From Frateuria sp. Soil773 (GTDB taxonomy: Bacteria > Pseudomonadota > Gammaproteobacteria > Xanthomonadales > Rhodanobacteraceae): DNA of 64,000 nucleotides. The position numbers and the translations under genes were made by a program. Of the stretch, positions 1 through 64,000 are shown one piece after another (within the stretch, counting starts at the first letter, position 1; each line of letters opens with the position of its first letter). The notes beneath the pieces were generated by a model. That model searched no databases and was not told where the DNA came from. It saw nothing but the letters and a program-made list of their open reading frames with translations. Location: the NCBI RefSeq assembly GCF_001428405.1, contig NZ_LMSL01000034.1, positions 62,622 to 126,621 of the forward strand, given 5' to 3'.

Positions 1-431
1 GACGCATGCGCGCCGAAGGCGCCGACGCCGTATCCTCCGTGCGCAGAAACACTGAGCAGACTTTGTAACTGTTCTGAGTCGAAGACGTAGTGGTACTCAA
101 TGGTGGCTGAGCCGCCCTGCTGCGTTTGCTCACTGCCGACGACGCATTGATTCAGAGTTCGAGTCCCGAAACCCCTGTTCCAACCTTGGCCGAGTACGAC
201 ACCCTCAGGTGGATATTCATCCACCTCCTCGCCAAAAATATCCCGAACGGTACGACCTACGGTCGATGCTGGAACTGGCACTTGGCGATTCCTCCATGCC
301 AATGCATAGCTGGATTCATCGCTTAAGGTGGACTGAGAGCCCGACGGATTATCGGGGCCTTTTTTTCCGCACCCGAACAACAAGATCGAAGAACTCGCAA
401 ATGCGAATAGCAAAAAATTGGCGCGAAACAT
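1..431 (-). CDS. Lipoprotein, N-terminal part (cut by left edge)
   Basis: The frame is open to base 1, so only the first 143 codons are present and the C-terminus lies outside the window. The ATG at 431 has a strong purine-rich ribosome site (AGGGGGAAC) upstream. Residues 2-20 are a hydrophobic export signal that ends in the lipobox LLFGC, so Cys21 should be lipidated and the mature protein membrane-anchored. The segment LGQGWNRGFGTRTLNQC (about residues 80-96) faintly recalls the start of bacterial MACPF domains, but this is only a resemblance. The gene follows a small gene on the same strand and could form an operon with it. It lies left of tRNA-Phe and is probably host chromosome or an older island, not the ICE. 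Confidence 0.7.
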   Translation of the reverse strand, partial: MFRANFLLFAFASSSILLFGCGKKGPDNPSGSQSTLSDESSYALAWRNRQVPVPASTVGRTVRDIFGEEVDEYPPEGVVLGQGWNRGFGTRTLNQCVVGSEQTQQGGSATIEYHYVFDSEQLQSLLSVSAHGGYGVGAFGAHA

Positions 432-502
432 AGGTGTTCCCCCTTAGCCATACGAGATGGACGAATGACTTTACGGCAATTTTTCTATGATCGGAGCGAC
501 GG

Positions 503-790
503 CTATTCGGTGACGAAATCGATGTGGGCTTCGCCTGTGCGCATATCAGGAAAGATTGCGCCGAGATCTCGGCCACTTTTATCCGCATCTAAAGTGAACT
601 TATCGCAGTCGATCGTTCCGCTGCCGACATCAATCTGTGTCTCTTCAGCGACAGTTCGCCACGTGCCGGTTTTATGCATGTCCAGGCAGGGATACTGGTC
701 ATCAGTGGACCAAGTCCCGTCTTCGTCCACTGAGAGCGGAAATCTATTTCCGTCTGGATCATGGAAAGTTAGGTGTGCAGCCTTGCCCAT
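503..790 (-). CDS. Hypothetical protein, 95 aa
   Basis: The start at 790 is chosen because GAGGGGAAGCGT sits directly before the ATG; an in-frame upstream ATG at 811 lacks such a site. The product is acidic, without a signal peptide or membrane segment, with short beta-rich stretches (AHLTFHDPDGNRFPLSV near the N-terminus). I do not recognise the family. It is 71 bp upstream of the lipoprotein gene on the same strand, so co-transcription is likely. Confidence 0.5.
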   Translation of the reverse strand: MGKAAHLTFHDPDGNRFPLSVDEDGTWSTDDQYPCLDMHKTGTWRTVAEETQIDVGSGTIDCDKFTLDADKSGRDLGAIFPDMRTGEAHIDFVTE

Positions 791-1002
791 ACGCTTCCCC
801 TCGTGCGGCAATTGACTACTACTTTCTTGTGCAAGTATGCGCGCGCCATTGAGCTCAAATCAATGGGCGGCGAACTCCAGTCTGCCGCGCCCCTCCAAGG
901 TGGGGGAGCGTCGCTCCCTATATTCTTCGTACCAGTGCGTGAAGATGGGCTGCTGAATGCTCGTGTGACGGTGGCCAGTTGCTTAGGCAAGGTCGCTGCA
1001 CC

Positions 1003-1330
1003 TCACTCGGAACCACCCACGGCCACGACCTCAAAGCTGTTCGTGGCCTGTTCCATGTCCGCTGCCCTTTCAGCCTTTCCGGGGTCGGTTCCCGCTGCCA
1101 GCAGCTTGCGAGCTTTATCGCGCTTCGCGCGGGCATCGGCCAAACCGGCATAGGGGGTAAACGCCGAGACTAAATGTGTTGTGCTTGCCAGTGATGGGGC
1201 GGCGATTGTCCATGCGCCATCAGCACGCGCCATCGGGGCGCAAGAGTAGGTACAGGCCACCGCCATCGGTATGCTTGATGGGCTTGTCTATGGGCTTTGC
1301 CTTACGGATGGCTGCGTCAGTAAGTGGCAT
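1003..1330 (-). pseudogene. Decayed P4-type tyrosine integrase, N-terminal remnant
   Basis: Reading the minus strand from the ATG at 1330 gives MPLTDAAIRKAKPIDKPIKH, then TDGGGLYLLLRPDGA. This is the typical N-terminal (DUF4102) start of P4-family integrases. The frame hits a stop right after this, before WRMDNR. A second frame downstream encodes LADARAKRDKARKLLAAGTD and ends with NSFEVVA, the expected following segment. So at least one stop and one frameshift interrupt it, and the core-binding and catalytic domains are missing. It begins about 160 bp beyond the 3' end of tRNA-Phe and points away from it, the normal position for an integrase of an island inserted at that tRNA. It records an earlier integration event distinct from the ICE on the other side. 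Confidence 0.85.
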
Positions 1331-1433
1331 GACAGTAACGGGTTTGGCCGTGGGCCGGTTAACGTCATTGTTACCGCCATGGATCACCGGATCGCCAGGG
1401 GCGATCTCGGACAGTGGTGGACCGCAGATAGCA

Positions 1434-1454
1434 GAAAACCCGCATCTCTGCGGG
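1434..1454 (-). terminator. Rho-independent terminator of tRNA-Phe
   Basis: On the minus strand, CCCGCA-GAGA-TGCGGG forms a 6-bp stem with a 4-nt loop followed by TTTT. It lies about 40 nt after the tRNA 3' end. Confidence 0.75.
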
Positions 1455-1492
1455 CTTTACTGGACAACTCAGGACAGCTTGAGTTTGCAACA

Positions 1493-1568
1493 TGGTGGCC
1501 GAGGACGGAATCGAACCGCCGACACGGGGATTTTCAATCCCCTGCTCTACCAACTGAGCTACCCGGCC
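1493..1568 (-). tRNA. tRNA-Phe (GAA)
   Basis: The 76-nt minus-strand sequence folds as a standard tRNA: acceptor 5' strand GGCCGGG, D-arm containing AGCTCAGTTGGTAGAGC, anticodon stem GGGGA with loop TTGAAAA giving anticodon GAA, T-arm containing GGTTCGATTCC, and an encoded CCA end. It has its own promoter and terminator, so it is a complete host locus. tRNA-Phe genes are frequent targets of integrative elements, and integrase sequences lie on both sides here. Confidence 0.98.
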
Positions 1569-1590
1569 GATGAACTGGGTTGAGCCGTCA

Positions 1591-1619
1591 ATTAAAGCGG
1601 AATCGACCTGTTTCGTCAA
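1591..1619 (-). promoter_or_regulatory. tRNA-Phe promoter
   Basis: On the minus strand, TTGACG (1619-1614) and TTTAAT (1596-1591) are 17 bp apart and followed by a GC-rich discriminator. This is the usual form of a growth-rate-controlled stable RNA promoter. Its 17-bp spacer differs from the 16-bp spacer of the ICE promoters. Confidence 0.7.
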
Positions 1620-1740
1620 GCACTGATTTGACCGTCTCGCCGCGCCACGCTTGGCGCCAGCGCTCATGCGACCTGGGCGAGAGCAAAACGTGAATTCGAG
1701 AGGACAGGCGGACTGCCGGGTGGGGCGGATTTGGCTGAAT

Positions 1741-1766
1741 GAACCGCCAGGAACCGCCAGGAACCG
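1741..1766. repeat. 10-bp phased direct repeats upstream of integrase
   Basis: GAACCGCCAG occurs twice in tandem followed by GAACCG. The reverse complement (CTGGCGGTTC) is the unit of a second array just after the integrase gene at 3504-3550. The 10-bp period puts each unit on the same face of the helix, as expected for integrase arm sites or an excisionase array. Confidence 0.7.
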
Positions 1767-1843
1767 TGGTGAAGGGGGCCGCACGGGGGCCGCAAATGGG
1801 AGTATCGTCGGGGCCGCAGCATTCGCCAAGCCGGGGAGCCACG

Positions 1844-3475
1844 ATGGCCGTTCAACTCGAACTTTCGCAAAAACTCGTCGACAGTCTGACCTTCGAGAAC
1901 AGGATCGTGGGTGTGTCCAAGACGGGCCAATACCTCTACGAAAAAACGCCACCGGATGAGACCGAGTGGACCGTGCGCGATGGGGGTAAAACTGGCGTGT
2001 CGGGGTTGATCCTGCGCATCCACCGCTCGACGAAAACGTGGGCCTTCCGGCGCAAGTGGGGTGGCAAATCCCGGCGCGTGAAAATGAGCAGCGCCGACGT
2101 GATGAGCTTGGCGCTGGCACGGCAACGGGCCAGGGCGTGGCAGTTGTCATACGACCAGGGGCATGATCCGCAGCGGTTGATTGCTGACCACCGCGACGAA
2201 ACCCTGCGTGCGGAAGACCAGCGGCGCCTGACGGTCGAGGTGGCGATGCAGAACTTCATCGAATACAAGCGCAAGCACAAGACGAAGCTGGGCGACGACG
2301 GGCGCTTGGACATCGGCGTGGGCAAGCGCCGCAAGGTCGATCCGAAATTGCGGGACTCGTCGACCGAGGATCGGATCAAAGTCCAGCGGTGGCTCACCGG
2401 CTCGCCCATGTGGCGCGTGTCCATCGTCCAGCTGACCGAGGCCCAAGTGGCCGAGAGCCTCACCCCGCTGTTGCATCTGGCAGCCGGCAAGAAAACGGCG
2501 CTCACGTGGGGTCCGAAGTCCGTGAGCAAAGGCACGATGGACAAGATCTATGTGCACCTCGATGGGGCGTGGTGGCGAGCGGCCAAGCAGCTGAAACTGG
2601 GCGTGCTGCGGGAAGAAGGCCCGATTCAAACCTGGCGCCAATCCCATAACAGCGATTGGCCGGGCGACAAGCGTGTGGAGAAGGCGCTCGATACAACGCA
2701 GGATGCGCACATTGTCTGGCTGAAAGCTTTGCTGGCGATGCAGACCGCCGCGCACGATCCGGCCGTGCTCGCGAACCGGCCCGACCCGCGCAGCAAAGCG
2801 ATCAAACCCCATCTGTCCGTGCTCATCGACTTCTATTTGATCCTGACGCTGTTTGGCACTCGGCAGACCGAAACGATGCTCCTGCAATGGCCCCAGGTGG
2901 ACTTCACCAAAGGCTTGGTGTGGCTCTCGGATGACACGACGAAGAGCGGCGCGCAGGACGTCATCCCCCTCACGCCTTGGGCGCGGGACATCCTGGTCGA
3001 ACGCAAACGCCTCAACGAGCTCTGGCGGCCGGACGAACCCGGCACCTTCGTTTTTCCGTCGCGCGAGCATGGCCGGCCGATCAACAGTCCGCGGAGCGTC
3101 CTGGTGGCGTTGGCCGAAGCCACCGGCATCACGATCACGGCGCATGACTTGCGTCGATCGCTGGCCCGCGAAATAGGCAGTGAAGCGGATTTGCTCCGCA
3201 CGGCCAAACTCCTGGTGAGCGGGGCCGCCCTCCACCACGGGGCTGGGCGTGGGGGCAGCAAAGTTGCCGGGGCCACGCAGCGCTATCTCCCCGATCAGGC
3301 CGAAATCCTCCGGCCGCTCTACCAGCAGCGCGAAGATCGGTTGCGTCAGCTCGTGGGGTTGCCCGTGGCGGCGAAGCCGGAAAAAGACAAAAGCGAAGCC
3401 CGCGCGATGATCGAGAAAGTGAAAAACGACCCCGCCTTGCGGGAGGATTTGATCAAGGCACTGCTGGGAACCTGA
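1844..3475 (+). CDS. int: Tyrosine recombinase (ICE integrase)
   Basis: A 543-aa site-specific recombinase that should integrate and excise the element through a tyrosine-DNA covalent intermediate. The catalytic signature is visible in order: R340 in GTRQTE, H434 and R437 in AHDLRRS, H464/H465 in LHHG, and nucleophile Y481 in QRYLP. The N-terminal part (about 1-120) contains LILRIHRSTKTWAFRRKW, an arm-binding-like segment. The ATG at 1844 is preferred over in-frame starts upstream because GGGGAG precedes it. The stretch between core-binding and catalytic residues is longer than in lambda-like integrases. The gene is bracketed by inverted arrays of 10-bp repeats, probably its own arm sites. 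It sits next to tRNA-Phe but on its 5' side, which is unusual if the tRNA 3' end is the target. Confidence 0.9.
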   Translation: MAVQLELSQKLVDSLTFENRIVGVSKTGQYLYEKTPPDETEWTVRDGGKTGVSGLILRIHRSTKTWAFRRKWGGKSRRVKMSSADVMSLALARQRARAWQLSYDQGHDPQRLIADHRDETLRAEDQRRLTVEVAMQNFIEYKRKHKTKLGDDGRLDIGVGKRRKVDPKLRDSSTEDRIKVQRWLTGSPMWRVSIVQLTEAQVAESLTPLLHLAAGKKTALTWGPKSVSKGTMDKIYVHLDGAWWRAAKQLKLGVLREEGPIQTWRQSHNSDWPGDKRVEKALDTTQDAHIVWLKALLAMQTAAHDPAVLANRPDPRSKAIKPHLSVLIDFYLILTLFGTRQTETMLLQWPQVDFTKGLVWLSDDTTKSGAQDVIPLTPWARDILVERKRLNELWRPDEPGTFVFPSREHGRPINSPRSVLVALAEATGITITAHDLRRSLAREIGSEADLLRTAKLLVSGAALHHGAGRGGSKVAGATQRYLPDQAEILRPLYQQREDRLRQLVGLPVAAKPEKDKSEARAMIEKVKNDPALREDLIKALLGT

Positions 3476-3503
3476 ACGAAAAAAGATAATTGCAGCCGAG
3501 CGT

Positions 3504-3550
3504 GGGCGGTTCCTGGCGGTTCCTGGCGGTTTTTGACGGTTCGCCACGGT
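3504..3550. repeat. 10-bp phased repeats downstream of integrase
   Basis: The units are GCGGTTCCTG, GCGGTTCCTG, GCGGTTTTTG, ACGGTTCGCC and ACGGTGC, spaced exactly 10 bp. The array is inverted relative to the one at 1741-1766. Confidence 0.7.
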
Positions 3551-3603
3551 GCGTCAGTAAATCCAATAAACCTTAACAGATCAATGACTTACGATTGAAT
3601 TAA

Positions 3604-3647
3604 GGGTCAGACCCGGCCTATAACTGTCTCCCCATCAAAGGAGACAG
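3604..3647 (+). promoter_or_regulatory. Palindrome and RBS-sequestering hairpin before the MT-A70-like gene
   Basis: GGGTC-A-GACCC (3604-3614) is a perfect palindrome near a possible -10 (TATAAC). Just after it, CTGTCTCC (3624-3631) and GGAGACAG (3640-3647) form a perfect 8-bp stem with an 8-nt loop. The right arm contains the ribosome site GGAGA for the ATG at 3650, so the folded RNA should block translation until the stem is opened. Confidence 0.6.
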
Positions 3648-3649
3648 CC

Positions 3650-4801
3650 ATGACCCACAGCACCGATTTCACCTCTTCCACTTCGCAGGCCGCCCGCTCA
3701 CCCGAGCCGGTGGCCGCTACCCGTGGCCTTGCCAACATCAAGGCCTCCCACCGTCGCCGCTCGCGCAACCCCCAGGCCTCACCTCAGGTCCTGCCGGTGC
3801 GCCAGCGGCCGCGTGCCTTTGCGCACCATGCCCAGGCCACCACGGCTGATGAAGCCAACGCGTCCCTGATCCAGTTCGCTGAGCAGCACGGGCTTTATGA
3901 CGTCATTTTGCGGGACGACCCGGTGGCTTACGGACGTCGCACCGAAAACATGAACCACAACGCGTCCCCGTCGAAGCACTACCCCACGATGAGCAACCAA
4001 GCGTTGATGGACTTCGACGTCCGCCACGTGTGCGCCCCGAACTGCATTATGGGGATGTGGACCCCGGCGAGCCAGCTGCCCTTCGCGATCAAGCGGATGG
4101 AGCGGGTCGGGTTCCAATTCATCACGGCGATCGTCTGGCACAAGTTGCTGCCCTCAGGGAAGCCGGCCCATTGCGCGACGAAGAGCGCCGTGCTGCCCGA
4201 GCATGAATTCCTGCTCTTGGGCCGGCGTGGAACCGGGGTGCCGATCCCACGGGCCGGCCAGGGCGCGGATTACATCGCCCGGATCCACGGGGTCATTGCA
4301 GCGGTTCGCGGGGCGCACTCGCAGAAGCCCACGCTGTTTCACGACGAACTGATGCGGCTGTTTCCCACCACGAAGGAAGGCCGGCCGTGCAGGTTCCTCG
4401 AACTGTTTGCCAGGGCAGGGGTGCCCGGCTGGGACGCGTGGGGCAACCAGGCGCCTGGATCGGCACCGCTGCCAGAGCCGGAGTTTGTGCGGGCAGCTCA
4501 GCCTGCGGCGGCCGTGGAGGCCACCGTCAAACCGGCCGGTTACATCGTCGTTGATCGACGAAGCCGGCGCATCGTCATGGGCTGCTCGACGCTGGCCAAA
4601 GCCAAGCAGTGGCTGATGGCTTCGCGGGTGTTTCAACGGCCAGACGTGGAAGTGCTTGCGGCCGAGGCTGAACTGGTGCGCCACGGGACGACAGGCCGGT
4701 GGCCAATCTGGCATGGACGCCGCGTGTCGATCGTGTGGCGCGGCGAGACGGTAGCGGTGGCCATCGCCGCACGCCAAAACGACGATGGAGAAGAAGCATG
4801 A
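3650..4801 (+). CDS. MT-A70-like adenine methyltransferase, altered catalytic motif
   Basis: 383 aa. Residues about 75-280 match the MT-A70 (m6A methyltransferase) fold known from phages and mobile elements: YDVIL, then HYPTMSNQAL, HEFLLLGRRG, HSQKPTLFHDEL and ELFARAGVPGWDAWGNQ. At the place where the family has its catalytic D-P-P-W, this protein reads D89-D90-P91-V92 (RDDPVAYG), so the first proline and the tryptophan are lost. It may be inactive and act as a DNA- or SAM-binding regulator, or have changed specificity. The first 70 residues are basic and low-complexity, and about 100 C-terminal residues follow the MT-A70 domain without a recognised match. The start is fixed by GGAGA inside a hairpin. 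Its stop overlaps the next start (ATGA), indicating translational coupling. Confidence 0.75.
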   Translation: MTHSTDFTSSTSQAARSPEPVAATRGLANIKASHRRRSRNPQASPQVLPVRQRPRAFAHHAQATTADEANASLIQFAEQHGLYDVILRDDPVAYGRRTENMNHNASPSKHYPTMSNQALMDFDVRHVCAPNCIMGMWTPASQLPFAIKRMERVGFQFITAIVWHKLLPSGKPAHCATKSAVLPEHEFLLLGRRGTGVPIPRAGQGADYIARIHGVIAAVRGAHSQKPTLFHDELMRLFPTTKEGRPCRFLELFARAGVPGWDAWGNQAPGSAPLPEPEFVRAAQPAAAVEATVKPAGYIVVDRRSRRIVMGCSTLAKAKQWLMASRVFQRPDVEVLAAEAELVRHGTTGRWPIWHGRRVSIVWRGETVAVAIAARQNDDGEEA

Positions 4802-5295
4802 GCGCCGCCAAAGACACCAATCAGCGCAAGGCCCTCCTTGCAGCTGTCACCACCGGCGCCGGCGCTACTGAGGAACGCTGCCAGCTGATCGGGCAAGTCA
4901 CTCAACGCTGCAACCCCCTTCGGCCGGAAGTTTGGACCCCCGAACACATTGCCGCGGCGAAGGAAGCACACACGTGCGGCGAAGAGTTGTGTCGGGTTTT
5001 TGTGGGGGCGCCCCTGCACTGGTCGCAAGAGCGCGTCGATGCGTTCGACGTCGCGGTGAATCAGAAAGATTGGGCGGACCTCCTCGAGAGAGTGGACCTG
5101 GACCTCCTTCGTGCGAAAAAAGGGAATTGGTCCCATTGGTCCGCGACCGGGCAACACTTCATGGGCACTGAGGCCGCGTTCCTCATCTGGAATCGGATCT
5201 GGGTCGAGGGCAGGCCGGCCCTGGAACTGCTCATCACTGCGGTGGACGCTGAGAGCATGCCGTTCCTGGACGTCCTCATCGAAACGACCTCCTGA
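4798..5295 (+). CDS. Hypothetical protein, 165 aa
   Basis: Overlaps the end of the methyltransferase-like gene by ATGA, so the two are probably translated together. The product is soluble and acidic, has no signal peptide, and carries four cysteines, one near residue 28 (RCQLI) and three in the region QRCNPLRPEVW to TCGEELC. A tryptophan-rich middle (KKGNWSHWSATGQHF) is its most distinctive part. I do not recognise a family. The coupling suggests that it works with, or regulates, the MT-A70-like protein. Confidence 0.65.
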   Translation: MSAAKDTNQRKALLAAVTTGAGATEERCQLIGQVTQRCNPLRPEVWTPEHIAAAKEAHTCGEELCRVFVGAPLHWSQERVDAFDVAVNQKDWADLLERVDLDLLRAKKGNWSHWSATGQHFMGTEAAFLIWNRIWVEGRPALELLITAVDAESMPFLDVLIETTS

Positions 5296-5441
5296 GCAAC
5301 AGATACGTCAGAAGAAGCGTCGCTAGTCGCGATCCCCCGGCAGTTCCGCCCACTCGTTCCGCCCATTCCATCGCCCCCGTTTCCAAACATCGCTGACGAC
5401 AGCGAGGCGGGGGAGTGTTGCCCACATTCAAGGAGACCACC

Positions 5442-6176
5442 ATGAAACATCCCTTCACTCCACCCGAACTCAACACGCCCGCCTTCCACGCCTTGCGCAA
5501 GCGAATCGGGGGCCAGCACGCGAACTTCGAGCGACTGGTCTATGGCAGCCTCGCCGCCTTTGGGCGATCGCCCGAACTGATGTTCGCTGCCCGCTACCTC
5601 GCCCACGTAGACCTGGGCGATGAAGAACGGATTGGCCAGCTCTTTGCTGACGCTGATTCGTGGCGGGCAGACATGGGGGCTTATCTGACAGCGGTCTGTT
5701 CCTTGCCGCCCTGGACCGATCTGCTCGGCGTGCTTCATGCGGAGGCGACCGCAAGGGCCGATCGGGACGCCAGGTGCCAGCACTTCACACCCTCCAACCT
5801 GTCGGATGGGGCCGCGGCGTTCTCACCATCGAGGGGAGAAACACCACAGCATGTCATGGATCCTTGTTGCGGATCTGGTGCACTGATCCTGGCCCACCTG
5901 CGCCGGAGCCAGAGCGTCGCGGCCATGACGATCCAAGCCAACGACCTGGATCCACTCTGCAGCGCGATGACCGCTTTGCAGATCCATGCCGGCGGTTTTG
6001 TGCAGGGGCGACAGTTTCCTCGGCTCGTTGTGGTCACCCAGGTCGATCTGATCCGTGAGTATTTGGAGACCAAAAGGCCGATGTGGATGTGTGAGCGGAT
6101 GTCGGACGAAGACGCCGAACAGGTCCAGGAGCTCGTCGCAATTGGGAAACACCTGAGCCAGAACAAGGCCGCTTAA
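5442..6176 (+). CDS. N6-adenine DNA methylase-like protein lacking the NPPF/Y motif
   Basis: 244 aa, with AAGGAGACC before the ATG at 5442. The C-terminal half carries the SAM-binding motif DPCCGSGALILA (D140-G146 core) and the following acidic strand ANDLDPLCSAMTALQIHA, and it is preceded by FTPSNLSD, the usual lead-in of type I-like and HsdM-like methylases. The catalytic NPPY/NPPF motif expected 40-60 residues later is absent. That region reads VVVTQVDLIREYLETKRP and the protein then ends. The protein may be a truncated or catalytically dead methylase, or may need a partner. Mobile elements often carry such methylases to mask their own DNA from host restriction. A 146-bp gap separates it from the preceding gene. 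Confidence 0.7.
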   Translation: MKHPFTPPELNTPAFHALRKRIGGQHANFERLVYGSLAAFGRSPELMFAARYLAHVDLGDEERIGQLFADADSWRADMGAYLTAVCSLPPWTDLLGVLHAEATARADRDARCQHFTPSNLSDGAAAFSPSRGETPQHVMDPCCGSGALILAHLRRSQSVAAMTIQANDLDPLCSAMTALQIHAGGFVQGRQFPRLVVVTQVDLIREYLETKRPMWMCERMSDEDAEQVQELVAIGKHLSQNKAA

Positions 6177-6347
6177 ACACCTGACAATTTCTAGGTTTCT
6201 GCATCGCCTTCAACCCCAAGCGTGGCGCCACTTTCCAGCCGATTAGTGGTGCGTGGCGGAGCCTTTTATCCGTGGATGGGCTTGCCTGAAATGCGAACCG
6301 TCCTACAACAAATTACCGCACAGAATAAATCACAACCGGAGCAACCC

Positions 6348-6551
6348 ATGTCCAAGGACACCCCCATCACTCGCCGTCGCGTCGGTCGCCCGGCCGTCAT
6401 CCACCGCAAGGAGTTCCCGGTGCATGCACTGCTCGATGCTCAGACAAAGGCGGCTGTCGAGCGCGTGACTTCGCGCCGACAGGAAAGCCAGTCCTGCTTT
6501 CTGCGCCGAGCAGTGTTGGAACTGCTGCAACGCGAAACGCAAACCGCATAA
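6348..6551 (+). CDS. Small DNA-binding protein, ribbon-helix-helix type
   Basis: 67 aa and basic at the N-terminus (ITRRRVGRPA). The middle shows a predicted strand (EFPVHALLD) followed by two helices (AQTKAAVERVTSR and SCFLRRAVLELLQRET), the order of a ribbon-helix-helix dimer. The in-frame extension upstream to 6222 is not supported by a ribosome site; GGAGCAACCC precedes the chosen ATG. It lies directly before the SF3 helicase gene and could be an auxiliary replication or copy-control factor that binds the nearby palindrome. Confidence 0.6.
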   Translation: MSKDTPITRRRVGRPAVIHRKEFPVHALLDAQTKAAVERVTSRRQESQSCFLRRAVLELLQRETQTA

Positions 6552-6557
6552 ACGACG

Positions 6558-6585
6558 AAACCCAATCCTGGCCGGGACTGGGTTT
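6558..6585 (+). other. Hairpin between RHH and helicase genes
   Basis: AAACCCA (6558-6564) pairs with TGGGTTT (6579-6585), with partial pairing inside. There is no T-run, so it is more likely a processing or translational control element than a terminator. Confidence 0.4.
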
Positions 6586-6613
6586 CTGAGACCACAACAG
6601 TTTGGAGACTGAT

Positions 6614-8329
6614 ATGCCATTTCTAAGCGATCAACATGATCGTGTCAAGGTCCTGACGGAAGCCCGTCGGATTGATGGCACCCTCATCAACCCACCCGCC
6701 CCGGTGACTTCGATTGCGGAACAACGCAAGAAGACCAAGAGCAAAGCGAATACGCCACTGGTTCCTGACGTCGAAAAGCCCGAGGGTCCCAGTTTCGAGC
6801 TGCGCTACTCGCTCGATCGCGCGAAGGATCCGAACATTTGCGTCGGCGGTCCGACCGGCGATGCCGATGGCCGCATCGACTGCACGGTTTACCGGTGGTC
6901 CGTGGAAGCCGACGGAAGCGCTTACTGGCACATCAAGGATCCGAAAGGCCTGGAAGCCGATGCGTTGAAATGGCTGGAAGACTTCGCACCGCACAAGGCC
7001 AACAACAGGAACGCTAAGGAAGCCGCGGCCACGTTGACGACCCTGCTGGTGGGTCGTGGCCATGAGAAAGCGGTGCCGATGGCCGACCCGAAGCGCAACC
7101 TGGTTCCCTTGCGTGGTCAGTATTTGTCGATCAACGATCAGGGCGTGATCACCTGCCTCTCGCCCGATCCACGCTATGGCGTGACGTATTGCGTGGGCGC
7201 CTCGTTTGATCCGCGCAAACTGGCCGGTGGCGTCTACACCCCGCAGCCGGTGCGCCCGGACAGCCACTTTGGCCGGTATCTCGCGACCACCTTTGCGGAT
7301 GATGACGTGCGCGACTTGGCGCAGGAAGCGTTTTCCACCGTGTTGATCAATCGGTGTTTCGAGAAATCCATCTGGATGTATGGCGAAGGCGAGAATGGCA
7401 AGTCCGTGATGCTCCACATCATGACCGCCGTGGTGGGTGGCCGCAGCGCGCCGGTGAAGCTGGCCCGCCTGGTGCGCGATCATTTCGGCACAGCCGCGCT
7501 CCATGGTGCTCGCCTGGCCACCGTGGCCGAAGTTCCAAAGGCGCTGACGAACGAAATGCAGGACACGCTGAAAGAGCTTTTCAGCTGGGATGAGCAGCCA
7601 TTGGAACGCAAAGGCCGCGACGCTTTCACTTTCCGACCGAACGCGGTGTGGATCCTCGCTTCCAATGCCTTCCCGCGCGTGAGCCAGCAAGAGCACGGTT
7701 TTTGGCGAAAGATCCTCACGCTTCCGTTCACACAGCGCGTGCCGCAAGAGATGAAAATTGCAGACTTCCACAAGCTCATCGTTGACAACGGCGCGGAGAT
7801 GGCCCAAGTCATCGACTGGCTGCTCATCGGCGCGCAGCGGTTGATCCGCCGGGGCGGCAAGTTTGGCGAACTGCCAGCTGCCGTAGTGGCTCTTGCGCAA
7901 CAACAGCGCATGGAGAGCGACCCGGTCGTGGCGTTCCTGGACGACAGTGAAGCGTTGGCGGACAGTGGAACCTGGACGTCCAAACTGGCGGTCTATCACG
8001 CTTATCGCGAGTATTGCGACGAGCGTGGCAAGCAACCGCTGGGCGAGCCGGCATTCTGGGTGGGCGTGCGTGGGGTGTTTCAGGGTGTGGATCTGGAAGG
8101 CCGCAAAGGGCCGAGCAAGAAGGGCAAGCGAGAGCGGTATGTGCAACTGCGGGTGTCCGGCGTGCAACCGCTGGACCGGACGTTGGTGCCGCACTCCTGG
8201 TCTGGGCTGGGCCTGGTCGTGAGCAAGCCCGCCGCACCCGTGAAGCCGGCACCCGTGGCGTTCGTTCCGAGCGTGCCGGATGTGCAGGAATGGAGCAGCG
8301 ACGCGCTGGACGACGCGATTCATTTTTGA
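6614..8329 (+). CDS. SF3 helicase / P4-family primase-helicase (replication protein)
   Basis: 571 aa. It contains the D5_N-like region (about 200-250) and a superfamily 3 helicase core with Walker A G257EGENGKS264, followed by TVAEVPKALTNEMQDTLKELF and WILASNAFPRV (sensor region). A C-terminal winged-helix-like part (about 430-520, VVAFLDDSEALADSG onward) is usual for these proteins. No primase active-site motif is evident in the N-terminal 190 residues, so it may be helicase only. It should unwind the origin during autonomous replication of the excised element. TTGGAG precedes the ATG at 6614. A terminator and a 310-bp nested palindrome with repeated TGTCCG motifs follow immediately, the likely target. 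Confidence 0.85.
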   Translation: MPFLSDQHDRVKVLTEARRIDGTLINPPAPVTSIAEQRKKTKSKANTPLVPDVEKPEGPSFELRYSLDRAKDPNICVGGPTGDADGRIDCTVYRWSVEADGSAYWHIKDPKGLEADALKWLEDFAPHKANNRNAKEAAATLTTLLVGRGHEKAVPMADPKRNLVPLRGQYLSINDQGVITCLSPDPRYGVTYCVGASFDPRKLAGGVYTPQPVRPDSHFGRYLATTFADDDVRDLAQEAFSTVLINRCFEKSIWMYGEGENGKSVMLHIMTAVVGGRSAPVKLARLVRDHFGTAALHGARLATVAEVPKALTNEMQDTLKELFSWDEQPLERKGRDAFTFRPNAVWILASNAFPRVSQQEHGFWRKILTLPFTQRVPQEMKIADFHKLIVDNGAEMAQVIDWLLIGAQRLIRRGGKFGELPAAVVALAQQQRMESDPVVAFLDDSEALADSGTWTSKLAVYHAYREYCDERGKQPLGEPAFWVGVRGVFQGVDLEGRKGPSKKGKRERYVQLRVSGVQPLDRTLVPHSWSGLGLVVSKPAAPVKPAPVAFVPSVPDVQEWSSDALDDAIHF

Positions 8330-8356
8330 ACCGATTCATCCGAAGAGTGCAGCGAA

Positions 8357-8379
8357 GGGGCGGGTTTTCCGCCCTTTTT
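8357..8379 (+). terminator. Terminator of the helicase operon
   Basis: GGGCGG-GTTTT-CCGCCC followed by TTTTT, about 30 bp after the helicase stop codon. Confidence 0.85.
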
Positions 8380-8397
8380 CGTGTCTGAGCGGTGATG

Positions 8398-8707
8398 TGT
8401 CCGGGTGCCCGGTCATGGGTCGGACATCCACCCGGACAGCCGCAGCCCTTGTGCCCCAACGGTTTCCAAGGATCGGGGGTCACTTGTCCGACCGGACCAC
8501 CCCCAAACCTGTTGGTCTATATCAGGACAGAGAGCACGAGTGTCGATGTAACGCCATACAGCGCTTCTAAAAGCGTTTTGCTGACTGAAATCGACAGGTT
8601 TGGGGGTGGTCACCCGGACAAGCTTTTTTAATGGCTGAAAAACCGCACAACCATGCGGGCTCCCGCTGTCCGACCCCTTGACCGACCCATGACCGGGCAC
8701 TCGGACA
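8398..8707. repeat. 310-bp nested palindrome with TGTCCG repeats (candidate origin)
   Basis: Three nested pairs of inverted arms are centred near 8553. The outer arms 8398-8423 and 8682-8707 match at 25 of 26 positions (TGTCCGGGTGCCCGGTCATG core). The middle arms 8434-8448 and 8657-8671 match at 13 of 15. The inner arms 8483-8490/8615-8622 are perfect over 8 bp, and 8495-8512/8594-8611 are perfect over 18 bp. The hexamer TGTCCG or its complement occurs at least seven times. There is no credible gene in the region. Its position directly after the helicase gene suggests a replication origin or an origin-like structure for single-strand conversion. Confidence 0.75.
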
Positions 8708-8856
8708 AGTGTTTGCCGTAGGTTGCGCAACCTTGGCGCCTCCCGGCGCAGTTCAATGCCAAGGGCAGGGCGAAACCGCGCCGCGTTGCGGCCATTCGCA
8801 ATTCATGATCGTCATTGCCTGACACACCTAGGCGGACCATCCCTCGGGTCCTGACC

Positions 8857-8884
8857 TTGACACCGACAATTTATCGACCATCGT
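8857..8884 (+). promoter_or_regulatory. Pilin-operon promoter (16-bp-spacer type)
   Basis: TTGACA (8857-8862), a 16-bp spacer, then CATCGT (8879-8884), followed by GGTATCCCGACCA at 8889-8901. This box recurs after the promoters at 22786, 42386 and, on the minus strand, 53713. The -10 is weak, so activation may be needed. Confidence 0.6.
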
Positions 8885-8913
8885 CAGGGTATCCCGACCA
8901 GATACATCTCGCC

Positions 8914-9558
8914 ATGAACGCACAATCGCATCGCACCCACACCCGCGGCTTCGGTCTCTTTGAAACCATCCTGACCTTTGCCATCCTGATTGCCGCCAGC
9001 GCCACGGTGTGGGCATTGGCCGCACCCGCAGGCGTCACGACTCAGGTTGCCGCCGAGACCACGCGCCTCAGCACCCTCGTGCAAAACATCGATGGCGCTT
9101 TCGCCAATGCCGGCGACTTTGCCGGGGTCACGACAGCCAACGGCATCCGCGACGGCTGGCAGGCCCCGGGCATCTCACCGGTCGATACCGCCTGGGGCAC
9201 CTTCGACCTGGCCCCGGCCACCGTGCACGCGCCAAACGATGCGTGGTCCGCCAGTTATTCCACGGTCCCGCCCGAAGCGTGCGCCCAACTCACCGCCCAG
9301 GCCCTCCATTCCATGGCCTGGCTGGCCGTCACCGTCGATGGCACGTCCGTCAGCACGACCACCGCCCAGAGCGCGTGCACGGATCCGCAGCACCCCACGC
9401 ACGCTCTGGTCTTGGTGCGCTACGTCGGCACGAAGACCGGCCCGACCTCCGGCCTGCAACCGCTGTGCTTCGATCGCTACCGCAAAGACCCGCGCGGCTA
9501 CGAAACCGGGTGTCCGCAAAACGACTCGGCCTATGCACCCGCACCCCACACGCTCTGA
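8914..9558 (+). CDS. Type IVb-like (PilS-family) pilin
   Basis: 214 aa. A short leader ends RG12, followed by F13GLFETILTFAIL: prepilin peptidase would cut after Gly12, and Glu17 is the conserved +5 glutamate. The hydrophobic helix continues to about residue 40. The C-terminal domain contains cysteine pairs (EACAQL, SACTDP, LCFDRY, TGCPQN) that could form the disulphide loop typical of pilins. It probably builds a thin conjugative pilus for mating in liquid. The start is placed just before the leader peptide. A second pilin operon lies at 51-53.7 kb and shares the promoter type. The pilus assembly ATPase and secretin are not in this window. Confidence 0.8.
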   Translation: MNAQSHRTHTRGFGLFETILTFAILIAASATVWALAAPAGVTTQVAAETTRLSTLVQNIDGAFANAGDFAGVTTANGIRDGWQAPGISPVDTAWGTFDLAPATVHAPNDAWSASYSTVPPEACAQLTAQALHSMAWLAVTVDGTSVSTTTAQSACTDPQHPTHALVLVRYVGTKTGPTSGLQPLCFDRYRKDPRGYETGCPQNDSAYAPAPHTL

Positions 9559-9573
9559 GCGAAGGGCTACATC

Positions 9574-9930
9574 ATGACCACATCCATCCGCTTCCTCTTC
9601 GCCGCCGCGCTGGCCACCAGCCTCACCCTCACCGTCCATGCGCAGGAGCCGCCTGGGGCGCAGGTGCTTGGGCCATCATGGATCGGCCAGCAGATCGACG
9701 TGCGCGGGTTCGTCATCGCGTGGGATGGCGACTGCCGCCAGGTGGCCGTTGAACGCGACGGGATCGAGGGCGCCGGTGGGCGTGTCTGGGCGTGCTATGG
9801 ACCTGGGATGAGGGCGCCGGAATTGAGCGAAGAGGCGCACGTGCGTGGTGTGGTGAGCGACACACGAATGACGCGCATGGGTCCCCGGTGGCGCGTGGTG
9901 CCCGTGGTGCAACTCCACGCGAAGCGGTGA
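9574..9930 (+). CDS. Secreted protein, 118 aa
   Basis: Residues 1-23 form a clear Sec signal peptide with likely cleavage after VHA. The mature part (about 95 aa) is beta-rich (IGQQIDVRGFVIAWDG and HVRGVVSDTRMTRMGPRW), which suggests a small OB-like barrel. It follows the pilin gene by 15 bp and probably belongs to the same operon, so an envelope or pilus-related role is plausible. I do not recognise the family. Confidence 0.7.
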   Translation: MTTSIRFLFAAALATSLTLTVHAQEPPGAQVLGPSWIGQQIDVRGFVIAWDGDCRQVAVERDGIEGAGGRVWACYGPGMRAPELSEEAHVRGVVSDTRMTRMGPRWRVVPVVQLHAKR

Positions 9931-10025
9931 GTGCTTTTCCCGGGGCTTCTTGCCATTGAGCCAGGCGCCGAAGGCGGCTGAACATTGGGGAGATCTGGGC
10001 GCGTGGGTGGAGCAAAAGCGCTGAA

Positions 10026-10212
10026 TGGAAAAGCAGAAGAGCAGTGGCGCAGCGTGGCTCGGCCACGCATGAAGGCGCCTTGATCGTGTAGGGAAATCCT
10101 GACCGATCGTGTCGCAAAAATAGATCGAAAACGGCCTTGCGCGGCGGGAAGTTTCGTCTATGTTGGACTTACAGGGAGCCCAGACAGGGAGCCCAAATCC
10201 CAGGAGAAACCC
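10026..10212 (+). repeat. Regulatory cassette, copy 1
   Basis: Shared blocks in order: GCAGAAGAGCAG; hairpin GCGTGGC-TCG-GCCACGC; GTGTAGGGAAATCCTGAC; TGTCGCAAAAATAGATCG; promoter TTGCGC-N16-TATGTT; leader GGGAGCCC...; ribosome site AGGAGAAA before the ATG at 10213. In this copy the second leader arm reads GGGAGCCC instead of GGGGCACCC, so the leader is two direct repeats, not a hairpin. Copies 2-4 are at 13548, 14073 and 16497, with a partial copy at 11276. Confidence 0.8.
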
Positions 10213-10635
10213 ATGAGCACGAAGACCATTACAAACACCACCGCAGACCTCCGCGACCAGTTCGCTATGGCGGCACTGACCGACTTGCTGGCGAGTGAGG
10301 AGGGCATATCTAGCCATTGGGCAGCTGACCGCGCTTATGAAGTCGCGGACGAGATGTTGTTTGCTCGCGACCAGCCGCGTCAGGAGAAGAATTTTTGCAT
10401 CCACGCATGCAACTTCATCTGCATGGAAACCGGTGCTGACAATGTTTCGCGGTGGAGTGTGAAAGTGGCAGATGGTGGCCGGGGATTTGAGCTCGAAGTC
10501 AAAGCGGATGCGGAAAAGGATGAGCTTTTCTATGACGCACCTTTCGCCTTCCTCTATGACGAAGAAGAAACCTTGTATGACAAGGTCGGCGATGCAATCA
10601 ACATTGCCATGGGCTGTTCTGCGGCAAGCGTTTGA
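10213..10635 (+). CDS. Hypothetical protein, 140 aa (shares domain with the 16728 gene)
   Basis: First gene behind cassette copy 1, with AGGAGAAACCC before the ATG. Residues 79-103 (SRWSVKVADGGRGFELEV onward) align with residues 22-47 of the 76-aa product at 16728-16958 (SKWNVVVSDGENEFEIEV), and both continue into a very acidic stretch. The first 60 residues are an added helical region with several alanine-rich helices, and three cysteines lie at 62-70. There is no signal peptide or membrane segment. The shared domain and shared promoter cassette show that the two genes spread by duplication. Function unknown. Confidence 0.7.
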   Translation: MSTKTITNTTADLRDQFAMAALTDLLASEEGISSHWAADRAYEVADEMLFARDQPRQEKNFCIHACNFICMETGADNVSRWSVKVADGGRGFELEVKADAEKDELFYDAPFAFLYDEEETLYDKVGDAINIAMGCSAASV

Positions 10636-10687
10636 ACCCTCGACCGGCCACGGACGGCTCTTCCAACACCCCACCGAGACCACACCC

Positions 10688-11002
10688 ATGAAACCCGAAC
10701 CGCTCAGCAAAACCTACATCACCGACGTCGACGGCAACGAACTCCCGATCGCGGCCACGCGGAATCCGAACGCCGCGTTCCACTTCGCACAAGTGGGCGT
10801 GGTCCCAGACGGCACGGTGTGGCGCTGCGACGCCATCCAGGGACGCGCGATGACCCACCGCCTCACGTTCACCTCTTACTACGCGCACGCCAGCCGCACC
10901 GGTCACCCCATGGGCTGGTTGCTCTTCCGCCAGATGCTCGCACACGAAGCCACGGCCAAGTGGGAACGCGAACTGGAAGCTCAGCACGCCCTGGCCGCCT
11001 AA
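10688..11002 (+). CDS. Hypothetical protein, 104 aa
   Basis: Starts at the ATG at 10688 after a short spacer from the preceding gene. No strong ribosome site is visible (CCACCGAGACC), as for many genes here that carry GAGACCA before the ATG. The protein is soluble, with ITDVDGNELPIAATRN near the start and an alanine/glutamate-rich helical end. I do not recognise it. Probably co-transcribed from cassette copy 1. Confidence 0.6.
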   Translation: MKPEPLSKTYITDVDGNELPIAATRNPNAAFHFAQVGVVPDGTVWRCDAIQGRAMTHRLTFTSYYAHASRTGHPMGWLLFRQMLAHEATAKWERELEAQHALAA

Positions 11003-11029
11003 CCTCACCACACATCCCGGAGAAACACC

Positions 11030-11224
11030 ATGAACACTTCAACCACCGCCGATCGCTCTGACCTGCAAAACCTGCCGACTCAGGTTGCCCTTGAAGCTTT
11101 TTCCCGGCTCTCTCGTGCGCAATCCCGGTTGGCTCAGACCGACTCAGCGGCCTTCCGCCAAGCGTATGAAGCCAGCGCCCGCCAGGTGCTCGCTGAGCTG
11201 AAAGCCCAGAACGGCGCCGCTTGA
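11030..11224 (+). CDS. Small helical protein, 64 aa
   Basis: CGGAGAAACACC precedes the ATG. The product is almost entirely helical (VALEAFSRLSRAQSRLAQ, then RQAYEASARQVLAELKAQ), consistent with a two-helix hairpin. No known family. Last gene before the partial cassette at 11276. Confidence 0.6.
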   Translation: MNTSTTADRSDLQNLPTQVALEAFSRLSRAQSRLAQTDSAAFRQAYEASARQVLAELKAQNGAA

Positions 11225-11275
11225 AAAACCCCCTGAACCCGCCTCAACTTTCTCAACTATTTTTCGCCAACCCAC

Positions 11276-11356
11276 TTGACAGCCCCGCACGTTCGACTAT
11301 GTTCAAAGTATGGGGAGCCCAGACAGGGCACCCGTCATATCCCCCAGGAGCCGACC
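11276..11356 (+). promoter_or_regulatory. Regulatory cassette, partial copy (promoter and leader hairpin)
   Basis: TTGACA (11276-11281), a 16-bp spacer, TATGTT (11298-11303), then a leader with GGGAGCCC and GGGCACCC arms able to pair, and CAGGAG before the ATG at 11357. The upstream half of the full cassette is absent. Confidence 0.75.
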
Positions 11357-11632
11357 ATGATTTTCCATAGCCACACCCGCATCGCTGACGCTGACCGCAC
11401 CCTGGACGGCTCCCCCATCCCCGTCGCCCAGGAACCCTGGCCGTTCCGTTCCGATTTCGTGCGCAACCTCCTGGCCGACGCCGGCTACTCCGAAACCAGC
11501 CTGCGCGCCATCGAATACAAGGTCGCGCACCCGAGCGAAGTGGAACCCGACCTGCGGCTCTTCGACTTGAACCTGCGCGCCTCCGCACGCGGCTACGCCG
11601 ACCCCATGCCGCTGAGCATGGCGGTTGCCTGA
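11357..11632 (+). CDS. Hypothetical protein, 91 aa
   Basis: First gene behind the partial cassette. Soluble, with FRSDFVRNLLADAGYSETSL, a helix-turn-helix-like pattern, and HPSEVEPDLRLFDLNLRA. No recognised family. The start is set by CAGGAGCCGACC. Confidence 0.6.
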   Translation: MIFHSHTRIADADRTLDGSPIPVAQEPWPFRSDFVRNLLADAGYSETSLRAIEYKVAHPSEVEPDLRLFDLNLRASARGYADPMPLSMAVA

Positions 11633-11655
11633 TCCCACCCATCGAGACCACGACC

Positions 11656-12165
11656 ATGCCTCTCTTTCAGCCTTTCATCCCCAAAGCCGCCATCGACGTC
11701 CAGCCGGAAACCCGGCCCATCTTCCAGGCGATCCTCAACAGCAACGTCGATGCCGTGGTGGCTGCCATGGTGGCCGGCGAAGACCTCAACGCTGCCAGTG
11801 CCTTCCGTCTGACGCCCTTGCATGTGGCTTGCCGCGTGTATGGAATGAAAGCCGGCCCCGGTTTCTGCCGTCCCGCGGACGCTGAGCTGATCATCAAGAT
11901 CCTGCTTTCCGCCGGTGCGTCCCCGCTCGCTCGCGATGCCTTGGGCCACATGCCCACCGAGTATTGCGAAGGGCATTCGCCGAAGTGCCTGCGTGATGCG
12001 ATGCAGGAACTGGCACGCCAAGGCACCTGGCCCGAACCGAACCCGAGCGGCTTCGATTACGAAGAAGGGGACGTGCGACCGGTGAAACGTGCGCGCAGTG
12101 CCACCCATGTCCCGGTGGGCGGTTACGTGCCATGGCGCGAACGCGTGCGCAAGGCGGCCGCGTGA
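11656..12165 (+). CDS. Ankyrin-repeat protein, 169 aa
   Basis: Ankyrin features are visible: ILNSNVDAVVAAMVAGEDLN, then RLTPLHVACR and IIKILLSAGASPLARDALGH. These make about three repeats that give a helical solenoid for protein binding. A basic tail (VRPVKRARS) follows. It is one of three ankyrin proteins in the element (others at 35665 and 49833). Its stop overlaps a GTG start of a very small frame (GTGA). The target is unknown; ankyrin proteins of mobile elements often bind host or competing proteins. Confidence 0.75.
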   Translation: MPLFQPFIPKAAIDVQPETRPIFQAILNSNVDAVVAAMVAGEDLNAASAFRLTPLHVACRVYGMKAGPGFCRPADAELIIKILLSAGASPLARDALGHMPTEYCEGHSPKCLRDAMQELARQGTWPEPNPSGFDYEEGDVRPVKRARSATHVPVGGYVPWRERVRKAAA

Positions 12166-12248
12166 ACGCCGTCGACCTCTTCCACTTCCTCAACAAGCGC
12201 ATGGGTCCACAAAGCGGCCTGCGCTTCACCGGAGCAAAAAAACGATGA
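12162..12248 (+). CDS. Tiny coupled frame, 28 aa
   Basis: A GTG start overlaps the ankyrin stop (GTGA) and the TGA stop overlaps the parA start (ATGA), so ribosomes could pass through all three. The peptide is basic at the end (FTGAKKR). It may simply carry translation into parA. There is no other evidence of function. Confidence 0.4.
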   Translation: MNAVDLFHFLNKRMGPQSGLRFTGAKKR

Positions 12249-12865
12249 ACCCCCACCGCGTTCTTCACTGCTACTCGCCAAAGGGCGGCAGTGGCAAAAC
12301 CATGCTGGCCCTCACGCTTGCCGGCGCCCTCGCTCAACATGGGCGTGTCCTGGTCGTCGATTACGACCCGAACGGGAACGATGGGGGCGCCTTGCGCTGG
12401 GCCGCCCAAGCCCGTGACTGCGATCGACCCACCAGTTTCATGGTGTCGCCCGCGATGCCCCGGCGCCCGGAGGATTTCGACGTGATCCTGATCGACCATG
12501 CGCCTGGGCGACCGGCACGGGTGACCGACGGGCAGGTGATCATCCCCACGACCCTGGATCCTGGCACCTATTTCTCGGCTCGCCGGGCGCTCGACGTGCT
12601 GCGCAAGCGCAAACCGGTGTTGGTCGCCAACAGGGTGCGCCTCGATCGCGCTGAGCCCCGCCGCCTGCTGGCCCAATTGCCGGGCACCCTGGCGCTGAGC
12701 GATCGCGCCATTTTTGCCAGCGCGTATGGCGTGGGCGCCACGATCTGGGACGAGGACGCCGGGCTGCGCAACGCCCAGGCCGCGCGGGCCGAGTTTCAGC
12801 CGGTGGTCGACGCCGTGTTGGCGCGGGCAGGGTTCCCTGTTCGGGTTCCCGGGGAGGCCGCATGA
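12245..12865 (+). CDS. parA: ParA-like partition ATPase
   Basis: 206 aa. The deviant Walker A motif S11PKGGSGKT19 with the signature lysine is clear, followed by VLVVDYDPNGN (A' region) and DVILIDHAP (Walker B). C-terminal motifs match MinD/ParA proteins of small size. It should bind nucleoid DNA with ATP and position or segregate the excised element, acting with a centromere-binding partner. The next gene overlaps its stop by ATGA and is the obvious candidate for the partner. Confidence 0.85.
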   Translation: MNPHRVLHCYSPKGGSGKTMLALTLAGALAQHGRVLVVDYDPNGNDGGALRWAAQARDCDRPTSFMVSPAMPRRPEDFDVILIDHAPGRPARVTDGQVIIPTTLDPGTYFSARRALDVLRKRKPVLVANRVRLDRAEPRRLLAQLPGTLALSDRAIFASAYGVGATIWDEDAGLRNAQAARAEFQPVVDAVLARAGFPVRVPGEAA

Positions 12866-13521
12866 ACGCTATCATCGACCCCATGGCCACGACCAAAAAA
12901 ACGACTGCGAAGCCTGCCGCGAAGAAAGCCGGCGCCTGGATCACGAAGGCGGCTGCGGCCCCGGCAAAGGATGGGCGCACGCAACGGCCCACGAAAGCTG
13001 AGGCGCGCCCGATGCCGCCCGGTTCCACGTTCCGGTTTGAAGTCTCCGGGGGCGCGGGCCAAGTGATCATGGCGGCCCGGATCCCGACCGCGACCTCCCG
13101 TGATGGTCAGTTCTCCCTGCCGCCGAACCTGGAACGGCAGGCGCGGGATGCGACTGGCGAAAGCAACTGGTCTTCGGCGATCATCGCACTGGCCGACTAC
13201 GCCATCGACGTGCTGGAACAGACGCCCGGTGCGGCCACGATCACGCCAGACAGCAACGCGAGCGGCGAGGGCAAGGTGTGCTCACGACTGTCCGTGGAGC
13301 CGGGCAAAAAGTTGACCATCACTCTTGCGGCACCGCTGCCCGCCTGGCACAAGCAGGGCCGTCGCCGCATCGGTGTCCCCGAGGACATCCGCGCGCGGAT
13401 CAATGGCCTGATCGTGCAGGGCAGTTTCACCGGTGTGCTGTTGGGCCTGGCCCAATTCGCCCTGGAACACCTGCGCAAACACAAGAAGCGGCTGCTGGTG
13501 TTGCCGGCCAACCTGGACTGA
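12862..13521 (+). CDS. Putative partition partner of ParA, 219 aa
   Basis: Coupled to parA by an ATGA overlap. The first 50 residues are a Lys/Ala-rich disordered tail (TTKKTTAKPAAKKAGAW), which resembles nucleic-acid-binding tails. Two similar halves follow: ATSRDGQFSLPPNLERQARD and GRRRIGVPEDIRARINGLIV each precede a helical stretch (NWSSAIIALADYAIDVLE; GSFTGVLLGLAQFALEHL). This suggests a tandem ribbon-helix-helix-like protein within one chain. No ParB signature is present. Assignment as centromere-binding protein rests mainly on gene order. Confidence 0.6.
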   Translation: MNAIIDPMATTKKTTAKPAAKKAGAWITKAAAAPAKDGRTQRPTKAEARPMPPGSTFRFEVSGGAGQVIMAARIPTATSRDGQFSLPPNLERQARDATGESNWSSAIIALADYAIDVLEQTPGAATITPDSNASGEGKVCSRLSVEPGKKLTITLAAPLPAWHKQGRRRIGVPEDIRARINGLIVQGSFTGVLLGLAQFALEHLRKHKKRLLVLPANLD

Positions 13522-13547
13522 GCGCAGCGGTGGGGCAGCGCCAGGTG

Positions 13548-13757
13548 GGCCGCTCCCGCGGCCAGCTTGGTGTGAAAAGCGGAAGAGCAGGGACGCAGCG
13601 TGGCTTGGCCACGCTTGAAAGGCGCCGGATGTGTAGGGAAATCCTGACTGATCTTGTCGCAAAAATAGATCGAAAACGGCCTTGCGCACCTGGATTTTTC
13701 CTCTATGTTGGACTTATAGGGAGCCCTGACGGGGCACCCATAACCCAGGAGAAACAC
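13548..13757 (+). repeat. Regulatory cassette, copy 2
   Basis: Starts with hairpin GGCCGC-TCCC-GCGGCC, then GCCAGCTTGGTGTGAAAAGC, hairpin GCGTGGC-TTG-GCCACGC, GTGTAGGGAAATCCTGAC, TGTCGCAAAAATAGATCG, promoter TTGCGC-N16-TATGTT, leader arms GGGAGCCC/GGGGCACCC and AGGAGAAAC before the ATG at 13758. Confidence 0.85.
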
Positions 13758-14087
13758 ATGAGCAGAAAATTAAGCGTTCTTTCCATTGAAGAGCTGCCTT
13801 CCGAGGCGCGGTGGTTTGTCATGCGCACGTTTGCGATCAGTTTCATGGATTCAGGGGACACAAAAATCGTTCGAGCACGCCTGAGCCGATCGGGGTATGT
13901 AACTTTCGAAGAGAGCTTTATTTCACTTATGACTCCGATCCAGATGTGCCAAGTTGTGGCACTGGTTCAAGTCTTGTTGTGTGATCTGCTCAAAGCACCT
14001 TATAGCGAAGGCGGTGCAGGTGGCTTCAAGAGCTGGCGTGAGTCAGCGGAGCATTGGGAAGCCGTCATCAACGCCAGCTTGGTGTGA
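13758..14087 (+). CDS. Hypothetical protein, 109 aa
   Basis: Gene behind cassette copy 2. Mixed alpha/beta, no signal peptide, with a hydrophobic helix (MCQVVALVQVLLCDLL) that is probably a buried core helix. Its last residues (NASLV) and its stop codon are encoded by the first bases of cassette copy 3, so insertion of the cassette changed the end of this protein. GC content is lower than that of its neighbours. No recognised family. Confidence 0.6.
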   Translation: MSRKLSVLSIEELPSEARWFVMRTFAISFMDSGDTKIVRARLSRSGYVTFEESFISLMTPIQMCQVVALVQVLLCDLLKAPYSEGGAGGFKSWRESAEHWEAVINASLV

Positions 14088-14293
14088 AAAGCGAAAGAGC
14101 AGGGGCGCAGCGCGGGCAAGCCGCGCCGAGAGGCGCCCCTTGGCGTGTAGGGAAAACCTGGCTTCACGCGTCGAAAAAATGAGGGCAAATATCTTGTCTA
14201 TTTTGGTTAAATGGGCTTGCGCAGCTCTTATTTTTCGCTAGATTGTAGACATAGGGAGCCCAAACGGGGCACCCACAATCCAGAGGAAACACC
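14073..14293 (+). repeat. Regulatory cassette, copy 3
   Basis: Begins GCCAGCTTGGTGTGAAAAGC, then a hairpin of the GCGCGG/CCGCGC type, GTGTAGGGAAAACCTGGC, a longer A/T-rich spacer, promoter TTGCGC-N16-TAGATT, leader arms GGGAGCCC/GGGGCACCC and AGAGGAAAC. The A/T-rich spacer is shared in part with copy 4, so copies 3 and 4 form a subtype. Confidence 0.85.
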
Positions 14294-14587
14294 ATGTCTC
14301 ACTTCGATAACCGACTCAATGATGCCGCCGCGTTCCTGATCCCTCACATGGAAGGAAACGACCACTTCCAAGATTTCAGCTTGGCCGATCGCATCAAGGA
14401 TCCAGATGGCCTGTATGCCATAGAAGCCGAAATGACCGACAGCGATGATGAGCTGACACATAGCGCAATCGTGCGCGAGGCAATGGGGTTGATGGCAGCG
14501 GCGACTCCGGCAGAACGCTTGGATCTGTTCAAGGCGTATTCGCGGAGGGACCAAGACGAGATCGCCTCAATCGAACTTGGCGCCTAA
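14294..14587 (+). CDS. Hypothetical acidic protein, 97 aa
   Basis: Gene behind cassette copy 3, with AGAGGAAACACC before the ATG. Strongly acidic (AEMTDSDDELTHSAIV), mostly helical, no cysteine. Acidic small proteins of mobile elements can be DNA mimics that block restriction or nucleoid proteins, but nothing here proves that role. No recognised family. Confidence 0.6.
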   Translation: MSHFDNRLNDAAAFLIPHMEGNDHFQDFSLADRIKDPDGLYAIEAEMTDSDDELTHSAIVREAMGLMAAATPAERLDLFKAYSRRDQDEIASIELGA

Positions 14588-14660
14588 ACGGGCCCAGATG
14601 GGGCTGGGGAGACCTGGCCCTTCCGCCCCCACGATCACTCTACCCATCGCGAGACCACCC

Positions 14661-15118
14661 ATGACCATGACCATGACCATGACCAAGACCTTGACCCAAC
14701 ACCGGCGCGCCGCTGCTCAGACCTACCTGGAAGGCCTGGCCGCCTTCGAGAAGAACATCGGCAACAACCCCCGATCTTCCATGACCCCAACGCTCAGGCG
14801 GTCGATTACGAAGCGGCCGCGTTCATGGGCATGCTGATTCGCCAGGACCAAGCCCTTCTCAACGACGACGATGAGGTGACCGATGAGGCCGCAGAATTGG
14901 CCACGTGCATGCACCCCATGGATCCAAACCTGCTCATCCGCACGGCTTACGTGCTCGCAAGTCGGCATGAAGAAGTCCGGATGAACCTTGAACTGAAAAC
15001 CGCTGACGCAACCGACGATGAGCTGGACCACATCGCCCGGCTGAATGGGGAACCGGCCAGCTTTGATGCGGCGGCCGGTCCGGGTGCGCCGTTTCCAAGC
15101 TCGAACAGCCGAAACTGA
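14661..15118 (+). pseudogene. Small acidic protein gene with a one-base frameshift
   Basis: The start lies in a tandem hexamer (ATGACC x4 then AAGACC), so any of four in-frame ATGs could be used. The first frame reads to AAFEKNIGNNP, and the rest of the protein continues in another frame (IFHDPNAQAVDYEAAAFMGM onward to SSNSRN). One C is missing from the run at 14768-14772; a run of six would restore a protein of about 152 aa. Either the gene is broken, the run was misread, or expression uses slippage. Function unknown. Confidence 0.6.
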
Positions 15119-15132
15119 GGGATGCCTTCCGC

Positions 15133-15753
15133 TTAGCGCAGCTGGGAGCGGCGCATTTTGTAGCGATTGCGTGGGGCGAAGAACTGGCCCGGCGGCAGCG
15201 GCACCTCAGGCACATCGGCGCAGGTCCATTCCTTCGTGCCCAGGTTCCACATCGAGTCGATGGTGTAGAGGAACGCGTGCTCCGCTTCCCCATCCAATCC
15301 AAGGATTTCCTGGAAGTCGCACTGGTGCCCGATCCGCAGGTTTCCTTTGCCGTGGTCATACATGCCCAATCGCACGTTCCAGAAGTCGCCCACGGCGCCG
15401 GTTAAGGCCTCAACGCGTTTCGTGTAAGCCTCAACGTCAATCTTCCAATAGGTCCGGGCCGCCAGGATGACCGTGAGGCTGCCTTTGTGCTCCCCTATGA
15501 ACTGGACACCCGGCAACAGGCCGGCCATCAACATTTCTTCAATTACGGCAATGATGCGGGTGTCATGGTCATCGTCCCAGATCACTGCAAAGTCGTGGAT
15601 ATGGGGAAGGTGCGTTGGGCGTTGTTCGACATCACGTGAGTCGATGGCCCGAAACACGGAAAAGGCGCCGTAGAACCGATCACCAGGCCTGTCCGGCTGA
15701 TCAAAGAGGCACTGGAAAAAAGACGAATACGTCTGCAAGGCGCTGGTGGCCAT
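15133..15753 (-). CDS. Hypothetical protein, 206 aa
   Basis: Start at 15753 chosen because GGGAGACCCAC precedes the ATG (MATSALQTYSSFF); the frame continues upstream without a better site. Mixed alpha/beta soluble protein with IHDFAVIWDDDHDTRIIAVI and a C-terminal proline-rich end (VPEVPLPPGQFFAPRNRY). No known motif. It is alone on the minus strand, convergent with the frameshifted gene and divergent from the acetyltransferase gene. Confidence 0.65.
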   Translation of the reverse strand: MATSALQTYSSFFQCLFDQPDRPGDRFYGAFSVFRAIDSRDVEQRPTHLPHIHDFAVIWDDDHDTRIIAVIEEMLMAGLLPGVQFIGEHKGSLTVILAARTYWKIDVEAYTKRVEALTGAVGDFWNVRLGMYDHGKGNLRIGHQCDFQEILGLDGEAEHAFLYTIDSMWNLGTKEWTCADVPEVPLPPGQFFAPRNRYKMRRSQLR

Positions 15754-15966
15754 GTGGGTCTCCCATTTCGTTGGAGAACAGTGGATTCCTCCACGTGCGG
15801 CTGAGCTTTCGGCTCTGCCGGATTCGCCCTCAGTTTCACTCAACACGGGCGCCTCGATCAAGGCCTTGGGCTGCTACTGCATTTGCGCCCGGTGCGGCGA
15901 CATGGGCCTTGTCGGAGTGGAGAAAATGGGCGAGGCTTCCTCAGACCACTGACCAAGGAGACGGCC

Positions 15967-16446
15967 GTGCCTGCGATGACTGATCCCTATGCTGCCCTGA
16001 CCTCGTTTCAGCAAGCGCTGAGCCAAGGCGAGATTGCCGTTCAACCCGGGGCGCTCAATCCCGATGTCTTTGTGCATGCGGATCAACCGAACGGCGAGAT
16101 GCGGCTCACGTATGTCCAGGTGGATGGTGGAACAGTGATCGCTTTTGCCACATTTGTGGGCTGCGATCCCGTCGAAGGACGGCCTTGTTTCCAGATCGGA
16201 TATGCGGTGCCAGACACGCGTAGAAACCAAGGCCTGGCTACGTCCCTGGTCAAAGCGGCGATCGCTGAAATGCAACACGGTTTCACACGTGCGCGCCTCA
16301 CGCCGTTTTTCATTGAAGCGATTGTTGGGGTGGACAACCTTGCTTCCCAGCATGTGGCCGCAAAGACACTTTCAGCGGATCGCGTCGAAGTGACGGATCG
16401 ACAGTCCGGCCAGCCCGCCTATCAATACCTGCGCAAAATCGAATGA
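15967..16446 (+). CDS. GNAT-family N-acetyltransferase
   Basis: 159 aa from a GTG at 15967, chosen because AAGGAG ends 6 nt upstream; the ATG at 15976 is too far from it. The acetyl-CoA-binding signature is present as FQIGYAVPDTRRNQGLATSL (R/Q-x-x-G-x-A pattern) followed by the helix VKAAIAEMQHG. GNAT enzymes acetylate amines of proteins, antibiotics or small molecules; the substrate cannot be read here. It could be a toxin of the acyl-tRNA type, but no antitoxin is adjacent. Confidence 0.75.
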   Translation: MPAMTDPYAALTSFQQALSQGEIAVQPGALNPDVFVHADQPNGEMRLTYVQVDGGTVIAFATFVGCDPVEGRPCFQIGYAVPDTRRNQGLATSLVKAAIAEMQHGFTRARLTPFFIEAIVGVDNLASQHVAAKTLSADRVEVTDRQSGQPAYQYLRKIE

Positions 16447-16496
16447 TCAGGTAGGCGGCTTGGACCTGGCGGTGATTGGGAGTGTGCAAGAGGTGT

Positions 16497-16727
16497 GGCC
16501 GCTCCCGCGGCCAGCTTGGTGTGAAAAGCGGAAGAGCAGGGGCGCAGCGCGGGCAAGCCGCGCTTGAAAGGCGCCGGATGTGTAGGGAAATCCTGACGCA
16601 ACGTGTCGCAAAAAAAGATCAAATTATCTCGACTATTTTGCTGAAAAGGGCTTGCGCAACTCTTATTTTTCGTTAGATTGTAGTCATAGGGAGCCCAGAC
16701 GGGGCACCCATAGCCCAGGAGAACACC
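16497..16727 (+). repeat. Regulatory cassette, copy 4
   Basis: Starts GGCCGC-TCCC-GCGGCC like copy 2, then GCCAGCTTGGTGTGAAAAGC, hairpin AGCGCGG-GCAAG-CCGCGCT, GTGTAGGGAAATCCTGAC, A/T-rich spacer, promoter TTGCGC-N16-TAGATT, leader arms GGGAGCCC/GGGGCACCC and AGGAGAAC before the ATG at 16728. Confidence 0.85.
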
Positions 16728-16958
16728 ATGTCATTCACTCTAATTTCTAGCACCAAGCTTGATCACAACGACGACCTCGACCGCGATGTTTCGAAATGGA
16801 ATGTTGTGGTCAGCGATGGCGAGAATGAATTCGAGATCGAAGTCTTCGTCAATGATGACGACAACTCGGTTGAGTTCGAACAACCGGAGGGTCTGGAAGA
16901 CTTCGAGCAGGATGAGCTGTTCGTCCTGCTCGCAGATACAGCGGCCAAGGCGGCCTGA
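16728..16958 (+). CDS. Small acidic protein, 76 aa (paralogous domain)
   Basis: Behind cassette copy 4, with CAGGAGAACACC before the ATG. SKWNVVVSDGENEFEIEV (residues 22-39) aligns with the C-terminal domain of the 140-aa protein at 10213, and a run of Asp/Glu follows in both. It represents the minimal form of that domain. Followed at once by a strong terminator, so it is a single-gene transcript. Its acidity would allow DNA mimicry, but this is speculative. Confidence 0.7.
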   Translation: MSFTLISSTKLDHNDDLDRDVSKWNVVVSDGENEFEIEVFVNDDDNSVEFEQPEGLEDFEQDELFVLLADTAAKAA

Positions 16959-16966
16959 GGAAAGAA

Positions 16967-16990
16967 GCCCCGGGCAACCGGGGCCTTTTT
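16967..16990 (+). terminator. Rho-independent terminator
   Basis: GCCCCGG-GCAA-CCGGGGC followed by CTTTTT directly after the 76-aa gene. Confidence 0.9.
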
Positions 16991-17001
16991 GGGAGGCGAA
17001 C

Positions 17002-17523
17002 ATGAAGATGTATCACCCGAATGGCCACGCATGGCGCGAGCACCACGGCTTTAAGCATCTGCCGCGCATGCCGGTCGACGGCTGGGAACGCTACAAAGAC
17101 CTTGACCATGAAACCCAGCGTCAGGTCAAAGGCATCGTGAAAGGGCGGATCCGCGGCGGCGACTTCCCGTCGATCAGCGAAACCGTGGGCCTGAGTGCCC
17201 ACCACGTGTCGCACTACATCCACATCCTGCGCATCCCTACAACCAACGCGTTTCGGATGCGCAGGCTTGCCAAGCTCTATTGCCAGGGCCTCAGCGCGCC
17301 CGAGGTCGCCCAGCGCATGGGGTTGACCGTTCGCGCGGTGAACGTCCTGCGCGGCCACTTGCGTCTTCCGCCCTTTCCCCGCCAGAAGCATCGGATGAAG
17401 CTCAGCGTGCCGGGGCACCCTGGCCTGACCGTGCGCCAGGTGGCGGAGAAGCTGGGGGTGTCCCGGCAGACCGTTTACAACAGAATCCCAGCGGCTCAGC
17501 GTTCCATCGAGACAACACCATGA
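17002..17523 (+). CDS. Multi-HTH DNA-binding protein, 173 aa
   Basis: GGGAGGCGAAC precedes the ATG. Three helix-turn-helix-like segments occur in a row: DFPSISETVGLSAHHVSHYI (about 52-71), LSAPEVAQRMGLTVRAVNVL (about 98-117) and LTVRQVAEKLGVSRQTVYNR (about 143-162). The last is a textbook HTH. It is probably a regulator or a recruiting factor for transposition-like or transcription processes. It overlaps the next gene by ATGA. Confidence 0.7.
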   Translation: MKMYHPNGHAWREHHGFKHLPRMPVDGWERYKDLDHETQRQVKGIVKGRIRGGDFPSISETVGLSAHHVSHYIHILRIPTTNAFRMRRLAKLYCQGLSAPEVAQRMGLTVRAVNVLRGHLRLPPFPRQKHRMKLSVPGHPGLTVRQVAEKLGVSRQTVYNRIPAAQRSIETTP

Positions 17524-18002
17524 ACAACTTAATCAACGAACTAACAATCATTCACCATCAACGGCGGCGCAAGCATTGCAAGAAAAGACGCTATTTGACG
17601 GAAGAGGTCGCCAACATCGGATTGAATGAGGTGAGAACCTATCGAATATCAGAAGGAGAGCCGGTAGGGGCCGGAAAATGTGGTTATGAAGATCACGCTT
17701 ACCAATGCCCTTCCTGTGGCTATTGGCATCTCACCAGCATGACTGACCAGGCGTATGAGGAAGCGGTGCTGACCAAAGCCCTGGCACCTTCGGGCTTTCC
17801 AATCCACGCTGATACCGCGGGTCGAAAGATGTTTTGGAAGGGTGGATTCACTCCGGCCGTGAAGCGATACATCGATAACTCTTTTGACAAGAAAATGAGA
17901 GTTCGCGAGGAGGCTGACCACACGCATAGGAATGAAAGGCGGCGAGACAGAGGAGCGACGAAACGCGGCAGCCGTAGAAACTGGCGCCTGGACGAAGGAT
18001 AG
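17520..18002 (+). CDS. Zinc-finger-like protein, 160 aa
   Basis: Translationally coupled to the HTH gene (ATGA). C54, C63, C66 and H70 (CGYEDHAYQCPSCGYWH) form a likely zinc-binding knuckle. Both ends are very basic (HHQRRRKHCKKRR near the start; RNERRRDRGATKRGSRRNWR at the end), so RNA or DNA binding is likely. Base composition is less GC-rich than its surroundings, a sign of separate acquisition. Confidence 0.65.
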   Translation: MNNLINELTIIHHQRRRKHCKKRRYLTEEVANIGLNEVRTYRISEGEPVGAGKCGYEDHAYQCPSCGYWHLTSMTDQAYEEAVLTKALAPSGFPIHADTAGRKMFWKGGFTPAVKRYIDNSFDKKMRVREEADHTHRNERRRDRGATKRGSRRNWRLDEG

Positions 18003-18259
18003 AATTGCCTGCCGTTGCAAACGATCGCTGGATGCTGCGGTGCCAAAGGAGCTGACCGTGCCCGATGCCTTCGGCACCGCAGGGACAGCCGGATGGACGA
18101 CGCATGGATAAGCCCTTGGCTTACCCACCCGATCGCCCACGCGCCTGACCCCACTTCGCGCACTGGCAGATCACGAGCGCAGCCACCACCAGGCCCCAGC
18201 CTCGCTCGGGCTGGGGCGCTCAATGGCCAATTCTTATCGGACGCCGAGGACAGCGCCGC

Positions 18260-18448
18260 TCAGGTGCGCGGTGTTCGATCCTGGCCGTTGTCCGGCACCC
18301 ACGCCGGCCCAAGTTTCCCCTGGTCCACCGCACCTTGGCGGCCCGCGCATTCGGGGCAATAGCCACCGATGCTCACGGATCCGTAGATCACCCCGGCGCA
18401 CCCCCGGCAAAGAATGCCGTCTTCCATCGCTTCTGACCAATCGCCCAT
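18260..18448 (-). CDS. Small zinc-ribbon protein, 62 aa
   Basis: AAGGAGACACGAAA precedes the ATG at 18448, a strong ribosome site. Two CxxC knuckles (C14-C17 and C31-C34, CRGC and CPEC) make a compact zinc ribbon. Upstream on the minus strand, TTGCGC and TAGTCT (18-bp spacer) could be the promoter. Small zinc ribbons of this size occur in phages and mobile elements, usually with unknown function. Confidence 0.65.
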   Translation of the reverse strand: MGDWSEAMEDGILCRGCAGVIYGSVSIGGYCPECAGRQGAVDQGKLGPAWVPDNGQDRTPRT

Positions 18449-18545
18449 TTTCGTGTCTCCTTTTTTCTTGTCGTGAGGCCGCCTCTTTGGGTCGGCACGC
18501 GCAGACTAGGCACCAGGGGCGCACGAGCGCAAGGCACACGGCAAC

Positions 18546-18575
18546 AAAAAAGGACCCCTGATCGCTCAGGGGTCC
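18546..18575 (-). terminator. Rho-independent terminator (minus strand)
   Basis: A perfect 10-bp stem GGACCCCTGA/TCAGGGGTCC with a 4-nt loop, followed on the minus strand by TTTTTT. It implies a minus-strand transcript from the region to its right, where no strong gene is seen. Confidence 0.8.
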
Positions 18576-18637
18576 GGCCGCCTTTGCGGCGGTGCGCTGG
18601 ATGCTGACAGGGGGAGCAGCCCCAGCGCACAAACAGA

Positions 18638-18775
18638 TTAACGCCGACCATTCTCACGGATTGCGACGGGTTTTCCTGCCTTGCTTATCACCCAGCGTTC
18701 TTGATCTTCGCCGGCCAACGGCCGGCCCCGCGCGATGCGATCCCGCGGCACAACAAGAGCAAAAGCAACCCTCAC
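18638..18775 (-). CDS. Possible small protein, 45 aa
   Basis: A GTG at 18775 preceded by GGAGAAGCCGAGC opens a frame ending EDQERWVISKAGKPVAIRE and stop. The last 20 residues recall the SKAGKPVA segment of Phd/YefM-type antitoxins, which may be coincidence. A strong minus-strand terminator lies 60 bp downstream, preceded by further hairpins (GTGCGCTGG/CCAGCGCAC at 18592-18630). The region 18449-18986 otherwise holds only GC-rich, hairpin-rich sequence, so a structured RNA is an alternative. Confidence 0.3.
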   Translation of the reverse strand: MRVAFALVVPRDRIARGRPLAGEDQERWVISKAGKPVAIRENGRR

Positions 18776-18986
18776 GCTCGGCTTCTCCGATCAAGAGTCG
18801 ATCAGGGCCCGTGTCAGTCGCCGGCACCGAGCCGCTTCGCGTCCGCACCAGCCGGCTCCATCCCGCGCCAAGCCCCTCTCTTCTGCTCTTGACCGCGCCT
18901 CTCTCCGGGCGGGCGGTCTGCCATCGGCAGCGTGTTCGCACCCGCTGCCCTTTCAGGGCCAGCAACTACCGAAGAGGAAACAGACC

Positions 18987-19418
18987 ATGACCGACCGCAG
19001 CAACCCATTTGCCGACATGCCCACGATCTACGCTTACACCCGCGCCCAGGCGTTGGAAGATGGCGTGCTGGTGGCCGTTCCCCGCGCCCAGGCCATGGGC
19101 TTCAATGTGCCCGTCGTGGTGACCGAAGCTGTCTGGAATTCACTGATCGATTGGGACGAGACGGATCCGGGCTTCGCTGAAATCCAGGCGATGCGAGAAA
19201 CCGCCGTGTTGACCGCCGCGCTTCATGAAGCCAAGGCCCTGATCCGCAGGCAGGGGCAGGGGAACACGGACGAGTCGGGCGACCGGATCTATTTTGCCGT
19301 GGAAGCGATCGCCAACGATGGCACCGGCCGCATCATCGAAACCGCACTCTGGATGCTGATTGGGCCGGGCGACGACGCTGAACCCGTGGGAACGATCATG
19401 CTGATCGGGGAGGACTGA
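18987..19418 (+). CDS. DUF6573-family protein, 143 aa
   Basis: GAGGAAACAGACC precedes the ATG. The opening IYAYTRAQALEDGVLVAVPR followed by AMGFNVPVVVTEAVWNSLID matches the DUF6573 pattern common on plasmids and ICEs: a tyrosine-rich strand, 'DGVLVDV', then 'FPVALTRAVW'. The rest (DRIYFAVEAIANDGTGRI, TALWMLIGPGDDAEP) also fits. The role is unknown; it is typically carried with antirestriction and partition genes. Confidence 0.75.
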   Translation: MTDRSNPFADMPTIYAYTRAQALEDGVLVAVPRAQAMGFNVPVVVTEAVWNSLIDWDETDPGFAEIQAMRETAVLTAALHEAKALIRRQGQGNTDESGDRIYFAVEAIANDGTGRIIETALWMLIGPGDDAEPVGTIMLIGED

Positions 19419-19659
19419 GACCAACAGCGCCGCTTGAAAAACCTGTCGCTGGTCTGGCCACCGTGCCGGCCGGCGACTTTACTTTTCTCGCGAGCGAGAG
19501 CGAGAATGGAGCCGCAGCGTGGTGGATGATTGCCAGCTCGCTGCCTTCACGGCCCACGCGCCGAACCGTCAAACCTTGTCGCCACGTTCCACGCGCTGCA
19601 GCGCAACCCGGCGAATACTCCCCACAACTGACCGCCATGCATCTGACCCCACGTCGGAG

Positions 19660-19761
19660 GTGACCCGATGCCTCAATTTTCGGATTGAACTTGTCAATCC
19701 GCCGCGTGCTTCAAGCGGGCAGGAGCCACTGTCCGTCAGTCCCTATGAGGATTATTTATGA
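19660..19761 (+). CDS. Possible small coupled frame, 33 aa
   Basis: A GTG at 19660 opens a frame that ends ...NPPRASSGQEPLSVSPYEDYL and overlaps the next gene's start by ATGA. A second weak frame, 19463-19663 (GTG start, 66 aa), ends with a GTGA overlap into this one. Either could be a real leader frame or chance. The stretch 19419-19659 shows nothing else beyond a short inverted repeat around CTCGCGAG. Confidence 0.3.
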   Translation: MTRCLNFRIELVNPPRASSGQEPLSVSPYEDYL

Positions 19762-20045
19762 GTCTGTTTCTTGATCCGCAGCTGCACTGGGTGGCCCGTC
19801 TCGTGAACCAGCGCAACGACCCGGCCAACATCGACCGGGACATCCGTTTCATGCATGACAAATACATGCTCGTCTCCGATCAGCATTTCAATGCATTCGC
19901 TCATGACGTCCGGGCGTTGTGCGAATTCGAGCGCAACCGGGCGCTCGACGTTCGGTCGTTCCAGGTGGTCAGCGCGGCCGGGTTGAAGATCGACTCGGCC
20001 TTGGGCCGCGTGTGGGATGATCAGCTGGACAGTCTGCCCGCATAA
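19758..20045 (+). CDS. Hypothetical protein, 95 aa
   Basis: GAGGATTATTT precedes the ATG at 19758. The product is helical and soluble (HWVARLVNQRNDPANIDRDI; FNAFAHDVRALCEFERNR). A terminator follows 13 bp after the stop. No known family. Confidence 0.6.
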   Translation: MSLFLDPQLHWVARLVNQRNDPANIDRDIRFMHDKYMLVSDQHFNAFAHDVRALCEFERNRALDVRSFQVVSAAGLKIDSALGRVWDDQLDSLPA

Positions 20046-20058
20046 CCAGTGAAAGAGA

Positions 20059-20086
20059 GAAGGCGCTCATCCGGGCGTCTTCTTTT
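20059..20086 (+). terminator. Rho-independent terminator
   Basis: GAAGGCGC (20059-20066) pairs with GCGTCTTC (20075-20082, one G-U pair), followed by TTTT. Confidence 0.7.
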
Positions 20087-20114
20087 CCAGGACAACCGTC
20101 AATAGGAGAGTGAC

Positions 20115-20354
20115 GTGATTCATGGTGGCAAACAATGGGCGATTCATCAAAAAGCGACCTGCTCGCAGGAAGATTGTGCTGACTGCAAGCTCGCGAACGG
20201 TCTTATCGCTGATGCTTCCGCGATGGAAAACAAGGTGCAGAAGTGGATTGGTGAACAGAAGATATTGGACGTTAAGCCTGAGACCAAACTACCCACCTCC
20301 GCTGAAAAGAAGGGTGGGCGCAAGCGGAAAGACATAGCGGATGGGGACGCCTGA
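20115..20354 (+). CDS. Small Cys-containing protein, 79 aa
   Basis: A GTG start is chosen because ATAGGAGAGTGAC lies just upstream. CSQEDCADC (about residues 16-24) offers three clustered cysteines, a possible metal site. The C-terminus is Lys/Arg-rich (KKGGRKRKD). Soluble, unknown function. Confidence 0.55.
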   Translation: MIHGGKQWAIHQKATCSQEDCADCKLANGLIADASAMENKVQKWIGEQKILDVKPETKLPTSAEKKGGRKRKDIADGDA

Positions 20355-20387
20355 CCCACAAGTTCAATCGATTGTTAGGAGAATGAA

Positions 20388-20759
20388 ATGCCCACATACA
20401 AACTCGAAATCAGTGAACTGGTGCACCGCTCAACAGAGGTCCTGGAGATCGAGGCGGACTCGTTGAAGGACGCGATGGCGGAGTTGGCGGAGCAAGTCCA
20501 GTCGCCCGGTTTCTATTGGAGTTCGGCCACGCGTGACCTGATGGTGATGGAACTTTCAGTGGATGATGAAGTGATCTTGGAGGACACGCGAACGCGAGAG
20601 AACGGGACCCTGTTTCAGATGTGGCCTCTGGACATGGTCGAGGATGGGCGGGTCTGGGAAGGAGATGGTGACGACGGCGGGGAATACTTGATCGAGGACT
20701 TGCCCCGTTGCGTGAAAGATTTGATTGAAGCGGAAGAGGACCAGGACCAGGGGGAATAG
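20388..20759 (+). CDS. Acidic hypothetical protein, 123 aa
   Basis: AGGAGAATGAA precedes the ATG. Begins with a beta strand (TYKLEISELVHRSTEVLEI), has a predicted helix (DSLKDAMAELAEQVQ), and ends in a strongly acidic tail (EAEEDQDQGE). The overall pattern resembles DpnD/PcfM-like small proteins, but I cannot confirm it. No signal peptide. Confidence 0.6.
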   Translation: MPTYKLEISELVHRSTEVLEIEADSLKDAMAELAEQVQSPGFYWSSATRDLMVMELSVDDEVILEDTRTRENGTLFQMWPLDMVEDGRVWEGDGDDGGEYLIEDLPRCVKDLIEAEEDQDQGE

Positions 20760-20827
20760 ACCCCTAGCCACGAAGACCATCAACACGCATCCGTGATCGG
20801 CGTGGGCACCCGCCCAAGGGTTCCGCA

Positions 20828-21274
20828 TCACCACACCACGCGGAGCCCCATCACCACGCCCGCCACGGCTCCCCCTTGCCACGCGATCCAGTTCCAGAAC
20901 CACGCCCACGGCCGCCTCATGCGCAGTTCCCTGGGCCAGCGCAACCGCCTCACGATTGCCCAACGCGCCTCATCCATGCGGTTGCGCGTGTCTGTCACGA
21001 CAAAGGTTGCCCCAGCCCAGGACTTCGCGACCACCACATAACCGGCGCTGGCGGCCCGGTGGCGCCACGCATATTCGTGGTCTTCCGCCTCGCGTTGCGT
21101 CCCTGTCATTTCTTCCAGTTGCGCAAACCGGAACGGGGCCGCCCAGGCTCGCCGGTGTTCTTTTTCCCGTCGCTTCGCGTCCGTGGTCTGGCCGATGTAG
21201 ACCTGGCCGGCCTCGAACAACAGCGCGTAGAGCACACGCGACCGCCGTTCGTATTTCTGAGCCCGCCCGCTCAT
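20828..21274 (-). CDS. GIY-YIG nuclease-like protein with C-terminal membrane segment
   Basis: 148 aa. The GIY-YIG core is present as LYALLFEAG (first strand) and VYIGQTTDAKRREKEHRRAW, with the catalytic tyrosine and arginine in place; the conserved glutamate is plausibly in DHEYAWRHR. Residues 118-148 are hydrophobic (WFWNWIAWQGGAVAGVVMG), which suggests a membrane anchor, unusual for GIY-YIG nucleases. Last gene of a three-gene minus-strand operon with overlapping ends (start overlaps the stop of the HNH-like gene). It could act on DNA at the membrane during transfer or entry. Confidence 0.7.
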   Translation of the reverse strand: MSGRAQKYERRSRVLYALLFEAGQVYIGQTTDAKRREKEHRRAWAAPFRFAQLEEMTGTQREAEDHEYAWRHRAASAGYVVVAKSWAGATFVVTDTRNRMDEARWAIVRRLRWPRELRMRRPWAWFWNWIAWQGGAVAGVVMGLRVVW

Positions 21275-22065
21275 GCCGCCGCCTGCCGGTGGCCAAATCC
21301 CGTGCGCGCTTTCGCCGGCCGTCCGCGGGCCGCCTGCTGCACCCCATGAAACAGTTCATCCCAGGCGCCCGGCCCCGGTTTCCGCTCCCCATTTCCCGCG
21401 GTTGCCTCAGGCTCCGCCACACCGGCCACGTGCACCCGCCTCAACAAGGCGCCGCGCTCGATGAGCGTCCAAGCCAACCCTTCCCACTCAGACGAGTCCA
21501 CCGCCAGCACGCTGGGCAGCAGTTTCACCGGATGCGCACCGGCCGCCCTTGCGCTTAACGCCAGCGTGGCCCAGGCCATCCCTGGCGTTGCCGCGATCGG
21601 GGCCAGCCAAGTTTCCTCATGCGCATGTAAACAAGAAACCGCGACGCGTGGATGGCGCCACCGGTGTTCGCTGAGCCAGTCGGTGCACACGGCCACGGAG
21701 CGTTGAGCGGCCCCGGGCACGGCATGTTGGGCGGCCGGGGCCAGTGCATCCAGCCGCTGCGCCTGATGACCTTCGGCAAGCGGATTTCCACCTTCCCATG
21801 ACACCGACAGCGGGTCCTGATCGAGCAAAAGCACACGACAGGACGAGCACACGGCCGCCAGATTGCGTTCGGTTTTCTGACCGCCCAACGCGGGCGAAAA
21901 CAGGGGAACGACCGCCAAGGCTTCCTCGCCGCACAGCCAACAATGGTTCCCTGATCGCGTGAGCACGCGCTGACGCAACCACGTTTGAACCGGGGGACCC
22001 TTCGCTCGGAGTGCGGCGGTGGCGTCCATGAAGGCCAGCAGGTGATCCGGCGAAAGCGGGGTCAT
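21271..22065 (-). CDS. HNH-like zinc-binding protein, 264 aa
   Basis: Residues 35-80 carry two CxxC knuckles (HCWLCGEEALAVVPLFSP and NLAAVCSSCR) spaced as in HNH endonucleases, with the typical NLAAVCSSC ending. The paired histidines of an active HNH are not obvious between them (VVPLFSP), so it may bind but not cut DNA. The remaining 180 residues are unassigned and end in a basic tail. Overlaps both neighbours by 4 bp, so the three genes form one translational unit. Confidence 0.6.
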   Translation of the reverse strand: MTPLSPDHLLAFMDATAALRAKGPPVQTWLRQRVLTRSGNHCWLCGEEALAVVPLFSPALGGQKTERNLAAVCSSCRVLLLDQDPLSVSWEGGNPLAEGHQAQRLDALAPAAQHAVPGAAQRSVAVCTDWLSEHRWRHPRVAVSCLHAHEETWLAPIAATPGMAWATLALSARAAGAHPVKLLPSVLAVDSSEWEGLAWTLIERGALLRRVHVAGVAEPEATAGNGERKPGPGAWDELFHGVQQAARGRPAKARTGFGHRQAAA

Positions 22066-22397
22066 GGGGTGCCTTGCGTGCGGTGGGCCGGGGTTCCCTT
22101 TGTGTGTGAAGCAGGGAGCGCGGGCGTGCGGAAACGGACGCCATGTTGCCGTTCGAGCAGGCGGACCCTCAGCACGATCTGATCCGAAAACTCAGAAGCC
22201 AAGGCGAGGCAACCGGCCACATAGGCCGCGCGCGAGAGACCCAGGCGCTCAGCCTCGTGATCACATTCACGGACGATGGGCAGAGGGAGCAACGCGTTCA
22301 GAAGGGCGCGATCCTTGCCTGTGTGATTGAGGCGCCAGTGTTCCTTTTGCGCGCGGGACTTCAAGAGAGCGGGGGAGGGAACGGAGGGTGTGGGCAT
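22062..22397 (-). CDS. Hypothetical protein, 111 aa (first gene of minus operon)
   Basis: Start at 22397 (MPTPSVPSPALL); the frame extends upstream into the promoter and is not used. Helical with ECDHEAERLGLSRAAYVAGC, a pattern similar to the helix-helix part of CopG-like proteins. A promoter with TTTACG-N16-TACGCT lies 36 bp upstream. Could regulate its own operon. Confidence 0.55.
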   Translation of the reverse strand: MPTPSVPSPALLKSRAQKEHWRLNHTGKDRALLNALLPLPIVRECDHEAERLGLSRAAYVAGCLALASEFSDQIVLRVRLLERQHGVRFRTPALPASHTKGTPAHRTQGTP

Positions 22398-22432
22398 GGG
22401 GGAACCTTGCGAGTTGAGTCGACTTAACCAAA

Positions 22433-22460
22433 AGCGTAGAGGAAACCTTTGGGACGTAAA
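22433..22460 (-). promoter_or_regulatory. Promoter of the HNH/GIY-YIG operon
   Basis: On the minus strand, TTTACG (22460-22455), a 16-bp spacer and TACGCT (22438-22433). Same spacer length as the rest of the ICE promoters. Confidence 0.6.
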
Positions 22461-22598
22461 GGCCTTGGAAAATTTCGACGCAAGAGCCTGAGACTGAAAC
22501 TTTTGGACCTTGTGCGTTCTGGCCGCTCCGAGACTATTGAAGCTTTGGTCTCTGATCTTGTGCCAGAAACAAGGTCGATACACCTGACGCTCCCTTGG

Positions 22599-22776
22599 AG
22601 GTGGCCGTCAGGGTGCCCCTGCGCACGGCAAACAGCCTGCAAACCCCACCGCCATGCGGTTCCGCGTGGGTGGCCATTTCTGCGGAAACGGGTAGCCATT
22701 CAAAAGCGCGTGGGTGGCCGCACCCCACGCTGATTCCGCACAAACCCTTGCGCGGCCTCATTTTCAACGGGTGGCC
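22599..22776. repeat. GGGTGGCC repeats, three in exact 22-bp phase
   Basis: AGGTGGCC at 22599, GGGTGGCC at 22668, GGGTAGCC at 22690, GGGTGGCC at 22712 and GGGTGGCC at 22769. The middle three start exactly 22 bp apart, two helical turns, like plasmid iterons or operators. They lie in the 471-bp gap between two divergent operons and just upstream of the promoter at 22786. No gene is seen in this gap. Confidence 0.65.
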
Positions 22777-22785
22777 ACCGTGGCC

Positions 22786-22813
22786 TTGACAGTCCTAGGA
22801 ATTTTGGGAGGTT
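22786..22813 (+). promoter_or_regulatory. Promoter (16-bp-spacer type) with GGTATCCC box
   Basis: TTGACA (22786-22791), 16 bp, GAGGTT (22808-22813), followed by GGTATCCC at 22817-22824. The -10 is weak, as in the related promoters at 42386 and on the minus strand at 53713 and 56880. Confidence 0.65.
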
Positions 22814-22868
22814 GAAGGTATCCCAAGCGATCGCTTCGGTTCCTTTTCCCCTTCGAGACCTCATCCAC

Positions 22869-23249
22869 ATGCGTCGTCAGAACGGCATCCACCTCCGCCT
22901 CGATCCCGCCACGATGCAACGCGTCGAAGCGTTGGCGAAGGGCGAGCCGTCGAACCGTTCTCGCATCCTGCGCGAAGGCCTCGACCTCCGGCTGAGCTTT
23001 GAGAGCCACGCTGCGCTGATGCGTGAAGTCGTCGAAAGCATCACCGCCGAAGCGATGACCGCGTTGCGCCTGGAAGCCACCTCACTGCTGCGCGGCCAGG
23101 TCGCGGCCTCGAAGGCCGCCGACGAGCTGAGCTGTCAGCGCATGGCGGATTTCATTGACGTCATCGGGGCCGCGGCTCCGATCGAAACCAAACCCACGAA
23201 GTCAGCCAAGGCGCCGCGGCTGGCTGATCTTCCACGCGGCGACCTCTGA
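22869..23249 (+). CDS. Ribbon-helix-helix protein, 126 aa
   Basis: The frame extends upstream to 22812 but that part overlaps the promoter, so the ATG at 22869 is used. GIHLRLDPATMQRVEALAKG followed by SNRSRILREGLDL is a ribbon-helix-helix DNA-binding domain (residues 4-40). A long helical region follows. Close to the phased GGGTGGCC repeats, which may be its binding site. Such proteins also serve as relaxosome accessory factors (MobC or TraM-like). Confidence 0.65.
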   Translation: MRRQNGIHLRLDPATMQRVEALAKGEPSNRSRILREGLDLRLSFESHAALMREVVESITAEAMTALRLEATSLLRGQVAASKAADELSCQRMADFIDVIGAAAPIETKPTKSAKAPRLADLPRGDL

Positions 23250-23259
23250 GGAACACACC

Positions 23260-23691
23260 ATGAACTTCCTTTCACGACTCATCCGAAAGCCCGACGTGCC
23301 GACATCGGCCGAATACCAAGCGATGCGCGATCTTCTCGCCGATACAAATTCATACAGTTATCAATCAGCGAAATGGTTTGTGAAAGTGCGGGACGTCATC
23401 GAGACGGCACCGGTGGACACGCGAATTGACCGTCTGCGCGTGGTGATGAAACAGAAGATGACTACCGAGGTGGGCAACAACGTCACCATGTTTTCACTCG
23501 AAGCCGCGCGCATGGCCCATGAACGTGCTCGGTTGCTTGGCCCTGTCACTCCCGACCGTGAACTCACTATCAGTGAGCTCACCCTCCGCGCGGACATTCT
23601 CTCGCCGTTCGCCTTCGACGTCATTTGGCAAACGATCATCCCGCGGGTCAAGCAAAAGCTCGCCGAGCACAACGACCCTTCCCAATCCTGA
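23260..23691 (+). CDS. Hypothetical protein, 143 aa
   Basis: GAGGAACACACC precedes the ATG. Soluble, helical, with NSYSYQSAKWFVKVRDVIET and a basic segment RIDRLRVVMKQKM. No known domain. Same operon as the ribbon-helix-helix gene, 10 bp apart. Confidence 0.6.
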   Translation: MNFLSRLIRKPDVPTSAEYQAMRDLLADTNSYSYQSAKWFVKVRDVIETAPVDTRIDRLRVVMKQKMTTEVGNNVTMFSLEAARMAHERARLLGPVTPDRELTISELTLRADILSPFAFDVIWQTIIPRVKQKLAEHNDPSQS

Positions 23692-23717
23692 TCCCTCCCA
23701 TCGACAGGACGCACGCC

Positions 23718-24362
23718 ATGAACAAGCCCACAAAAAGATTTCTCACCTTCTTTCTCGGCACCCACAAGTTCGACCGGGCCAAGGGCTATTACGTGATGCG
23801 GGACTGGGCGGTTGAGCCACCTCCGGCTCCGACCTTCCTGGACCTGGTTTTTCAGGCCGAGTTGAAATTCTTTGCGGCCCTCGCGGCCAATCGTGTCCTC
23901 AGGGAGACCGCCGACGAGGCCGCCACTGAGACCTTGGTCGAAGCTTGGGACCGCCTCATCGCATTGCTGCGTGAAGGCTACCCGGCCAAGTGCCAAGAAG
24001 AGGCTGCTGTGCTGCGCGACGAGATATTCGCCGCGCTCGATGCCGGTGCGGATCCGAAGTTTGTGGACGCGCAGAGCTTCATTCAAGGGTTGAGCATCAT
24101 GCGCGTCCTTTTCAGCGACGGTCCGATCACGGGCTTCGCGTTGCTCACCGCACTGGTTGAAGCCGGCTACTCCCTTCGTGGCGAAGAACTGGACGACATC
24201 ACCAAGTCGTTCGGCCAAGAGATTTATCGGCCACTGACCGGACAGGAATGGCTGGACACGCGGGGTGATGGTTTCCATCTGCGGATCCACGACAAGCCAT
24301 GGGCGCCAGATGCCGAAGTTCAGATCATGTCGTTGAGCGATCTATCTACGCAAATTGACTGA
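23718..24362 (+). CDS. Hypothetical protein, 214 aa
   Basis: Third gene of the operon starting at 22869. Begins with a basic and aromatic segment (KPTKRFLTFFLGTHKF), then mostly helices. No signal peptide, no transmembrane helix of convincing length, no motif recognised. A role with the neighbouring DNA-binding protein is possible. Confidence 0.6.
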   Translation: MNKPTKRFLTFFLGTHKFDRAKGYYVMRDWAVEPPPAPTFLDLVFQAELKFFAALAANRVLRETADEAATETLVEAWDRLIALLREGYPAKCQEEAAVLRDEIFAALDAGADPKFVDAQSFIQGLSIMRVLFSDGPITGFALLTALVEAGYSLRGEELDDITKSFGQEIYRPLTGQEWLDTRGDGFHLRIHDKPWAPDAEVQIMSLSDLSTQID

Positions 24363-24427
24363 TCTCTCCGTTCCCCATCACCCGCTTCAACGCTCTTCAC
24401 TTTCACCTCAAACCAAGGACACACCCC

Positions 24428-24652
24428 ATGAAACTCACCGCCCTCACCGCCCTCACCATCGCCAACGCTTTCGTCCTCATCGCCGGCCTGGTGCTCTCGC
24501 ACCTGGGTCTTCTGGACAGCACTTTCAACATTCCGCCTTCCGGCTATGGCGCGCTCGCCGCCTTCGTGTTGTTGGGCGCCGCCGTGGATCTGGACCGGCG
24601 CAACCGTGAAGCCGCCGACCGCGAAGAGTTCTACCCCGCGGATTGCGCCTGA
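24428..24652 (+). CDS. Small two-helix membrane protein, 74 aa
   Basis: Two hydrophobic helices, TALTIANAFVLIAGLVLSHL (about 5-24) and ALAAFVLLGAAVDL (about 42-55), with a charged C-terminal tail. Resembles small subunits that sit beside transfer or pilus machinery. Family unknown. Confidence 0.65.
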   Translation: MKLTALTALTIANAFVLIAGLVLSHLGLLDSTFNIPPSGYGALAAFVLLGAAVDLDRRNREAADREEFYPADCA

Positions 24653-24738
24653 GCCATCCCGCACTCAAAGCCTGATCCCCAGCAGGCCAGCTCCACCGCT
24701 CCTCCTTCCTCCACTCATATATAGATAGGTATCCCCAC

Positions 24739-25419
24739 ATGAACCACCGCATCCCCTTCCGCGCCACCTTGGCGCTCACGCTCGCCGCCGCTCTCGCTGT
24801 CACCAGCGGTTGCGCGTCGATGGACACCGCCACGCAAAAAGTGGGCGGCCTCTTCGGATCCAAGAACGACACCACGAAGTCCGCCACCGGTGGCGCGATC
24901 ATCGGTTGTGCCGGTGGCGCTGTCCTCGCCCGTTTCATGGGTGGCGGCCACGACATGTTGCGCGGGTGCGCGGCCGGTGCCGTGGTCGGCGGTGTGGCGA
25001 GTGTGCAAATTCACAAGCACTTGCTCGCCGAGGCGCAGAAGACGAAGGCCGAAGTCGAGCAGACTCCGGGCGTGGTCGCCACGGTTGCCACGAAGGAAGT
25101 GGCCGCGAAGAACGACACGACCGGAAAGACCGAGCAGGTCCAGGCCCTCGATCGTCTGACCATCGACTTGCCGGCTTCCAAGGTCAAGGCCCACGCCGCC
25201 GACATCGGCCGCGTGCTCGACAAAGCAACAAAGCTGGCAGACCAGGCGAGTGAGCCGACAACCATCACGGTGCAAGGTCCCGCGAGCTTGCGCACCTGGA
25301 TTGCGGCTCGGGTGCACGCCGGGTTGAAAGCTGGATCCACGGTGAAGGTGATCGAGGCCGATGCCCGCACGCCGGCCCTGGTGATCAGTCCCGTTCCCGC
25401 TGTCGCAGGAGCCAAGTGA
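24739..25419 (+). CDS. Glycine-zipper lipoprotein, 226 aa
   Basis: A signal peptide ends in the lipobox VTSGC, so Cys25 should be lipidated. Residues about 48-85 are a double glycine-zipper segment (GGAIIGCAGGAVLARFMGGG; GCAAGAVVGG) that can insert into membranes. The C-terminal domain (about 130-226) looks like an OmpA-like fold without the usual signature. Just upstream, AGGTATCCCC resembles the box found after pilin promoters. First gene of a tight cluster (24739-27255) whose four genes all overlap by 1-4 bp, probably an envelope complex of the transfer apparatus. Confidence 0.75.
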   Translation: MNHRIPFRATLALTLAAALAVTSGCASMDTATQKVGGLFGSKNDTTKSATGGAIIGCAGGAVLARFMGGGHDMLRGCAAGAVVGGVASVQIHKHLLAEAQKTKAEVEQTPGVVATVATKEVAAKNDTTGKTEQVQALDRLTIDLPASKVKAHAADIGRVLDKATKLADQASEPTTITVQGPASLRTWIAARVHAGLKAGSTVKVIEADARTPALVISPVPAVAGAK

Positions 25420-25586
25420 TGTTTGCGCTCAGTCTCGCCGTGCAAGTCAGCCAGCAATGGTTGCCGTTCCTGCTCGATGCGACCGAGCGCGAATACGCGT
25501 TGCTCATGAACACCATCGCCATTGCCGACGACCAGGGGCACTACGTGCGGCCCTTGGCGCCGGCCCACCAGGAGCCGCAACCGTGA
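25419..25586 (+). CDS. Short protein, 55 aa
   Basis: Its ATG shares one base with the stop of the lipoprotein gene (TGATG) and its stop overlaps the following GTG (GTGA). The product MFALSLAVQVSQQWLPFLLD then EREYALLMNTIAIADDQGHY is amphipathic at the start. The tight overlap on both sides makes real translation likely. Function unknown. Confidence 0.55.
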   Translation: MFALSLAVQVSQQWLPFLLDATEREYALLMNTIAIADDQGHYVRPLAPAHQEPQP

Positions 25587-26527
25587 GCCAGCCCACGCGC
25601 ACCGATGAAATTCAGCTCTATGCCGCTATGCGGGCCGCGCAATCGGCCACGAGCTTCTATATCGATGCCGCGCCTCATTGCGGGGAACTGCGCATCGATT
25701 TCAACAGGGGGAAATACCTGCTGGATAAATGGAGTCGCAAAGGGTGGTGGGTCAGCCGAAACGACACGAGCGGTGAATTCACTGCGGCGGCGCCCATGGC
25801 GCTTCCAGCCGCCGAAGACGTGCATGATCGCGGCAAGACTTCCTCGATCGTCCGTCCCACCGTCCAGGTGGACGAAGCCGCTACATCAAAGCGCGAAGCC
25901 GAACGCATGGTTGCCCGCTGGGTGCGCGAGATCAACGATCCCGAGTCCGTCTCGCTGGATGACCAAGGCCTGGACGACTTGGTCGATCTGGTCGCTCTGC
26001 AAGCGCACAACCACGAGTCGTTGATCGTGTTCAACACGAACGGCTCCTCCAACCCATTGGATCCGGCGTGGCTCGACGACATGCTGTCGAACGGTCCCCG
26101 CGGCCAGGGCCTGTCCGTCAGCTGGCTCATTCAAGCGGTGTATGCGCAAGCCCGCATCCTGGCCAGCCGCTCCGGCATCACCGTGCGCGAAGCGATCGGC
26201 CAGGCCGCTGAGCAACTGGACACCGCCGCCCGCGCTCGGCCGACGTGGACCCGGAAGCACGAGGCCCAGTTCGCTTCGATGCGCCGTGTGGTCACGAATT
26301 TCTGCGAGCGCCCGCGCGATGACATCCGCCAAACGCTGGCTGAGCATCCGCGCCAGGCGCTGGCGGTGGCGGTGCATACCGGGATCGCCACCCAAGTCTC
26401 CGAAGCCATCGTGGCGGCCGCCGAGGCCGCACGCCCACACCCACCCACCTCATCCGCTCGCCGCTGGTTCGCCCGGCTTCGGCACGCCCTCACACATCCC
26501 GCCTCCCAAGAAGGTTTGGCCTCATGA
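25583..26527 (+). CDS. Hypothetical protein, 314 aa
   Basis: A GTG start overlaps the preceding stop. N-terminal 90 residues are mixed (YAAMRAAQSATSFYIDAAPH), followed by an acidic helical middle and a basic C-terminus (SARRWFARLRHALTH). No signal peptide or membrane helix, so probably cytoplasmic. It is embedded in the envelope cluster and overlaps the next gene by ATGA. No family recognised. Confidence 0.6.
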   Translation: MSQPTRTDEIQLYAAMRAAQSATSFYIDAAPHCGELRIDFNRGKYLLDKWSRKGWWVSRNDTSGEFTAAAPMALPAAEDVHDRGKTSSIVRPTVQVDEAATSKREAERMVARWVREINDPESVSLDDQGLDDLVDLVALQAHNHESLIVFNTNGSSNPLDPAWLDDMLSNGPRGQGLSVSWLIQAVYAQARILASRSGITVREAIGQAAEQLDTAARARPTWTRKHEAQFASMRRVVTNFCERPRDDIRQTLAEHPRQALAVAVHTGIATQVSEAIVAAAEAARPHPPTSSARRWFARLRHALTHPASQEGLAS

Positions 26528-27255
26528 ACAGCAACCCATTCGACGATGATGACTTCGCGCCCGCCGCTCCGGCGCCGGTGGTGGCCCCTCCCGTGAGCTC
26601 GGCCGTGGACGATGACGATTGGTCCACGCCTGCTGGCACGCCCGTCTCGGCCCCAGCACCCGCAGGACTGGTGAGTGAGGAGGCCAAGGCCGCCGCCAAA
26701 GAGGCGACTCAGAAGGCCAAGGCGATTGCACACGCCCGCGCCAAGCAGGCTGGCCAGGCCGCCTCAGTGGCCGCTGCGGGGTTGAAGACCCGGCTTGCGG
26801 GATTGCGTGGCCAGACTGTCGGCAAAACGTGTAAGCAGGTGTGTGCCTGTGTGGCCGTCGTGGCGGTGCTCGCCTGCGCCGGCATCGAGTGGCGCGCCCA
26901 CCGTTCCATCATCCCGCCCGAAGTGGCCGCGGCTCCGGCACCCACTCTCGCTCCCGTGGAAGCGGCTCCCGTCGCCCCCGTGAAACCAGTGGTTGAGGCA
27001 CCCGTGGTGGCCGCTCCGGTGCCGGCGCCTCCGGTGGCTGTGCCCGTGCCCGTGGCACCGGCACCAGTGGCTCAGGTCCAGCCGGTGGTGAAAGTCCCGC
27101 CAGTGCGCACGAAGGCCGTCGATGGCCCGATGAATCACTTGAAGCCGAAAACCTTCAATCCGATGAACCCGAATTACAAGCCTGAAAAATCGAAATGGGA
27201 AAGCGAGCAGGACCAGAAGCTCAATGACTATTTCAAGAAGAGCCAAGGCCACTGA
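26524..27255 (+). CDS. Proline-rich single-pass membrane protein, 243 aa
   Basis: Cytoplasmic N-terminus is acidic and Ala/Pro-rich with a helical stretch (about 60-95). One transmembrane segment near 104-123 (CKQVCACVAVVAVLACAGIE) is followed by a long Pro/Ala/Val stalk (about 135-195) and a charged end. This layout is that of TonB- or VirB10-like proteins that span the periplasm, though no domain of those families is seen. Likely an envelope-spanning part of the transfer system. Confidence 0.65.
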   Translation: MNSNPFDDDDFAPAAPAPVVAPPVSSAVDDDDWSTPAGTPVSAPAPAGLVSEEAKAAAKEATQKAKAIAHARAKQAGQAASVAAAGLKTRLAGLRGQTVGKTCKQVCACVAVVAVLACAGIEWRAHRSIIPPEVAAAPAPTLAPVEAAPVAPVKPVVEAPVVAAPVPAPPVAVPVPVAPAPVAQVQPVVKVPPVRTKAVDGPMNHLKPKTFNPMNPNYKPEKSKWESEQDQKLNDYFKKSQGH

Positions 27256-27264
27256 TCGGCGGCC

Positions 27265-27292
27265 TTGACAGTCACAAGCAGACGCCTAGATT
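27265..27292 (+). promoter_or_regulatory. Promoter of the coupling-ATPase operon
   Basis: TTGACA (27265-27270), 16-bp spacer, TAGATT (27287-27292). The closest match to consensus in this family. Confidence 0.75.
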
Positions 27293-27317
27293 TTTTGTAT
27301 CGCCCAGGAGTTCTCTC

Positions 27318-27608
27318 ATGTCCACCACCTCACTCACTTCCAAAGTCTTGCACCGGCTCGGCTGCTTCTTCATCGGCACCCCCGAGTCGATGAAAATGCC
27401 ACCCGATTTCTACTTCGAGAAGGGCGACCGCCAGGTGCCCACCGTGGGCGAGATGCAGCAGTTCGTCACGCAGCGCAATCGACTCATGGTCGATGCCGTG
27501 CGCCGAGGCCTTCTGGTGCGGCTGGGGATCCTGACCAGCGTAGCGACCGTGGTCATCGCCTTGGTCCTGCTTGCGGGCCTCAACCCCATCTTCCACGCAA
27601 TTCACTGA
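27318..27608 (+). CDS. Small membrane protein, 96 aa
   Basis: CAGGAGTTCTCTC precedes the ATG. The N-terminal 60 residues are soluble and a C-terminal helix (LGILTSVATVVIALVLLAGL, about 70-89) spans the membrane. It precedes the large ATPase by 14 bp and may be its membrane partner. Confidence 0.65.
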   Translation: MSTTSLTSKVLHRLGCFFIGTPESMKMPPDFYFEKGDRQVPTVGEMQQFVTQRNRLMVDAVRRGLLVRLGILTSVATVVIALVLLAGLNPIFHAIH

Positions 27609-27622
27609 CCCGGAGCGCTACC

Positions 27623-30196
27623 ATGTCACTCGACGTCATCAAAATGGGCTGCTGGCTCGGGATCTCCGAGCAGATTGCTCGCGCAAAAACCGAAGCGTTG
27701 AACTTGGCCACCCGCTGGGATGTGCCGCAGGGTCAGCGCAAGCCGGACCAGGATCCGGCTGATAAAGAGCTTTATATCGAGGCCAAGAAGGGCGTGTGGG
27801 CGGTGTTGGCGCATGACATGCGCGACATCAAAGGCCGCTTCTATCGCACCAAGCCGGATCCGATCACGGGCCAGCAGGGGCGTGTGGCCGGTCACATGCT
27901 GCAAGAGGATCTGGTGTTGGGTGCGTTCCCAGCCAGCATTCCGCTTTTGTTCGGTCTGCTGTCCCTGCTGGGCGTGCTCAATGTCCTCGTTGCCCACACC
28001 TGGGTGACGCTGCCCATCTCAGCAGCGATCTTGGCCTTGGGGGTTCTCATCGCCACGGCGACGGAAAAATTCACGTGGGGGTGTGTGGCTGTATTCCTTG
28101 CCGGTGTCTTGCCCGCACTCGGCTACACGATGGCGGCGGTTCGCGTGATGCAGATGATCAACAGCGGCGGCCGCATACCGCTGATCATTGGCGGTGTCGT
28201 GGTTGCATTGGCGGTGTTGTATGGCGGTTTGCGCGGCGCTCGGATCATGGTCGGCTCGCTTGTGGGGCTCATGGTCGTGTTGCTGATCGCTGCCCACGTG
28301 CCGGCGATTCTCAAGCCCGTCGTGTTGGCGCTTCCGGGCGCACTGTTGCCCGCGTTCTGGGCGATCAGCGAAGACCTTCGCCGAGCCAAGCGCTTGGCTG
28401 TGCAGGGGCGTCATAGTTTCGAGTTCAGCTCGCTCCCCTTGAAGCACATCGAAGGTCGCGCCGCTCAGGCCAAGCGTGCGTCGCTCGACGCAAGCCCGCT
28501 GATCGTTTACGGCACGGCCCAGGGTGAGTTCACGGGTCGCGGAGACGCGTGGGCGCCGGATGCTGGGCTCCCGATGCAACAAAGCGTCAATGACATTGCC
28601 ACGCATTTGCTGGTGCTGGGCTCGACCGGTCGCGGCAAGACGTCTTCGATCATCCGACCCGTGGTCGTCGCGTGGATCAAATCCAAGGTGGGCGGAACCT
28701 TGATTATGGACGGCAAGGGGAGCCTCGCGCTCGAATTTGCCGGGCTGAAAAACTACCTGCTCGTGGATCCGTCCATCCCAGGTTGCATCGTGGGTCTCTA
28801 TGAAGGGATGACGCCTTCGGACGTTTCGCGGACCCTGTCGCAGATCTTCATTTCAGACAGCACCAAGGGCGACTCGCGCATGTGGGCGGACTTGGGTTAT
28901 GACATGTGCCGCCACTCGGCCGTGGTCTTGCGCGCCCTGGTGGACATGCAAGAAGCTGAGGAAACGCCGGCCGAGCGGTGTCAGTGGCACTGGACGCTGC
29001 ACAACCACTTGCACGTGGCCGTTATGGGCCTGGCCGGTGCGGATGCACTGGCCGACGAACCCTCGAAATTCGAGGACCAGGCCGCCGCGGCCGACGCAGA
29101 CAAGTTCGCGCGCAAGGACAGCAAGCAGACTCTGCAAGTGTTCCTCGATTACTTGAAAGCCAATCACCCCAAGGGTGAAGAAGGCTTGCTGGCCGAAGCG
29201 CGTCACTACTTCCTGTCCCAGCTGCCCGCGCAGCCGGCGAATGTCCGCGGTAGCATCTTCACGACGTTCAGCAGTTGGTTGACGGTCGTGCTGGGTTCGG
29301 AAGAGCTCCTGGGCTGGGCGCAGGCCGAGCATGGGGTGAAAGTGGAAGACTGCCTGCACGGCCGTCACGTCGGCATCAACTTGCCCGAAACGCGTTTCGG
29401 TCGCTCGGGTTCCGTCGCCACCGCGTTCCTGAAAAACCGCGTGTTCAACGAGGTGCGGCGCCGGGCCGATGGTGACTGGCGCAAAGCCGATCCCACCGCC
29501 AAGCCCTTGCTGTGCGTGATCGATGAATGCCAGATCCTGCTGTCCGATGCGGAAATGGAGATTTCGAGCATTTCACGCCAGCTCGGCTGCTACTTCGTGT
29601 GCTGCTCGCAGACGATCGAGTCGATCCGCCAAACCTCGACCAACACGAACAAGACCGAAGCCTTCCTCGACAGCTTCCAGTCCTTCATCGTCTTGAAGAC
29701 CAGTTTTCAGACGATCGAATGGGTCAGTCAGCGAATCGGCACGACTTGGCAATTCGGCTCGACGGATGGCTCGATCGGCATCGACTTCGCCGCTGGTGCG
29801 ATCAAGTGTCTGGAAAGCCCGCTGTTCGAGCAAGCGCATCCGTTGCGTCGGTGGATGCAGACGTTGTTGCGTCGGGGCGCGGGTGGGTTCCGGGATGTCG
29901 GTGGAATCCCCCTGGACCGCACGATTGAGCATGACCTGGGGTTCAACCCTTGCATCATCGGCGGCAGTTGGGAAGAGAAGCCGCTGCTCTATCGGGCCGA
30001 CTTCGCCACCCTGACCTCGATGCAGGGCGTGGCGCTTGTGCAGGTGATGCGCGCCGGTTCGCCACGTCGCGACTTCATCTATCTCGACAAGGTTATGGAT
30101 GAGATGCCAGCCGAGTTGATGGATCCGGATTACGTGCCGGCTCAGAAGAAGTCGGCCGTGAACCTCTCCAAGGAAGAGGAGGCGATCGCCGCCTGA
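27623..30196 (+). CDS. Polytopic VirD4/TraG-like ATPase (coupling-protein family)
   Basis: 857 aa. The N-terminal 250 residues contain about six to eight hydrophobic helices, many more than the two of a classical coupling protein. The ATPase core has Walker A G333STGRGKT340, a Walker B LLCVIDECQ (D634, E635), and the downstream SRQLGCYFVCCSQTIESIRQ, the usual TraD/TraG arrangement. It should drive DNA or protein substrates to a type IV secretion channel. The element has a second coupling ATPase (36118), so this one may serve another step, as in I-type systems (DotL/TrbC-like) or a protein export route. A terminator follows. Confidence 0.8.
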   Translation: MSLDVIKMGCWLGISEQIARAKTEALNLATRWDVPQGQRKPDQDPADKELYIEAKKGVWAVLAHDMRDIKGRFYRTKPDPITGQQGRVAGHMLQEDLVLGAFPASIPLLFGLLSLLGVLNVLVAHTWVTLPISAAILALGVLIATATEKFTWGCVAVFLAGVLPALGYTMAAVRVMQMINSGGRIPLIIGGVVVALAVLYGGLRGARIMVGSLVGLMVVLLIAAHVPAILKPVVLALPGALLPAFWAISEDLRRAKRLAVQGRHSFEFSSLPLKHIEGRAAQAKRASLDASPLIVYGTAQGEFTGRGDAWAPDAGLPMQQSVNDIATHLLVLGSTGRGKTSSIIRPVVVAWIKSKVGGTLIMDGKGSLALEFAGLKNYLLVDPSIPGCIVGLYEGMTPSDVSRTLSQIFISDSTKGDSRMWADLGYDMCRHSAVVLRALVDMQEAEETPAERCQWHWTLHNHLHVAVMGLAGADALADEPSKFEDQAAAADADKFARKDSKQTLQVFLDYLKANHPKGEEGLLAEARHYFLSQLPAQPANVRGSIFTTFSSWLTVVLGSEELLGWAQAEHGVKVEDCLHGRHVGINLPETRFGRSGSVATAFLKNRVFNEVRRRADGDWRKADPTAKPLLCVIDECQILLSDAEMEISSISRQLGCYFVCCSQTIESIRQTSTNTNKTEAFLDSFQSFIVLKTSFQTIEWVSQRIGTTWQFGSTDGSIGIDFAAGAIKCLESPLFEQAHPLRRWMQTLLRRGAGGFRDVGGIPLDRTIEHDLGFNPCIIGGSWEEKPLLYRADFATLTSMQGVALVQVMRAGSPRRDFIYLDKVMDEMPAELMDPDYVPAQKKSAVNLSKEEEAIAA

Positions 30197-30248
30197 CGAG
30201 TGGGCGCCCATCGTGGCGCCGCTCTTCCTTCCGCTTTTCCACTCAACA

Positions 30249-30275
30249 GGGCCTCGCAAGAGGCCCGTTTCTTTT
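30249..30275 (+). terminator. Rho-independent terminator
   Basis: GGGCCTC-GCAA-GAGGCCC followed by GTTTCTTTT. Confidence 0.85.
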
Positions 30276-30303
30276 GGCCCAGGGAGCTCCAACAGGGCGC
30301 GCC

Positions 30304-30331
30304 TTGACAGCACTGCGATTTCCGCTTGAAT
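30304..30331 (+). promoter_or_regulatory. Promoter of the L,D-transpeptidase-like gene
   Basis: TTGACA (30304-30309), 16-bp spacer, TTGAAT (30326-30331). Confidence 0.65.
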
Positions 30332-30380
30332 GAAGGTAGGGGGTGACCTGACCCGCACCCCATTCACTGGACCATCGACC

Positions 30381-31034
30381 ATGTTTCCCATCCTCGCTCA
30401 GATCCATCAAGCCGCCCCGGCTTTGCCGCCGGCCATTGCGCAACGCGCCCTGGACGCCGCCACCTGCGCCGGCCGCAAGGCACGCCATCTCCTGATCGCA
30501 GACATGTCCCAACCGAGCAGCCACCCGCGCCTGTGGGTGCTTGACCTCACCAACCGTAACCAGCCCGAACTCATCGCCCGCACGTTCGTCGCGCACGGCG
30601 CCGGTTCCGATCCGACCAGCCGCGGCGTGGCCCAGAAATTCAGCAACATTCCAGACAGCAACGCGACCAGCTTAGGCTTGTATCAGGTGGCCGAAAGTTA
30701 CGTGATGGCGCACCACCCCAAGGGCTACCGCCTGGACGGTCTGACCACCGGCTGGGACGACCAGGCCCGCACGCGTGGGGTTGTGCTGCACCCCGCCAGC
30801 TACGTCAGCCTCAGTGGCAACGTGGGCCGGAGCAACGGCTGCCCCGCGCTGAATCCAACGGTCTTCAACCAGCTCGACAAGGAGGGTGCCCTCGCGGGGA
30901 GCCTCTTGTGGATTGATGGTCCCGGCGCCCCCACGATTTCCTGCCCGGCTGCGCAATCGCCCTGGCCCGTGACCGTGTCGCCGGTGTGGGTGGCCGCCGC
31001 TGCACCCGCCTGTTCTCCGAGAGAGCCCTCATGA
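30381..31034 (+). CDS. L,D-transpeptidase-like protein (YkuD_2 type)
   Basis: 217 aa. RLWVLDLTN, RTFVAHGAGSD, SLGLYQVAE, GYRLDGLTTGWDD, VVLHPASYVS and GRSNGCPAL occur in the order typical of the murein L,D-transpeptidase catalytic domain family, with catalytic Cys154 in NGCPAL. Such enzymes cut or cross-link peptidoglycan with a cysteine nucleophile. Only a weak signal-like start (MFPILAQIHQAAPALPPAIA) is seen, so export is uncertain. It may open the wall for the transfer apparatus. Overlaps the next gene by ATGA. Confidence 0.8.
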   Translation: MFPILAQIHQAAPALPPAIAQRALDAATCAGRKARHLLIADMSQPSSHPRLWVLDLTNRNQPELIARTFVAHGAGSDPTSRGVAQKFSNIPDSNATSLGLYQVAESYVMAHHPKGYRLDGLTTGWDDQARTRGVVLHPASYVSLSGNVGRSNGCPALNPTVFNQLDKEGALAGSLLWIDGPGAPTISCPAAQSPWPVTVSPVWVAAAAPACSPREPS

Positions 31035-31495
31035 GCGCCTTGCAATCCCAATCCACGGTCTGGCTCTTCGTGCCCATTGATCCTCGCACGTGCGAGCCGC
31101 TTGAAAACGAAAGCGCCTTCCTCGAACTCTTCGCCGGCACCCTGGCGGGCATCATGCTGGGCACCATGGGCCTGGAACACCTCGCCCACGCGGTGGACCT
31201 CGCCGAAAACTTGGGCGACCTGCAAACCGCCTTGCGTCCGCAAGTCACCGCCCAAGCCACGGCCCGCGCGATCTACGCCTACCAGCGCAACCCGAAGCCC
31301 TTCGCACCAGGCGAAATCCCGGGTGTGTGGGTGCCGGCGCAGGTGCCCACCGCCAAGCTGATGATGGAACTGCAACGGCTGGGCGTGCGGCCTGCGACCG
31401 GTGGGGTGGTGCGACCTGTTGCTACGAAGGGCGAGGTGCCCTGGCGTGTGATCCAGCGCAGCCGGCCCGTGCCACGCTTGAGGCCCCGGTGGTGA
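31031..31495 (+). CDS. Hypothetical protein, 154 aa
   Basis: Coupled to the transpeptidase-like gene (ATGA). Contains a moderately hydrophobic helix (FAGTLAGIMLGTMGLEHLAH) and a basic C-terminus (RVIQRSRPVPRLRPRW). Could be membrane-associated. No known family. Confidence 0.6.
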   Translation: MSALQSQSTVWLFVPIDPRTCEPLENESAFLELFAGTLAGIMLGTMGLEHLAHAVDLAENLGDLQTALRPQVTAQATARAIYAYQRNPKPFAPGEIPGVWVPAQVPTAKLMMELQRLGVRPATGGVVRPVATKGEVPWRVIQRSRPVPRLRPRW

Positions 31496-31545
31496 TCAGC
31501 GGGGACGTCGTATCATGATGCTTCCAATCAGGGCAGGGGAGCCAC

Positions 31546-33429
31546 ATGGAAGCGAACGCGCGCCATCTCGAACGCATTTTCGATCAGACCATTCAGTATC
31601 AGATTCCGCTGTTCCAGCGGCCTTACGTCTGGACCGAGGAGCGGAACTGGACACCGTTGTGGGAGGACATTGAAGCCCTGTTGAGCAAGCAGCTCCGGGG
31701 CGACAAGGTTCACCCTCATTTCCTTGGCGCCGTGGTGCTGGAACAGTTGGCCAACCCCACCGGTTCCATTGAGAGCCGCCAAGTCATCGACGGCCAGCAG
31801 CGTTTCACCACTTTGCAATTGTTCCTCATTGCAGCGCGGGACCATGCCGCGCTCCAAGGGTTGCCGAAATACTCCGAGCGGCTGGGTGACCTGGTCGGGA
31901 ACCGGCGCAGCAAAATTGATCACGACGATGAAGCGTTCAAGGTTTGGCCGACGAACAGCGATCGCGCTGCGTTCCGTCTCGTCCATGAGGCGGGATCCGA
32001 GGCTGCCCTGAAAGCCGCGTTGAAGAGCCACCCTGGCCTGACCAGCAGCAACATCGTGGGGGCCTATCGGTTTTTCTACGCGAAGCTGGGTCAATGGCTT
32101 TCGGGCCAGTTGGACGATGAGGAGGACGAGGCGGCCTTGTCCGTCGCGACGGGAGAGACTCGCATGGAGGCGCTTTGGCAAACGGTCAAGGCGGCGCTGC
32201 AAGTCGTGGTCATCGACCTCGACAAGAACGACGAGACCCAGGTGATCTTCGAAACCCTCAACGCTCGCGGTGAGGACCTGTTACCGGCCGATCTGATCAA
32301 GAACTTCCTGTTCCGCCGGGCTGTCGCCCTGGGCGAGGACGTGGAAAAACTTTACGAGAAATATTGGCAGCGCTTTGATCAGCCGTTCTGGCGCGAAGAG
32401 ATCAAGCAGGGCCGGATCACCCGGCCGCGCATCGACGTCTTCATCAACTACTACCTCACGCTGATGACGCGCGATGAGGTGAAATCCGCCCACCTGTTCA
32501 ACGCCTTCAAGGCCTTTGCCGAGACCACCGCCTCGCCGGAGGGTTCGTTGATTCCGGTGCCCACCACCCCGGCTGAACACATCGAGCAACTGTCGCGCTA
32601 TGCCGATGTGTTCGAGAAATTCACCCGCCCCGGCGATCATCCACGCCTGGCGTTGTTCCTGCGTCGACTGGAAGCGGTGGACACCACCACGGTGTATCCG
32701 ATCCTGTTGCACGCTTACGCTGAACTGATGCCCGAGCGTCGGGACGAATTCGATGCCCTCCTGGGCGTGGTCGAATCGTTCCTCATGCGCCGCATGATTT
32801 GCGGCATGACGCCCAAGAACTACAACCGCCTGTTTGTGGATCTGATCAAAGCAGTGGAGCGGGACAGTGAAGTGTCCGCCGCCACCGTGGGCGCTCAACT
32901 GAGCAAGTCGCTGGCCATCACCAGCAAATTCCCCACGAACGACGAGCTGATCACGGCCATCTTCCAGATGCCGCTCTATGGCCGGCTGGCCCAGTTCAAG
33001 GTGCGAGCCATCCTGGAAGCCCTGGACACCTACGAACAACACCGCAAAAGCGAGGTGTTGCCGCTGCCGGACAAACTCACCATTGAACACGTCATGCCGC
33101 AGCAATGGCGCGATCACTGGCCTTTGCCGGCAGAAGTGGCCGCGGATCCGGTGGAGGCGCAAAAGGCTTCCGGGGCGCGCGATGTGCTGCTCAACACGCT
33201 GGGTAACCTCACGCTGATCACCGATTCACTCAATCCGGCGCTCTCCAATTCCGCGTGGTCGGTGAAACGACCGGAGTTGCTGAAATTCGCCAAGCTCAAC
33301 CTCACGCGCTATTTCCACGAGCCGCAGGCCGATGTGTGGAACGAGGAAGCGATCAGGGCCCGGACAGAAACGCTCTTCCTCCAACTTGCGAAAATCTGGC
33401 CCGCTCACACGCCGGTCGCATCGGCATGA
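31546..33429 (+). CDS. GmrSD-type DUF262/DUF1524 protein (putative type IV restriction or defence)
   Basis: 627 aa single-chain fusion. The N-terminal DUF262 (GmrS-like) part shows IPLFQRPYVW (20-29), I81DGQQR86 and later FETLNARGEDLLPADLIKNF. The C-terminal DUF1524 (GmrD-like) part shows IEHVMPQQW with His515 in an HNH-like motif, then NTLGNLTLI. Members cleave DNA with modified cytosines using nucleotide hydrolysis, or act as anti-phage systems such as BrxU. CAGGGGAGCCAC precedes the ATG. The next gene overlaps its stop and encodes a membrane protein, suggesting a two-component unit. It is cargo inside the transfer region. Confidence 0.85.
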   Translation: MEANARHLERIFDQTIQYQIPLFQRPYVWTEERNWTPLWEDIEALLSKQLRGDKVHPHFLGAVVLEQLANPTGSIESRQVIDGQQRFTTLQLFLIAARDHAALQGLPKYSERLGDLVGNRRSKIDHDDEAFKVWPTNSDRAAFRLVHEAGSEAALKAALKSHPGLTSSNIVGAYRFFYAKLGQWLSGQLDDEEDEAALSVATGETRMEALWQTVKAALQVVVIDLDKNDETQVIFETLNARGEDLLPADLIKNFLFRRAVALGEDVEKLYEKYWQRFDQPFWREEIKQGRITRPRIDVFINYYLTLMTRDEVKSAHLFNAFKAFAETTASPEGSLIPVPTTPAEHIEQLSRYADVFEKFTRPGDHPRLALFLRRLEAVDTTTVYPILLHAYAELMPERRDEFDALLGVVESFLMRRMICGMTPKNYNRLFVDLIKAVERDSEVSAATVGAQLSKSLAITSKFPTNDELITAIFQMPLYGRLAQFKVRAILEALDTYEQHRKSEVLPLPDKLTIEHVMPQQWRDHWPLPAEVAADPVEAQKASGARDVLLNTLGNLTLITDSLNPALSNSAWSVKRPELLKFAKLNLTRYFHEPQADVWNEEAIRARTETLFLQLAKIWPAHTPVASA

Positions 33430-33974
33430 GCGGGGCTCCCTTGTTCGCGCTGGTGTGGACCACGATGTGGGTCGTGGGCACGGTGGCTTTGGTCGCCTGG
33501 ACCCAATACCGGTTGCGCTTCAAGCAAGCGTGGTGGTGGGTGGCCTTTTTCGGCCTCTTCATCGGAGCATGTGTCCTGCTGGGCGTGCGGCGCGGACCGG
33601 TCGCCTGGGTGGTGGGCAACCTCATTGCTTGGTGTCTCTCAACGGATCGTTTCCAGAACTGGCTGGATTGCCGACGTGCGGGCAAGCGACTGGCTGCGGA
33701 AATTGGCATCAAGCCCAATCTGCTCTTTACAGCCATCGAACTGGCTTTCGAGCGTAGCGGGCAGAAGGGTGCGTCCGTGTTGTTTTTCGCTGGGCTCAAC
33801 CGCAACCCCGACATGCCGAAGGACGAAATCTATCGGACGATCATGCCGGGGCTGGTGATCGGTTTTGACATGCTGGAAAACCGATTCGGGCCGCAACAAG
33901 GCATTGAGGAGGCGAAAGCGAGGATCAGGCCATTGGTTCGTCAATATTGCGACGATCCACCCGATTGGGCTTAA
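33426..33974 (+). CDS. Membrane protein coupled to the GmrSD-like gene, 182 aa
   Basis: Overlaps the GmrSD-like stop by ATGA. Two or three transmembrane helices in the first 75 residues (LFALVWTTMWVVGTVALVAW; WWWVAFFGLFIGACVLLGV; VAWVVGNLIAWCLS) precede a cytoplasmic domain of about 105 residues rich in charge (KGASVLFFAGLNRNPDMPKD). No family recognised. Tight coupling to a restriction-like gene suggests a membrane effector or anchor of the same system, but the pairing could also be accidental. Confidence 0.65.
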   Translation: MSGAPLFALVWTTMWVVGTVALVAWTQYRLRFKQAWWWVAFFGLFIGACVLLGVRRGPVAWVVGNLIAWCLSTDRFQNWLDCRRAGKRLAAEIGIKPNLLFTAIELAFERSGQKGASVLFFAGLNRNPDMPKDEIYRTIMPGLVIGFDMLENRFGPQQGIEEAKARIRPLVRQYCDDPPDWA

Positions 33975-33997
33975 CCGCGCCTCCCTGCTACCTGGCC

Positions 33998-34025
33998 TTG
34001 ACGGCGCGAAGGGATCGGCTACTTG
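33998..34025 (+). promoter_or_regulatory. Promoter of the ardC operon
   Basis: TTGACG (33998-34003), 16-bp spacer, TACTTG (34020-34025). Confidence 0.6.
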
Positions 34026-34057
34026 TGTAACGGACTCCCCGTTTACAGGTGCCCGCC

Positions 34058-34258
34058 ATGGCGTTCTTCCGTCGAAAGCCTCACACCCCCGATCTGACCA
34101 CCGCCCGCGGCCGCGAGCGTCAAGCCGAGTGGGAAACCATCGCTGTTTCGCCAAAGATCCTCTATCCGGATCTGATGGGTGCGTTCCACGAGGACGCCCT
34201 GGACCTCGCCGATGCCCGCACCGCGCGCGATCGGTCGGAGGATCCGAGTCATGGCTGA
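34058..34258 (+). CDS. Hypothetical protein, 66 aa
   Basis: Starts at the ATG at 34058 (a GTG at 34049 is possible) and overlaps ardC by 8 bp. Basic first third (FFRRKPHTPD), acidic end. First gene of the ardC operon; no family recognised. Confidence 0.55.
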   Translation: MAFFRRKPHTPDLTTARGRERQAEWETIAVSPKILYPDLMGAFHEDALDLADARTARDRSEDPSHG

Positions 34259-35264
34259 TGGCGCACCCAAACAGTCCTACGCGGAACGCGTGGCCGGTCA
34301 GCTCATCGAACAGCTGGAAGCCGGCACGGCGCCCTGGCAGAAACCCTGGAACCCGAACGTGGCCGGGTCGAACATGCCGCAAAATCCCGTGAGCGAAAGG
34401 CGCTACCGCGGAATCAATGCGGTTTACCTCATGGCGCAGGGCCACGTCATGGCGCAGGGCCACGACGACCCACGGTGGTGCACGTATAAACAAGCCGAGG
34501 CCCAGGGCTGGCAAGTGCGCCGCGGAGAGAAGGGCACGAGCGTCGAATACTGGCAGTGGGAGAAGGACGAAAAAGGACCCGATGGCAAACGCCTCACCGT
34601 GAAACTGGATCGCCCCAAGGTTTTCTGGGCGACCGTGTTTCACGCCTCGCAGATTGATGGCATCCCCGAATACGAGCCACCCGTGCGCACCTGGGATCCG
34701 AATGAGCGGGCCGAAGCCCTGCTGAAAGCCAGTGGGGCGTGGATCGACCACCGCGATGGCGATGCCGCGTTCTACTCACCCGCTTCCGATCGGATCATTC
34801 TGCCGCTGGTCGAATCATTCGCGACCGACGATCGCTATTACGCGACCGCGTTGCACGAGCTTGGTCACTGGACCGGGCACCCCTCACGCCTGGCCCGTGA
34901 CATGACCGGCACGTTCGCGAGCGAAAGCTACGCCAAGGAAGAATTGCGCGCCGAAATCAGCAGCTTGATGGTGGGCAACGAGCTCGGCATCGGCCACGAC
35001 CCGGGCCAACATGCAGCATACGTGAAGTCGTGGATCAAAGCGTTGAAAGAGGACCCGCGCGAAATTTTCCGCGCGGCCGCCGATGCGGAGAAGATCCATG
35101 GTTTCGTCATGGCCTTCGATCGTCAATACGCGCAAGAGCAGGAACAGCAGAAGCACGATCAAAACCGCCCCACGGCCAAGGTCCAGGAGGAACATCAGGC
35201 CCCGGCACCCGTTCCGGCGGCCCGGCCCGCTCCCGCGCACCGTCAGCCGGAGATGGCCCGATGA
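34251..35264 (+). CDS. ardC: ArdC-like antirestriction protein
   Basis: 337 aa. The N-terminal ArdC domain (SYAERVAGQLIEQLEAGTAP, WQKPW, RYRGINAVYLM) binds single-stranded DNA. The C-terminal zincin-like domain has H202ELGHWTGH with a downstream glutamate (KEELRAEISSLM). ArdC proteins protect incoming conjugative DNA from host nucleases, so the gene fits early expression in the recipient. A perfect 18-bp tandem duplication (34429-34464) repeats the residues MAQGHV/MAQGHD next to the conserved VYLM and is probably recent. A proline-rich tail follows the metalloprotease domain. Confidence 0.88.
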   Translation: MADGAPKQSYAERVAGQLIEQLEAGTAPWQKPWNPNVAGSNMPQNPVSERRYRGINAVYLMAQGHVMAQGHDDPRWCTYKQAEAQGWQVRRGEKGTSVEYWQWEKDEKGPDGKRLTVKLDRPKVFWATVFHASQIDGIPEYEPPVRTWDPNERAEALLKASGAWIDHRDGDAAFYSPASDRIILPLVESFATDDRYYATALHELGHWTGHPSRLARDMTGTFASESYAKEELRAEISSLMVGNELGIGHDPGQHAAYVKSWIKALKEDPREIFRAAADAEKIHGFVMAFDRQYAQEQEQQKHDQNRPTAKVQEEHQAPAPVPAARPAPAHRQPEMAR

Positions 35265-35668
35265 CCCTCCGCCTCGTTTACTCCCGCCCATGCACGTCCG
35301 ACGTGTTGCTCACGGCCTTGTGCAAGGCCGCTCATGAGTTGATTTGGGCGGACGAAGATGCCAACTGGCATCACCACCTGCAGGACGCTGCCGAATACTC
35401 GCTGACACGACAGAAGGCGATGGCCCGTGTCGAACGGATCCTGGTGCACGCGGAGCGGTGCCACATCCTCACCGGTCCCGGTGTCCGCCGGCTCATGACT
35501 GCGGTCTTCGATGCGATGGTGTGCGCCCGGTGGCGACACGCGGCGAAGCAGATCCCAGGCCTCGATGCGGCATCTCAGATCGCGGCCCTCCCGCGCACCC
35601 TGCGCCAGGTGTGGCGCCTGGGCCGCGTGCAGTCCGCCGTCACCCGCACATTGAGGCTCGCGTCATGA
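35261..35668 (+). CDS. Hypothetical protein, 135 aa
   Basis: Coupled to ardC by ATGA. Mostly helical and basic, with DANWHHHLQDAAEYSLTRQK and C-terminal RQVWRLGRVQSAVTRTL. It may bind nucleic acid. Family unknown. Confidence 0.6.
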   Translation: MTLRLVYSRPCTSDVLLTALCKAAHELIWADEDANWHHHLQDAAEYSLTRQKAMARVERILVHAERCHILTGPGVRRLMTAVFDAMVCARWRHAAKQIPGLDAASQIAALPRTLRQVWRLGRVQSAVTRTLRLAS

Positions 35669-36114
35669 CCGCGGAACAAATCGAACAGGCCCAGGCGAAA
35701 CTTTTTCAAGCAGCGGCCCGCGGGGACGTGCTCCAAATGAGGAGCGCCCTGGTCGCCGGGGCGAAACTGGACGCCCCTCGCGCAGGCATCGGCGACACCG
35801 CCCTGAACCTCGCGGCCGCCATGGGCCAGGAACAGTCCGTCGTCTTCTTGCTCGAAGCGGGCGCCGATCCCGACATGCAGAACAGCTCGGGCCGCACGGC
35901 ACTGCATGAAGCCGCGTTCTTGAAGACCCCCGCCATCTGGAACCGTCTGATTGATGCCGGGGCGAGCACGGACATCGTGAGCGTGAACGGGCAAACGCCG
36001 ATCAGCTTGCGCGACACCCTGGCGTTCGGTGCAGCGATGGTGGAATACAGCCAGGAGCAGGGCCAACAGGCCATGGGGCAGCCCCGGGAACGCGAACTGT
36101 CGCGCGGGCGGTGA
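35665..36114 (+). CDS. Ankyrin-repeat protein, 149 aa
   Basis: Coupled to the previous gene by ATGA. About three ankyrin repeats: GDVLQMRSALVAGAKLD, GDTALNLAAAMGQEQSVVFL and GRTALHEAAFLKTPAIWNRL. A protein-binding solenoid with unknown target. It is cotranslated with the antirestriction gene, which suggests that it modulates that activity or blocks a host defence protein. Confidence 0.75.
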   Translation: MTAEQIEQAQAKLFQAAARGDVLQMRSALVAGAKLDAPRAGIGDTALNLAAAMGQEQSVVFLLEAGADPDMQNSSGRTALHEAAFLKTPAIWNRLIDAGASTDIVSVNGQTPISLRDTLAFGAAMVEYSQEQGQQAMGQPRERELSRGR

Positions 36115-36117
36115 CGC

Positions 36118-38262
36118 GTGGCCCGTCACGTCCTCAATCTCTTTTTCCAGGGCGTCCCCGCGAACCATCCGCCGGCGGTGTGGATCCGTCAGGTTGATCA
36201 CGCGTTGCTCGCGGGCCTCGCCACATTTTTCGCAGTCGCCCTGGGCCTGGGTTGGGTGGCCTGGCGACCCCTGTTGGGGAGCCCCGTGCCCGATGGTGGT
36301 TTGCTGGCGCAGCTGTTCGGCTACCCGTTCCTGCTGCTCTCCCAGCTCAGCGGTGGCCACTTCTTCCGCCATGCCGCGGTGGACAACCCCGCCGCGTTGT
36401 CGCTGTTCGCTCTGCACGTCCGGCTCTTCCCCATTTGGCTGCTTTCGCTTTCAGCCGGCACCGCACTCTTCATCTCAGGGCTGAAACCCTGGCGCCGGAT
36501 GCGGCACCTCGAAGGACCGCAGCTGCTCGACGGACAGGAAGCGATCGACGCGGCCCAGCGTGAAGCCGCCAAGGAGCTCGGCGGCCAGGAACCTTTCATG
36601 TGGCTGGGTCCGTATTTGCCGCTCCCGAAAACTCGCTGGACGCGCGGCCTCATCCTGTATGGCTCGCCTGGCTCCGGTAAAACCGTGGTGCTGCAAGAGA
36701 TCGTGCGTCAGCTGATCGAGGCCAATCACCGGGGATTTTTCTACGATGTGAAAGGAGACCTGTCGGCGTGTTGGCTCGGCATGAACGGCACCGTGGGCCT
36801 CCTTTGCCCCTGGGACAAACGCAGCTTGGTGTGGGACGTCGGCCGAGACGTGCGCAGCCCGAGCCAGGCTCAGGTTTTCGCCGCCGCACTGGTGCCCGAT
36901 GCCGGCGGCGACGGAAAATTCTGGGCCAGCGCCGCCCGGCAGTTGCTCGAAGGCACGCTCATCTCCCTTCAAAACGAGCTCGGCATCAACTGGGGCTGGC
37001 GCACGCTCGCTGAGCGCCTGGCCGTGGATTCCGTGTTCATGGCCGAGCGCATGGCCAAGCACTCGCCGATGGCCGAACTCCTGGTGAAGGACCCGACGTC
37101 CACCACCACATCCAGCGTGTTGGCGACGCTGGTCGGTTACACGAAAATGGTTCAGGACCTCGCCCGGGCGTGGTCCGATGGCGAAGATGAAGCCGGCAAC
37201 TTTCGCCCCTCCATTTCCTTCACCGCCTGGGCCAAAGACAAGTATCCCGCGAAAATCCGTCAGATCATCTTTCAGGCTGGCCCGGACCGCAGCATGACCA
37301 CGGCCCTGGCTTCGGCCATTCTCAACGTGCTCACCCCGGAACTCTTGTCCGCCGCATTGCCCGATGACGAGCTCGGCCGCACCATCGCACTCGTCCTGGA
37401 CGAGGCCAGCAGCCTGGGTCCCGTGCCCTTCCAAGGCTGGATCGAACGTGGCCGCTCCAAAGGGCTGATTGTGTGTTTGGCCGTCCAAACGCTCGACCAG
37501 ATCAAAGAGGTGTGGGGCGAGGAAACCATGCATGGGTTGGGCGCGATGATCGGCACCCATCTGGTGTTCCGCGTCCAGCAATCCGTCAGCCGCGACACCA
37601 TTGCGGAGCAGTTCGGCAAAGCCCGTTGGTCCGTCACCGGGGTGTCCTCGACGGCCAATGGCACGAGCACGACCGTGCACGAGGAAAACCGCGCGGTGGT
37701 GCAACCCCATGAGTTGTCCGAGCTGGGCAAAGTGACCGGCAAACGCTTCCCGATGGGTTGGGGCATCCGCGCCATGGTCGCCTTGGGCGGCGACGTGCTC
37801 ACGCTGGATTTCCCAGGTGTGAGCCCACCCAAACGGCGCACCCCGCACCGGCCCGCGAAGTGGACCCGCGGCCCCGCACGGCCGGGCATGACCCCTGAGC
37901 AAACGCCCATCGAACGGCTGATGCTGGCGAAGCAGAAGGAAATCGAGGCCAACGCGCAAAAGGAAAAGGACAAGGCCCAGAACGCGGCGGCGCTGGCTGA
38001 GATGAAGGCGCGCCAGGACGAGCGCCGCGCCAAGGCCCGGGAACAAGCCCGCGAACGCGTGCTGAAACAGACCGAAGACACGGGGCCGATGTTTCCGTAT
38101 GAAGCAGCCACGGAAGCCGAAGAGCGCGATCACATCGCGTGGGCCCTGGCGCGCACCCAGCCCGCGCACCCGGATCACGATCCCTTCGAGCCCGACAGCA
38201 CGCCATTGCAACGTATCCATGCTGGGGCGAACCGGACCACCACGGACACGCCGGCTCCCTGA
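36118..38262 (+). CDS. traD: TraD-like conjugative coupling protein (VirD4 family)
   Basis: 714 aa from a GTG start. Two N-terminal transmembrane regions (about 30-55 and 100-125) precede the ATPase with Walker A G182SPGSGKT189, FYDVKGDLS and Walker B ALVLDEASS (near 428), then WIERGRSKGLIVCLAVQTLD. It links the TraI relaxosome to the secretion channel and powers DNA export. A charged coiled-coil-like tail (about 600-690) may bind the relaxase. Placed directly before traI as in MOBF systems. Confidence 0.88.
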   Translation: MARHVLNLFFQGVPANHPPAVWIRQVDHALLAGLATFFAVALGLGWVAWRPLLGSPVPDGGLLAQLFGYPFLLLSQLSGGHFFRHAAVDNPAALSLFALHVRLFPIWLLSLSAGTALFISGLKPWRRMRHLEGPQLLDGQEAIDAAQREAAKELGGQEPFMWLGPYLPLPKTRWTRGLILYGSPGSGKTVVLQEIVRQLIEANHRGFFYDVKGDLSACWLGMNGTVGLLCPWDKRSLVWDVGRDVRSPSQAQVFAAALVPDAGGDGKFWASAARQLLEGTLISLQNELGINWGWRTLAERLAVDSVFMAERMAKHSPMAELLVKDPTSTTTSSVLATLVGYTKMVQDLARAWSDGEDEAGNFRPSISFTAWAKDKYPAKIRQIIFQAGPDRSMTTALASAILNVLTPELLSAALPDDELGRTIALVLDEASSLGPVPFQGWIERGRSKGLIVCLAVQTLDQIKEVWGEETMHGLGAMIGTHLVFRVQQSVSRDTIAEQFGKARWSVTGVSSTANGTSTTVHEENRAVVQPHELSELGKVTGKRFPMGWGIRAMVALGGDVLTLDFPGVSPPKRRTPHRPAKWTRGPARPGMTPEQTPIERLMLAKQKEIEANAQKEKDKAQNAAALAEMKARQDERRAKAREQARERVLKQTEDTGPMFPYEAATEAEERDHIAWALARTQPAHPDHDPFEPDSTPLQRIHAGANRTTTDTPAP

Positions 38263-38474
38263 AAAAGAGAAGGCCCCGCGAAGGGGCCTCCCGTCCAGCA
38301 CGCGCCCGACCAAGGTTCGTGCCGGACTTGTCAGCGCCAAGCGCCCATCGAAGCACTGGCCCAGGAGAGGGATCGCTGACACCTCGAAGCATGGCGCAAA
38401 GCGTGTCGCTGTCAAGGCAGGCCTCGACAGTCCGAAGAATTCGCCTAACGTAGTCGGAGACCCGGAGAATTCTC
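38263..38474. promoter_or_regulatory. traI promoter and possible oriT region
   Basis: Contains hairpin GGCCCC-GCGAA-GGGGCC (38272-38288), the inverted repeat GTCAGCG (38330-38336)/CGCTGAC (38374-38380), the direct repeat TCGAAGCA (38348 and 38384), and a promoter TCGACA-N16-TAACGT (38424-38451). Such inverted and direct repeats beside a relaxase gene could be the nick region, but no nic motif is proven. GGAGACCCGGAG provides the ribosome site. Confidence 0.45.
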
Positions 38475-41400
38475 ATGCTCAGCATCGCCGCCATCAAAAA
38501 CACTTCCGCCGATGGATCCGGTGGAGGGATGCCAGCGTATCTGAAATCGACTGAGTATTATCTGGACGCTACGGGCGTCGAGCAGAGCTCATCCAAATGG
38601 TGTGGACGAGGTGCCGATGCGCTCGGGCTGACGGGACAGACCGTCACCGAAGAGCTCATGGACAAACTCGCCGACGGCTTTGCACCGGACGGCACGAAGC
38701 TCCGCCAGAACGCCGGCCGCAAACCCGAGTTTCGCCCGACCCTCGACCGTAACGGCCAGCAACGCCTCGATGAGCAGGGGCAGCCGATGGGGGTGTGGGT
38801 GGGAGAAAGGGTGGGCTTTGATTGCACGTTTTCCGCGCCCAAGTCATTCTCCATCGCTTTTGCTGCCGCCGATCCCGCGTTGCGTGATCGCATGTTGGAC
38901 ACGCATCACAAAGCCGTGGAAACCGGCCTGCGCATGATGGAACTGCACGCGGCGGAAACCCGGCGCGGCCACGGCTCGAAAGACGTCATCGAAGTGGATG
39001 GCCTCCTGGTCTCTCGCCACACCCACTATGCCGCTCGCGAACACGACAAGGTCGACGGGACGCCAGGCACCGGCATCGACATGCAAGTGCACACGCACGC
39101 CCTGGTTTACAACGTGTGCTTGGGGAAGGATGGCAAATGGGCCACGCTCGAACCGCGTGAAATGTATGCCTGGAAAATGGCGGTGGGTGCAATCTATCGC
39201 GCCGAGTTGGCCAAGGGCCTGCAAGCGCTGGGTTTCGGCATCGAAGACGACATTCGCTTGGATGAAAATGGCCAGGTCAAGGACCGGTTTTTCAAGGTCA
39301 GCGGGGTGCCCGACGAGCTGGTGCGCGAGCGCTCCGGTCGCAGGAAGCAGATCGAGGCCTTCATGGAAGCCAACCCCGAGGCCTCCGCGCAGGAGGCCAC
39401 GATGGCCACGCGAGCCGGTAAGGATGAGCCATCGTTTGGCGAGCTGGTCAACAGCATCTGGAAGGATGAATTGAACGACTGGCGGGCGCGCAACCCGGGC
39501 CAGTTTCCGCAAGACATGCGCGAATTGTTGAACCGCCCGTTGACGCCCGAGCAGCAACAGGAACAAGAGCGCCAAGCCCAGCGCACGCAGCAGGAGCAGG
39601 ACAAGGAGATCCTGGACGAGCTGCACGAAACGCAGAGCGTGTGGTCGCGCAAGGATTTGACTCGGGCGATCGCCGAACGCTCAGCGGGCAAACGCGACGC
39701 CGCCGGGATCATCCATGAAGTGTCCCAGTTCCTTGGCCGGAACGACCTGGCTCTGATCCTGCCGGAAGCGATCCACAAAGACGATCGCGGCGAAAAATTG
39801 GCCCGGCGTCACCGTGCGGTGCGCTTTGCGGATCCGAAGGTGGTCGCGCAGGAGCAGACATTGGTGCGTGAAGCACTGGCGCGCAAAGACGAGCAAACCA
39901 TCCGCCTCGATCCCGAGTCGGTGAAAGTGGCCGTGGCTGAGATGGAAAAAGAGCGCGGTTTCCAGCTCAATGCTGAGCAGCTGAAATCCGTGGATTTCGT
40001 GTGCCTGGAATCCGGGGGCGTGGCCGTGGTCGAAGGCCGCGCCGGCACCGGCAAAACCACGTCCGCCGATGCGATCGTTAAGGCTTTCCAGGCCAGCGGC
40101 TTCGAGGTGATTGGCGCCGCAACCGGTTGGGATGCGGCGAAAAAACTGGAAAGCGAAAGCGCGGGCGCCATCACCGGCCACTCGATCGCCTCACTCAATG
40201 CGAAACTCGACAAAGGCAAAATGCAGCTCAACGACAAGACCCTGTTGATCGTCGATGAGGCCGGCATGGTGGGCACCCCTTCGCTCACGAAACTCATGAG
40301 CCACGCCCATGCGGCGGGCGCGAAAGTGTTGCTCCAAGGAGACAAGCTCCAATTGCAGTCCGTGGAGCGTGGCGGCCCCTTGCGCTTGCTCGCCAAGGAA
40401 CTCGGCAGCGTCGACTTGCGCGACATCCGGCGCCAGCGCCACCAGGCCGACCGGGACACCGCCCACGAATTTTACGCAGCCGGCGACGACACCTTGCGCA
40501 GCCGCGGACAAAACCTGGCCGCGGGCACCGCGATCCTCCAACGCATGGAACAGCGCGGCCAACTTCAAGGCTACGCCGACCGCGACCAGGCGAAAAAATA
40601 CCTCGTGCAAGACTACATGCAGTCACCGTTACCGGCCCGCGAAAAACTCATCATTGCCGGCCCCCGCGCGGATGTGGCGGAACTCAATCATCTGGTGCGC
40701 CAGGCCCACCGCGATCGCGGTGAACTGGGTCCCGATGTGGCGGTGGACGTGCGCCACCCGCGCACGGACGTGAAGGAAACCGTGGCGCTGGCCGTGGGCG
40801 ACCGGGTCCGCTTCGGCAAGAAGGACGAAGACCTCGGCCTGGTCAATGGCACCCGGGCCGTGGTGACCGGACTGACGAAACAGAAGGATGGCCACGTGCA
40901 CATTGAGGCCACCATCGAAAGCGACATCAAAACGCAGGACGGCCGGAAACTCAGCTTTTCGACGGCGGACTACGCGTATCTCGAACATGGCTATGCGGGC
41001 ACCGTCCACAAGAGCCAGGGGCAGGGCAAAGAACAGGTCTTCCACTGTTTCCACCGTGGCATGACCGATCGGCAACTCTCCCTCGTCGCCTTCACCCGCG
41101 CCAAAGATTCGTATGCGATGTATGGCGGTCCAGAAATTCACGACATCGGCATCGACGCCTCATTCGCGACCGACCGCTTGCAAACGAACGCGTTGACCGA
41201 GGGCTTGCATGGCAAGACCACGCAGGAGGTCATCCGCGAGCGAGCGGCCGCGCTGGAAGCCCAGACCCGTGCGGACAGTGAAGCCAAACGCCAGGCGCGG
41301 AACGAACCCCACGCCATGCGTGAGCAGCCCACGCCTGAGCGGCCCACCGCGGAACAGACGGCTGAGCGGCAACCGGACCCGCGCACCGTGCGCGCCGCGG

Positions 41401-41528
41401 AAGCCTTCCGAGGCATCCGGGAGCGTCTGGTGGCCAAGGCGCAGGAACGCGAGCGCGAACAGTCCCGGGCGGCCGCACGGGAGCGCAAGCGGACCCGTGA
41501 ACGGTCCGAAGGCGGGTTGTCGCGCTGA
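38475..41528 (+). CDS. traI: MOBF relaxase-helicase TraI/TrwC
   Basis: 1017 aa. The relaxase domain (about 1-300) has candidate nicking tyrosines in STEYYLD near residue 28 and the metal-binding histidines H206 and H208 in QVHTHALVYN. The helicase domain (about 480-860) has Walker A G521RAGTGKT528, LLIVDEAGMVG, GDKLQLQSVERGG and GTVHKSQGQGKEQVF, typical of TraI/RecD. It nicks at oriT, stays attached to the 5' end and unwinds the transferred strand. Shorter than F TraI (1756 aa) and close to TrwC (966 aa). The C-terminus is a basic tail. Confidence 0.92.
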   Translation: MLSIAAIKNTSADGSGGGMPAYLKSTEYYLDATGVEQSSSKWCGRGADALGLTGQTVTEELMDKLADGFAPDGTKLRQNAGRKPEFRPTLDRNGQQRLDEQGQPMGVWVGERVGFDCTFSAPKSFSIAFAAADPALRDRMLDTHHKAVETGLRMMELHAAETRRGHGSKDVIEVDGLLVSRHTHYAAREHDKVDGTPGTGIDMQVHTHALVYNVCLGKDGKWATLEPREMYAWKMAVGAIYRAELAKGLQALGFGIEDDIRLDENGQVKDRFFKVSGVPDELVRERSGRRKQIEAFMEANPEASAQEATMATRAGKDEPSFGELVNSIWKDELNDWRARNPGQFPQDMRELLNRPLTPEQQQEQERQAQRTQQEQDKEILDELHETQSVWSRKDLTRAIAERSAGKRDAAGIIHEVSQFLGRNDLALILPEAIHKDDRGEKLARRHRAVRFADPKVVAQEQTLVREALARKDEQTIRLDPESVKVAVAEMEKERGFQLNAEQLKSVDFVCLESGGVAVVEGRAGTGKTTSADAIVKAFQASGFEVIGAATGWDAAKKLESESAGAITGHSIASLNAKLDKGKMQLNDKTLLIVDEAGMVGTPSLTKLMSHAHAAGAKVLLQGDKLQLQSVERGGPLRLLAKELGSVDLRDIRRQRHQADRDTAHEFYAAGDDTLRSRGQNLAAGTAILQRMEQRGQLQGYADRDQAKKYLVQDYMQSPLPAREKLIIAGPRADVAELNHLVRQAHRDRGELGPDVAVDVRHPRTDVKETVALAVGDRVRFGKKDEDLGLVNGTRAVVTGLTKQKDGHVHIEATIESDIKTQDGRKLSFSTADYAYLEHGYAGTVHKSQGQGKEQVFHCFHRGMTDRQLSLVAFTRAKDSYAMYGGPEIHDIGIDASFATDRLQTNALTEGLHGKTTQEVIRERAAALEAQTRADSEAKRQARNEPHAMREQPTPERPTAEQTAERQPDPRTVRAAEAFRGIRERLVAKAQEREREQSRAAARERKRTRERSEGGLSR

Positions 41529-41561
41529 GGCGTTACAAAGTGCCGGTTTTTTCGGTTTGCG

Positions 41562-41589
41562 CCTTGACGATGCAAAGGTTAGGCCTAGG
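41562..41589 (+). promoter_or_regulatory. Promoter (16-bp spacer)
   Basis: TTGACG (41562-41567), 16-bp spacer, TAGGGT (41584-41589). Confidence 0.6.
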
Positions 41590-41626
41590 GTGAGGGTGAG
41601 AAACCCCACACACCCAGGAGTGCACC

Positions 41627-42319
41627 ATGGCCGATTTCACCGACGAGCAACGTCAGGAACTGTTCGACAACTTCAAACGCGGACTCACCGAGCGGCGGGC
41701 TCAGGAACGGGCGCAGGAACGCACCGTCGAACCGCAACAGGAGGCCGCTCCGGCGCAGGCTGAGCAGGCACAACAAGAACCCAGCGCGGTGCGCGAACCC
41801 ACTCCGCTGGAACAGGCCCAGCAGGCCCGGGCGCCCAGCCTGGGTGCGCAACGGCCGCCCATGCCGCAGCGTGAGCCCGAACCTGCCCACGAAGCGCACC
41901 AGGGCCGGAGCCAGATGCCGCCTTTGCAATCCGAGCAAGAGGCCAGTGTCGAGCACTTGCGGGGCGCGAAACTGATGGATTTGCCCCTTCCCGGTCATGC
42001 ACGCGAGCGGACTCCGACTGAGGATTTCATGTTGGACTCGCAGCGGCGTGCCGCGGTGAAAATGGCGCCGACCTTGGGCCAGCAGGCGCAGGACACCGGT
42101 CTCGCACCGAATGCGCCGGATGGGGTGGAGCAAGGTAAAGAGCAGGGCCAGGGCCAGGGCGAAGGGAAGGCGGGCCAGGAACGGCCGAACGATCCCAGCT
42201 ACTACACCCAGTTTTCGCAGACCGTGGCCTTGCCGAAGCGCGACGAACAGTCGATGGAGAAACAGGCGGCCCGTCGTCAGGTGGATCGCAGCCGCAGCCG
42301 TGGCGGCATGGGCTACTGA
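41627..42319 (+). CDS. Gln/Glu/Pro-rich protein, 230 aa
   Basis: CAGGAGTGCACC precedes the ATG. A short helical start (FTDEQRQELFDNFKRGL) is followed by a low-complexity Gln/Ala/Pro stretch (about 22-115) and a more ordered end (PSYYTQFSQTVALP). Sits alone between traI and the membrane cluster with its own promoter and terminator. Probably a disordered accessory transfer protein; no family recognised. Confidence 0.65.
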   Translation: MADFTDEQRQELFDNFKRGLTERRAQERAQERTVEPQQEAAPAQAEQAQQEPSAVREPTPLEQAQQARAPSLGAQRPPMPQREPEPAHEAHQGRSQMPPLQSEQEASVEHLRGAKLMDLPLPGHARERTPTEDFMLDSQRRAAVKMAPTLGQQAQDTGLAPNAPDGVEQGKEQGQGQGEGKAGQERPNDPSYYTQFSQTVALPKRDEQSMEKQAARRQVDRSRSRGGMGY

Positions 42320-42345
42320 TCCGCCCTGCATTTCCATGAAGCCAA

Positions 42346-42373
42346 GGGCCGCACACGCGGCCCTTTCCTTTTT
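42346..42373 (+). terminator. Rho-independent terminator
   Basis: GGGCCGC-ACAC-GCGGCCC followed by TTTCCTTTTT. Confidence 0.9.
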
Positions 42374-42385
42374 CGTGCGTGCACC

Positions 42386-42413
42386 TTGACAGTCATATGG
42401 TTTCTGAGACGTT
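42386..42413 (+). promoter_or_regulatory. Promoter (16-bp spacer) with GGTATCCC box
   Basis: TTGACA (42386-42391), 16 bp, GACGTT (42408-42413), then GGTATCCCGACCA at 42417-42429, identical to the box before the first pilin gene. Confidence 0.65.
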
Positions 42414-42442
42414 AGAGGTATCCCGACCACGGATCCATCCAC

Positions 42443-42757
42443 ATGTCCGACCTCTCCATCTTTCACATCATTGCAATCGCCGTCGCCATTTACGCCTCCG
42501 TGCTTTGCCTTTTGGCGCTCACCCGCCGGGCGCTTTTCCACGCCTTCCTACGAACGGTATTTGATGCATGTGTGGGCATCTTCGCGGGGATTTTCACCTT
42601 GCTGGTCTCGGCTGGATGTTTTGGATTGATTCTGGGTGAACATCACCCGCTCGTGTTGATTTGTCTGATCACCTTTCCAGCAGTGACCTGCATGGTCGCC
42701 GTTTTTGCAGCTCGTCCCTCGAAACATGCGTTCTCGAACGCAGACGCGGAAGCCTGA
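42443..42757 (+). CDS. Polytopic membrane protein, 104 aa
   Basis: Three transmembrane helices (IIAIAVAIYASVLCLLAL; DACVGIFAGIFTLLVSAGCF; LICLITFPAVTCMVAVFA). First gene of a chain of six closely packed genes (42443-44996). No family recognised; a place in the transfer apparatus or surface exclusion is possible. Confidence 0.7.
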   Translation: MSDLSIFHIIAIAVAIYASVLCLLALTRRALFHAFLRTVFDACVGIFAGIFTLLVSAGCFGLILGEHHPLVLICLITFPAVTCMVAVFAARPSKHAFSNADAEA

Positions 42758-42759
42758 TC

Positions 42760-43008
42760 ATGACCACCGACGAAACCACTCTCTACACCGCCCTTCGCAA
42801 GGCTTCCTATTCCGCCCAGGGCCGGTGCGCCCAAACCCTCACGTTGGACGTTGCCAGCCGTTTGGGGATGCGCACGGTGCGCCTCGATGAGCTGCTGGCC
42901 GCGTGGGCGCGGGCGGGGTGGTGGGAAGACGGCGACGAATGGTTTGCAGGGTGCTTCACCGATGCGGCGCCGCGCACCATTGAGCAGTGCGAGCAGGTGG
43001 CCGCGTGA
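42760..43008 (+). CDS. Hypothetical protein, 82 aa
   Basis: Starts 2 bp after the previous stop. Soluble, with a winged-helix-like order (LYTALRKASYSAQGRCAQ, then SRLGMRTVRLDELLAAWARA). May be a small regulator. Overlaps the following GTG by 4 bp. Confidence 0.6.
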   Translation: MTTDETTLYTALRKASYSAQGRCAQTLTLDVASRLGMRTVRLDELLAAWARAGWWEDGDEWFAGCFTDAAPRTIEQCEQVAA

Positions 43009-43310
43009 ACGACTTTCTCTATCAGGTTTCATACAAAACCACGGGAATGCTCCTGGCTCTGCTGATCTGCTACGGCTTCCTTGTCTATCCGCTTTTCACC
43101 AGCGTGGTGCTGGCCATCTCGATTGTTGTTGGCATGAGCGTTTGGATCCGCAGCGGTCAACGTGGTGCCGAAGCCGAAGCGGTAACGAGAATGGTCGAAG
43201 CCGGGGTGGCTGTGGTGAATGCTTATGAGCTTGGGCGTGAGCACGAGAAAAGCGCCAAACGTCAGGAACAGCCCATCAAGAGCCACACCCACGCAGGACC
43301 CACCCCATGA
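43005..43310 (+). CDS. Membrane protein, 101 aa
   Basis: A GTG start overlaps the preceding stop. Two adjacent hydrophobic helices (GMLLALLICYGFLVYPLF; SVVLAISIVVGMSVWI), then a charged cytoplasmic tail. No family recognised. Confidence 0.65.
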   Translation: MNDFLYQVSYKTTGMLLALLICYGFLVYPLFTSVVLAISIVVGMSVWIRSGQRGAEAEAVTRMVEAGVAVVNAYELGREHEKSAKRQEQPIKSHTHAGPTP

Positions 43311-43489
43311 CCCCACACAACCTCACGCTGACCGCCGGCCTCTCCCTGTTGGCAGGCGCCTTCGTTCTCCCTCTGGTCGACGAGGCCTACTGGTCGCATG
43401 TGGTGATGGGCTGCCTGGCCGGGCTTGCCGTCGTGGTCGTGGGCGCAGTGCGCAGGGGGAAGCGGTGGGATCCGAGGAATTACGCATGA
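43307..43489 (+). CDS. Small membrane protein, 60 aa
   Basis: Overlaps its neighbours on both sides by ATGA. Two helices (AGLSLLAGAFVLPLV; HVVMGCLAGLAVVVVGAV). Ends DPRNYA, the same ending as the next-but-one gene junction (APRNYA), which points to a copied gene boundary. Confidence 0.65.
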   Translation: MTPHNLTLTAGLSLLAGAFVLPLVDEAYWSHVVMGCLAGLAVVVVGAVRRGKRWDPRNYA

Positions 43490-44418
43490 GCACTCTTGAT
43501 CACCTGGCGCCACCCAGATTGCTCGAAAAACTGGCAGTCCGGTTCTACTCCGACATTGTCGGTCAGATCAAACACCCATATCCGCTCTGGCTTGCCGTCG
43601 ACAGACTGGCCAAGTTGTGGCTCGTCGTGGTTGTGATTACGCAGTTCGCATGGCATCCCATGACGCACTTACACGGCTTGCAAGCGTGGATGTGGAACGG
43701 ATCGGTCATTGTGGCGTTTCTGTCCATTCAATGGATTCCCATGGAACGGAAGCGGGCCCGCGCAAGTAAACCAGCACCAATAGAACTTGTGGCCCTGGTT
43801 CGGGATGAGTTGGCCAATGAGCCGTTGGTGCCAGAGAAGGACAACGGGCCTTCGCGTTTTCTGCTTCTTGACGAACCTGAGCTCTCGGCTGCTCAAGTGT
43901 GGCTGGTTTTGGCGTGGCAAGAATGGGCGGGTCGGCGTGCGCTCATCGAAAACGTGGTCATCGCGGACAGCATTGATGAAGTCAGGCAATGGGCCGATAG
44001 CAAGAGCATGGATCCCATCTACATCGTCAGCGAAACCGAGTTGGCGGTTGCGCAAAAACGCTATGGCGATTGGTGGAACTGGGAAAAAAGCACGCGCAAA
44101 TACGTGCGGCTTTGGAGGAATCGACTGCACAAGGTCCGGGCCAACTCGGGCAATGGAGCGGAGTGGGATGCACGCCACTTCGAGAACAGCGAAGAACGGG
44201 ATCGCCAGATTGAAATGGAAGGGGTTGGCTTGGAGAAGTATTGGGAGGCTCATGCGACAGAGCCACCTGAATCGAGCTCGATTACCCGGGCGGAATGGAT
44301 TGCCGAAGTGCGTCAGATCGGGAAGGAGGAATGTGATGCGCGTTTGGCCGAATTTTGCAGTTGGTTAAGTGATCAGGATGAAAGACAGGCCGCTGGGGCG
44401 CCGAGGAACTACGCATGA
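43486..44418 (+). CDS. Membrane-anchored hypothetical protein, 310 aa
   Basis: Start at 43486 with CGAGGAATTACGC before the ATG. Two transmembrane segments near 45-60 and 67-85 (LWLVVVVITQFAW; WNGSVIVAFLSIQWI) precede a cytoplasmic domain of about 220 residues, acidic and tryptophan-rich (RYGDWWNWEKSTRKYVRLWR). No motif recognised. Lower GC than nearby transfer genes. Confidence 0.65.
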   Translation: MSTLDHLAPPRLLEKLAVRFYSDIVGQIKHPYPLWLAVDRLAKLWLVVVVITQFAWHPMTHLHGLQAWMWNGSVIVAFLSIQWIPMERKRARASKPAPIELVALVRDELANEPLVPEKDNGPSRFLLLDEPELSAAQVWLVLAWQEWAGRRALIENVVIADSIDEVRQWADSKSMDPIYIVSETELAVAQKRYGDWWNWEKSTRKYVRLWRNRLHKVRANSGNGAEWDARHFENSEERDRQIEMEGVGLEKYWEAHATEPPESSSITRAEWIAEVRQIGKEECDARLAEFCSWLSDQDERQAAGAPRNYA

Positions 44419-44996
44419 ACGAATTAACCTTGGGCTTGGCGCTAATTGCGGTCGGTTTGATGTCACCGTGGATCCTGTTGTGCGTGTGGGTGTGGCGGCA
44501 TCGTGTGCAGCCCAAGGCACCCACGAACGTGGATGAGGCTTCATTGCTCACTCTCTTTGATGAGATCCTGGCCAAGGACCGCGTGGCGCTTTACCAAGCT
44601 GGATTCCAAGTCGGTTTGAAGGAGCCCGAACGCGTTGATGTCGCGGCGTTGTTCGCCTCGGTGCGGCGTCGATTCCACATCGAAGACGAAATGGATGCGG
44701 TGGATCCGGCCTATCTCGAAGGGCAAAGGGCGGGCGAAGCCGAGCGAGTAGCAGCTAAGCCTTATCGCCCCATCCTGGGCGAGATGATGCCGCGAGCCCC
44801 CGATTTCCACACGGACACCCGCATGTCGGAGCAGGTGGTCCAGGACTTCTTGAAGACCCAGGACATGTCACTGGCCGTGCGACGGGCCCTTGCCAGTTGT
44901 CGAAGACGCGGATGGCCAGGTGCAGCCCAGGCAGGACCGCAAGCGGAGTCGGTGCTGATGGCATCACTGTCTAATCGGAGCCAAAATAGTCGATAA
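44415..44996 (+). CDS. Membrane-anchored hypothetical protein, 193 aa
   Basis: Overlaps the previous stop (ATGA) with CGAGGAACTACGC upstream, the same junction as at 43486. One N-terminal transmembrane helix (LGLALIAVGLMSPWILLCVW) and a soluble helical domain. Last gene of the membrane chain. Confidence 0.6.
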   Translation: MNELTLGLALIAVGLMSPWILLCVWVWRHRVQPKAPTNVDEASLLTLFDEILAKDRVALYQAGFQVGLKEPERVDVAALFASVRRRFHIEDEMDAVDPAYLEGQRAGEAERVAAKPYRPILGEMMPRAPDFHTDTRMSEQVVQDFLKTQDMSLAVRRALASCRRRGWPGAAQAGPQAESVLMASLSNRSQNSR

Positions 44997-45008
44997 AGAG
45001 CCCCAAGA

Positions 45009-45028
45009 GATACCTTAAATAAGGTATC
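45009..45028. promoter_or_regulatory. hipBA operator
   Basis: A perfect inverted repeat, GATACCTTA-AA-TAAGGTATC, 40 bp before hipB. HipB-type antitoxins repress their operon by binding such palindromes over the promoter. The region is AT-rich compared with its surroundings. Confidence 0.8.
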
Positions 45029-45066
45029 ATAAGACACCCCTTAGGGCTTTCGCGGGACGCATCTCC

Positions 45067-45426
45067 ATGAAAACGCTCAACGATCTGGTTTCCTCTCGAC
45101 GCCGGCAAGCCGTGTCCATCGAGGAATTTCCGCTGGCCGTCGGTGCACGGGTGCGGCGTCAGCGGATCGCCTTTGATTTGCGTCAGTCCGACCTGGCCAA
45201 ACAGGCCGGTGTGTCCGTGCAGACCATCAAATCGGCGGAGAAGGGCGAAGCCATTTCCTATGAAAGCCTGCTCCGCGTCCTGTTGGCGCTCGGTCACGGT
45301 GGGGACTTTTTACAGATGCTGGATTCCCCGAATTTTCCTCACCTGCGCGCACATGAGCGCTTCCTCGAACTTAAAACGAGTGCAGCGCCGGACTTAAAAA
45401 TCAAACGGGTGCGGCCGAAACCATGA
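45067..45426 (+). CDS. hipB: HipB-like antitoxin (XRE-type HTH)
   Basis: 119 aa. ARVRRQRIAFDLRQSDLAKQ followed by AGVSVQTIKSAEKGEAISYE is a Cro/C1 helix-turn-helix (residues 28-70). The long tail (about 85-119) could contact the toxin. Overlaps hipA by 4 bp, the normal antitoxin-first order. It should bind the palindrome upstream and neutralise HipA. Confidence 0.85.
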   Translation: MKTLNDLVSSRRRQAVSIEEFPLAVGARVRRQRIAFDLRQSDLAKQAGVSVQTIKSAEKGEAISYESLLRVLLALGHGGDFLQMLDSPNFPHLRAHERFLELKTSAAPDLKIKRVRPKP

Positions 45427-46733
45427 ACCTCTCCAAGGAATGGCTGAACAGCCCTGTCCATCAATTGGACGTCGTGACTGAGCACCTGGCCGAGCCAGTC
45501 AACGTCGGGCGGCTCAACTACGAAGTGGCCACGGGAACAACATATTTTGAGTGGAGCGCAGAGGCTCAACGCATAGATCTGGACCTTTCTCCGATCATGA
45601 TGCCGGTGTGGGGCGGGGTGTGGAGCAGCCGCGACGATCGCGATCTCCCGGTTGAATACCAAGGGCTCCCTGGCCTGCTCAACGATGCGTTGCCCGACGG
45701 GTGGGGCCTGTATCTCATGGACAAGGCCCTGGCGCGTTTGGGCATCCGGCCCGAACTCATCACGCCGGCCACTCGCCTGGCCTACCTGGGCAACCGGGCT
45801 TGGGGCTCGCTGTCCTTCTCGCCCGTGATCGAGGACGAACACGGTGAAGTCATGGCGTTGGAGACGCTGGGTGAGCAGATGGAGGCCACGATCGAAGGCC
45901 ACCTTGAATACGTCTCCAACGAACTGCTCAGGGCCGGCAGTTCCCCGCAGGGCGCGCGTCCCAAGGTCATGGTGGACTGCGATGCCAAGTTTCAAACGGC
46001 GCGTGTCACCACTGGGACACCGGCGCCTGGCCAGCGGTCGTGGCTGATCAAGTTTGCCTCGCGCGACGAGCCCGAAGATGCGCCGCTCATGGAACAGGTT
46101 TATATGGACTGCGCCCGCAGCGCGGGGTTGCAGGTGATGGACAGCCGGCTCCTGGACCTCAATGGCAAACCGGCCTTCGCCACGGAGCGTTTCGATCGGC
46201 AGCCGGACGGGCGGGTGTTCTGTCACACCTTGGGCGGCTTGCTGCATTTCTCCCATCGCGCGATCGGCTTGGACTACATCAACGTGTCCGAAGCGATGGA
46301 CGAGTTGGCGGTGCCCGAACCTGCCTACCGACAGGCCTATATGCGGGCCGTGTTCAACGCGGCCATGAGTGTGCGGGACGACCACGCCAAAAACTTCGCT
46401 TTCGTGCTGGGGGCGGACAATGAGTGGGACATCTCCCCAGCCTATGATCTGACCTACATGACCGGGCCGGGCGGTTATCACACGATGACTTTCGCCGAAG
46501 GCACTGGGCAGGATCCAACGCAAGAGGATCTGCTGAAAGTCGCCCCCCACTACCGTGTTGAGCAAACTGAGGCCAAGCAGATCATTGAAGCCATGGTGCA
46601 GGTTGCCCGGCAAGTCGGCACGATGGCCCGCGGCCTGGGCGTTGGGCGGGCCACTTTGGCTCCCATCGAGAAACGCTTGAACGACATCAGCAAGTCCATC
46701 ATGCCAGCGCGTGATCGAGGCCGTGGCCGTTGA
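45423..46733 (+). CDS. hipA: HipA-like Ser/Thr kinase toxin
   Basis: 436 aa. The N-terminal HipA_N part (VGRLNYEVATGTTYFEWSAE; GLPGLLNDALPDGWG) is followed by the ATP loop SSPQGARPKV (G177-K181) and the catalytic segment D320HAKNFAF with WDISPAYDLT (metal-binding Asp). HipA kinases phosphorylate glutamyl-tRNA synthetase or other targets and induce dormancy. As part of an ICE the pair would stabilise inheritance. All key residues are present, so it is likely functional. Confidence 0.88.
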   Translation: MNLSKEWLNSPVHQLDVVTEHLAEPVNVGRLNYEVATGTTYFEWSAEAQRIDLDLSPIMMPVWGGVWSSRDDRDLPVEYQGLPGLLNDALPDGWGLYLMDKALARLGIRPELITPATRLAYLGNRAWGSLSFSPVIEDEHGEVMALETLGEQMEATIEGHLEYVSNELLRAGSSPQGARPKVMVDCDAKFQTARVTTGTPAPGQRSWLIKFASRDEPEDAPLMEQVYMDCARSAGLQVMDSRLLDLNGKPAFATERFDRQPDGRVFCHTLGGLLHFSHRAIGLDYINVSEAMDELAVPEPAYRQAYMRAVFNAAMSVRDDHAKNFAFVLGADNEWDISPAYDLTYMTGPGGYHTMTFAEGTGQDPTQEDLLKVAPHYRVEQTEAKQIIEAMVQVARQVGTMARGLGVGRATLAPIEKRLNDISKSIMPARDRGRGR

Positions 46734-46778
46734 CCTCGAACAGCTCGCGCTCAGCTCAGTGGGCTGCTCTCTAATCGA

Positions 46779-47153
46779 CTATAAAGCGATCGGCCGGCTC
46801 TCCCGCGTGAACCGTTGAGCCAATTTCTCGAAGCCGTCGATCGCATCGAGCAACGGATAAAATCCGAGCCACCGCAGCTGATCCGCAGGCAGCGTGACAT
46901 CCACCAGGCCGGTTTCCGTGCGCACCACGGAATGGGGCATGACCCACACCTCGGGCCAGCCATCGGGGTGCATCACCAGGAAACCCCGCACAACCTCACC
47001 ACCATGCTTGGTCACGTAGGCGGCCGCGTTCTCGTGGCAACGGCCTGGCAACGCCCCATCGAATGCCAGACACGTCAGCGGCTCACCCCGGCGATCCAGG
47101 CGCCAACGGGCCACGGCGGCGTCCACCGCAGCCCTGTAAGCCTGCTCGCTCAT
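46779..47153 (-). CDS. Hypothetical protein, 124 aa
   Basis: Two bp downstream of the HNH nuclease gene on the same strand, so cotranscribed. Contains a compact motif PGRCHENAAAYVTKHGGEV (C38, H39, N41) and later HSVVRTETGLVDVTLP, reminiscent of transglutaminase/papain-like folds where Cys and His are far apart. This resemblance is weak. It could be an accessory of the nuclease. Confidence 0.55.
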   Translation of the reverse strand: MSEQAYRAAVDAAVARWRLDRRGEPLTCLAFDGALPGRCHENAAAYVTKHGGEVVRGFLVMHPDGWPEVWVMPHSVVRTETGLVDVTLPADQLRWLGFYPLLDAIDGFEKLAQRFTRESRPIAL

Positions 47154-47155
47154 GC

Positions 47156-48331
47156 TCAGGCAGGCTGCCGGGCGGTGTGCACCCGATGGTGAGCCAGGTG
47201 ATCTGGGTGAGGGTGCTCAGCCGGATGCGCGGGTAACCGCAACTTGCGGCCACGCAAAGGTGCGTATTCCGAACCATCCAGATCAGGGCCGATTTGCACG
47301 AAGCCATCGGCATCGACCCAGAGCAACCCACGATCAAACAAGGTGTGGATGTCAGAGCGCAGGAGCAGGCCGTTCGGCACCACGTTCGAGGCCGCGCCAC
47401 CGGATGCATACGGCACGATGTGCGCGCCTTCCAGGATTGCGAGGACCCCGCAGCCGGTGATGGCGCACTGGTGACCATACGCATCGAGCAAGGCCGCCTT
47501 GAACTGCGGCTGCCCTTCGCGTAAGGCGATGGCGCGCATTTCGTAGCGTCGCGCATCGGGTTCGCTCGCGAAATCGGGCAGGGCATCCCCGTAGACCTCC
47601 GCGCGGGCTTCCGCCAGCGCCTGTTCGGCCGGTCCCAGGTCCAGCTTCACGGCTTCCCATTTGCCCTCGGCGGACGGGCGCAAATCCCAGACGCCATGCT
47701 GGGCCACGTCGTAGAGCTCATACGTGACCCCGGTGGTCTGATCGCCCCGGCGATACAACACGTCTTTCGGGTGGCCGCGATCGGTGCGGTAACTCTTGCG
47801 GCCTGCATCGAAGTGGGGGCGGTTCGGCTCGTTGACCGTCAGCATCCCCGCGTTCTGGCGCACATCGGGGTGCCGCACTTCCGAATGATGCGCTTCCAGC
47901 CAGTCCGTGATTTCGCGGATCGTGCTGGGCCGGCTCAGCGCCTGCACCGCTTCCAGGACTTGCCAATACCGCGCATTGCGATCGAGGCGTGCGGCGGCTT
48001 TCTCTCCGGTCAAGCCCAGGTCGGCCGTTTCGGAATAGGGCGCCGGGCCACCGGTGGCGTGGTCGTAAAACCAATACCGCACGTCCCGCCCACCGCGAAC
48101 GCCCACCCGGATCAGGAGGTCCTTCGGGTTACCTGCATCCGGCGTGAAGTCCTGGCGGGCGCGATCGTTGTGATGCCGGTTGGTGTCGTTGATCGACAAA
48201 ACCGAGAGCTTGTTGGCCACGTCCGTCCACTTGCCCGGGTGGTGGCGTTCCAGCCACACGGTGATTTCCTTCACGGTGCACGGGCGACCGATCGCCCCAA
48301 TGGCTTCCAGCACCTGGTCTCGCTTCGTCAT
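47156..48331 (-). CDS. HNH endonuclease with duplicated N-terminal domain (putative restriction enzyme)
   Basis: 391 aa from 48331, where GGGGAAACAGGG precedes the ATG. Two similar winged-helix-like units lie at about 3-85 (RDQVLEAIGAIGRPCTVKEI onward) and 120-205 (YWQVLEAVQALSRPSTIREI onward); each ends with a NPKDLL or HPKDVL segment. A C-terminal HNH_2 domain shows GHQCAITGCGV, EGAHIVPYASGG (H304), NGLLLRSDIHTLFDRGLLWV. This is the layout of modification-dependent or type II restriction nucleases, with the duplicated domains reading DNA. No methylase is adjacent, favouring a type IV-like enzyme. It overlaps no gene but is followed by a 124-aa gene. Confidence 0.75.
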   Translation of the reverse strand: MTKRDQVLEAIGAIGRPCTVKEITVWLERHHPGKWTDVANKLSVLSINDTNRHHNDRARQDFTPDAGNPKDLLIRVGVRGGRDVRYWFYDHATGGPAPYSETADLGLTGEKAAARLDRNARYWQVLEAVQALSRPSTIREITDWLEAHHSEVRHPDVRQNAGMLTVNEPNRPHFDAGRKSYRTDRGHPKDVLYRRGDQTTGVTYELYDVAQHGVWDLRPSAEGKWEAVKLDLGPAEQALAEARAEVYGDALPDFASEPDARRYEMRAIALREGQPQFKAALLDAYGHQCAITGCGVLAILEGAHIVPYASGGAASNVVPNGLLLRSDIHTLFDRGLLWVDADGFVQIGPDLDGSEYAPLRGRKLRLPAHPAEHPHPDHLAHHRVHTARQPA

Positions 48332-48397
48332 CCCTGTTTCCCCTGATTTGTTGAGCATCCATTCTAGCCGTGGACCCGTCTCACGGCCTGCGCCAGG

Positions 48398-48808
48398 TCA
48401 CCGCTTCCCGCGCTTCCCCTTCGCCTTCCGTGCCGCCTCCGCGGCCAGGATTTTGGCCTGGCTCATCGCCAGGGAGCGATTCGCAATCAGCTGCATGCGC
48501 AGGGGTGTGGAGAGTTCCCCCTTCGCGGACATCGTCCGGATGTCCGCGAGCACGACTTCCGGTTTGCAACCGAGGTGAGGCGCCATGGCGCTGCCACACA
48601 AGCCTTGACGGATCAGATCCGGGATCGCCTTGCGGCGGGCGACATGGGGCGGATCGAACCGGACCACCTGTTCAGCGTCCCTGAGTTGCGCCACGCGCTG
48701 GCGGGAGATGCCCAGAAGGCGTGCGATGTCGGAGCCGGAGGTGCCGGCGGCGGAGAGTTTGACGATTTTGGCGCGCCGCTGGGCTGCGCGATGGGGAGAC
48801 ATGACCAT
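48398..48808 (-). CDS. HTH-domain protein, 136 aa
   Basis: Starts at 48808 (MVMSPHRAAQRRAKIV); a second ATG lies two codons later. IVKLSAAGTSGSDIARLLGI then SRQRVAQLRD is a resolvase-type helix-turn-helix, and a second repeat-like part follows (GSAMAPHLGCKPEVVLADIR). The C-terminus is Lys/Ala-rich. TTGACA lies only about 30 bp upstream of the ATG, so the mRNA may have almost no leader. Probably a small regulator. Confidence 0.55.
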   Translation of the reverse strand: MVMSPHRAAQRRAKIVKLSAAGTSGSDIARLLGISRQRVAQLRDAEQVVRFDPPHVARRKAIPDLIRQGLCGSAMAPHLGCKPEVVLADIRTMSAKGELSTPLRMQLIANRSLAMSQAKILAAEAARKAKGKRGKR

Positions 48809-49098
48809 GGACCAAGGGTCGATGAAGGCTATGGGGCTGTCAAGGATTGGACGGACGACAGCCGGTGTCGAGACCGCACCCCAAACCCGTCTCCCATGCG
48901 TGGAAGGCCACCTGCGGTTCCGGTTCACCCCTGATGCGGGTCACGTTGGCTCAACGGCCGTCCCGGTCAACCCTTCGGGTGCGCCATTGCATTTCGCCCA
49001 CCGCTGCACGCTCACGCGTTGGCTTTGTGGTGTCAGGGCCTTGTGCCGATGAGCCGCCGGTTCCCCGCGGGGCAATCCAGCCCCGAAGGAGCCACCCC

Positions 49099-49593
49099 AT
49101 GTTTGCACGAGACGTTTTGGGCCACTACACACTGACACCGAGCACCGGGCCGCAAACCGAAGAAGACATCCTGGCCGCCGCCGAAGACATCCTGGCCCGT
49201 CGGCTCTACCGCGAAGCCACGATCAGCAACCCCCGCGACATGGAGCAGTTCTTGCGCATGCGCCTGGGTCACCTGGCGCACGAAGTCTTTGACGCAGTGT
49301 GGCTGGACAACAGGCACCGGGTCATCGGCGTGGAACGCCTGGCCACCGGCACCGTGGATGGAGCGTCGGTGCATCCCCGCGAAGTCGTCAAAGCCGCCCT
49401 TCGGGCCAACGCGTCAGCCGTGGTGTTCTCGCACAACCACCCTTCGGGTCTGACCACCGAATCGCAGGCCGACAAACAGATCACGAAAGAGCTGCAAGCC
49501 GCTTTGGCGCTGGTGGGCACCCGGGTGCTGGATCACCTGATCGTCAGCGCCGGCCAAGAATGCACCAGCTTTGCCGCACGCGGGCTCTTGTGA
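49099..49593 (+). CDS. RadC/MPN-domain protein
   Basis: 164 aa. AAGGAGCCACCC precedes the ATG. The JAB/MPN+ signature FSHNHPSG (H112, H114) with a downstream Asp (ADKQ) is intact, and VFDAVWLDNRHRVIGVERLA and ASVHPREVVKAAL fit RadC. RadC-like proteins are common on ICEs and in defence islands; their biochemical role is not settled. Lacks the N-terminal HhH domain of chromosomal RadC, as usual for mobile copies. Confidence 0.85.
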   Translation: MFARDVLGHYTLTPSTGPQTEEDILAAAEDILARRLYREATISNPRDMEQFLRMRLGHLAHEVFDAVWLDNRHRVIGVERLATGTVDGASVHPREVVKAALRANASAVVFSHNHPSGLTTESQADKQITKELQAALALVGTRVLDHLIVSAGQECTSFAARGLL

Positions 49594-49617
49594 GCCCGCA
49601 CCACCCTAGCCAAAGCA

Positions 49618-49641
49618 AAGGCCCCTTTCGGGGCCTTGTTT
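49618..49641 (+). terminator. Rho-independent terminator
   Basis: AAGGCCCC-TTTC-GGGGCCTT followed by GTTT. Confidence 0.8.
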
Positions 49642-49718
49642 CATGGCAAAAACAGGGAAAAGCGGAGTGTCGCTTAACCAACACCTTGACGTGGCCGTGC
49701 TTTTTTGAGTGGCGTGGG

Positions 49719-49746
49719 TTGACGGCAAGCGAAGTTTTGAGAAGAT
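49719..49746 (+). promoter_or_regulatory. Promoter of the HARP-like/ankyrin gene
   Basis: TTGACG (49719-49724), 16-bp spacer ending TTTTGA, GAAGAT (49741-49746). A second TTGACG at 49686-49691 with a poorer -10 lies upstream. A hairpin CCCCGCC-CAGG-CGGGG is in the leader. Confidence 0.6.
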
Positions 49747-49832
49747 CATGGGTGAGGCATGGAGCGCTTCATCCCCCGCCCAGGCGGGGACCGTTCCGCA
49801 TCCGCCGGGACAACGACCCAGGAGCGCTACCC

Positions 49833-50981
49833 ATGTCCGATTTTATCGTGCGGCACCGCGATCACTTTTCCATCCATGCGTCTTACAACCCGGATCTTGT
49901 TTCCGAGATCAAAGCCATCCCTGGACGGACCTTTCAAGGTTCGGACAAGACGTGGAATGTGCCCCTCGATGAAGGGGCTGCACTTGATCCCATTGCGGAG
50001 AAATACAACTTGATGCGGGGTTTCACGCACGATGGTGTGCAAACCTTGGAAGACTTGAAGAAATATCTGGCACAGCCCACGACGGAAGCGTTGGAGGGGC
50101 AATTTGGTCTGCTTAAACCCTTGCATGGAAGCGATACCACCATGGGATTCAGCAACGACGTCAACCATGTCTTTTCTTACAGCAACACCCGCGATACGGA
50201 ACGCGTGACATTACTGAATGGCGCCTCGGCCGAAATGACCAAGGCACTCCTGGAAGCGGGGGCTGAGGTGAACCCCAAGCAAGAATACACAAACCTCACC
50301 CCACCGCCCGTGCCGCCACTTCACTCGGCCAAAACCGTCGAGGTCGCCAACCTGCTGATGGCGGCGGGTGCGGATCCCAATGGTGAAATCCAATACACAA
50401 AAGATCGCCCACTTCACCGAGTTGAAAACCCCTATGTGGCGGTAGCTATCTTTCGAGGTGGCGCCGATCCCAACGCGCGGAACCAAGAAGGCAACACCCC
50501 ATTGCACACGGCCCGGACATCGGATGTGGCCACTGCGCTGTTGCAGACCGGGGCGGATCCGCACGCAGTGAATGAACGCGGTCAAACAGCATTGCATGCC
50601 TTGTCAGATGTCATGGCAGCGGCCTGGCGTGCTGGGCAGAACAGGTGGCCCACCAAGGAAATCTGGGATCAGCATTGGGAGACCGAAATGAATGATCACG
50701 CGGCGCACGCCCAGACCTTGCTCGCCAAAGGTGTCGATCCTGCTGTCCGCGATCAGGAAGGGCGCACCGCTGCTGAATACATGCAGCAGCAGCGATTCCC
50801 TTTCAACAACATGCTGGAATACGAGCAAAGCGTCAGTCCGCCTGCACCCCGTCAATCCATGCCTGAATTGCATGATCCCGGCCGGGAAACACCCGGCGTC
50901 AGGCAAACCATGCCAGTGCTCCAAGATGGCGGGGAGGGCTTTCGGCCGAGGCGGAACGATGGCCGCGGGATGGGTTTGTAG
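49833..50981 (+). CDS. HARP-like/ankyrin-repeat protein, 382 aa
   Basis: CAGGAGCGCTACCC precedes the ATG at 49833. The N-terminus (about 9-46) reads FSIHASYNPDLVSEIKAIPG then RTFQGSDKTWNVPLDE, the pattern of the HARP motif of SMARCAL1-type annealing helicases, which anneals or recognises fork-like DNA. Residues about 130-330 hold five ankyrin-like units (GADPNARNQEGNTPLHTART; GADPHAVNERGQTALHAL). No helicase domain follows, so a DNA-binding HARP-like piece joined to a protein-binding solenoid is unusual. A proline-rich tail ends the protein. It is expressed as a single gene with its own promoter and terminator. Confidence 0.7.
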   Translation: MSDFIVRHRDHFSIHASYNPDLVSEIKAIPGRTFQGSDKTWNVPLDEGAALDPIAEKYNLMRGFTHDGVQTLEDLKKYLAQPTTEALEGQFGLLKPLHGSDTTMGFSNDVNHVFSYSNTRDTERVTLLNGASAEMTKALLEAGAEVNPKQEYTNLTPPPVPPLHSAKTVEVANLLMAAGADPNGEIQYTKDRPLHRVENPYVAVAIFRGGADPNARNQEGNTPLHTARTSDVATALLQTGADPHAVNERGQTALHALSDVMAAAWRAGQNRWPTKEIWDQHWETEMNDHAAHAQTLLAKGVDPAVRDQEGRTAAEYMQQQRFPFNNMLEYEQSVSPPAPRQSMPELHDPGRETPGVRQTMPVLQDGGEGFRPRRNDGRGMGL

Positions 50982-50998
50982 GCTCATTGAAACGACAA

Positions 50999-51025
50999 GG
51001 GCCGCAACAGCGGCCCTTTTCTTTT
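50999..51025 (+). terminator. Rho-independent terminator
   Basis: GGGCCGC-AACA-GCGGCCC followed by TTTTCTTTT. Confidence 0.9.
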
Positions 51026-51056
51026 ATCTACCGCCCTCATTTACTCCGGCAGTCGC

Positions 51057-51350
51057 TCAGTAGTCCCGTCGATCGTTCGTGGTCGCTCGCCACGACCGTA
51101 AGGCGTCCAGCTCCGCACGCCGGGCGGCCAGGACTTGGCGCGTTTCAGCCGCCTTCCTCGCCTCTATCGTATTCATGATGCGCGCGTGGTCCTCGGCGAC
51201 CGCGATGCGCTGACGCTCATAGTCCTCCGCTTCATCACGCCGATTCCGATCACGCCGGATCAGGTCCTCGCGCACGGCCACCTGCGTGCGGTGGCGCCGC
51301 CAGAAACTCATCCAGATGCTTTCCTCGTCGAGAATTTGACCGATGTTCAT
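51057..51350 (-). CDS. Coiled-coil protein, 97 aa
   Basis: Start at 51350 with GGAG eight bases upstream. Nearly all helical and charged (REDLIRRDRNRRDEAEDYER; MNTIEARKAAETRQVLAARR), a clear coiled coil. Last gene of the minus-strand pilin operon; likely cytoplasmic. Family unknown. Confidence 0.6.
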   Translation of the reverse strand: MNIGQILDEESIWMSFWRRHRTQVAVREDLIRRDRNRRDEAEDYERQRIAVAEDHARIMNTIEARKAAETRQVLAARRAELDALRSWRATTNDRRDY

Positions 51351-51448
51351 GGTGTGCACTCCGCAGGGTTGAAGGTCTCGATGCCTGTCTTACCATCGAC
51401 AACGGGCGAAGTGTCGATGGCAAGAAGGGGCGTTCAGGAGCCGGATCG

Positions 51449-52048
51449 TCAGTGACCGATGATGTCCACGCCCACGCTGGGGCCGCTTGGGGTGTTATCA
51501 CCGCTGCACCAGAAGGTCACCTTCGACATGTCCAGTTTCCCACCGGTCAGGATGGAGTCGCCGCCCATGAAGCCAGGATCCGAGTCCCCCACGATGACGT
51601 CGTCATAGCCTGAGTTGCCAAGCGCCATGAGGAGCTTGGTGCACTCCGCGCCGGCCTGCGGAATGTTGTTGATGTTGATGTCGAATTGCGCTTTGGACTT
51701 ATACCAAGGAGCCGTTTGGATCAAGCCGTAGTCGGTATTTGGTTTACCGTCGACAAGCAGGTTCGCCGGAAAGATCGCCCCCTTCAACGCGGAATCATTC
51801 GACAAGCCGGTGTAGTCATGAGCAAGGCCGAAGGGGCTCGCGCGCAAGTTCGCAGCCAAGAGGTTCAACTGATCGGCCGTTTTCGCGGCCCCGCTGGAAG
51901 CGCTGGCCGACGAGAACACGGTGAACGTCACCGCGGCCGCGCCGATCACGATGGCGAACACCAGGATGACTTCGAGCAAGCCGAAAGCGCGGCTGCGGCG
52001 CTTCATGCGCACGCGAGGGAACATGGGGGAGAGGGTGAGGGTGGTCAT
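51449..52048 (-). CDS. Second type IVb-like (PilS-family) pilin
   Basis: 199 aa. A 21-residue leader ends RSRA, then F22GLLEVILVFAIVIGAAAV: Glu26 is the +5 glutamate and the helix matches type IV pilins. The residue before the cut is Ala instead of the usual Gly, so processing may be slow or use a special peptidase. C-terminal domain has Cys residues (GAECTK, TFWCSG) for a disulphide. An ATG at 52006 would shorten the leader. This is the element's second pilin. Confidence 0.78.
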   Translation of the reverse strand: MTTLTLSPMFPRVRMKRRSRAFGLLEVILVFAIVIGAAAVTFTVFSSASASSGAAKTADQLNLLAANLRASPFGLAHDYTGLSNDSALKGAIFPANLLVDGKPNTDYGLIQTAPWYKSKAQFDININNIPQAGAECTKLLMALGNSGYDDVIVGDSDPGFMGGDSILTGGKLDMSKVTFWCSGDNTPSGPSVGVDIIGH

Positions 52049-52063
52049 GATGGGTCCGAGGGG

Positions 52064-52501
52064 TCAGTGGGTGATGAATTCCACGCCCACGCGGTCATGC
52101 GCGCGGCACGCGTGGTCGAGAGCGGAACGGTCGAGGTGGCCGTGGCGGAAGACGGAGCCGCCCACGGCGGTGGGGCCGGCAGCGGCCATCCAAACGTCAT
52201 CGAAATCCGGCGCAGCCGTCGAGACGAAGGCCACGCAATCCGCTTGCGGCACGCCGTCGATGTGGAGCGCGAAGTTCTTGAACGAGTGCGTATCCGGATA
52301 CGGACCCGAGAAGGCGGTGAGTTCTCCCCATGGCAACATGACCGTGCCTTGCGGCGGGTTCAGATCGGCGTAGTTGCCCTTGTGGTTCAGGCGGATTTGC
52401 TGGGCGACGGAGGCCACCACCTGGGCCGCGCGGGTGGTGTCCGAAGCAAAAGCGGGCGAGGCGGCCAGGGCGAGGGTGGCGGCGAAGATCAGCGCTTTCA
52501 T
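52064..52501 (-). CDS. Secreted pilin-like protein, 145 aa
   Basis: Sec signal peptide (ALIFAATLALAASPAFA). The mature part (RAAQVVASVAQQIRLNHKGN, YADLNPPQGTVMLPWGEL, QADCVAFVSTAAPDF) resembles the globular domain of PilS-family pilins without the N-terminal helix, so it may be a soluble tip or minor subunit. The ATG overlaps the previous stop (TGATG). Confidence 0.65.
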   Translation of the reverse strand: MKALIFAATLALAASPAFASDTTRAAQVVASVAQQIRLNHKGNYADLNPPQGTVMLPWGELTAFSGPYPDTHSFKNFALHIDGVPQADCVAFVSTAAPDFDDVWMAAAGPTAVGGSVFRHGHLDRSALDHACRAHDRVGVEFITH

Positions 52502-53010
52502 CACTGCACCCCCGCATTCACGGGTGCCACGCTCAACCCATCACGCGAGCGGATGAGCAGCACGTCCTGGCCCACCCGAATGTCCTGGTCGGCGTCCTGG
52601 ACGACGCTGGTCAGGTTCGGGTTTGGACGGCCATTCGCTGCCGTGGTTTGCACGAAGATCTGGACGCCTTCATGGACGCGTGGCCGGTTACTGATCCCAT
52701 TGCCAATCGCGGCCCCGGCCGCACCCCCAACAATGGTGCCCAGCCCGCGAAAGCTGCCACTCGATTTACGCGTGACGGCATAGCCCGTGGCCGCGCCGAT
52801 CGCCGTGCCCACAAAAACCGAGGTATGGCCGTTGGGCTGCACTTGGATCTGCACGGGGCGGATCGCGACGACGCGGGCGAGGGAAGCCTGTTGAGCCGTC
52901 AAGGCGCTGCGGCTCGTGTAGACCTGTCCGCTGGTGTTGGGCAGGGTTGAGGCCGAAGCGCAAAGCGGCAGGGCGAGGAGAGCAAGGAGGGGAAGAGCAG
53001 AAGCGCGCAT
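52501..53010 (-). CDS. Glycine-zipper outer-membrane-type protein, 169 aa
   Basis: Signal peptide (ASALPLLALLALPLCASA). A glycine-zipper (VFVGTAIGAATGYAVTRKSS; GTIVGGAAGAAIGNGISN) typical of SlyB/Pcp-like envelope proteins, then an OB-like end (GQDVLLIRSRDGLSVAPV). GGAGCC lies before the ATG. Part of the pilin operon; probably stabilises the envelope around the pilus. Confidence 0.7.
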   Translation of the reverse strand: MRASALPLLALLALPLCASASTLPNTSGQVYTSRSALTAQQASLARVVAIRPVQIQVQPNGHTSVFVGTAIGAATGYAVTRKSSGSFRGLGTIVGGAAGAAIGNGISNRPRVHEGVQIFVQTTAANGRPNPNLTSVVQDADQDIRVGQDVLLIRSRDGLSVAPVNAGVQ

Positions 53011-53025
53011 GGAAGGCTCCGGAGA

Positions 53026-53655
53026 TTAGAAAAGGGTGGTGGCGTCCACGGCTTCGTCCACGTTTTGCGTGGTTTCGGCGGTGGGCGTGGAGTGCGAGAG
53101 GGCGACGCCGCTCAGGCCCAAGGCGATCGTGTCGAGGCAATCTTTGTCGTCACCGGTGGAGCAGACATTGCGAGCGTTCACGCTCACCGATGCGATTCGG
53201 CTGGGCGCCTGGATCGTGGCGGCATACGCGCCGTTGCCGTCCGTTGACACGGTTTCGTGGCGTGAGAAGCCGCCCTCGAGCACCACGACCACGTCCACTT
53301 TGGCGCGAGGCAGAGTCTGGCCTTCGGCGAACACGACACCGCTGACTTGGACGCGACGGTGCAGCCATGAATAGCGCAGGGTGGGCAGAGTCGTGGGTTG
53401 CACGTTGTGGGGTCCGCGAGCGTATTCACTCTCGACAGTGAGGGGGAATTGAACAGATGGGCCGACGGTTGCTCCCCAACCACTGAACCAACTGTCGCCA
53501 TCTGGCAGCTGGTAGTCATTGGCGAATGCCGGCGTGTTCGAATCGGTGGACGCTTCCTGGGCGTGCAGGTCGATGCATTTCAAGCCGCCCAAGACGAAAA
53601 ACGCGGCGACGAAGAGTTTGGCGGTGGTGCGGTCGAAGGCAGAGAGAGAGAGCAC
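53026..53655 (-). CDS. Secreted protein, 209 aa (first gene of second pilin operon)
   Basis: A GTG start at 53655 is the only good choice in frame; the first 32 residues (TAKLFVAAFFVLGGLKCIDLHA) form a signal peptide. A carboxypeptidase-regulatory-like or Ig-like strand pattern follows (VSGVVFAEGQTLPRAKVDVV; TVSTDGNGAYAATIQA). Promoter TTGACA-N16-GAAGTT with a GGTGTCCC box lies just upstream. Role unknown, probably surface or adhesin-like. Confidence 0.6.
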   Translation of the reverse strand: MLSLSAFDRTTAKLFVAAFFVLGGLKCIDLHAQEASTDSNTPAFANDYQLPDGDSWFSGWGATVGPSVQFPLTVESEYARGPHNVQPTTLPTLRYSWLHRRVQVSGVVFAEGQTLPRAKVDVVVVLEGGFSRHETVSTDGNGAYAATIQAPSRIASVSVNARNVCSTGDDKDCLDTIALGLSGVALSHSTPTAETTQNVDEAVDATTLF

Positions 53656-53685
53656 GGCGATGGCCTGTTTGGTCGGGACACCTCC

Positions 53686-53713
53686 AACTTCTCAAAAGAC
53701 CTAAGACTGTCAA
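53686..53713 (-). promoter_or_regulatory. Promoter of second pilin operon (16-bp spacer)
   Basis: On the minus strand, TTGACA (53713-53708), 16 bp, GAAGTT (53691-53686), then GGTGTCCCGACCA (53682-53670). Confidence 0.65.
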
Positions 53714-53725
53714 GGTCATAACCTC

Positions 53726-53751
53726 AAAAAAGAAGCCGCCCGGAGGCGGCT
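53726..53751 (-). terminator. Terminator (minus strand)
   Basis: AGCCGCC-TCCG-GGCGGCT followed by TCTTTTTT on the minus strand. It ends a short transcript that starts near 53958. Confidence 0.85.
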
Positions 53752-53958
53752 GCTAAATGGAGAGACTGATCCCCGCTCTTCTGGTCGCCCGCCTGGGACA
53801 AAAGAAGCAGCCCCAGGCGAAGCGCCAGAAGAAACACCACCGCTAACGTCCACTAACTCGAACCTGTTGTTGAACTTTTCCAGAGCGACGCAACAAGAAC
53901 GAGCCTTCCAACACCCAAGCCAGCCCAGAGGTCTGACCCGACAAACAACTTATCTCCT
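53727..53958 (-). ncRNA. Candidate small RNA or leader peptide unit, about 230 nt
   Basis: A full promoter (TTGACA 53992-53987, 16-bp spacer, GAGGCT 53970-53965) and a strong terminator (53726-53751) bracket about 230 nt with no convincing gene. AGGAGATAAG at the 5' end could serve a TTG-started 32-aa hydrophobic frame (MFVGSDLWAGLGVGRLVLVA). So the unit is either a small RNA or a tiny membrane peptide gene. Confidence 0.45.
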
Positions 53959-53964
53959 ACCACC

Positions 53965-53992
53965 AGCCTCTCAAATCGCCCAGAACTGTCAA
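53965..53992 (-). promoter_or_regulatory. Promoter of the candidate small RNA unit
   Basis: Minus strand TTGACA, 16-bp spacer, GAGGCT. Confidence 0.6.
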
Positions 53993-54003
53993 GGTGCAAA
54001 CCC

Positions 54004-54029
54004 AAAAAAGGAAGCCGCCTTTCGGCGGC
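54004..54029 (-). terminator. Terminator of the adhesin operon
   Basis: GCCGCC-GAAA-GGCGGC followed by TTCCTTTTTT on the minus strand. Confidence 0.85.
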
Positions 54030-54035
54030 CTCTCT

Positions 54036-54158
54036 TCATCTGGTGAACTCACCCACCGCATCGACTTCCAGATCCTCAGGCGAAGGGTTCGCCAGGCGTG
54101 AGTCGGGGTCGCCCAACTCTCGCGTGAGGAAGTCGAAATAAGCGGCGGCGGCGTTCAC
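54036..54158 (-). CDS. Small coupled protein, 40 aa
   Basis: A GTG at 54158 overlaps the adhesin stop (GTGA). Sequence starts [20 protein letters not shown] and ends in a terminator-proximal stop. Tight coupling to the YadA-like gene and placement before the terminator support a real small gene. Function unknown. Confidence 0.45.
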   Translation of the reverse strand: MNAAAAYFDFLTRELGDPDSRLANPSPEDLEVDAVGEFTR

Positions 54159-56809
54159 CACGAATACCCGACACCGGCGCCGATGGTCCGTTCGCGACCG
54201 GCGATCGCGCCGCCCACGTTCCAGGCCACACCCTTGTCCGTCACATGCTGGTAGCCCACGCTCACTGCGGAGGTGCCACCCGCAAACCCGGTGCCCGCGG
54301 CAATGCGGTTGTGGGCGGACGGATCCGCACCGGCGAACGTCGCGACCATTTGCGTCTGAGCAGTGCCCAGCGCTTGGGTGCGCGAGAACCGATCGTTGAG
54401 TTGTGAGAAACGCCAGTCGGTGTAGGTGTTGGCGGACTGCAAGGTTTGCCGGTCCCCGGCATCCGCATACGACTTGGCCGTGGCAATGGCCTGTTCCACC
54501 TGCGCGGACACCTGGCCCACGTTGGCCGCGTCATCATCCGCGACGCCGGCTTTGACGTTGCTGATCGTGGTGCCGTCGGTGCCGGCCAGGGTGACCGTGG
54601 ACTGGGTGCCGTTGTCGTAGTGCACGGCCAACGCATCGGTGCCCGTGCCAGTCCCGTCTTTACCAGGCGCACCCGGATCGCCCTTCGGGCCTTGCGGCCC
54701 GGTGGGACCCGTCGGCCCTTGCGGCCCGGCCGGACCGGTGCCCGAAGGCGGCAAGTTGTCCACGCGGGTGTTCACCGCGTTCAGCCCGTTGTCCAGGGCC
54801 AGCAGCGCGCTGTTCGTGTCCGAGTAAGTGCCCGCCGCACCGGGAGCGGTCAGGATGAACTGAGGCGCGGTGTAAACCCCGCCGAGGAAACTGGCGCCAC
54901 CGCCGAAGCCGGCCATCACCTGATTGATCTGATTCACGGTCACGCCGTCCTGCAACTGCACCCCGTTCGCCATCTGGCTGACGGTGCGGTTGCCCACCGC
55001 AACCGTGTTCGCACGATCGGTGCTGGTGAACTGGCCGAGCGCCACGGAGCCAGTGGCGTTCACGGTGGCCGAGGCTCCTTGGCCCAGGACAGTGCTGCCC
55101 GGCGCATCGGCGGCGGCACCCGCACCCACCGCGGTGGCCTGGCCGCTCACCCCATCGGCATCCGCCACAGTGCCCGCGGAGGCATCGGCGCCCACAGCGG
55201 TGTTCCCGCCATACGAGCCACCGGCCATGCCCGTCTTCGCATTTGCACCCACCGCAGTGGCGCCCCAGCCATTGGCCGAGGCCGGCGTGTTCGGATCATC
55301 CGAAGCCAGCCACGCAGGGGGCGGTGTGGGCGTGCCACCCGACGTGTTGATGTTGGTGATCTGGGTTTGCAGGCCGCTCAGGGCCGAGCCCACGTCGTGA
55401 TACGTGTTGCCGCCCAGGCTATATGTCGGCGGGTAGAACGTGCCGTTGTTGAACACGGCCCCGCCTCCCAACCAGCTGGACATCGCGGACCAGCCCGCGG
55501 TCATGGACGTGTCCAGATAGTTGAGCGCGTCGCCCACCGTGTGGAAGGAAGCTGGGACGCCGCTCGCCAGCGAGTAGGTTGGCGTGGTGAACACGCCCGC
55601 GTTGTAGCCGGCTCCGCCGCCCAACGAAGCGGCCTGGTCCTGCACCTGGCCCACGGTGGCGGCATCGTCGAATTGCGTGCCGGCGGTCACTTGGGAGAGC
55701 GTGCGGTTGCCGAAGGCCGTTGTGTTGGCTCGATTGGTGGAGGTCCATGCGCCGATGGCGGTGCTGTTCACCGCATCCGTGCCGGTGGTGGCGCCCACGC
55801 CAAAGGTGGAACTGTTGTCCGCTTGCGCATTGCTCAGGGCACCCACCGCCGTGGTCTGACCCACGGTGCTGTTAAGGCCGGCGTTCGCGCCGTAGCCGAA
55901 GGCTGAGTTGTAGACCCCGCCGGAGGCATTTCCAGCTACCGCGTTCGGGCCCACGGCCACCTGGCCGCGGAATGCGCTCGTGTCGCCGTTGACGGTGGCC
56001 GGCGCCGAGGTGTCGGTGGCGGCGATCCAAGTGATCGGATCACTGGTGCCCCCGGTGGGCAGGCCTGCAATGGCGCTGTTCAATTGCTGCACGTTCACGG
56101 CATCGAGCGGGTTCGTGCCGGCCGTCACCTGCGTGATGCGCCGGTTGCCGACGGCCACGGTGTTCGCTTCGCTGTTTTGCGTGTTCGCGCCGAGGGCCAC
56201 GCTGTTGGGGGCCATGGCGAAAGCCTGGTAACCGAAGGCCGAAGCGTTGGGCGCCGACCCGTTGTTCGCCAAGCTGCCAGCAAAGGCGCCAGTGCCCACG
56301 GCGGTGCCGTTGGCCTCGTAGGCCGTGCCACCGATGGCAATGGTGTTGGCACTGAACGCCGTGCCACCGATCGCGATCGCCTTGGTGTTCTGCGTGGGGT
56401 CGTTGCCGAACCCGGCCTGGCCAGAGATGGCGATCGAGTAATCCGATTTGGCGTTGCCGTTCAACGCAATGGCACCCAGGCCCGGGGCGTTGGAGGCGTT
56501 ACCGAAGGCCAAGCTGTAATCACCGGTGGCCGTTGCCTGCTGACCCCAGGCCAGCGAGAACTGGCCGGTGGCCTGCGCCAGGTTGCCGAAGGCCCAACCA
56601 TCCAGCGCGGCGGTCGCACTGTTCCCGAACGCGACGGCGGTGGACTGATCCGTGATCGAGGCGGGTTGTGCAGGCTGGGTGCCCACACACAGGAAGACAT
56701 AGGGACATTCAGCCGTCACGGCGGGATCCGCACGCACCGGGGTGGGCGAGGCGGACAAGCCCACCGCCAAAGCGAGGGCCAGGGAAAGGGCGAGTGGGCG
56801 GGTGCGCAT
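54155..56809 (-). CDS. YadA-like trimeric autotransporter adhesin with collagen-like stalk
   Basis: 884 aa. Signal peptide ([20 protein letters not shown]). Head and neck repeats of the YadA type ([20 protein letters not shown]-like units; several NRTVSQ or [10 protein letters not shown] necks). A collagen-like Gly-x-Pro stretch lies at about 690-715 ([20 protein letters not shown]). The C-terminal YadA anchor ([15 protein letters not shown], then [13 protein letters not shown] and ending GAGVGYSW) inserts in the outer membrane. It should mediate attachment to cells or surfaces and could aid mating-pair stability. Carriage on an ICE is unusual. The start at 56809 gives the clean signal peptide. 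Confidence 0.88.
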
Positions 56810-56852
56810 GGGGAGAGGTCTCGATGAGGAAAGGAAATCAGGAGTTGCCTTC

Positions 56853-56880
56853 AACCTCTCAAAAATCTTCGAACCGTCAA
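56853..56880 (-). promoter_or_regulatory. Promoter of the adhesin gene (16-bp spacer)
   Basis: Minus strand TTGACG (56880-56875), 16-bp spacer ending TTTTTGA, GAGGTT (56858-56853). Confidence 0.65.
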
Positions 56881-56897
56881 GGTGCGCACGCGAAAAT

Positions 56898-56921
56898 GAA
56901 AAAGGCCGCGCTGAGGCGGCC
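56898..56921 (-). terminator. Terminator (minus strand)
   Basis: GGCCGC-CTCAGC-GCGGCC followed by TTTTTC, ending the two genes at 56951-58330. Confidence 0.8.
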
Positions 56922-56950
56922 TGGATTTCCATTGCTTGCTTGGGTTGCGG

Positions 56951-57601
56951 TCAGTGGAAGCCGGGCAACCGCTTCGTGAGCTCGGCGGCCACCGCGTGCG
57001 CTTGTGCGTCGGTCAGGCCACCCGCGAGCACCGTGCGAGTGCCGTCGTGCTCCACCTCCACCGTGTGCGAAATCTGGGTCAGGAGCGCGAGGGTGCCCGC
57101 GGTCATTTGACTGACGCCCGCCGCCACACCGTGGCCTGTGACCACAACCACGCGGCCATCCTGGGCGTTGCGACGCACGATGGCGTAGATCCGATCGCGC
57201 GGAACCATCGTGGCGCCCAGACGGATGCCACGGGAACACACCGAAAGCGGTTGGTGGACCACCTGACGACGGTGGTCGTGATACGTCTGCCACAGGCGGC
57301 GAATGACGATCCCCAGCGTGAGCCAAACCCCCATCGCCGCCAGCGTCGCGCCCACAGGTTTGGCTTGGCGGATCATGAAAGCGACCCACACCACCACGGC
57401 CAAGCCGGTGGCGAAGACGACAGAAATGGCGGTGAGCCGCTTGGGCAGCGGGGCCGGGGTGGCGACGATGACGGTCCACCCGTTGTCTTCCGTGACGTGC
57501 AGCGGCGGCGCCTTGGGCTGACCGGCCCCGAAGCGGTTGATGGCCCACACGCCACCGCAGAAGAGACCGAGGGCCAGCAGGACGGGAATGAGGACTTCCA
57601 T
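56951..57601 (-). CDS. Membrane protein, 216 aa
   Basis: Three transmembrane helices (LIPVLLALGLFCGGVWAI; LTAISVVFATGLAVVVWVAF; ATLAAMGVWLTLGIVI) and a C-terminal soluble domain (RDRIYAIVRRNAQDGRVVVV). The pattern resembles membrane PH-like or DUF304-type proteins but is not certain. Follows a secreted-protein gene in the same operon. Confidence 0.65.
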   Translation of the reverse strand: MEVLIPVLLALGLFCGGVWAINRFGAGQPKAPPLHVTEDNGWTVIVATPAPLPKRLTAISVVFATGLAVVVWVAFMIRQAKPVGATLAAMGVWLTLGIVIRRLWQTYHDHRRQVVHQPLSVCSRGIRLGATMVPRDRIYAIVRRNAQDGRVVVVTGHGVAAGVSQMTAGTLALLTQISHTVEVEHDGTRTVLAGGLTDAQAHAVAAELTKRLPGFH

Positions 57602-57610
57602 GTCAAGGCC

Positions 57611-58330
57611 TCAGTTCGACTTGCCAGCAGGATCGAAGCCTTGCACCCACAAGACCTTGCCACCGGTGTTGCTGATGCCCTTCGTCGTGGCGTCCTCGAA
57701 ACCCGCGGCATACATCACGCGCAGCAGAATTTCATGATATTGCGGCATGAGGGCCGGGCCCTCCGCGCCGAAATTCAAGGCAAAAAGCATGTGCGGCGGA
57801 TTGGGACCGGCGTTGCGCGTGTTGGACGTGTCCGCGTGGGTGATGCCCTGGATGTTTTGCGCGGTGTCCATTTGCACCGTCACGCTGGACGCGGAGTGCG
57901 TGGCGCTCAGCTGCATCGAGCCGCCCATATCGTCTTTGATGTAGAGCGGGGCGTTGCAGACTTGGAAGGTCTCGACATGCGACGACCGCGCCGAACGCCA
58001 GATCGTGGCGCGGGCGGTCCAACACGGCAGGGACGGGCCCCAGCGGGTGAAGTAGACCGAGGCCCGCGGCCACGCATCCCCCGAGTGCCAAGTGTCGAAC
58101 AAGCCCTGGAACTGACCGCCTGATGCCGGGGTGATTGGGCGGAAAGTGGCGCCCGTGGTGGTGGCGCCACCGCCAGCCGCATTGGGGTGGCCAAGCACCT
58201 GGCTGGCCCCCGTTTTCAGTGCCGCACCGGCGCGGTGGAAGAAGCCGGCCACGCCGGACTGCTGGGCGTGCACGGTCGAAGCACACACCGCGAACACCAG
58301 CGCGCTGGCCATGATGGATAGTTGTTTCAT
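57611..58330 (-). CDS. Secreted protein, 239 aa
   Basis: CAGGGGATCCCG precedes the ATG. Signal peptide (LSIMASALVFAVCASTVHAQ). Mature part has FRPITPASGGQFQGLFDTWH, a cysteine pair (LPCWTA, VCNAPL) and beta-rich segments. No known domain. Controlled from the regulatory gap shared with the divergent HTH gene. Confidence 0.65.
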   Translation of the reverse strand: MKQLSIMASALVFAVCASTVHAQQSGVAGFFHRAGAALKTGASQVLGHPNAAGGGATTTGATFRPITPASGGQFQGLFDTWHSGDAWPRASVYFTRWGPSLPCWTARATIWRSARSSHVETFQVCNAPLYIKDDMGGSMQLSATHSASSVTVQMDTAQNIQGITHADTSNTRNAGPNPPHMLFALNFGAEGPALMPQYHEILLRVMYAAGFEDATTKGISNTGGKVLWVQGFDPAGKSN

Positions 58331-58436
58331 CGGGATCCCCTGTTGGACGCGGGCCAAGCACCACGGCCAAGGCGCCCGCACCCTCCCTGGCGGGTTCAGG
58401 TTACCGATTTTCACCGGGCGATAACACAACCTCGAC

Positions 58437-58478
58437 TAAACGGGTAACGTAGGCCGGCCTTTTCGCCTTTCCCGTTTA
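58437..58478. promoter_or_regulatory. Operator-like inverted repeat between divergent genes
   Basis: TAAACGGG (58437-58444) and CCCGTTTA (58471-58478) with a GGCCGGCC palindrome between. Probably bound by the divergently encoded HTH protein. TTGACG at 58485-58480 (minus) is close but no good -10 at 16-17 bp is seen. Confidence 0.55.
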
Positions 58479-58510
58479 ACGTCAAGGCCTTCCTTGATGT
58501 GGTGCAGGCC

Positions 58511-58837
58511 ATGGCTCCAAAACCCCGCGCACCGGCCGCGCAAAAATCGCTCTACCGGCCCGAATTGCAGGTGTTTCTGGGCGTGTTGCGCACGTTGCGC
58601 GAGCGCACGGAACTCAACCAGACCGATTTCGCCCAGCGCCTGGGCCGCTCGCAAACGTATGTGAGCGCCGCCGAGCGGGGCGCCGTGCGCCTCGATGGCT
58701 TGCAGCTGATGGATTGGGTCCGAGCGTGCGACGCGGACTTGCGCGAGTGGGCCGATCTGATCGAAAGCCAGTTGACGCCGGTGGCCGGAAAGCCGAGCAA
58801 GAGCAAAAACGCTGGGGTGGGGAAGAAGCACAAATGA
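58511..58837 (+). CDS. XRE-type HTH regulator, 108 aa
   Basis: ATG at 58511 preferred (a GTG four codons earlier is possible). LRERTELNQTDFAQRLGRSQ then TYVSAAERGAVRLDGLQLMD is a standard Cro/C1 HTH (about 30-70). The tail is Lys-rich. Divergent from the secreted-protein gene; likely represses that promoter and its own. Confidence 0.75.
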   Translation: MAPKPRAPAAQKSLYRPELQVFLGVLRTLRERTELNQTDFAQRLGRSQTYVSAAERGAVRLDGLQLMDWVRACDADLREWADLIESQLTPVAGKPSKSKNAGVGKKHK

Positions 58838-58839
58838 AC

Positions 58840-58859
58840 GAGCCGCCTCGCGGCGGCTC
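58840..58859 (+). other. Hairpin after the HTH gene
   Basis: GAGCCGCC-TCGC-GGCGGCTC, perfect stem but no T-run on either strand. Possibly a weak bidirectional terminator between convergent genes. Confidence 0.4.
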
Positions 58860-58989
58860 GGTTGGTGCATCGGCTTCCTTGCGGACCTGACTTCCCAACG
58901 GTTTCCAGTGTGCATGGGCGGACGACTTTTGCCAATCAGATCCCAATCAGATCCGGACTCGGCGTGCGTCATCCGTTTCTGACGCCGTG

Positions 58990-59583
58990 TCATCCACCCA
59001 GCTGGCGGGGCCATGGGGCGGCGCGGACGTGATCCAGCGTGGCCCGCCACACCGCCGGACCTTTCGTGGCTTGCAGGAACGCCAGATCGTCATGCAGGAA
59101 ACCCAGCTCTTTTTGCATGAGCGGATGGGCCGCGATCGTGGCCTCAAAATTTCGGTCGGCTGGGTCCAGGTCCAGGGTGCGCTGCACGAACAAGTCCAGG
59201 GTGTCGCGGCGGGCTTCCACGGCCTCCACCAGTTGCTGCACGTCCTGGTCTTCGAGGAAGGCGAGCACGCAACACGCGATGTTGACCGTGTCGATCGCCG
59301 CGGAGGCGAAGGGGGAGGCGTGATCTTCCGAATCCGGCAAGACGGTTTCGCAGGCGGCAACCGAGACGAATGCGGGGGGCGCCGCGCCCTGTTCCAGCGC
59401 GGCCCAAGCCTGCGCGAGCGCCGCCCGCAACACGCCGCCGCCCAGGCAACCGGTGTCCGATTGAAACTGGAAGAAGGCCGGAAGGGCGCGCTCCAACACG
59501 CACACGCCGAAAGCCAGCTGGCGCGTGGGGTCCAGCGCCTTCAAGTCGGCGAGCAACGGGTTCAGATCAAACGAGTGGGCCAT
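58990..59583 (-). CDS. DUF416-family protein, putative immunity protein
   Basis: 197 aa starting at 59583 (MAHSFDLNPLLADLKALDPT). RQLAFGVCVLERALPAFFQF and the helical pattern after it match DUF416 (YjaG-like). It begins 14 bp after the stop of a short RHS gene with a toxin-like tip, the usual place of an immunity gene. Assignment as immunity is inference from position and small soluble form. It is helical, without a signal peptide, so it would act in the cytoplasm. Confidence 0.7.
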   Translation of the reverse strand: MAHSFDLNPLLADLKALDPTRQLAFGVCVLERALPAFFQFQSDTGCLGGGVLRAALAQAWAALEQGAAPPAFVSVAACETVLPDSEDHASPFASAAIDTVNIACCVLAFLEDQDVQQLVEAVEARRDTLDLFVQRTLDLDPADRNFEATIAAHPLMQKELGFLHDDLAFLQATKGPAVWRATLDHVRAAPWPRQLGG

Positions 59584-59597
59584 GGAGAATAGATACG

Positions 59598-60575
59598 TCA
59601 CTGTTTCAGGGGTGACAAGGGTTTCACGCCTTGCTGTTCCATTGTCTGAGCGCACGAGGGACAAATCGGCCGGCTGGCGGCGGTGCCGGTTGGGGTCAAA
59701 CCCATTTCACGAGCCGCGTTGATTCCATTGACTTCGGCGTGGGTGCCCGCCACACCTTTGGCGGCCACTTCCCCTTGGCCGAGCGCCGCCCGAGCGGCCG
59801 GACGCAATGCGCCTTCGCTCGATGACACGACGCGGGTGCCTTCCTTGGTTTCCGTCACGGCAATGGTCACCGCCCGCTGAGTGCGGGCGCTCATCGTGCC
59901 GGCAATGGCGCCTGCGCGGTCCACAGCCGCGGCCCCGCGGATGCCATCGGCGGCCGCCCCACCCACGACCGGGACGATGCCCACCACGGCCGCTGAAATG
60001 TTGACGGCCGATGGATTCGCAAACGCATTGGCGATGTTCATGCCATCGCCGATCACCGGCAACATGCTGAAACCGGCCTGGATGGCCGGCCCCACCGGAT
60101 CGTTGGGCGAGGTGTAGGTTTGCGCCTTGCCGCCCATCATCACGAATTCGGAATGGAAGGCGATGCCCGTTTCGCGACCGTCCGGGTCGATGTTGACCAC
60201 GGGATTGTTGTTTGCGTAAACGTAGCGGTTGAAGTTGAACGCGTTGCCAGCGGCTGGCGGATTGGGATCCACGCTCAGGAAACGACCGGTTGAAGGGTCG
60301 TAATACCGGGCTTGCATGTAGACCAGACCCGTCTCCGGGTCATTCACATGGCCCGTGTAGCCGGGGCCATTCGGCGGCGCGCTCATGCTCGCCACGGACG
60401 TGCCGTAAGGCGAATAGTCGAACCGTGCGGTGATGTTCCCGTTCGCGTCGGCTTCCGCCAAAGGCGTGCCTTGCGGGTCGGTGTAGATGTAAGTGACCTT
60501 GCCGGCGTGCGCGCCCGCAATGTAGAACAACGCCAGCAAGCAGCAGAGCCACTGGCCCACGCGACGGTTCCCCAT
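59598..60575 (-). CDS. Short RHS protein with deaminase-like C-terminal tip (putative toxin)
   Basis: 325 aa, AAGGAGAGGGTC before the ATG at 60575. A signal peptide (LCCLLALFYIAGAHA) is followed by RHS repeats (YIYTDPQGTPLAEADANG) and the RHS core (GYTGHVNDPETGLVYMQARY, YDPSTGRFLSVDP, NRYVYANNNPVVNIDPDG). The C-terminal 60 residues carry HAEVNGI (H279, E281) and RPICPSCAQTM (C305, C308): the H-A-E plus P-x-C-x-x-C zinc pattern of cytidine-deaminase-like toxins. It has only one or two repeats, so it is a mini-RHS, and a Sec signal instead of a T6SS adaptor. An immunity-type gene follows. Confidence 0.8.
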   Translation of the reverse strand: MGNRRVGQWLCCLLALFYIAGAHAGKVTYIYTDPQGTPLAEADANGNITARFDYSPYGTSVASMSAPPNGPGYTGHVNDPETGLVYMQARYYDPSTGRFLSVDPNPPAAGNAFNFNRYVYANNNPVVNIDPDGRETGIAFHSEFVMMGGKAQTYTSPNDPVGPAIQAGFSMLPVIGDGMNIANAFANPSAVNISAAVVGIVPVVGGAAADGIRGAAAVDRAGAIAGTMSARTQRAVTIAVTETKEGTRVVSSSEGALRPAARAALGQGEVAAKGVAGTHAEVNGINAAREMGLTPTGTAASRPICPSCAQTMEQQGVKPLSPLKQ

Positions 60576-60713
60576 GACCCTCTCCTTGTGCCCCTTCCAG
60601 ACTCGAAGCCTACACCCGGATTCGGCGGACTGGAAACAAACCGATATTCCCGGTGCTCGCACACTGTTGACGGCCTTTCGGGCACGCTTCGGGCATCAAG
60701 TCGAGGACAAACC

Positions 60714-60926
60714 ATGGCCAAAACACGCGAAGAACTCCAAGCCCTGCTGGACACCTTGCGCGAACAGGTGCCAGCGCTGGTGCGCGAACACACGGACGAG
60801 GGCGATTTCTGGTCGAATTTTGCCGGTGCTTCGGACTTCATCCTTGATGACGCCGGCCCCGATGACTTCGAGTGGGCGCTGGAACAGATCAATGCGATGC
60901 TGGCGGCCAACGGAAAGGCGAGGTGA
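60714..60926 (+). CDS. Hypothetical protein, 70 aa
   Basis: Acidic and helical (KTREELQALLDTLREQVPAL; DDFEWALEQINAMLAANG). TTGACG at 60666-60671 may be its -35. Four bp before the SRAP gene, so cotranscribed with it. No family recognised. Confidence 0.6.
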   Translation: MAKTREELQALLDTLREQVPALVREHTDEGDFWSNFAGASDFILDDAGPDDFEWALEQINAMLAANGKAR

Positions 60927-60929
60927 GCC

Positions 60930-61625
60930 ATGTGCGGACGCTACGCGCGGCAGTTGGAGATTGAATTCACTCCCGAAGAGCGTGAGGCGCTGGATCAGCT
61001 CAATCCGCTCCTGGTGGACCAGCTGATGCAGCGGGAACCCGCTTACAACATTTGCCCCACCCAGATTCAGCCCGTGATCGCGCGGAGCGATGATGGGGTA
61101 GAGATGAAAGGGTTGCGCTGGGGCCTCGTGCCTGTCTGGGCGAAGGACCTGAAAATGGGCGCCCACGCGATCAATGCGCGGCAAGAAACGGTGCAGGAAA
61201 AGCCGATGTTTCGGGCCGCGTTCAAGAAGCGCCGTGCGTTGGTCCCGGCCACCGGTTACTACGAGTGGACCGGCGAACCCGGGCACAAGCAACCGTGGTT
61301 CATCTATCCGCCCAACCATTCCCTGCTGCTGTTCGCCGGGTTGTGGGAAGCGTGGAAGGACAAGAACGATCCGGAGGCGGAGTGGATCAAAACCTTCACG
61401 ATCATCACAGGCGAGCCGGGAAAGGTGTCCGGCGACGTGCACGACCGCCAACCGGTGATCCTGCCGCCATCGATGTGGGAGCCGTGGCTCGACGGCACGC
61501 CGGAGGAGGCGGCCGCGCTGCTGGCCGAGGTGCCGGAAGCTGAGCTGACGTATCACCCCGTGACCAAGGCGGTCAGCTCCCCAAAAAGCCAAGGGGAGCA
61601 GCTGGTGGCGCCGATCGAGCTATAA
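60930..61625 (+). CDS. SRAP (YedK/HMCES-family) protein
   Basis: 231 aa. Starts MCGRYA, where Cys2 becomes the N-terminal nucleophile after Met removal. Conserved NICPTQ, GLRWGLVPVWAKD, INARQETVQEKPMFRAAFKK, RALVPATGYYEWTG and VHDRQPVILPP are all present. SRAP proteins crosslink to abasic sites in single-stranded DNA and protect them. Together with UmuDC it suits repair of ssDNA entering a recipient. Confidence 0.92.
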   Translation: MCGRYARQLEIEFTPEEREALDQLNPLLVDQLMQREPAYNICPTQIQPVIARSDDGVEMKGLRWGLVPVWAKDLKMGAHAINARQETVQEKPMFRAAFKKRRALVPATGYYEWTGEPGHKQPWFIYPPNHSLLLFAGLWEAWKDKNDPEAEWIKTFTIITGEPGKVSGDVHDRQPVILPPSMWEPWLDGTPEEAAALLAEVPEAELTYHPVTKAVSSPKSQGEQLVAPIEL

Positions 61626-61850
61626 CCTGCGCGGCTTGTCGAGCCGCCGCGGCGGCCGTTCCACCACCGCCTCAGGCAGACTTGATCGGAGCCCTTTGCC
61701 GCGGGCGATCGCGGCTTGCACGCTCAACGCCTCCGCTTCCTGGGCCAAGGCCTCACCTTGGGGCGTGCCCGCTCGACGCCTGGCCCAGTCGCGGGCTTCT
61801 GCGGCCGCCGCTTCGAGCAAGGACGCGCGTTCGTCCAGTGTCAGGTTCAT
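61620..61850 (-). CDS. Hypothetical protein, 76 aa
   Basis: Convergent with the SRAP gene and overlapping its end by 6 bp. Start at 61850 (MNLTLDERASLLEAAAAEAR) gives a compact helical protein with a basic end (RPPRRLDKPRRL). May bind DNA. Family unknown. Confidence 0.5.
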   Translation of the reverse strand: MNLTLDERASLLEAAAAEARDWARRRAGTPQGEALAQEAEALSVQAAIARGKGLRSSLPEAVVERPPRRLDKPRRL

Positions 61851-61920
61851 CGTTGGCGCCCCAGGTTGATGGCCCATCATACGGATCACGCTCTCAACGC
61901 GTGAGACCCCGCCGGTGGTA

Positions 61921-61948
61921 ATCTTGATTTCTGTTCAGTAATCAAGAT
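61921..61948. promoter_or_regulatory. Operator of the umuD operon
   Basis: Perfect 9-bp inverted repeat ATCTTGATT (61921-61929)/AATCAAGAT (61940-61948) with a 10-bp spacer holding CTGTTCAG. It ends 9 bp before the ATG at 61957. It differs from the E. coli LexA box (CTGT-N8-ACAG), so the repressor may be a different LexA or the element's own regulator. Confidence 0.75.
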
Positions 61949-61956
61949 GCCTTCCC

Positions 61957-62556
61957 ATGACACCCTCCGAACACGGCGGTTTCCGCCCCGGCGCCGGCCG
62001 CAAACCAGGCTCCGGCGGCCTTTACGGCGAGCCCACCCGCCAGTTGCGTGTGCCTGAAAGCCAGGTCGAAACCGTGGTCGCCTACCTCGATGCGTATCGG
62101 CAGCCGGCCACGGCCGAGCACCCACGGCCGGTGGAGCGCCACCCGGTGTCGCTGGGCCTCACGGCTTTCGCCCATGGCGTTCAAGCCGGTTGGCCGTCGC
62201 CGGCCGACGATTACCTCGACGACACCGTCGATTTGAATGCGGAGTTGATCGTCAAAGGGCACGAAGCCTGCACCTTCGTGCTGCGCGTGGCCGGCTGGTC
62301 GATGATGCAGGCCGGCATCTTCGACGGCGACCGCATCGTCGTCGATCGCTCGCTGTCGCCCGTGCAGGGCGATGTGGTGGTGGCCGTCATGAACAACGAC
62401 CTGACCATCAAGCGCTTGGGGCGGGTCGATGGGAAACTCGCCCTGTTGCCCGAAAACCCGCATTTCAAGCCGATCATCCTGGAAGAAGGGGACACCCTCG
62501 AAATCTGGGGCGTGGTCACGAATTGCTTGCGGCAGTTTCGCCGAGGCGGTCGATGA
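61957..62556 (+). CDS. umuD: UmuD-like S24 peptidase (polymerase V subunit)
   Basis: 199 aa. Catalytic Ser115 (GWSMMQAG) and Lys152 (NNDLTIKRL), and a self-cleavage site A77-G78 in HGVQAGWPSP. After RecA-stimulated cleavage it forms UmuD'2 to activate polymerase V. It has about 40 extra N-terminal residues (GFRPGAGRKPGSGG, then a RQLRVPESQVETVVAYLD motif), longer than E. coli UmuD (139 aa) and possibly able to bind DNA. It is followed by an unknown gene and umuC. Confidence 0.88.
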   Translation: MTPSEHGGFRPGAGRKPGSGGLYGEPTRQLRVPESQVETVVAYLDAYRQPATAEHPRPVERHPVSLGLTAFAHGVQAGWPSPADDYLDDTVDLNAELIVKGHEACTFVLRVAGWSMMQAGIFDGDRIVVDRSLSPVQGDVVVAVMNNDLTIKRLGRVDGKLALLPENPHFKPIILEEGDTLEIWGVVTNCLRQFRRGGR

Positions 62557-62619
62557 AACCTCCGCATTTCACACGGATTTGAAACGTATAAATAAAAGGG
62601 TCAAACCAAGGAGAAACAC

Positions 62620-62997
62620 ATGACACAGTTCCATCCAACCTACGACCGTGATGTGCTCGCACACGCATTCAACAACAAGACGTTCCACACTTTTTCACTC
62701 GGCACCGCCGACATCTCGGCGATCGGAGTCACGCATCCCGATGATGTGGCGCAAATCCGAGACGGTGGTCGATTTGACCTGACGCCGTGGCACAACCTGG
62801 CGGGCCAGATTCCCCGATTGATGGAGAAAAGTCCCGTGCAGATCCTGCAAGACGCGAGCACCGTGGTGCCGTATCTCTACCTGCAACTCGACCAGAGCGC
62901 TGGGCTGGATGGGAGGGGCGACATCACAGCCACCTACAACCCGGAGCCGAACGCGGCGACCACTCGGATCCTGACCGTGGTGCCACCGCAGCCATGA
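62620..62997 (+). CDS. Hypothetical protein between umuD and umuC, 125 aa
   Basis: AAGGAGAAACAC precedes the ATG. Mixed beta/alpha soluble protein ([37 protein letters not shown]-like end). Overlaps umuC by ATGA, so made at the same time as the polymerase. No known family; its insertion in a umuDC operon is unusual. Confidence 0.65.
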
Positions 62998-64000
62998 AAC
63001 CGGAGCCCCGGCGCATCGCCCTGGTCGATGCGAATTCGTTTTATTGCTCATGCGAACGGGTGTTCCGCCCCGATCTGGAACACACCCCGCTGGTGGTCCT
63101 GTCGAACAACGACGGGTGCGTGGTCGCTCGCGACGCCCTGGTGAAGCGCCTGGGCGTCCAGATGGGCGTGCCCTGGTTCCAGTTGAAGGAGCAAGCGGAG
63201 CGCCAGGGCATCGTGTGCTTTTCCTCCAATTACACGCTTTATGGCGATCTGTCGCGGCGCTTCATGAGCGTGTTGGGCCACTACGTGCCGGCAGAGGACC
63301 AAGAGGTTTATTCGATCGACGAGAGTTTCCTCGACTTCACCCACCAGCCGCAGCTGGACTTGACGACCACAGGACAGGCGATCAAGGAGCGGGTTCGGCG
63401 GTGGACCGGGCTGCCGGTGTGCGTGGGATTTGGCGCATCGAAGACGCTGGCCAAATTGGCCAACCACGTGGCGAAGAAGCAAGCCCCATGGGGTGGGGTG
63501 TGCGACCTCACGGCGTTGACCGAAGCCGAGCGGCGGGGCGTGATGAAAGGCATCGAGGTGCGGGAGGTGTGGGGCGTGGGAAGGCAGATCGCCAAGCAGC
63601 TGATGTTGCGCGGCGTGAACACCGTGGCGGACCTGGCGGCGTGCGACCCCAATCGGATCCGCGAGCGGTTCGGCGTGGTGGTGGAGCGCACGGTCAACGA
63701 ACTGCGCGGGATTTCATGCATTGATTTCGAGATGGCACCACCGGCCAAGCAGCAAATCATCGCCAGCCGATCGTTCGGCGGTCCGCTCTACACCATCGCC
63801 GACCTGGCCGAACCCCTGCGCCTCCACATGGGCCGGGCGGCGGAGAAATTGCGCCACCAGCAGAGCACCGCGGGGGTGGTGGGCGTCTGGATTCAAACCA
63901 ACCAGTTCCGCCCGCAAGATCCGCAATACTGGCCCACGCGCACGATCAAGATGACCGAGCACAGCGACGACACCGCGATGCTCACGGCCTGGGCGATGAG
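62994..64000 (+). CDS. umuC: UmuC-like DNA polymerase V subunit (cut by right edge)
   Basis: Open to the end of the window, 335 codons seen. Y-family motifs: [20 protein letters not shown] at the start, [28 protein letters not shown] (catalytic Asp-Glu), [16 protein letters not shown] and the HhH region [12 protein letters not shown]. It copies past lesions after damage. The ATG is coupled to the preceding gene (ATGA). The C-terminal little-finger and clamp-binding parts lie past the edge. Confidence 0.92.

Follow-up and report, generated by a model that had tools for sequence, protein, structure and literature searches.

In the 64,000-nucleotide window of Frateuria sp. Soil773 analysed here, five mostly unrelated small genes are preceded by a shared promoter cassette, complete in four cases and reduced to its core in one. 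Why should genes with so little in common share one control region? We propose, with a probability of about 0.6, that a single repressible promoter, copied in each cassette, joins scattered small genes into one regulon.

From its genes and att-like repeats, the surrounding DNA is predicted to be an integrative conjugative element inserted in tRNA-Phe. One copy of a 36-bp direct repeat lies inside the tRNA gene (1527..1562, no strand assigned) and the other starts at about 65467, shortly beyond the end of the window, which sets the element length at about 64 kb. Judged from genes alone, the remaining hallmarks are present on the plus strand: a tyrosine integrase (1739..3475; Pfam Phage_integrase and Arm-DNA-bind_3), the coupling protein TraD (36118-38262) and the MOBF relaxase TrwC (38475-41528). 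An ArdC anti-restriction gene region (34179..35264, plus strand; Pfam ArdcN and MPTase-PolyVal) adjoins the transfer genes. As a search for oriT located none, we infer the leading-region position of the cassettes. Two collinear elements, G082 and G206, occur in two further species of the host's family.

Cassettes and the genes that follow them

All copies lie on the plus strand, as do the genes that they lead. Cassette 1 (10026..10212) contains a GTAGG box (10086-10103), a -35 hexamer TTGCGC (10137-10142), a -10 hexamer TATGTT (10159-10164), an operator (10174-10194) and AGGAG before the gene 10213..10635 (140 aa, acidic, net charge -15). The core-only copy (11276..11356) has a promoter (-35 TTGACA at 11276-11281, -10 TATGTT at 11298-11303), the palindromic operator (11313-11333) and a ribosome site, and nothing else of the cassette; it precedes 11357..11632 (91 aa). 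Cassette 2 (13548..13757) has its GTAGG box at 13631-13648, -35 at 13682-13687, -10 at 13704-13709 and operator at 13719-13739, and leads 13758..14087 (109 aa). In cassette 3 (14073..14293; gene 14294..14587, 97 aa, acidic, net -13) the corresponding positions are 14145-14162, 14217-14222, 14239-14244 and 14254-14274, and in cassette 4 (16497..16727; gene 16728..16958, 76 aa, very acidic, net -18) they are 16580-16597, 16652-16657, 16674-16679 and 16689-16709. In these last two cassettes 21 extra nt separate the promoter from the boxes upstream. A hairpin block upstream is also conserved among the cassettes, and flanks within an element are similar.

Direct-repeat search and alignment recovered the copies where a preliminary description of the locus had placed them, including the one at 11276 that it called partial. 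It had also reported a block lost from copy 1; the GCCAGCTTGGTGTGAAAAGC block is indeed absent there, and this copy stands at 63% to the family reference. Its remark that the downstream proteins are unrelated except for two holds as well, since the only match among them is between those of 10213 and 16728 (35% over 34 aa, E 2.8e-5). The leader arms that it described pair imperfectly, with one A-A mismatch, and copy 1 has a direct repeat instead.

The blocks are well above chance. With up to three mismatches, GTGTAGGGAAATCCTGAC gave four matches against a shuffle mean of 0.01, and GGGAGCCCNNACNGGGCACCC gave ten against 0.21: the five leaders, three mirror-strand matches of them, and two others, one at 12830 on the minus strand within parA and one at 30282, both below the matrix threshold. 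In the genome of origin GTGTAGGGAAANCCTG occurs exactly four times, always within this cassette set. A degenerate sixth operator may lie at 30340..30360 (plus strand), where GGG...GCACCC is kept at the 21-bp span. The matrix scan of the window did not find this candidate site, which precedes a YkuD gene (about 30381-31034) whose syntenic counterparts in G082 and G206 have clear operators.

The preliminary description had advised seeking the cassette in other genomes. Its DNA was found in one of 61 genomes, its own, and the operator pattern likewise in one of 233 family genomes; what recurs elsewhere, in G082 and G206, is the layout. Compared with plasmids, the cassette region gave nothing useful, its one 149-base match to a Rhizobium plasmid (about 15455-15603) falling outside the cassettes, and neither did the proteins of 12862 and 10213. 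In viral contigs the operator pattern had no match, and 17 single matches of a GTGTAGG pattern were taken as chance. Two protein alignments searched against genomes and viral contigs returned no confirmed relative.

One promoter layout, three palindromes

In all three elements, a TTGNNN-16-TANNNT promoter is followed by a palindrome at the predicted transcription start, which begins 6-13 nt after the promoter in each strong copy. The palindrome differs between elements: GGGAGCCC-N5-GGGCACCC in the window (five strong sites), GTGATC[G/T]AACGATCAC in G082 (nine sites) and ATGGGGTGA-N3-[C/A]ACCCC in G206 (ten sites), counts that are largely by construction because the matrices were built from the sites that they then recover (nine of ten in G206, the reversed site at 19428 not being included). 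The zeros are not by construction: all six cross-element matrix scans gave no match at threshold, nor was there any in the five random sequences of matched dinucleotide composition scanned for each motif-element pair. A looser scan with the G206 palindrome (two mismatches) added several matches, inside or at the ends of genes by flank reading, none of them above the matrix threshold. The -35/-10 spacing is 16 at 24 of 24 strong sites, partly by construction, as hexamers were first picked by score and three G206 promoters reassigned by hand.

The change of palindrome can be seen in a gene pair of G082 and G206 that is 86% identical in DNA (590/686 columns) while its leaders agree at only 42% (19/45): the layout is kept, and each leader has the palindrome of its own element. 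Several dispersed promoters with one operator in fixed register are found three times over (5, 9 and 10 sites). The modular expression unit of the preliminary description is thereby extended to two collinear elements with palindromes of their own, and shared operator control, one of its two hypotheses, gains support from a single palindrome per element at a fixed promoter position. That the layout is kept while the switch sequence changes suggests that the arrival genes of each element may be under its own dedicated repressor.

Could the resemblance be a non-regulatory repeat, left by recent duplication or a small mobile repeat alone? Such an origin would account for the similar flanks within an element and for the conserved upstream hairpin block. 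Core-only copies, however, retain just promoter and palindrome, and the layout persists with differing sequences in three elements, promoter register and phasing included; we find this origin extremely improbable.

The phasing concerns two boxes upstream of the promoter. GTCGAT occurs 13 times within 75 nt before the -35 hexamer, compared with a mean of 0.9 and a maximum of 6 in random draws (n=1000), and its copies end 6, 16-17 or 27 nt before that hexamer; the window's own five cassettes have none. GTAGG starts 49-50, 59 or 70 nt before it in 10 of 24 cassettes, two of which have another at 7. For both boxes the distances differ by steps of one or two helical turns, which fits a double-stranded, protein-regulated promoter. 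The phased GTAGG or GTCGAT boxes on many copies probably bind a second regulator.

Single-stranded DNA and messenger RNA

Helical phasing bears directly on the other hypothesis of the preliminary description, that of promoters formed by single-stranded DNA as in Frpo/ssi of F. Here the incoming strand would fold, with the -35 and -10 in a hairpin, and be transcribed before second-strand synthesis. Gene orientation agrees with it: the cassette-led genes point toward the TraD/TrwC block, just as leading-region genes of F point toward its transfer genes (in the F stretch compared and the portion of PMC11541004 available). When the 24 cassettes were folded as template strand, 9 had z <= -2 (W, the window's element, 3/5; G082 0/9; G206 6/10), the lowest being the window's site at 14254 (-4.8) and those of G206 at 15432 (-4.4) and 16449 (-4.0). 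The mean z is nevertheless -1.5, no G082 copy reaches -2, and five F-plasmid windows before ssb, within which the F promoter is not pinpointed, range from -2.0 to -7.1. Mean pairing is 0.55 at the -35 and 0.40 at the -10 against 0.55 overall, so that on this average the hexamers do not lie inside a hairpin of the presumed transferred strand; unlike in F, the core promoter has no preferential pairing. Phased boxes, too, fit double-stranded DNA. As a general account single-strand promoters are thus unsupported and, in our estimate, unlikely, although the nine copies at z <= -2 leave room for a single-strand role in some.

The palindrome could instead act in RNA. Since it starts approximately where transcription is predicted to begin, every mRNA would carry it at its 5' end, as a hairpin that stabilises the message or binds a protein or small RNA, and its mean pairing is 0.67 against 0.55 overall (DNA parameters, template strand). 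However, the arms vary within elements without compensation, as read by eye: GATCAC becomes GACCAC or GACCCC in G082, CACCCC becomes AACCCC in G206, and copy 1 of the window is a direct repeat. The palindrome before parA of G206 (19428) is in reversed orientation, and plain stabilisation would not demand an exact sequence specific to each element. In the cassette region Rfam gave no match near its cut-offs: at the gathering threshold a tRNA was the sole match in the whole window, and a permissive search of 9500-17500 returned two, both far below. We consider an RNA element to have a small probability.

A candidate repressor and its predicted regulon

If the palindrome is an operator on double-stranded DNA, its position relative to the par genes is informative. 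It leads parA directly in G082 (18254) and G206, and in the window the core-only copy (operator at 11313) is the first promoter of a run comprising 11357, an ankyrin gene at 11656, parA at 12245 and 12862. The ParA-type ATPase (12245..12865, plus strand) matches Pfam CbiA/AAA_31, and NCBIfam ParA_partition below its cut-off. Its putative ParB-like partner (12862..13521, plus strand, 219 aa), the proposed operator-binding protein, is encoded directly after it, as for a type I ParB; its start overlaps the parA stop, and the gene order recurs in G082, G206 and, more distantly, G253.

This second gene of the operon may encode the protein that binds the palindrome. Read by eye, its product has two strand-helix-helix units, making it a candidate ribbon-helix-helix protein. 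It has no Pfam or NCBIfam match, KorB and ParB models included, and no PDB match was better than E 0.27. The alignment-based structural model is poor (best pLDDT 61.5, the other four 30-37); none of its 162 PDB matches had E <= 0.001, and it had no VIA match with Z >= 2. Matches were found in three of 299 genomes by protein search and in three of 369 by alignment search, its own included in both, the latter with one in G770 at E 8.9e-4. An XRE-type gene (58499-58837), shared by all three elements at 40-42% identity, is a rival candidate for the palindrome binder. Neither it nor an S24-peptidase gene (61957-62556), also in all three, has an operator at the matrix threshold. Two proteins were set aside as regulators: the S24 protein, whose 64 and 70% conservation fits diverging operators poorly, and an HTH protein (17002-17523) present in the window and G082, with a best G206 match of just E 0.42.

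With sites surrounding parA and leading its operon in all three elements, the palindromes might serve mainly the ParA/ParB-like pair, as its dispersed centromere (parS), gene regulation being secondary. The small ribbon-helix-helix ParB of pSM19035 omega/delta does use parS sites overlapping the promoters of several genes (in the part of PMC9499535 available). There the sites are tandem 7-bp repeats, of which at least four contiguous ones are needed for full ATPase activation, whereas here a single palindrome accompanies each promoter and the ParB-like fold is read by eye only. Lone sites at a set position relative to promoters would be unusual in a centromere, and the ParB function of 12862-13521 is putative; we give this reading little weight.

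KorB has many dispersed operators on RK2. With IncC, it exemplifies a ParB protein that also represses transcription (PMC5577506, in part); the 12862 protein, unlike it, matches no KorB model. In R388, the segregation-operon protein StbA acts as a repressor of its own promoter and of PardC, Porf7, Porf12 and Porf14, with a transient overshoot following transfer (PMC3937220, in part), and ArdK binds the CUP sites of IncN plasmids (PMC6289460, in part). Common repressor control of the promoters of several maintenance genes is the feature predicted here as well; unlike in those systems, the palindrome lies at the transcription start and differs between sister elements. On p576 of the pLS20 family in Bacillus, the Reg/EGeRS2 system, as far as the available part of PMC8708921 describes it, repeats conserved sequences upstream of its mosaic establishment operons and combines strong promoters with operators for a repressor, whose gene belongs to the regulon; expression in recipients is transient. 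Conserved upstream sequences are likewise repeated before separate small genes here. The p576 operators, however, are pairs of TTATCCCnnTTATCCC heptamers upstream of -35, and two of the four regions have them just past the start as well, so both operator sequence and position differ; these are Gram-positive plasmids, and the available part describes no ParA-partner role for Reg.

By analogy with R388 StbA/ArdK, IncN CUP and p576 Reg, the best reading of the cassettes would be a repressor-controlled regulon of establishment type with element-specific operators. A protein made by the element, most likely the product of 12862-13521, which would then also regulate itself, would bind the palindrome on double-stranded DNA and block initiation. 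When the element enters a recipient that lacks the repressor, every copy would fire until the repressor accumulates, and the small proteins made, some acidic and perhaps DNA-mimicking, would help establishment. In this scheme we infer the identity of the repressor and the early expression after transfer. If the ParB-like protein is the repressor, partition would be tied to establishment in an integrative element, as by StbA on R388. A more ambitious version strikes us as speculative: that this protein is the master repressor of an arrival regulon, that each private palindrome is dispersed centromere and operator at once, and that sister elements form separate immunity-like control groups, exchanging the same acidic, DNA-mimic-like anti-defence genes while the operators before them are swapped. 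With a private operator in each, the three collinear elements amount to a natural experiment, in which a regulator and its dispersed sites may be seen changing together.

The operator also offers a motif by which to search for genes with a possible role when a conjugative element arrives; some of those here encode small acidic proteins, candidates for mimicking DNA and blocking host defences. No Pfam family matched the five operator-led proteins of the window, nor did any known anti-defence family of Pfam and PHROGs, and for ArdC, the clearest anti-restriction gene of the window, the matrix scan gave no operator at its threshold; no known anti-restriction gene was thus found among the operator-led genes of the window. 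Net charge per residue is below -0.08 for 3/5 first genes in the window, 2/8 in G082 and 1/9 in G206 (where the 17871 entry starts 9 nt ahead of its likely ATG), against 3-4% of the 55, 64 and 71 small ORFs of the respective elements; 16 of the 22 examined are not acidic, and the genes after G082 37544 and G206 39204, like the window's gene at 30382, were left out of the count. Over about residues 2-57 the 10213 protein matches PHROGs, most of them of unknown function and one named transcriptional regulator. The 14294 family, found in three of 233 genomes, its own included, is modelled as helical (pLDDT 60); its homologues are operator-led in G082 and the second gene after a site in G206.

A repeated promoter-plus-palindrome module

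The repeated cassette of the preliminary description was recovered, with full copies at 10026, 13548, 14073 and 16497 (copies 1 to 4) and a core-only copy at 11276. The core has a fixed order: TTGCGC or TTGACA, 16 nt, TATGTT or TAGATT, 9 nt, and the palindrome GGGAGCCC-N5-GGGCACCC, a putative operator whose second arm is, in copy 1, a repeat of the first. Judging from promoter geometry, the predicted transcription start adjoins this palindrome. An upstream hairpin block and the GTGTAGGGAAA box are additions present in full copies only, and in copies 3 and 4 the distance from box to promoter is longer by 21 nt, or two helical turns. The downstream proteins are indeed unrelated except for two: among the five compared, the sole match is a short one between 10213 and 16728. 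After cassette 3, ATGACC occurs four times in tandem (14661-14684) around possible start codons of a small gene.

The window is part of contig C34 in a genome of 4.55 Mb and contains almost the whole of a roughly 64-kb element, bounded by a 36-bp repeat inside tRNA-Phe (left copy from 1527, other copy at about 65467). It encodes a tyrosine integrase, an MT-A70-type methylase, a DUF5906/D5-type primase-helicase, ParA, ArdC, a TraD-like coupling protein and a MOBF relaxase; it is best called a putative integrative conjugative element. It also carries genes for a GmrSD-type restriction endonuclease (31546-33429; 57% identity to its counterpart in G082, a collinear element of another species), a HipA-family protein (45423-46733) and a YadA-like trimeric autotransporter (54155-56932, minus strand), the last lying near a PilS-like gene and a gene that matches TrbC weakly, under the model's cut-off. 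Three minus-strand genes occupy 20828-22583: two have homologues in G206, a collinear element of a further species, and one matches GIY-YIG weakly and one matches IscB weakly (E 0.0015), both below cut-off.

Private palindromes in collinear elements

A search of 299 genomes of the order with the ParB-like second par gene (12862-13521) turned up two further genomes, G082 and G206, both of the window's own family. Gene order in their elements largely follows that of the window, from the primase gene through the transfer genes and past them. Repeats were detected there without any motif assumption. Each element carries, at the corresponding position, a palindrome of its own: GTGATC[G/T]AACGATCAC in G082 (9 sites) and ATGGGGTGA-N3-[C/A]ACCCC in G206 (10 sites). 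Matrix scans across elements gave zero matches at threshold in all six cases, and random sequences, five per motif-element pair, gave no motif matches either. Both G082 and G206 have a site directly ahead of parA; in the window, the site at 11313 heads the run 11357, ankyrin gene, parA and 12862. Similarly, a YkuD-type gene is preceded by a site in G082 (37544) and G206 (39204), and by a degenerate candidate only (30340) in the window.

The strongest evidence for an element-specific reader of the palindrome is a swap of the putative operator. G082 gene 14779 and G206 gene 16491 share 86% DNA identity from the start codon (590/686 columns), falling to 42% in the last 45 columns upstream (19/45), and each is preceded by its own element's palindrome; a single gene is thus wired to a different private site in each element. 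Conserved promoter-plus-palindrome modules are real, in their sites, their layout and their element-specific change, and the best reading is a regulon under operator control, in integrative elements of a family that has been little sampled. Repressor identity, early expression and anti-defence roles we infer. G253, a genome of a different family in the same order, has its own repeated upstream cassettes, different in sequence. On its reverse strand (G253:C46:1-40000) we observed at least two cassette families, one of which occupies five places, three of these immediately following its parA and ParB-like genes.

Upstream boxes recur as well. In the 75 nt preceding the -35, GTCGAT is found 13 times (random mean 0.9, maximum 6 in 1000 draws). 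It is borne by 3/9 cassettes in G082, 7/10 in G206 and 0/5 in the window, and ends 6, 16-17 or 27 nt upstream of the -35. GTAGG starts 49-50, 59 or 70 nt from the -35 in ten cassettes (window 4/5, G082 4/9, G206 2/10), with an extra GTAGG at 7 in two from G082; it is absent from all 10 cassettes with a TTGAC -35 and present in 10 of the 14 others. Such steps, of 10-11 or 21 nt, point to a putative protein kept on one helix face, although the box positions are not independent events, since cassette copies share descent.

Single-strand promoter or operator control

The preliminary description had raised Frpo-like promoters, active as single strands. We folded the template strands of 24 cassettes with DNA parameters and 25 shuffles each. 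Mean pairing was 0.55 at the -35, 0.40 at the -10 and 0.55 overall, with a mean z (fold stability against shuffles) of -1.5; five windows before ssb of the F plasmid gave z of -2.0 to -7.1. In favour of the single-strand reading, nine cassettes reach z <= -2 (3 in the window, 6 in G206, 0 in G082). As a general mechanism, however, it is unsupported, the -35 and -10 pairing no more than average at that mean z.

By analogy, the operator-controlled cassettes may work like known plasmid systems. The R388 study (PMC3937220) describes overlapping promoter sets, including PardC, repressed by ArdK and StbA, and a transient overshoot after transfer. The ribbon-helix-helix protein Reg of p576 represses repeated establishment-gene promoters and its own (PMC8708921), and ArdK binds the CUP elements of IncN plasmids (PMC6289460). 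The p576 operator was not found in the element, nor was any known anti-restriction gene under the palindrome; we therefore claim no membership in these systems. Among the open-licence papers listed, none names such an element in its title or abstract opening.

A candidate repressor and the genes under the palindrome

The ParB-like 12862 is the best candidate repressor on two grounds: the palindrome heads its operon in each of the three elements, and the protein diverges as the palindromes do (34 and 38% identity to the window protein). A more distant relative in G253 likewise follows a parA gene among that genome's own repeated cassettes. Against it, library and fold searches with the 12862 protein gave no recognition, and an XRE-type gene (58499-58837) is likewise shared by the three elements; we give 12862 roughly even odds.

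Acidic products are predicted for three of the five operator-led window genes (10213, 14294 and 16728; net charge -15, -13 and -18). Among the first genes examined, 2 of 8 in G082 and 1 of 9 in G206 share this property, and they include a homologous pair (net -58 and -53). Only 3-4% of small, mechanically called ORFs in the three elements (55, 64 and 71 ORFs) lie below -0.08 charge per residue. From charge, one might guess at DNA mimics; the five window proteins have no Pfam or PHROG match giving a clear function.

Finally, the ParA homologue of G206 (G206:C1:2040933-2041532, minus strand) begins with the second conserved strand, and its Walker A motif (KGGVGRST) sits at the C-terminal end. 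It looks circularly permuted: aligning its C-terminal piece to the N-terminus of the window ParA gives a score of 60, against a maximum of 41 in 500 shuffles.
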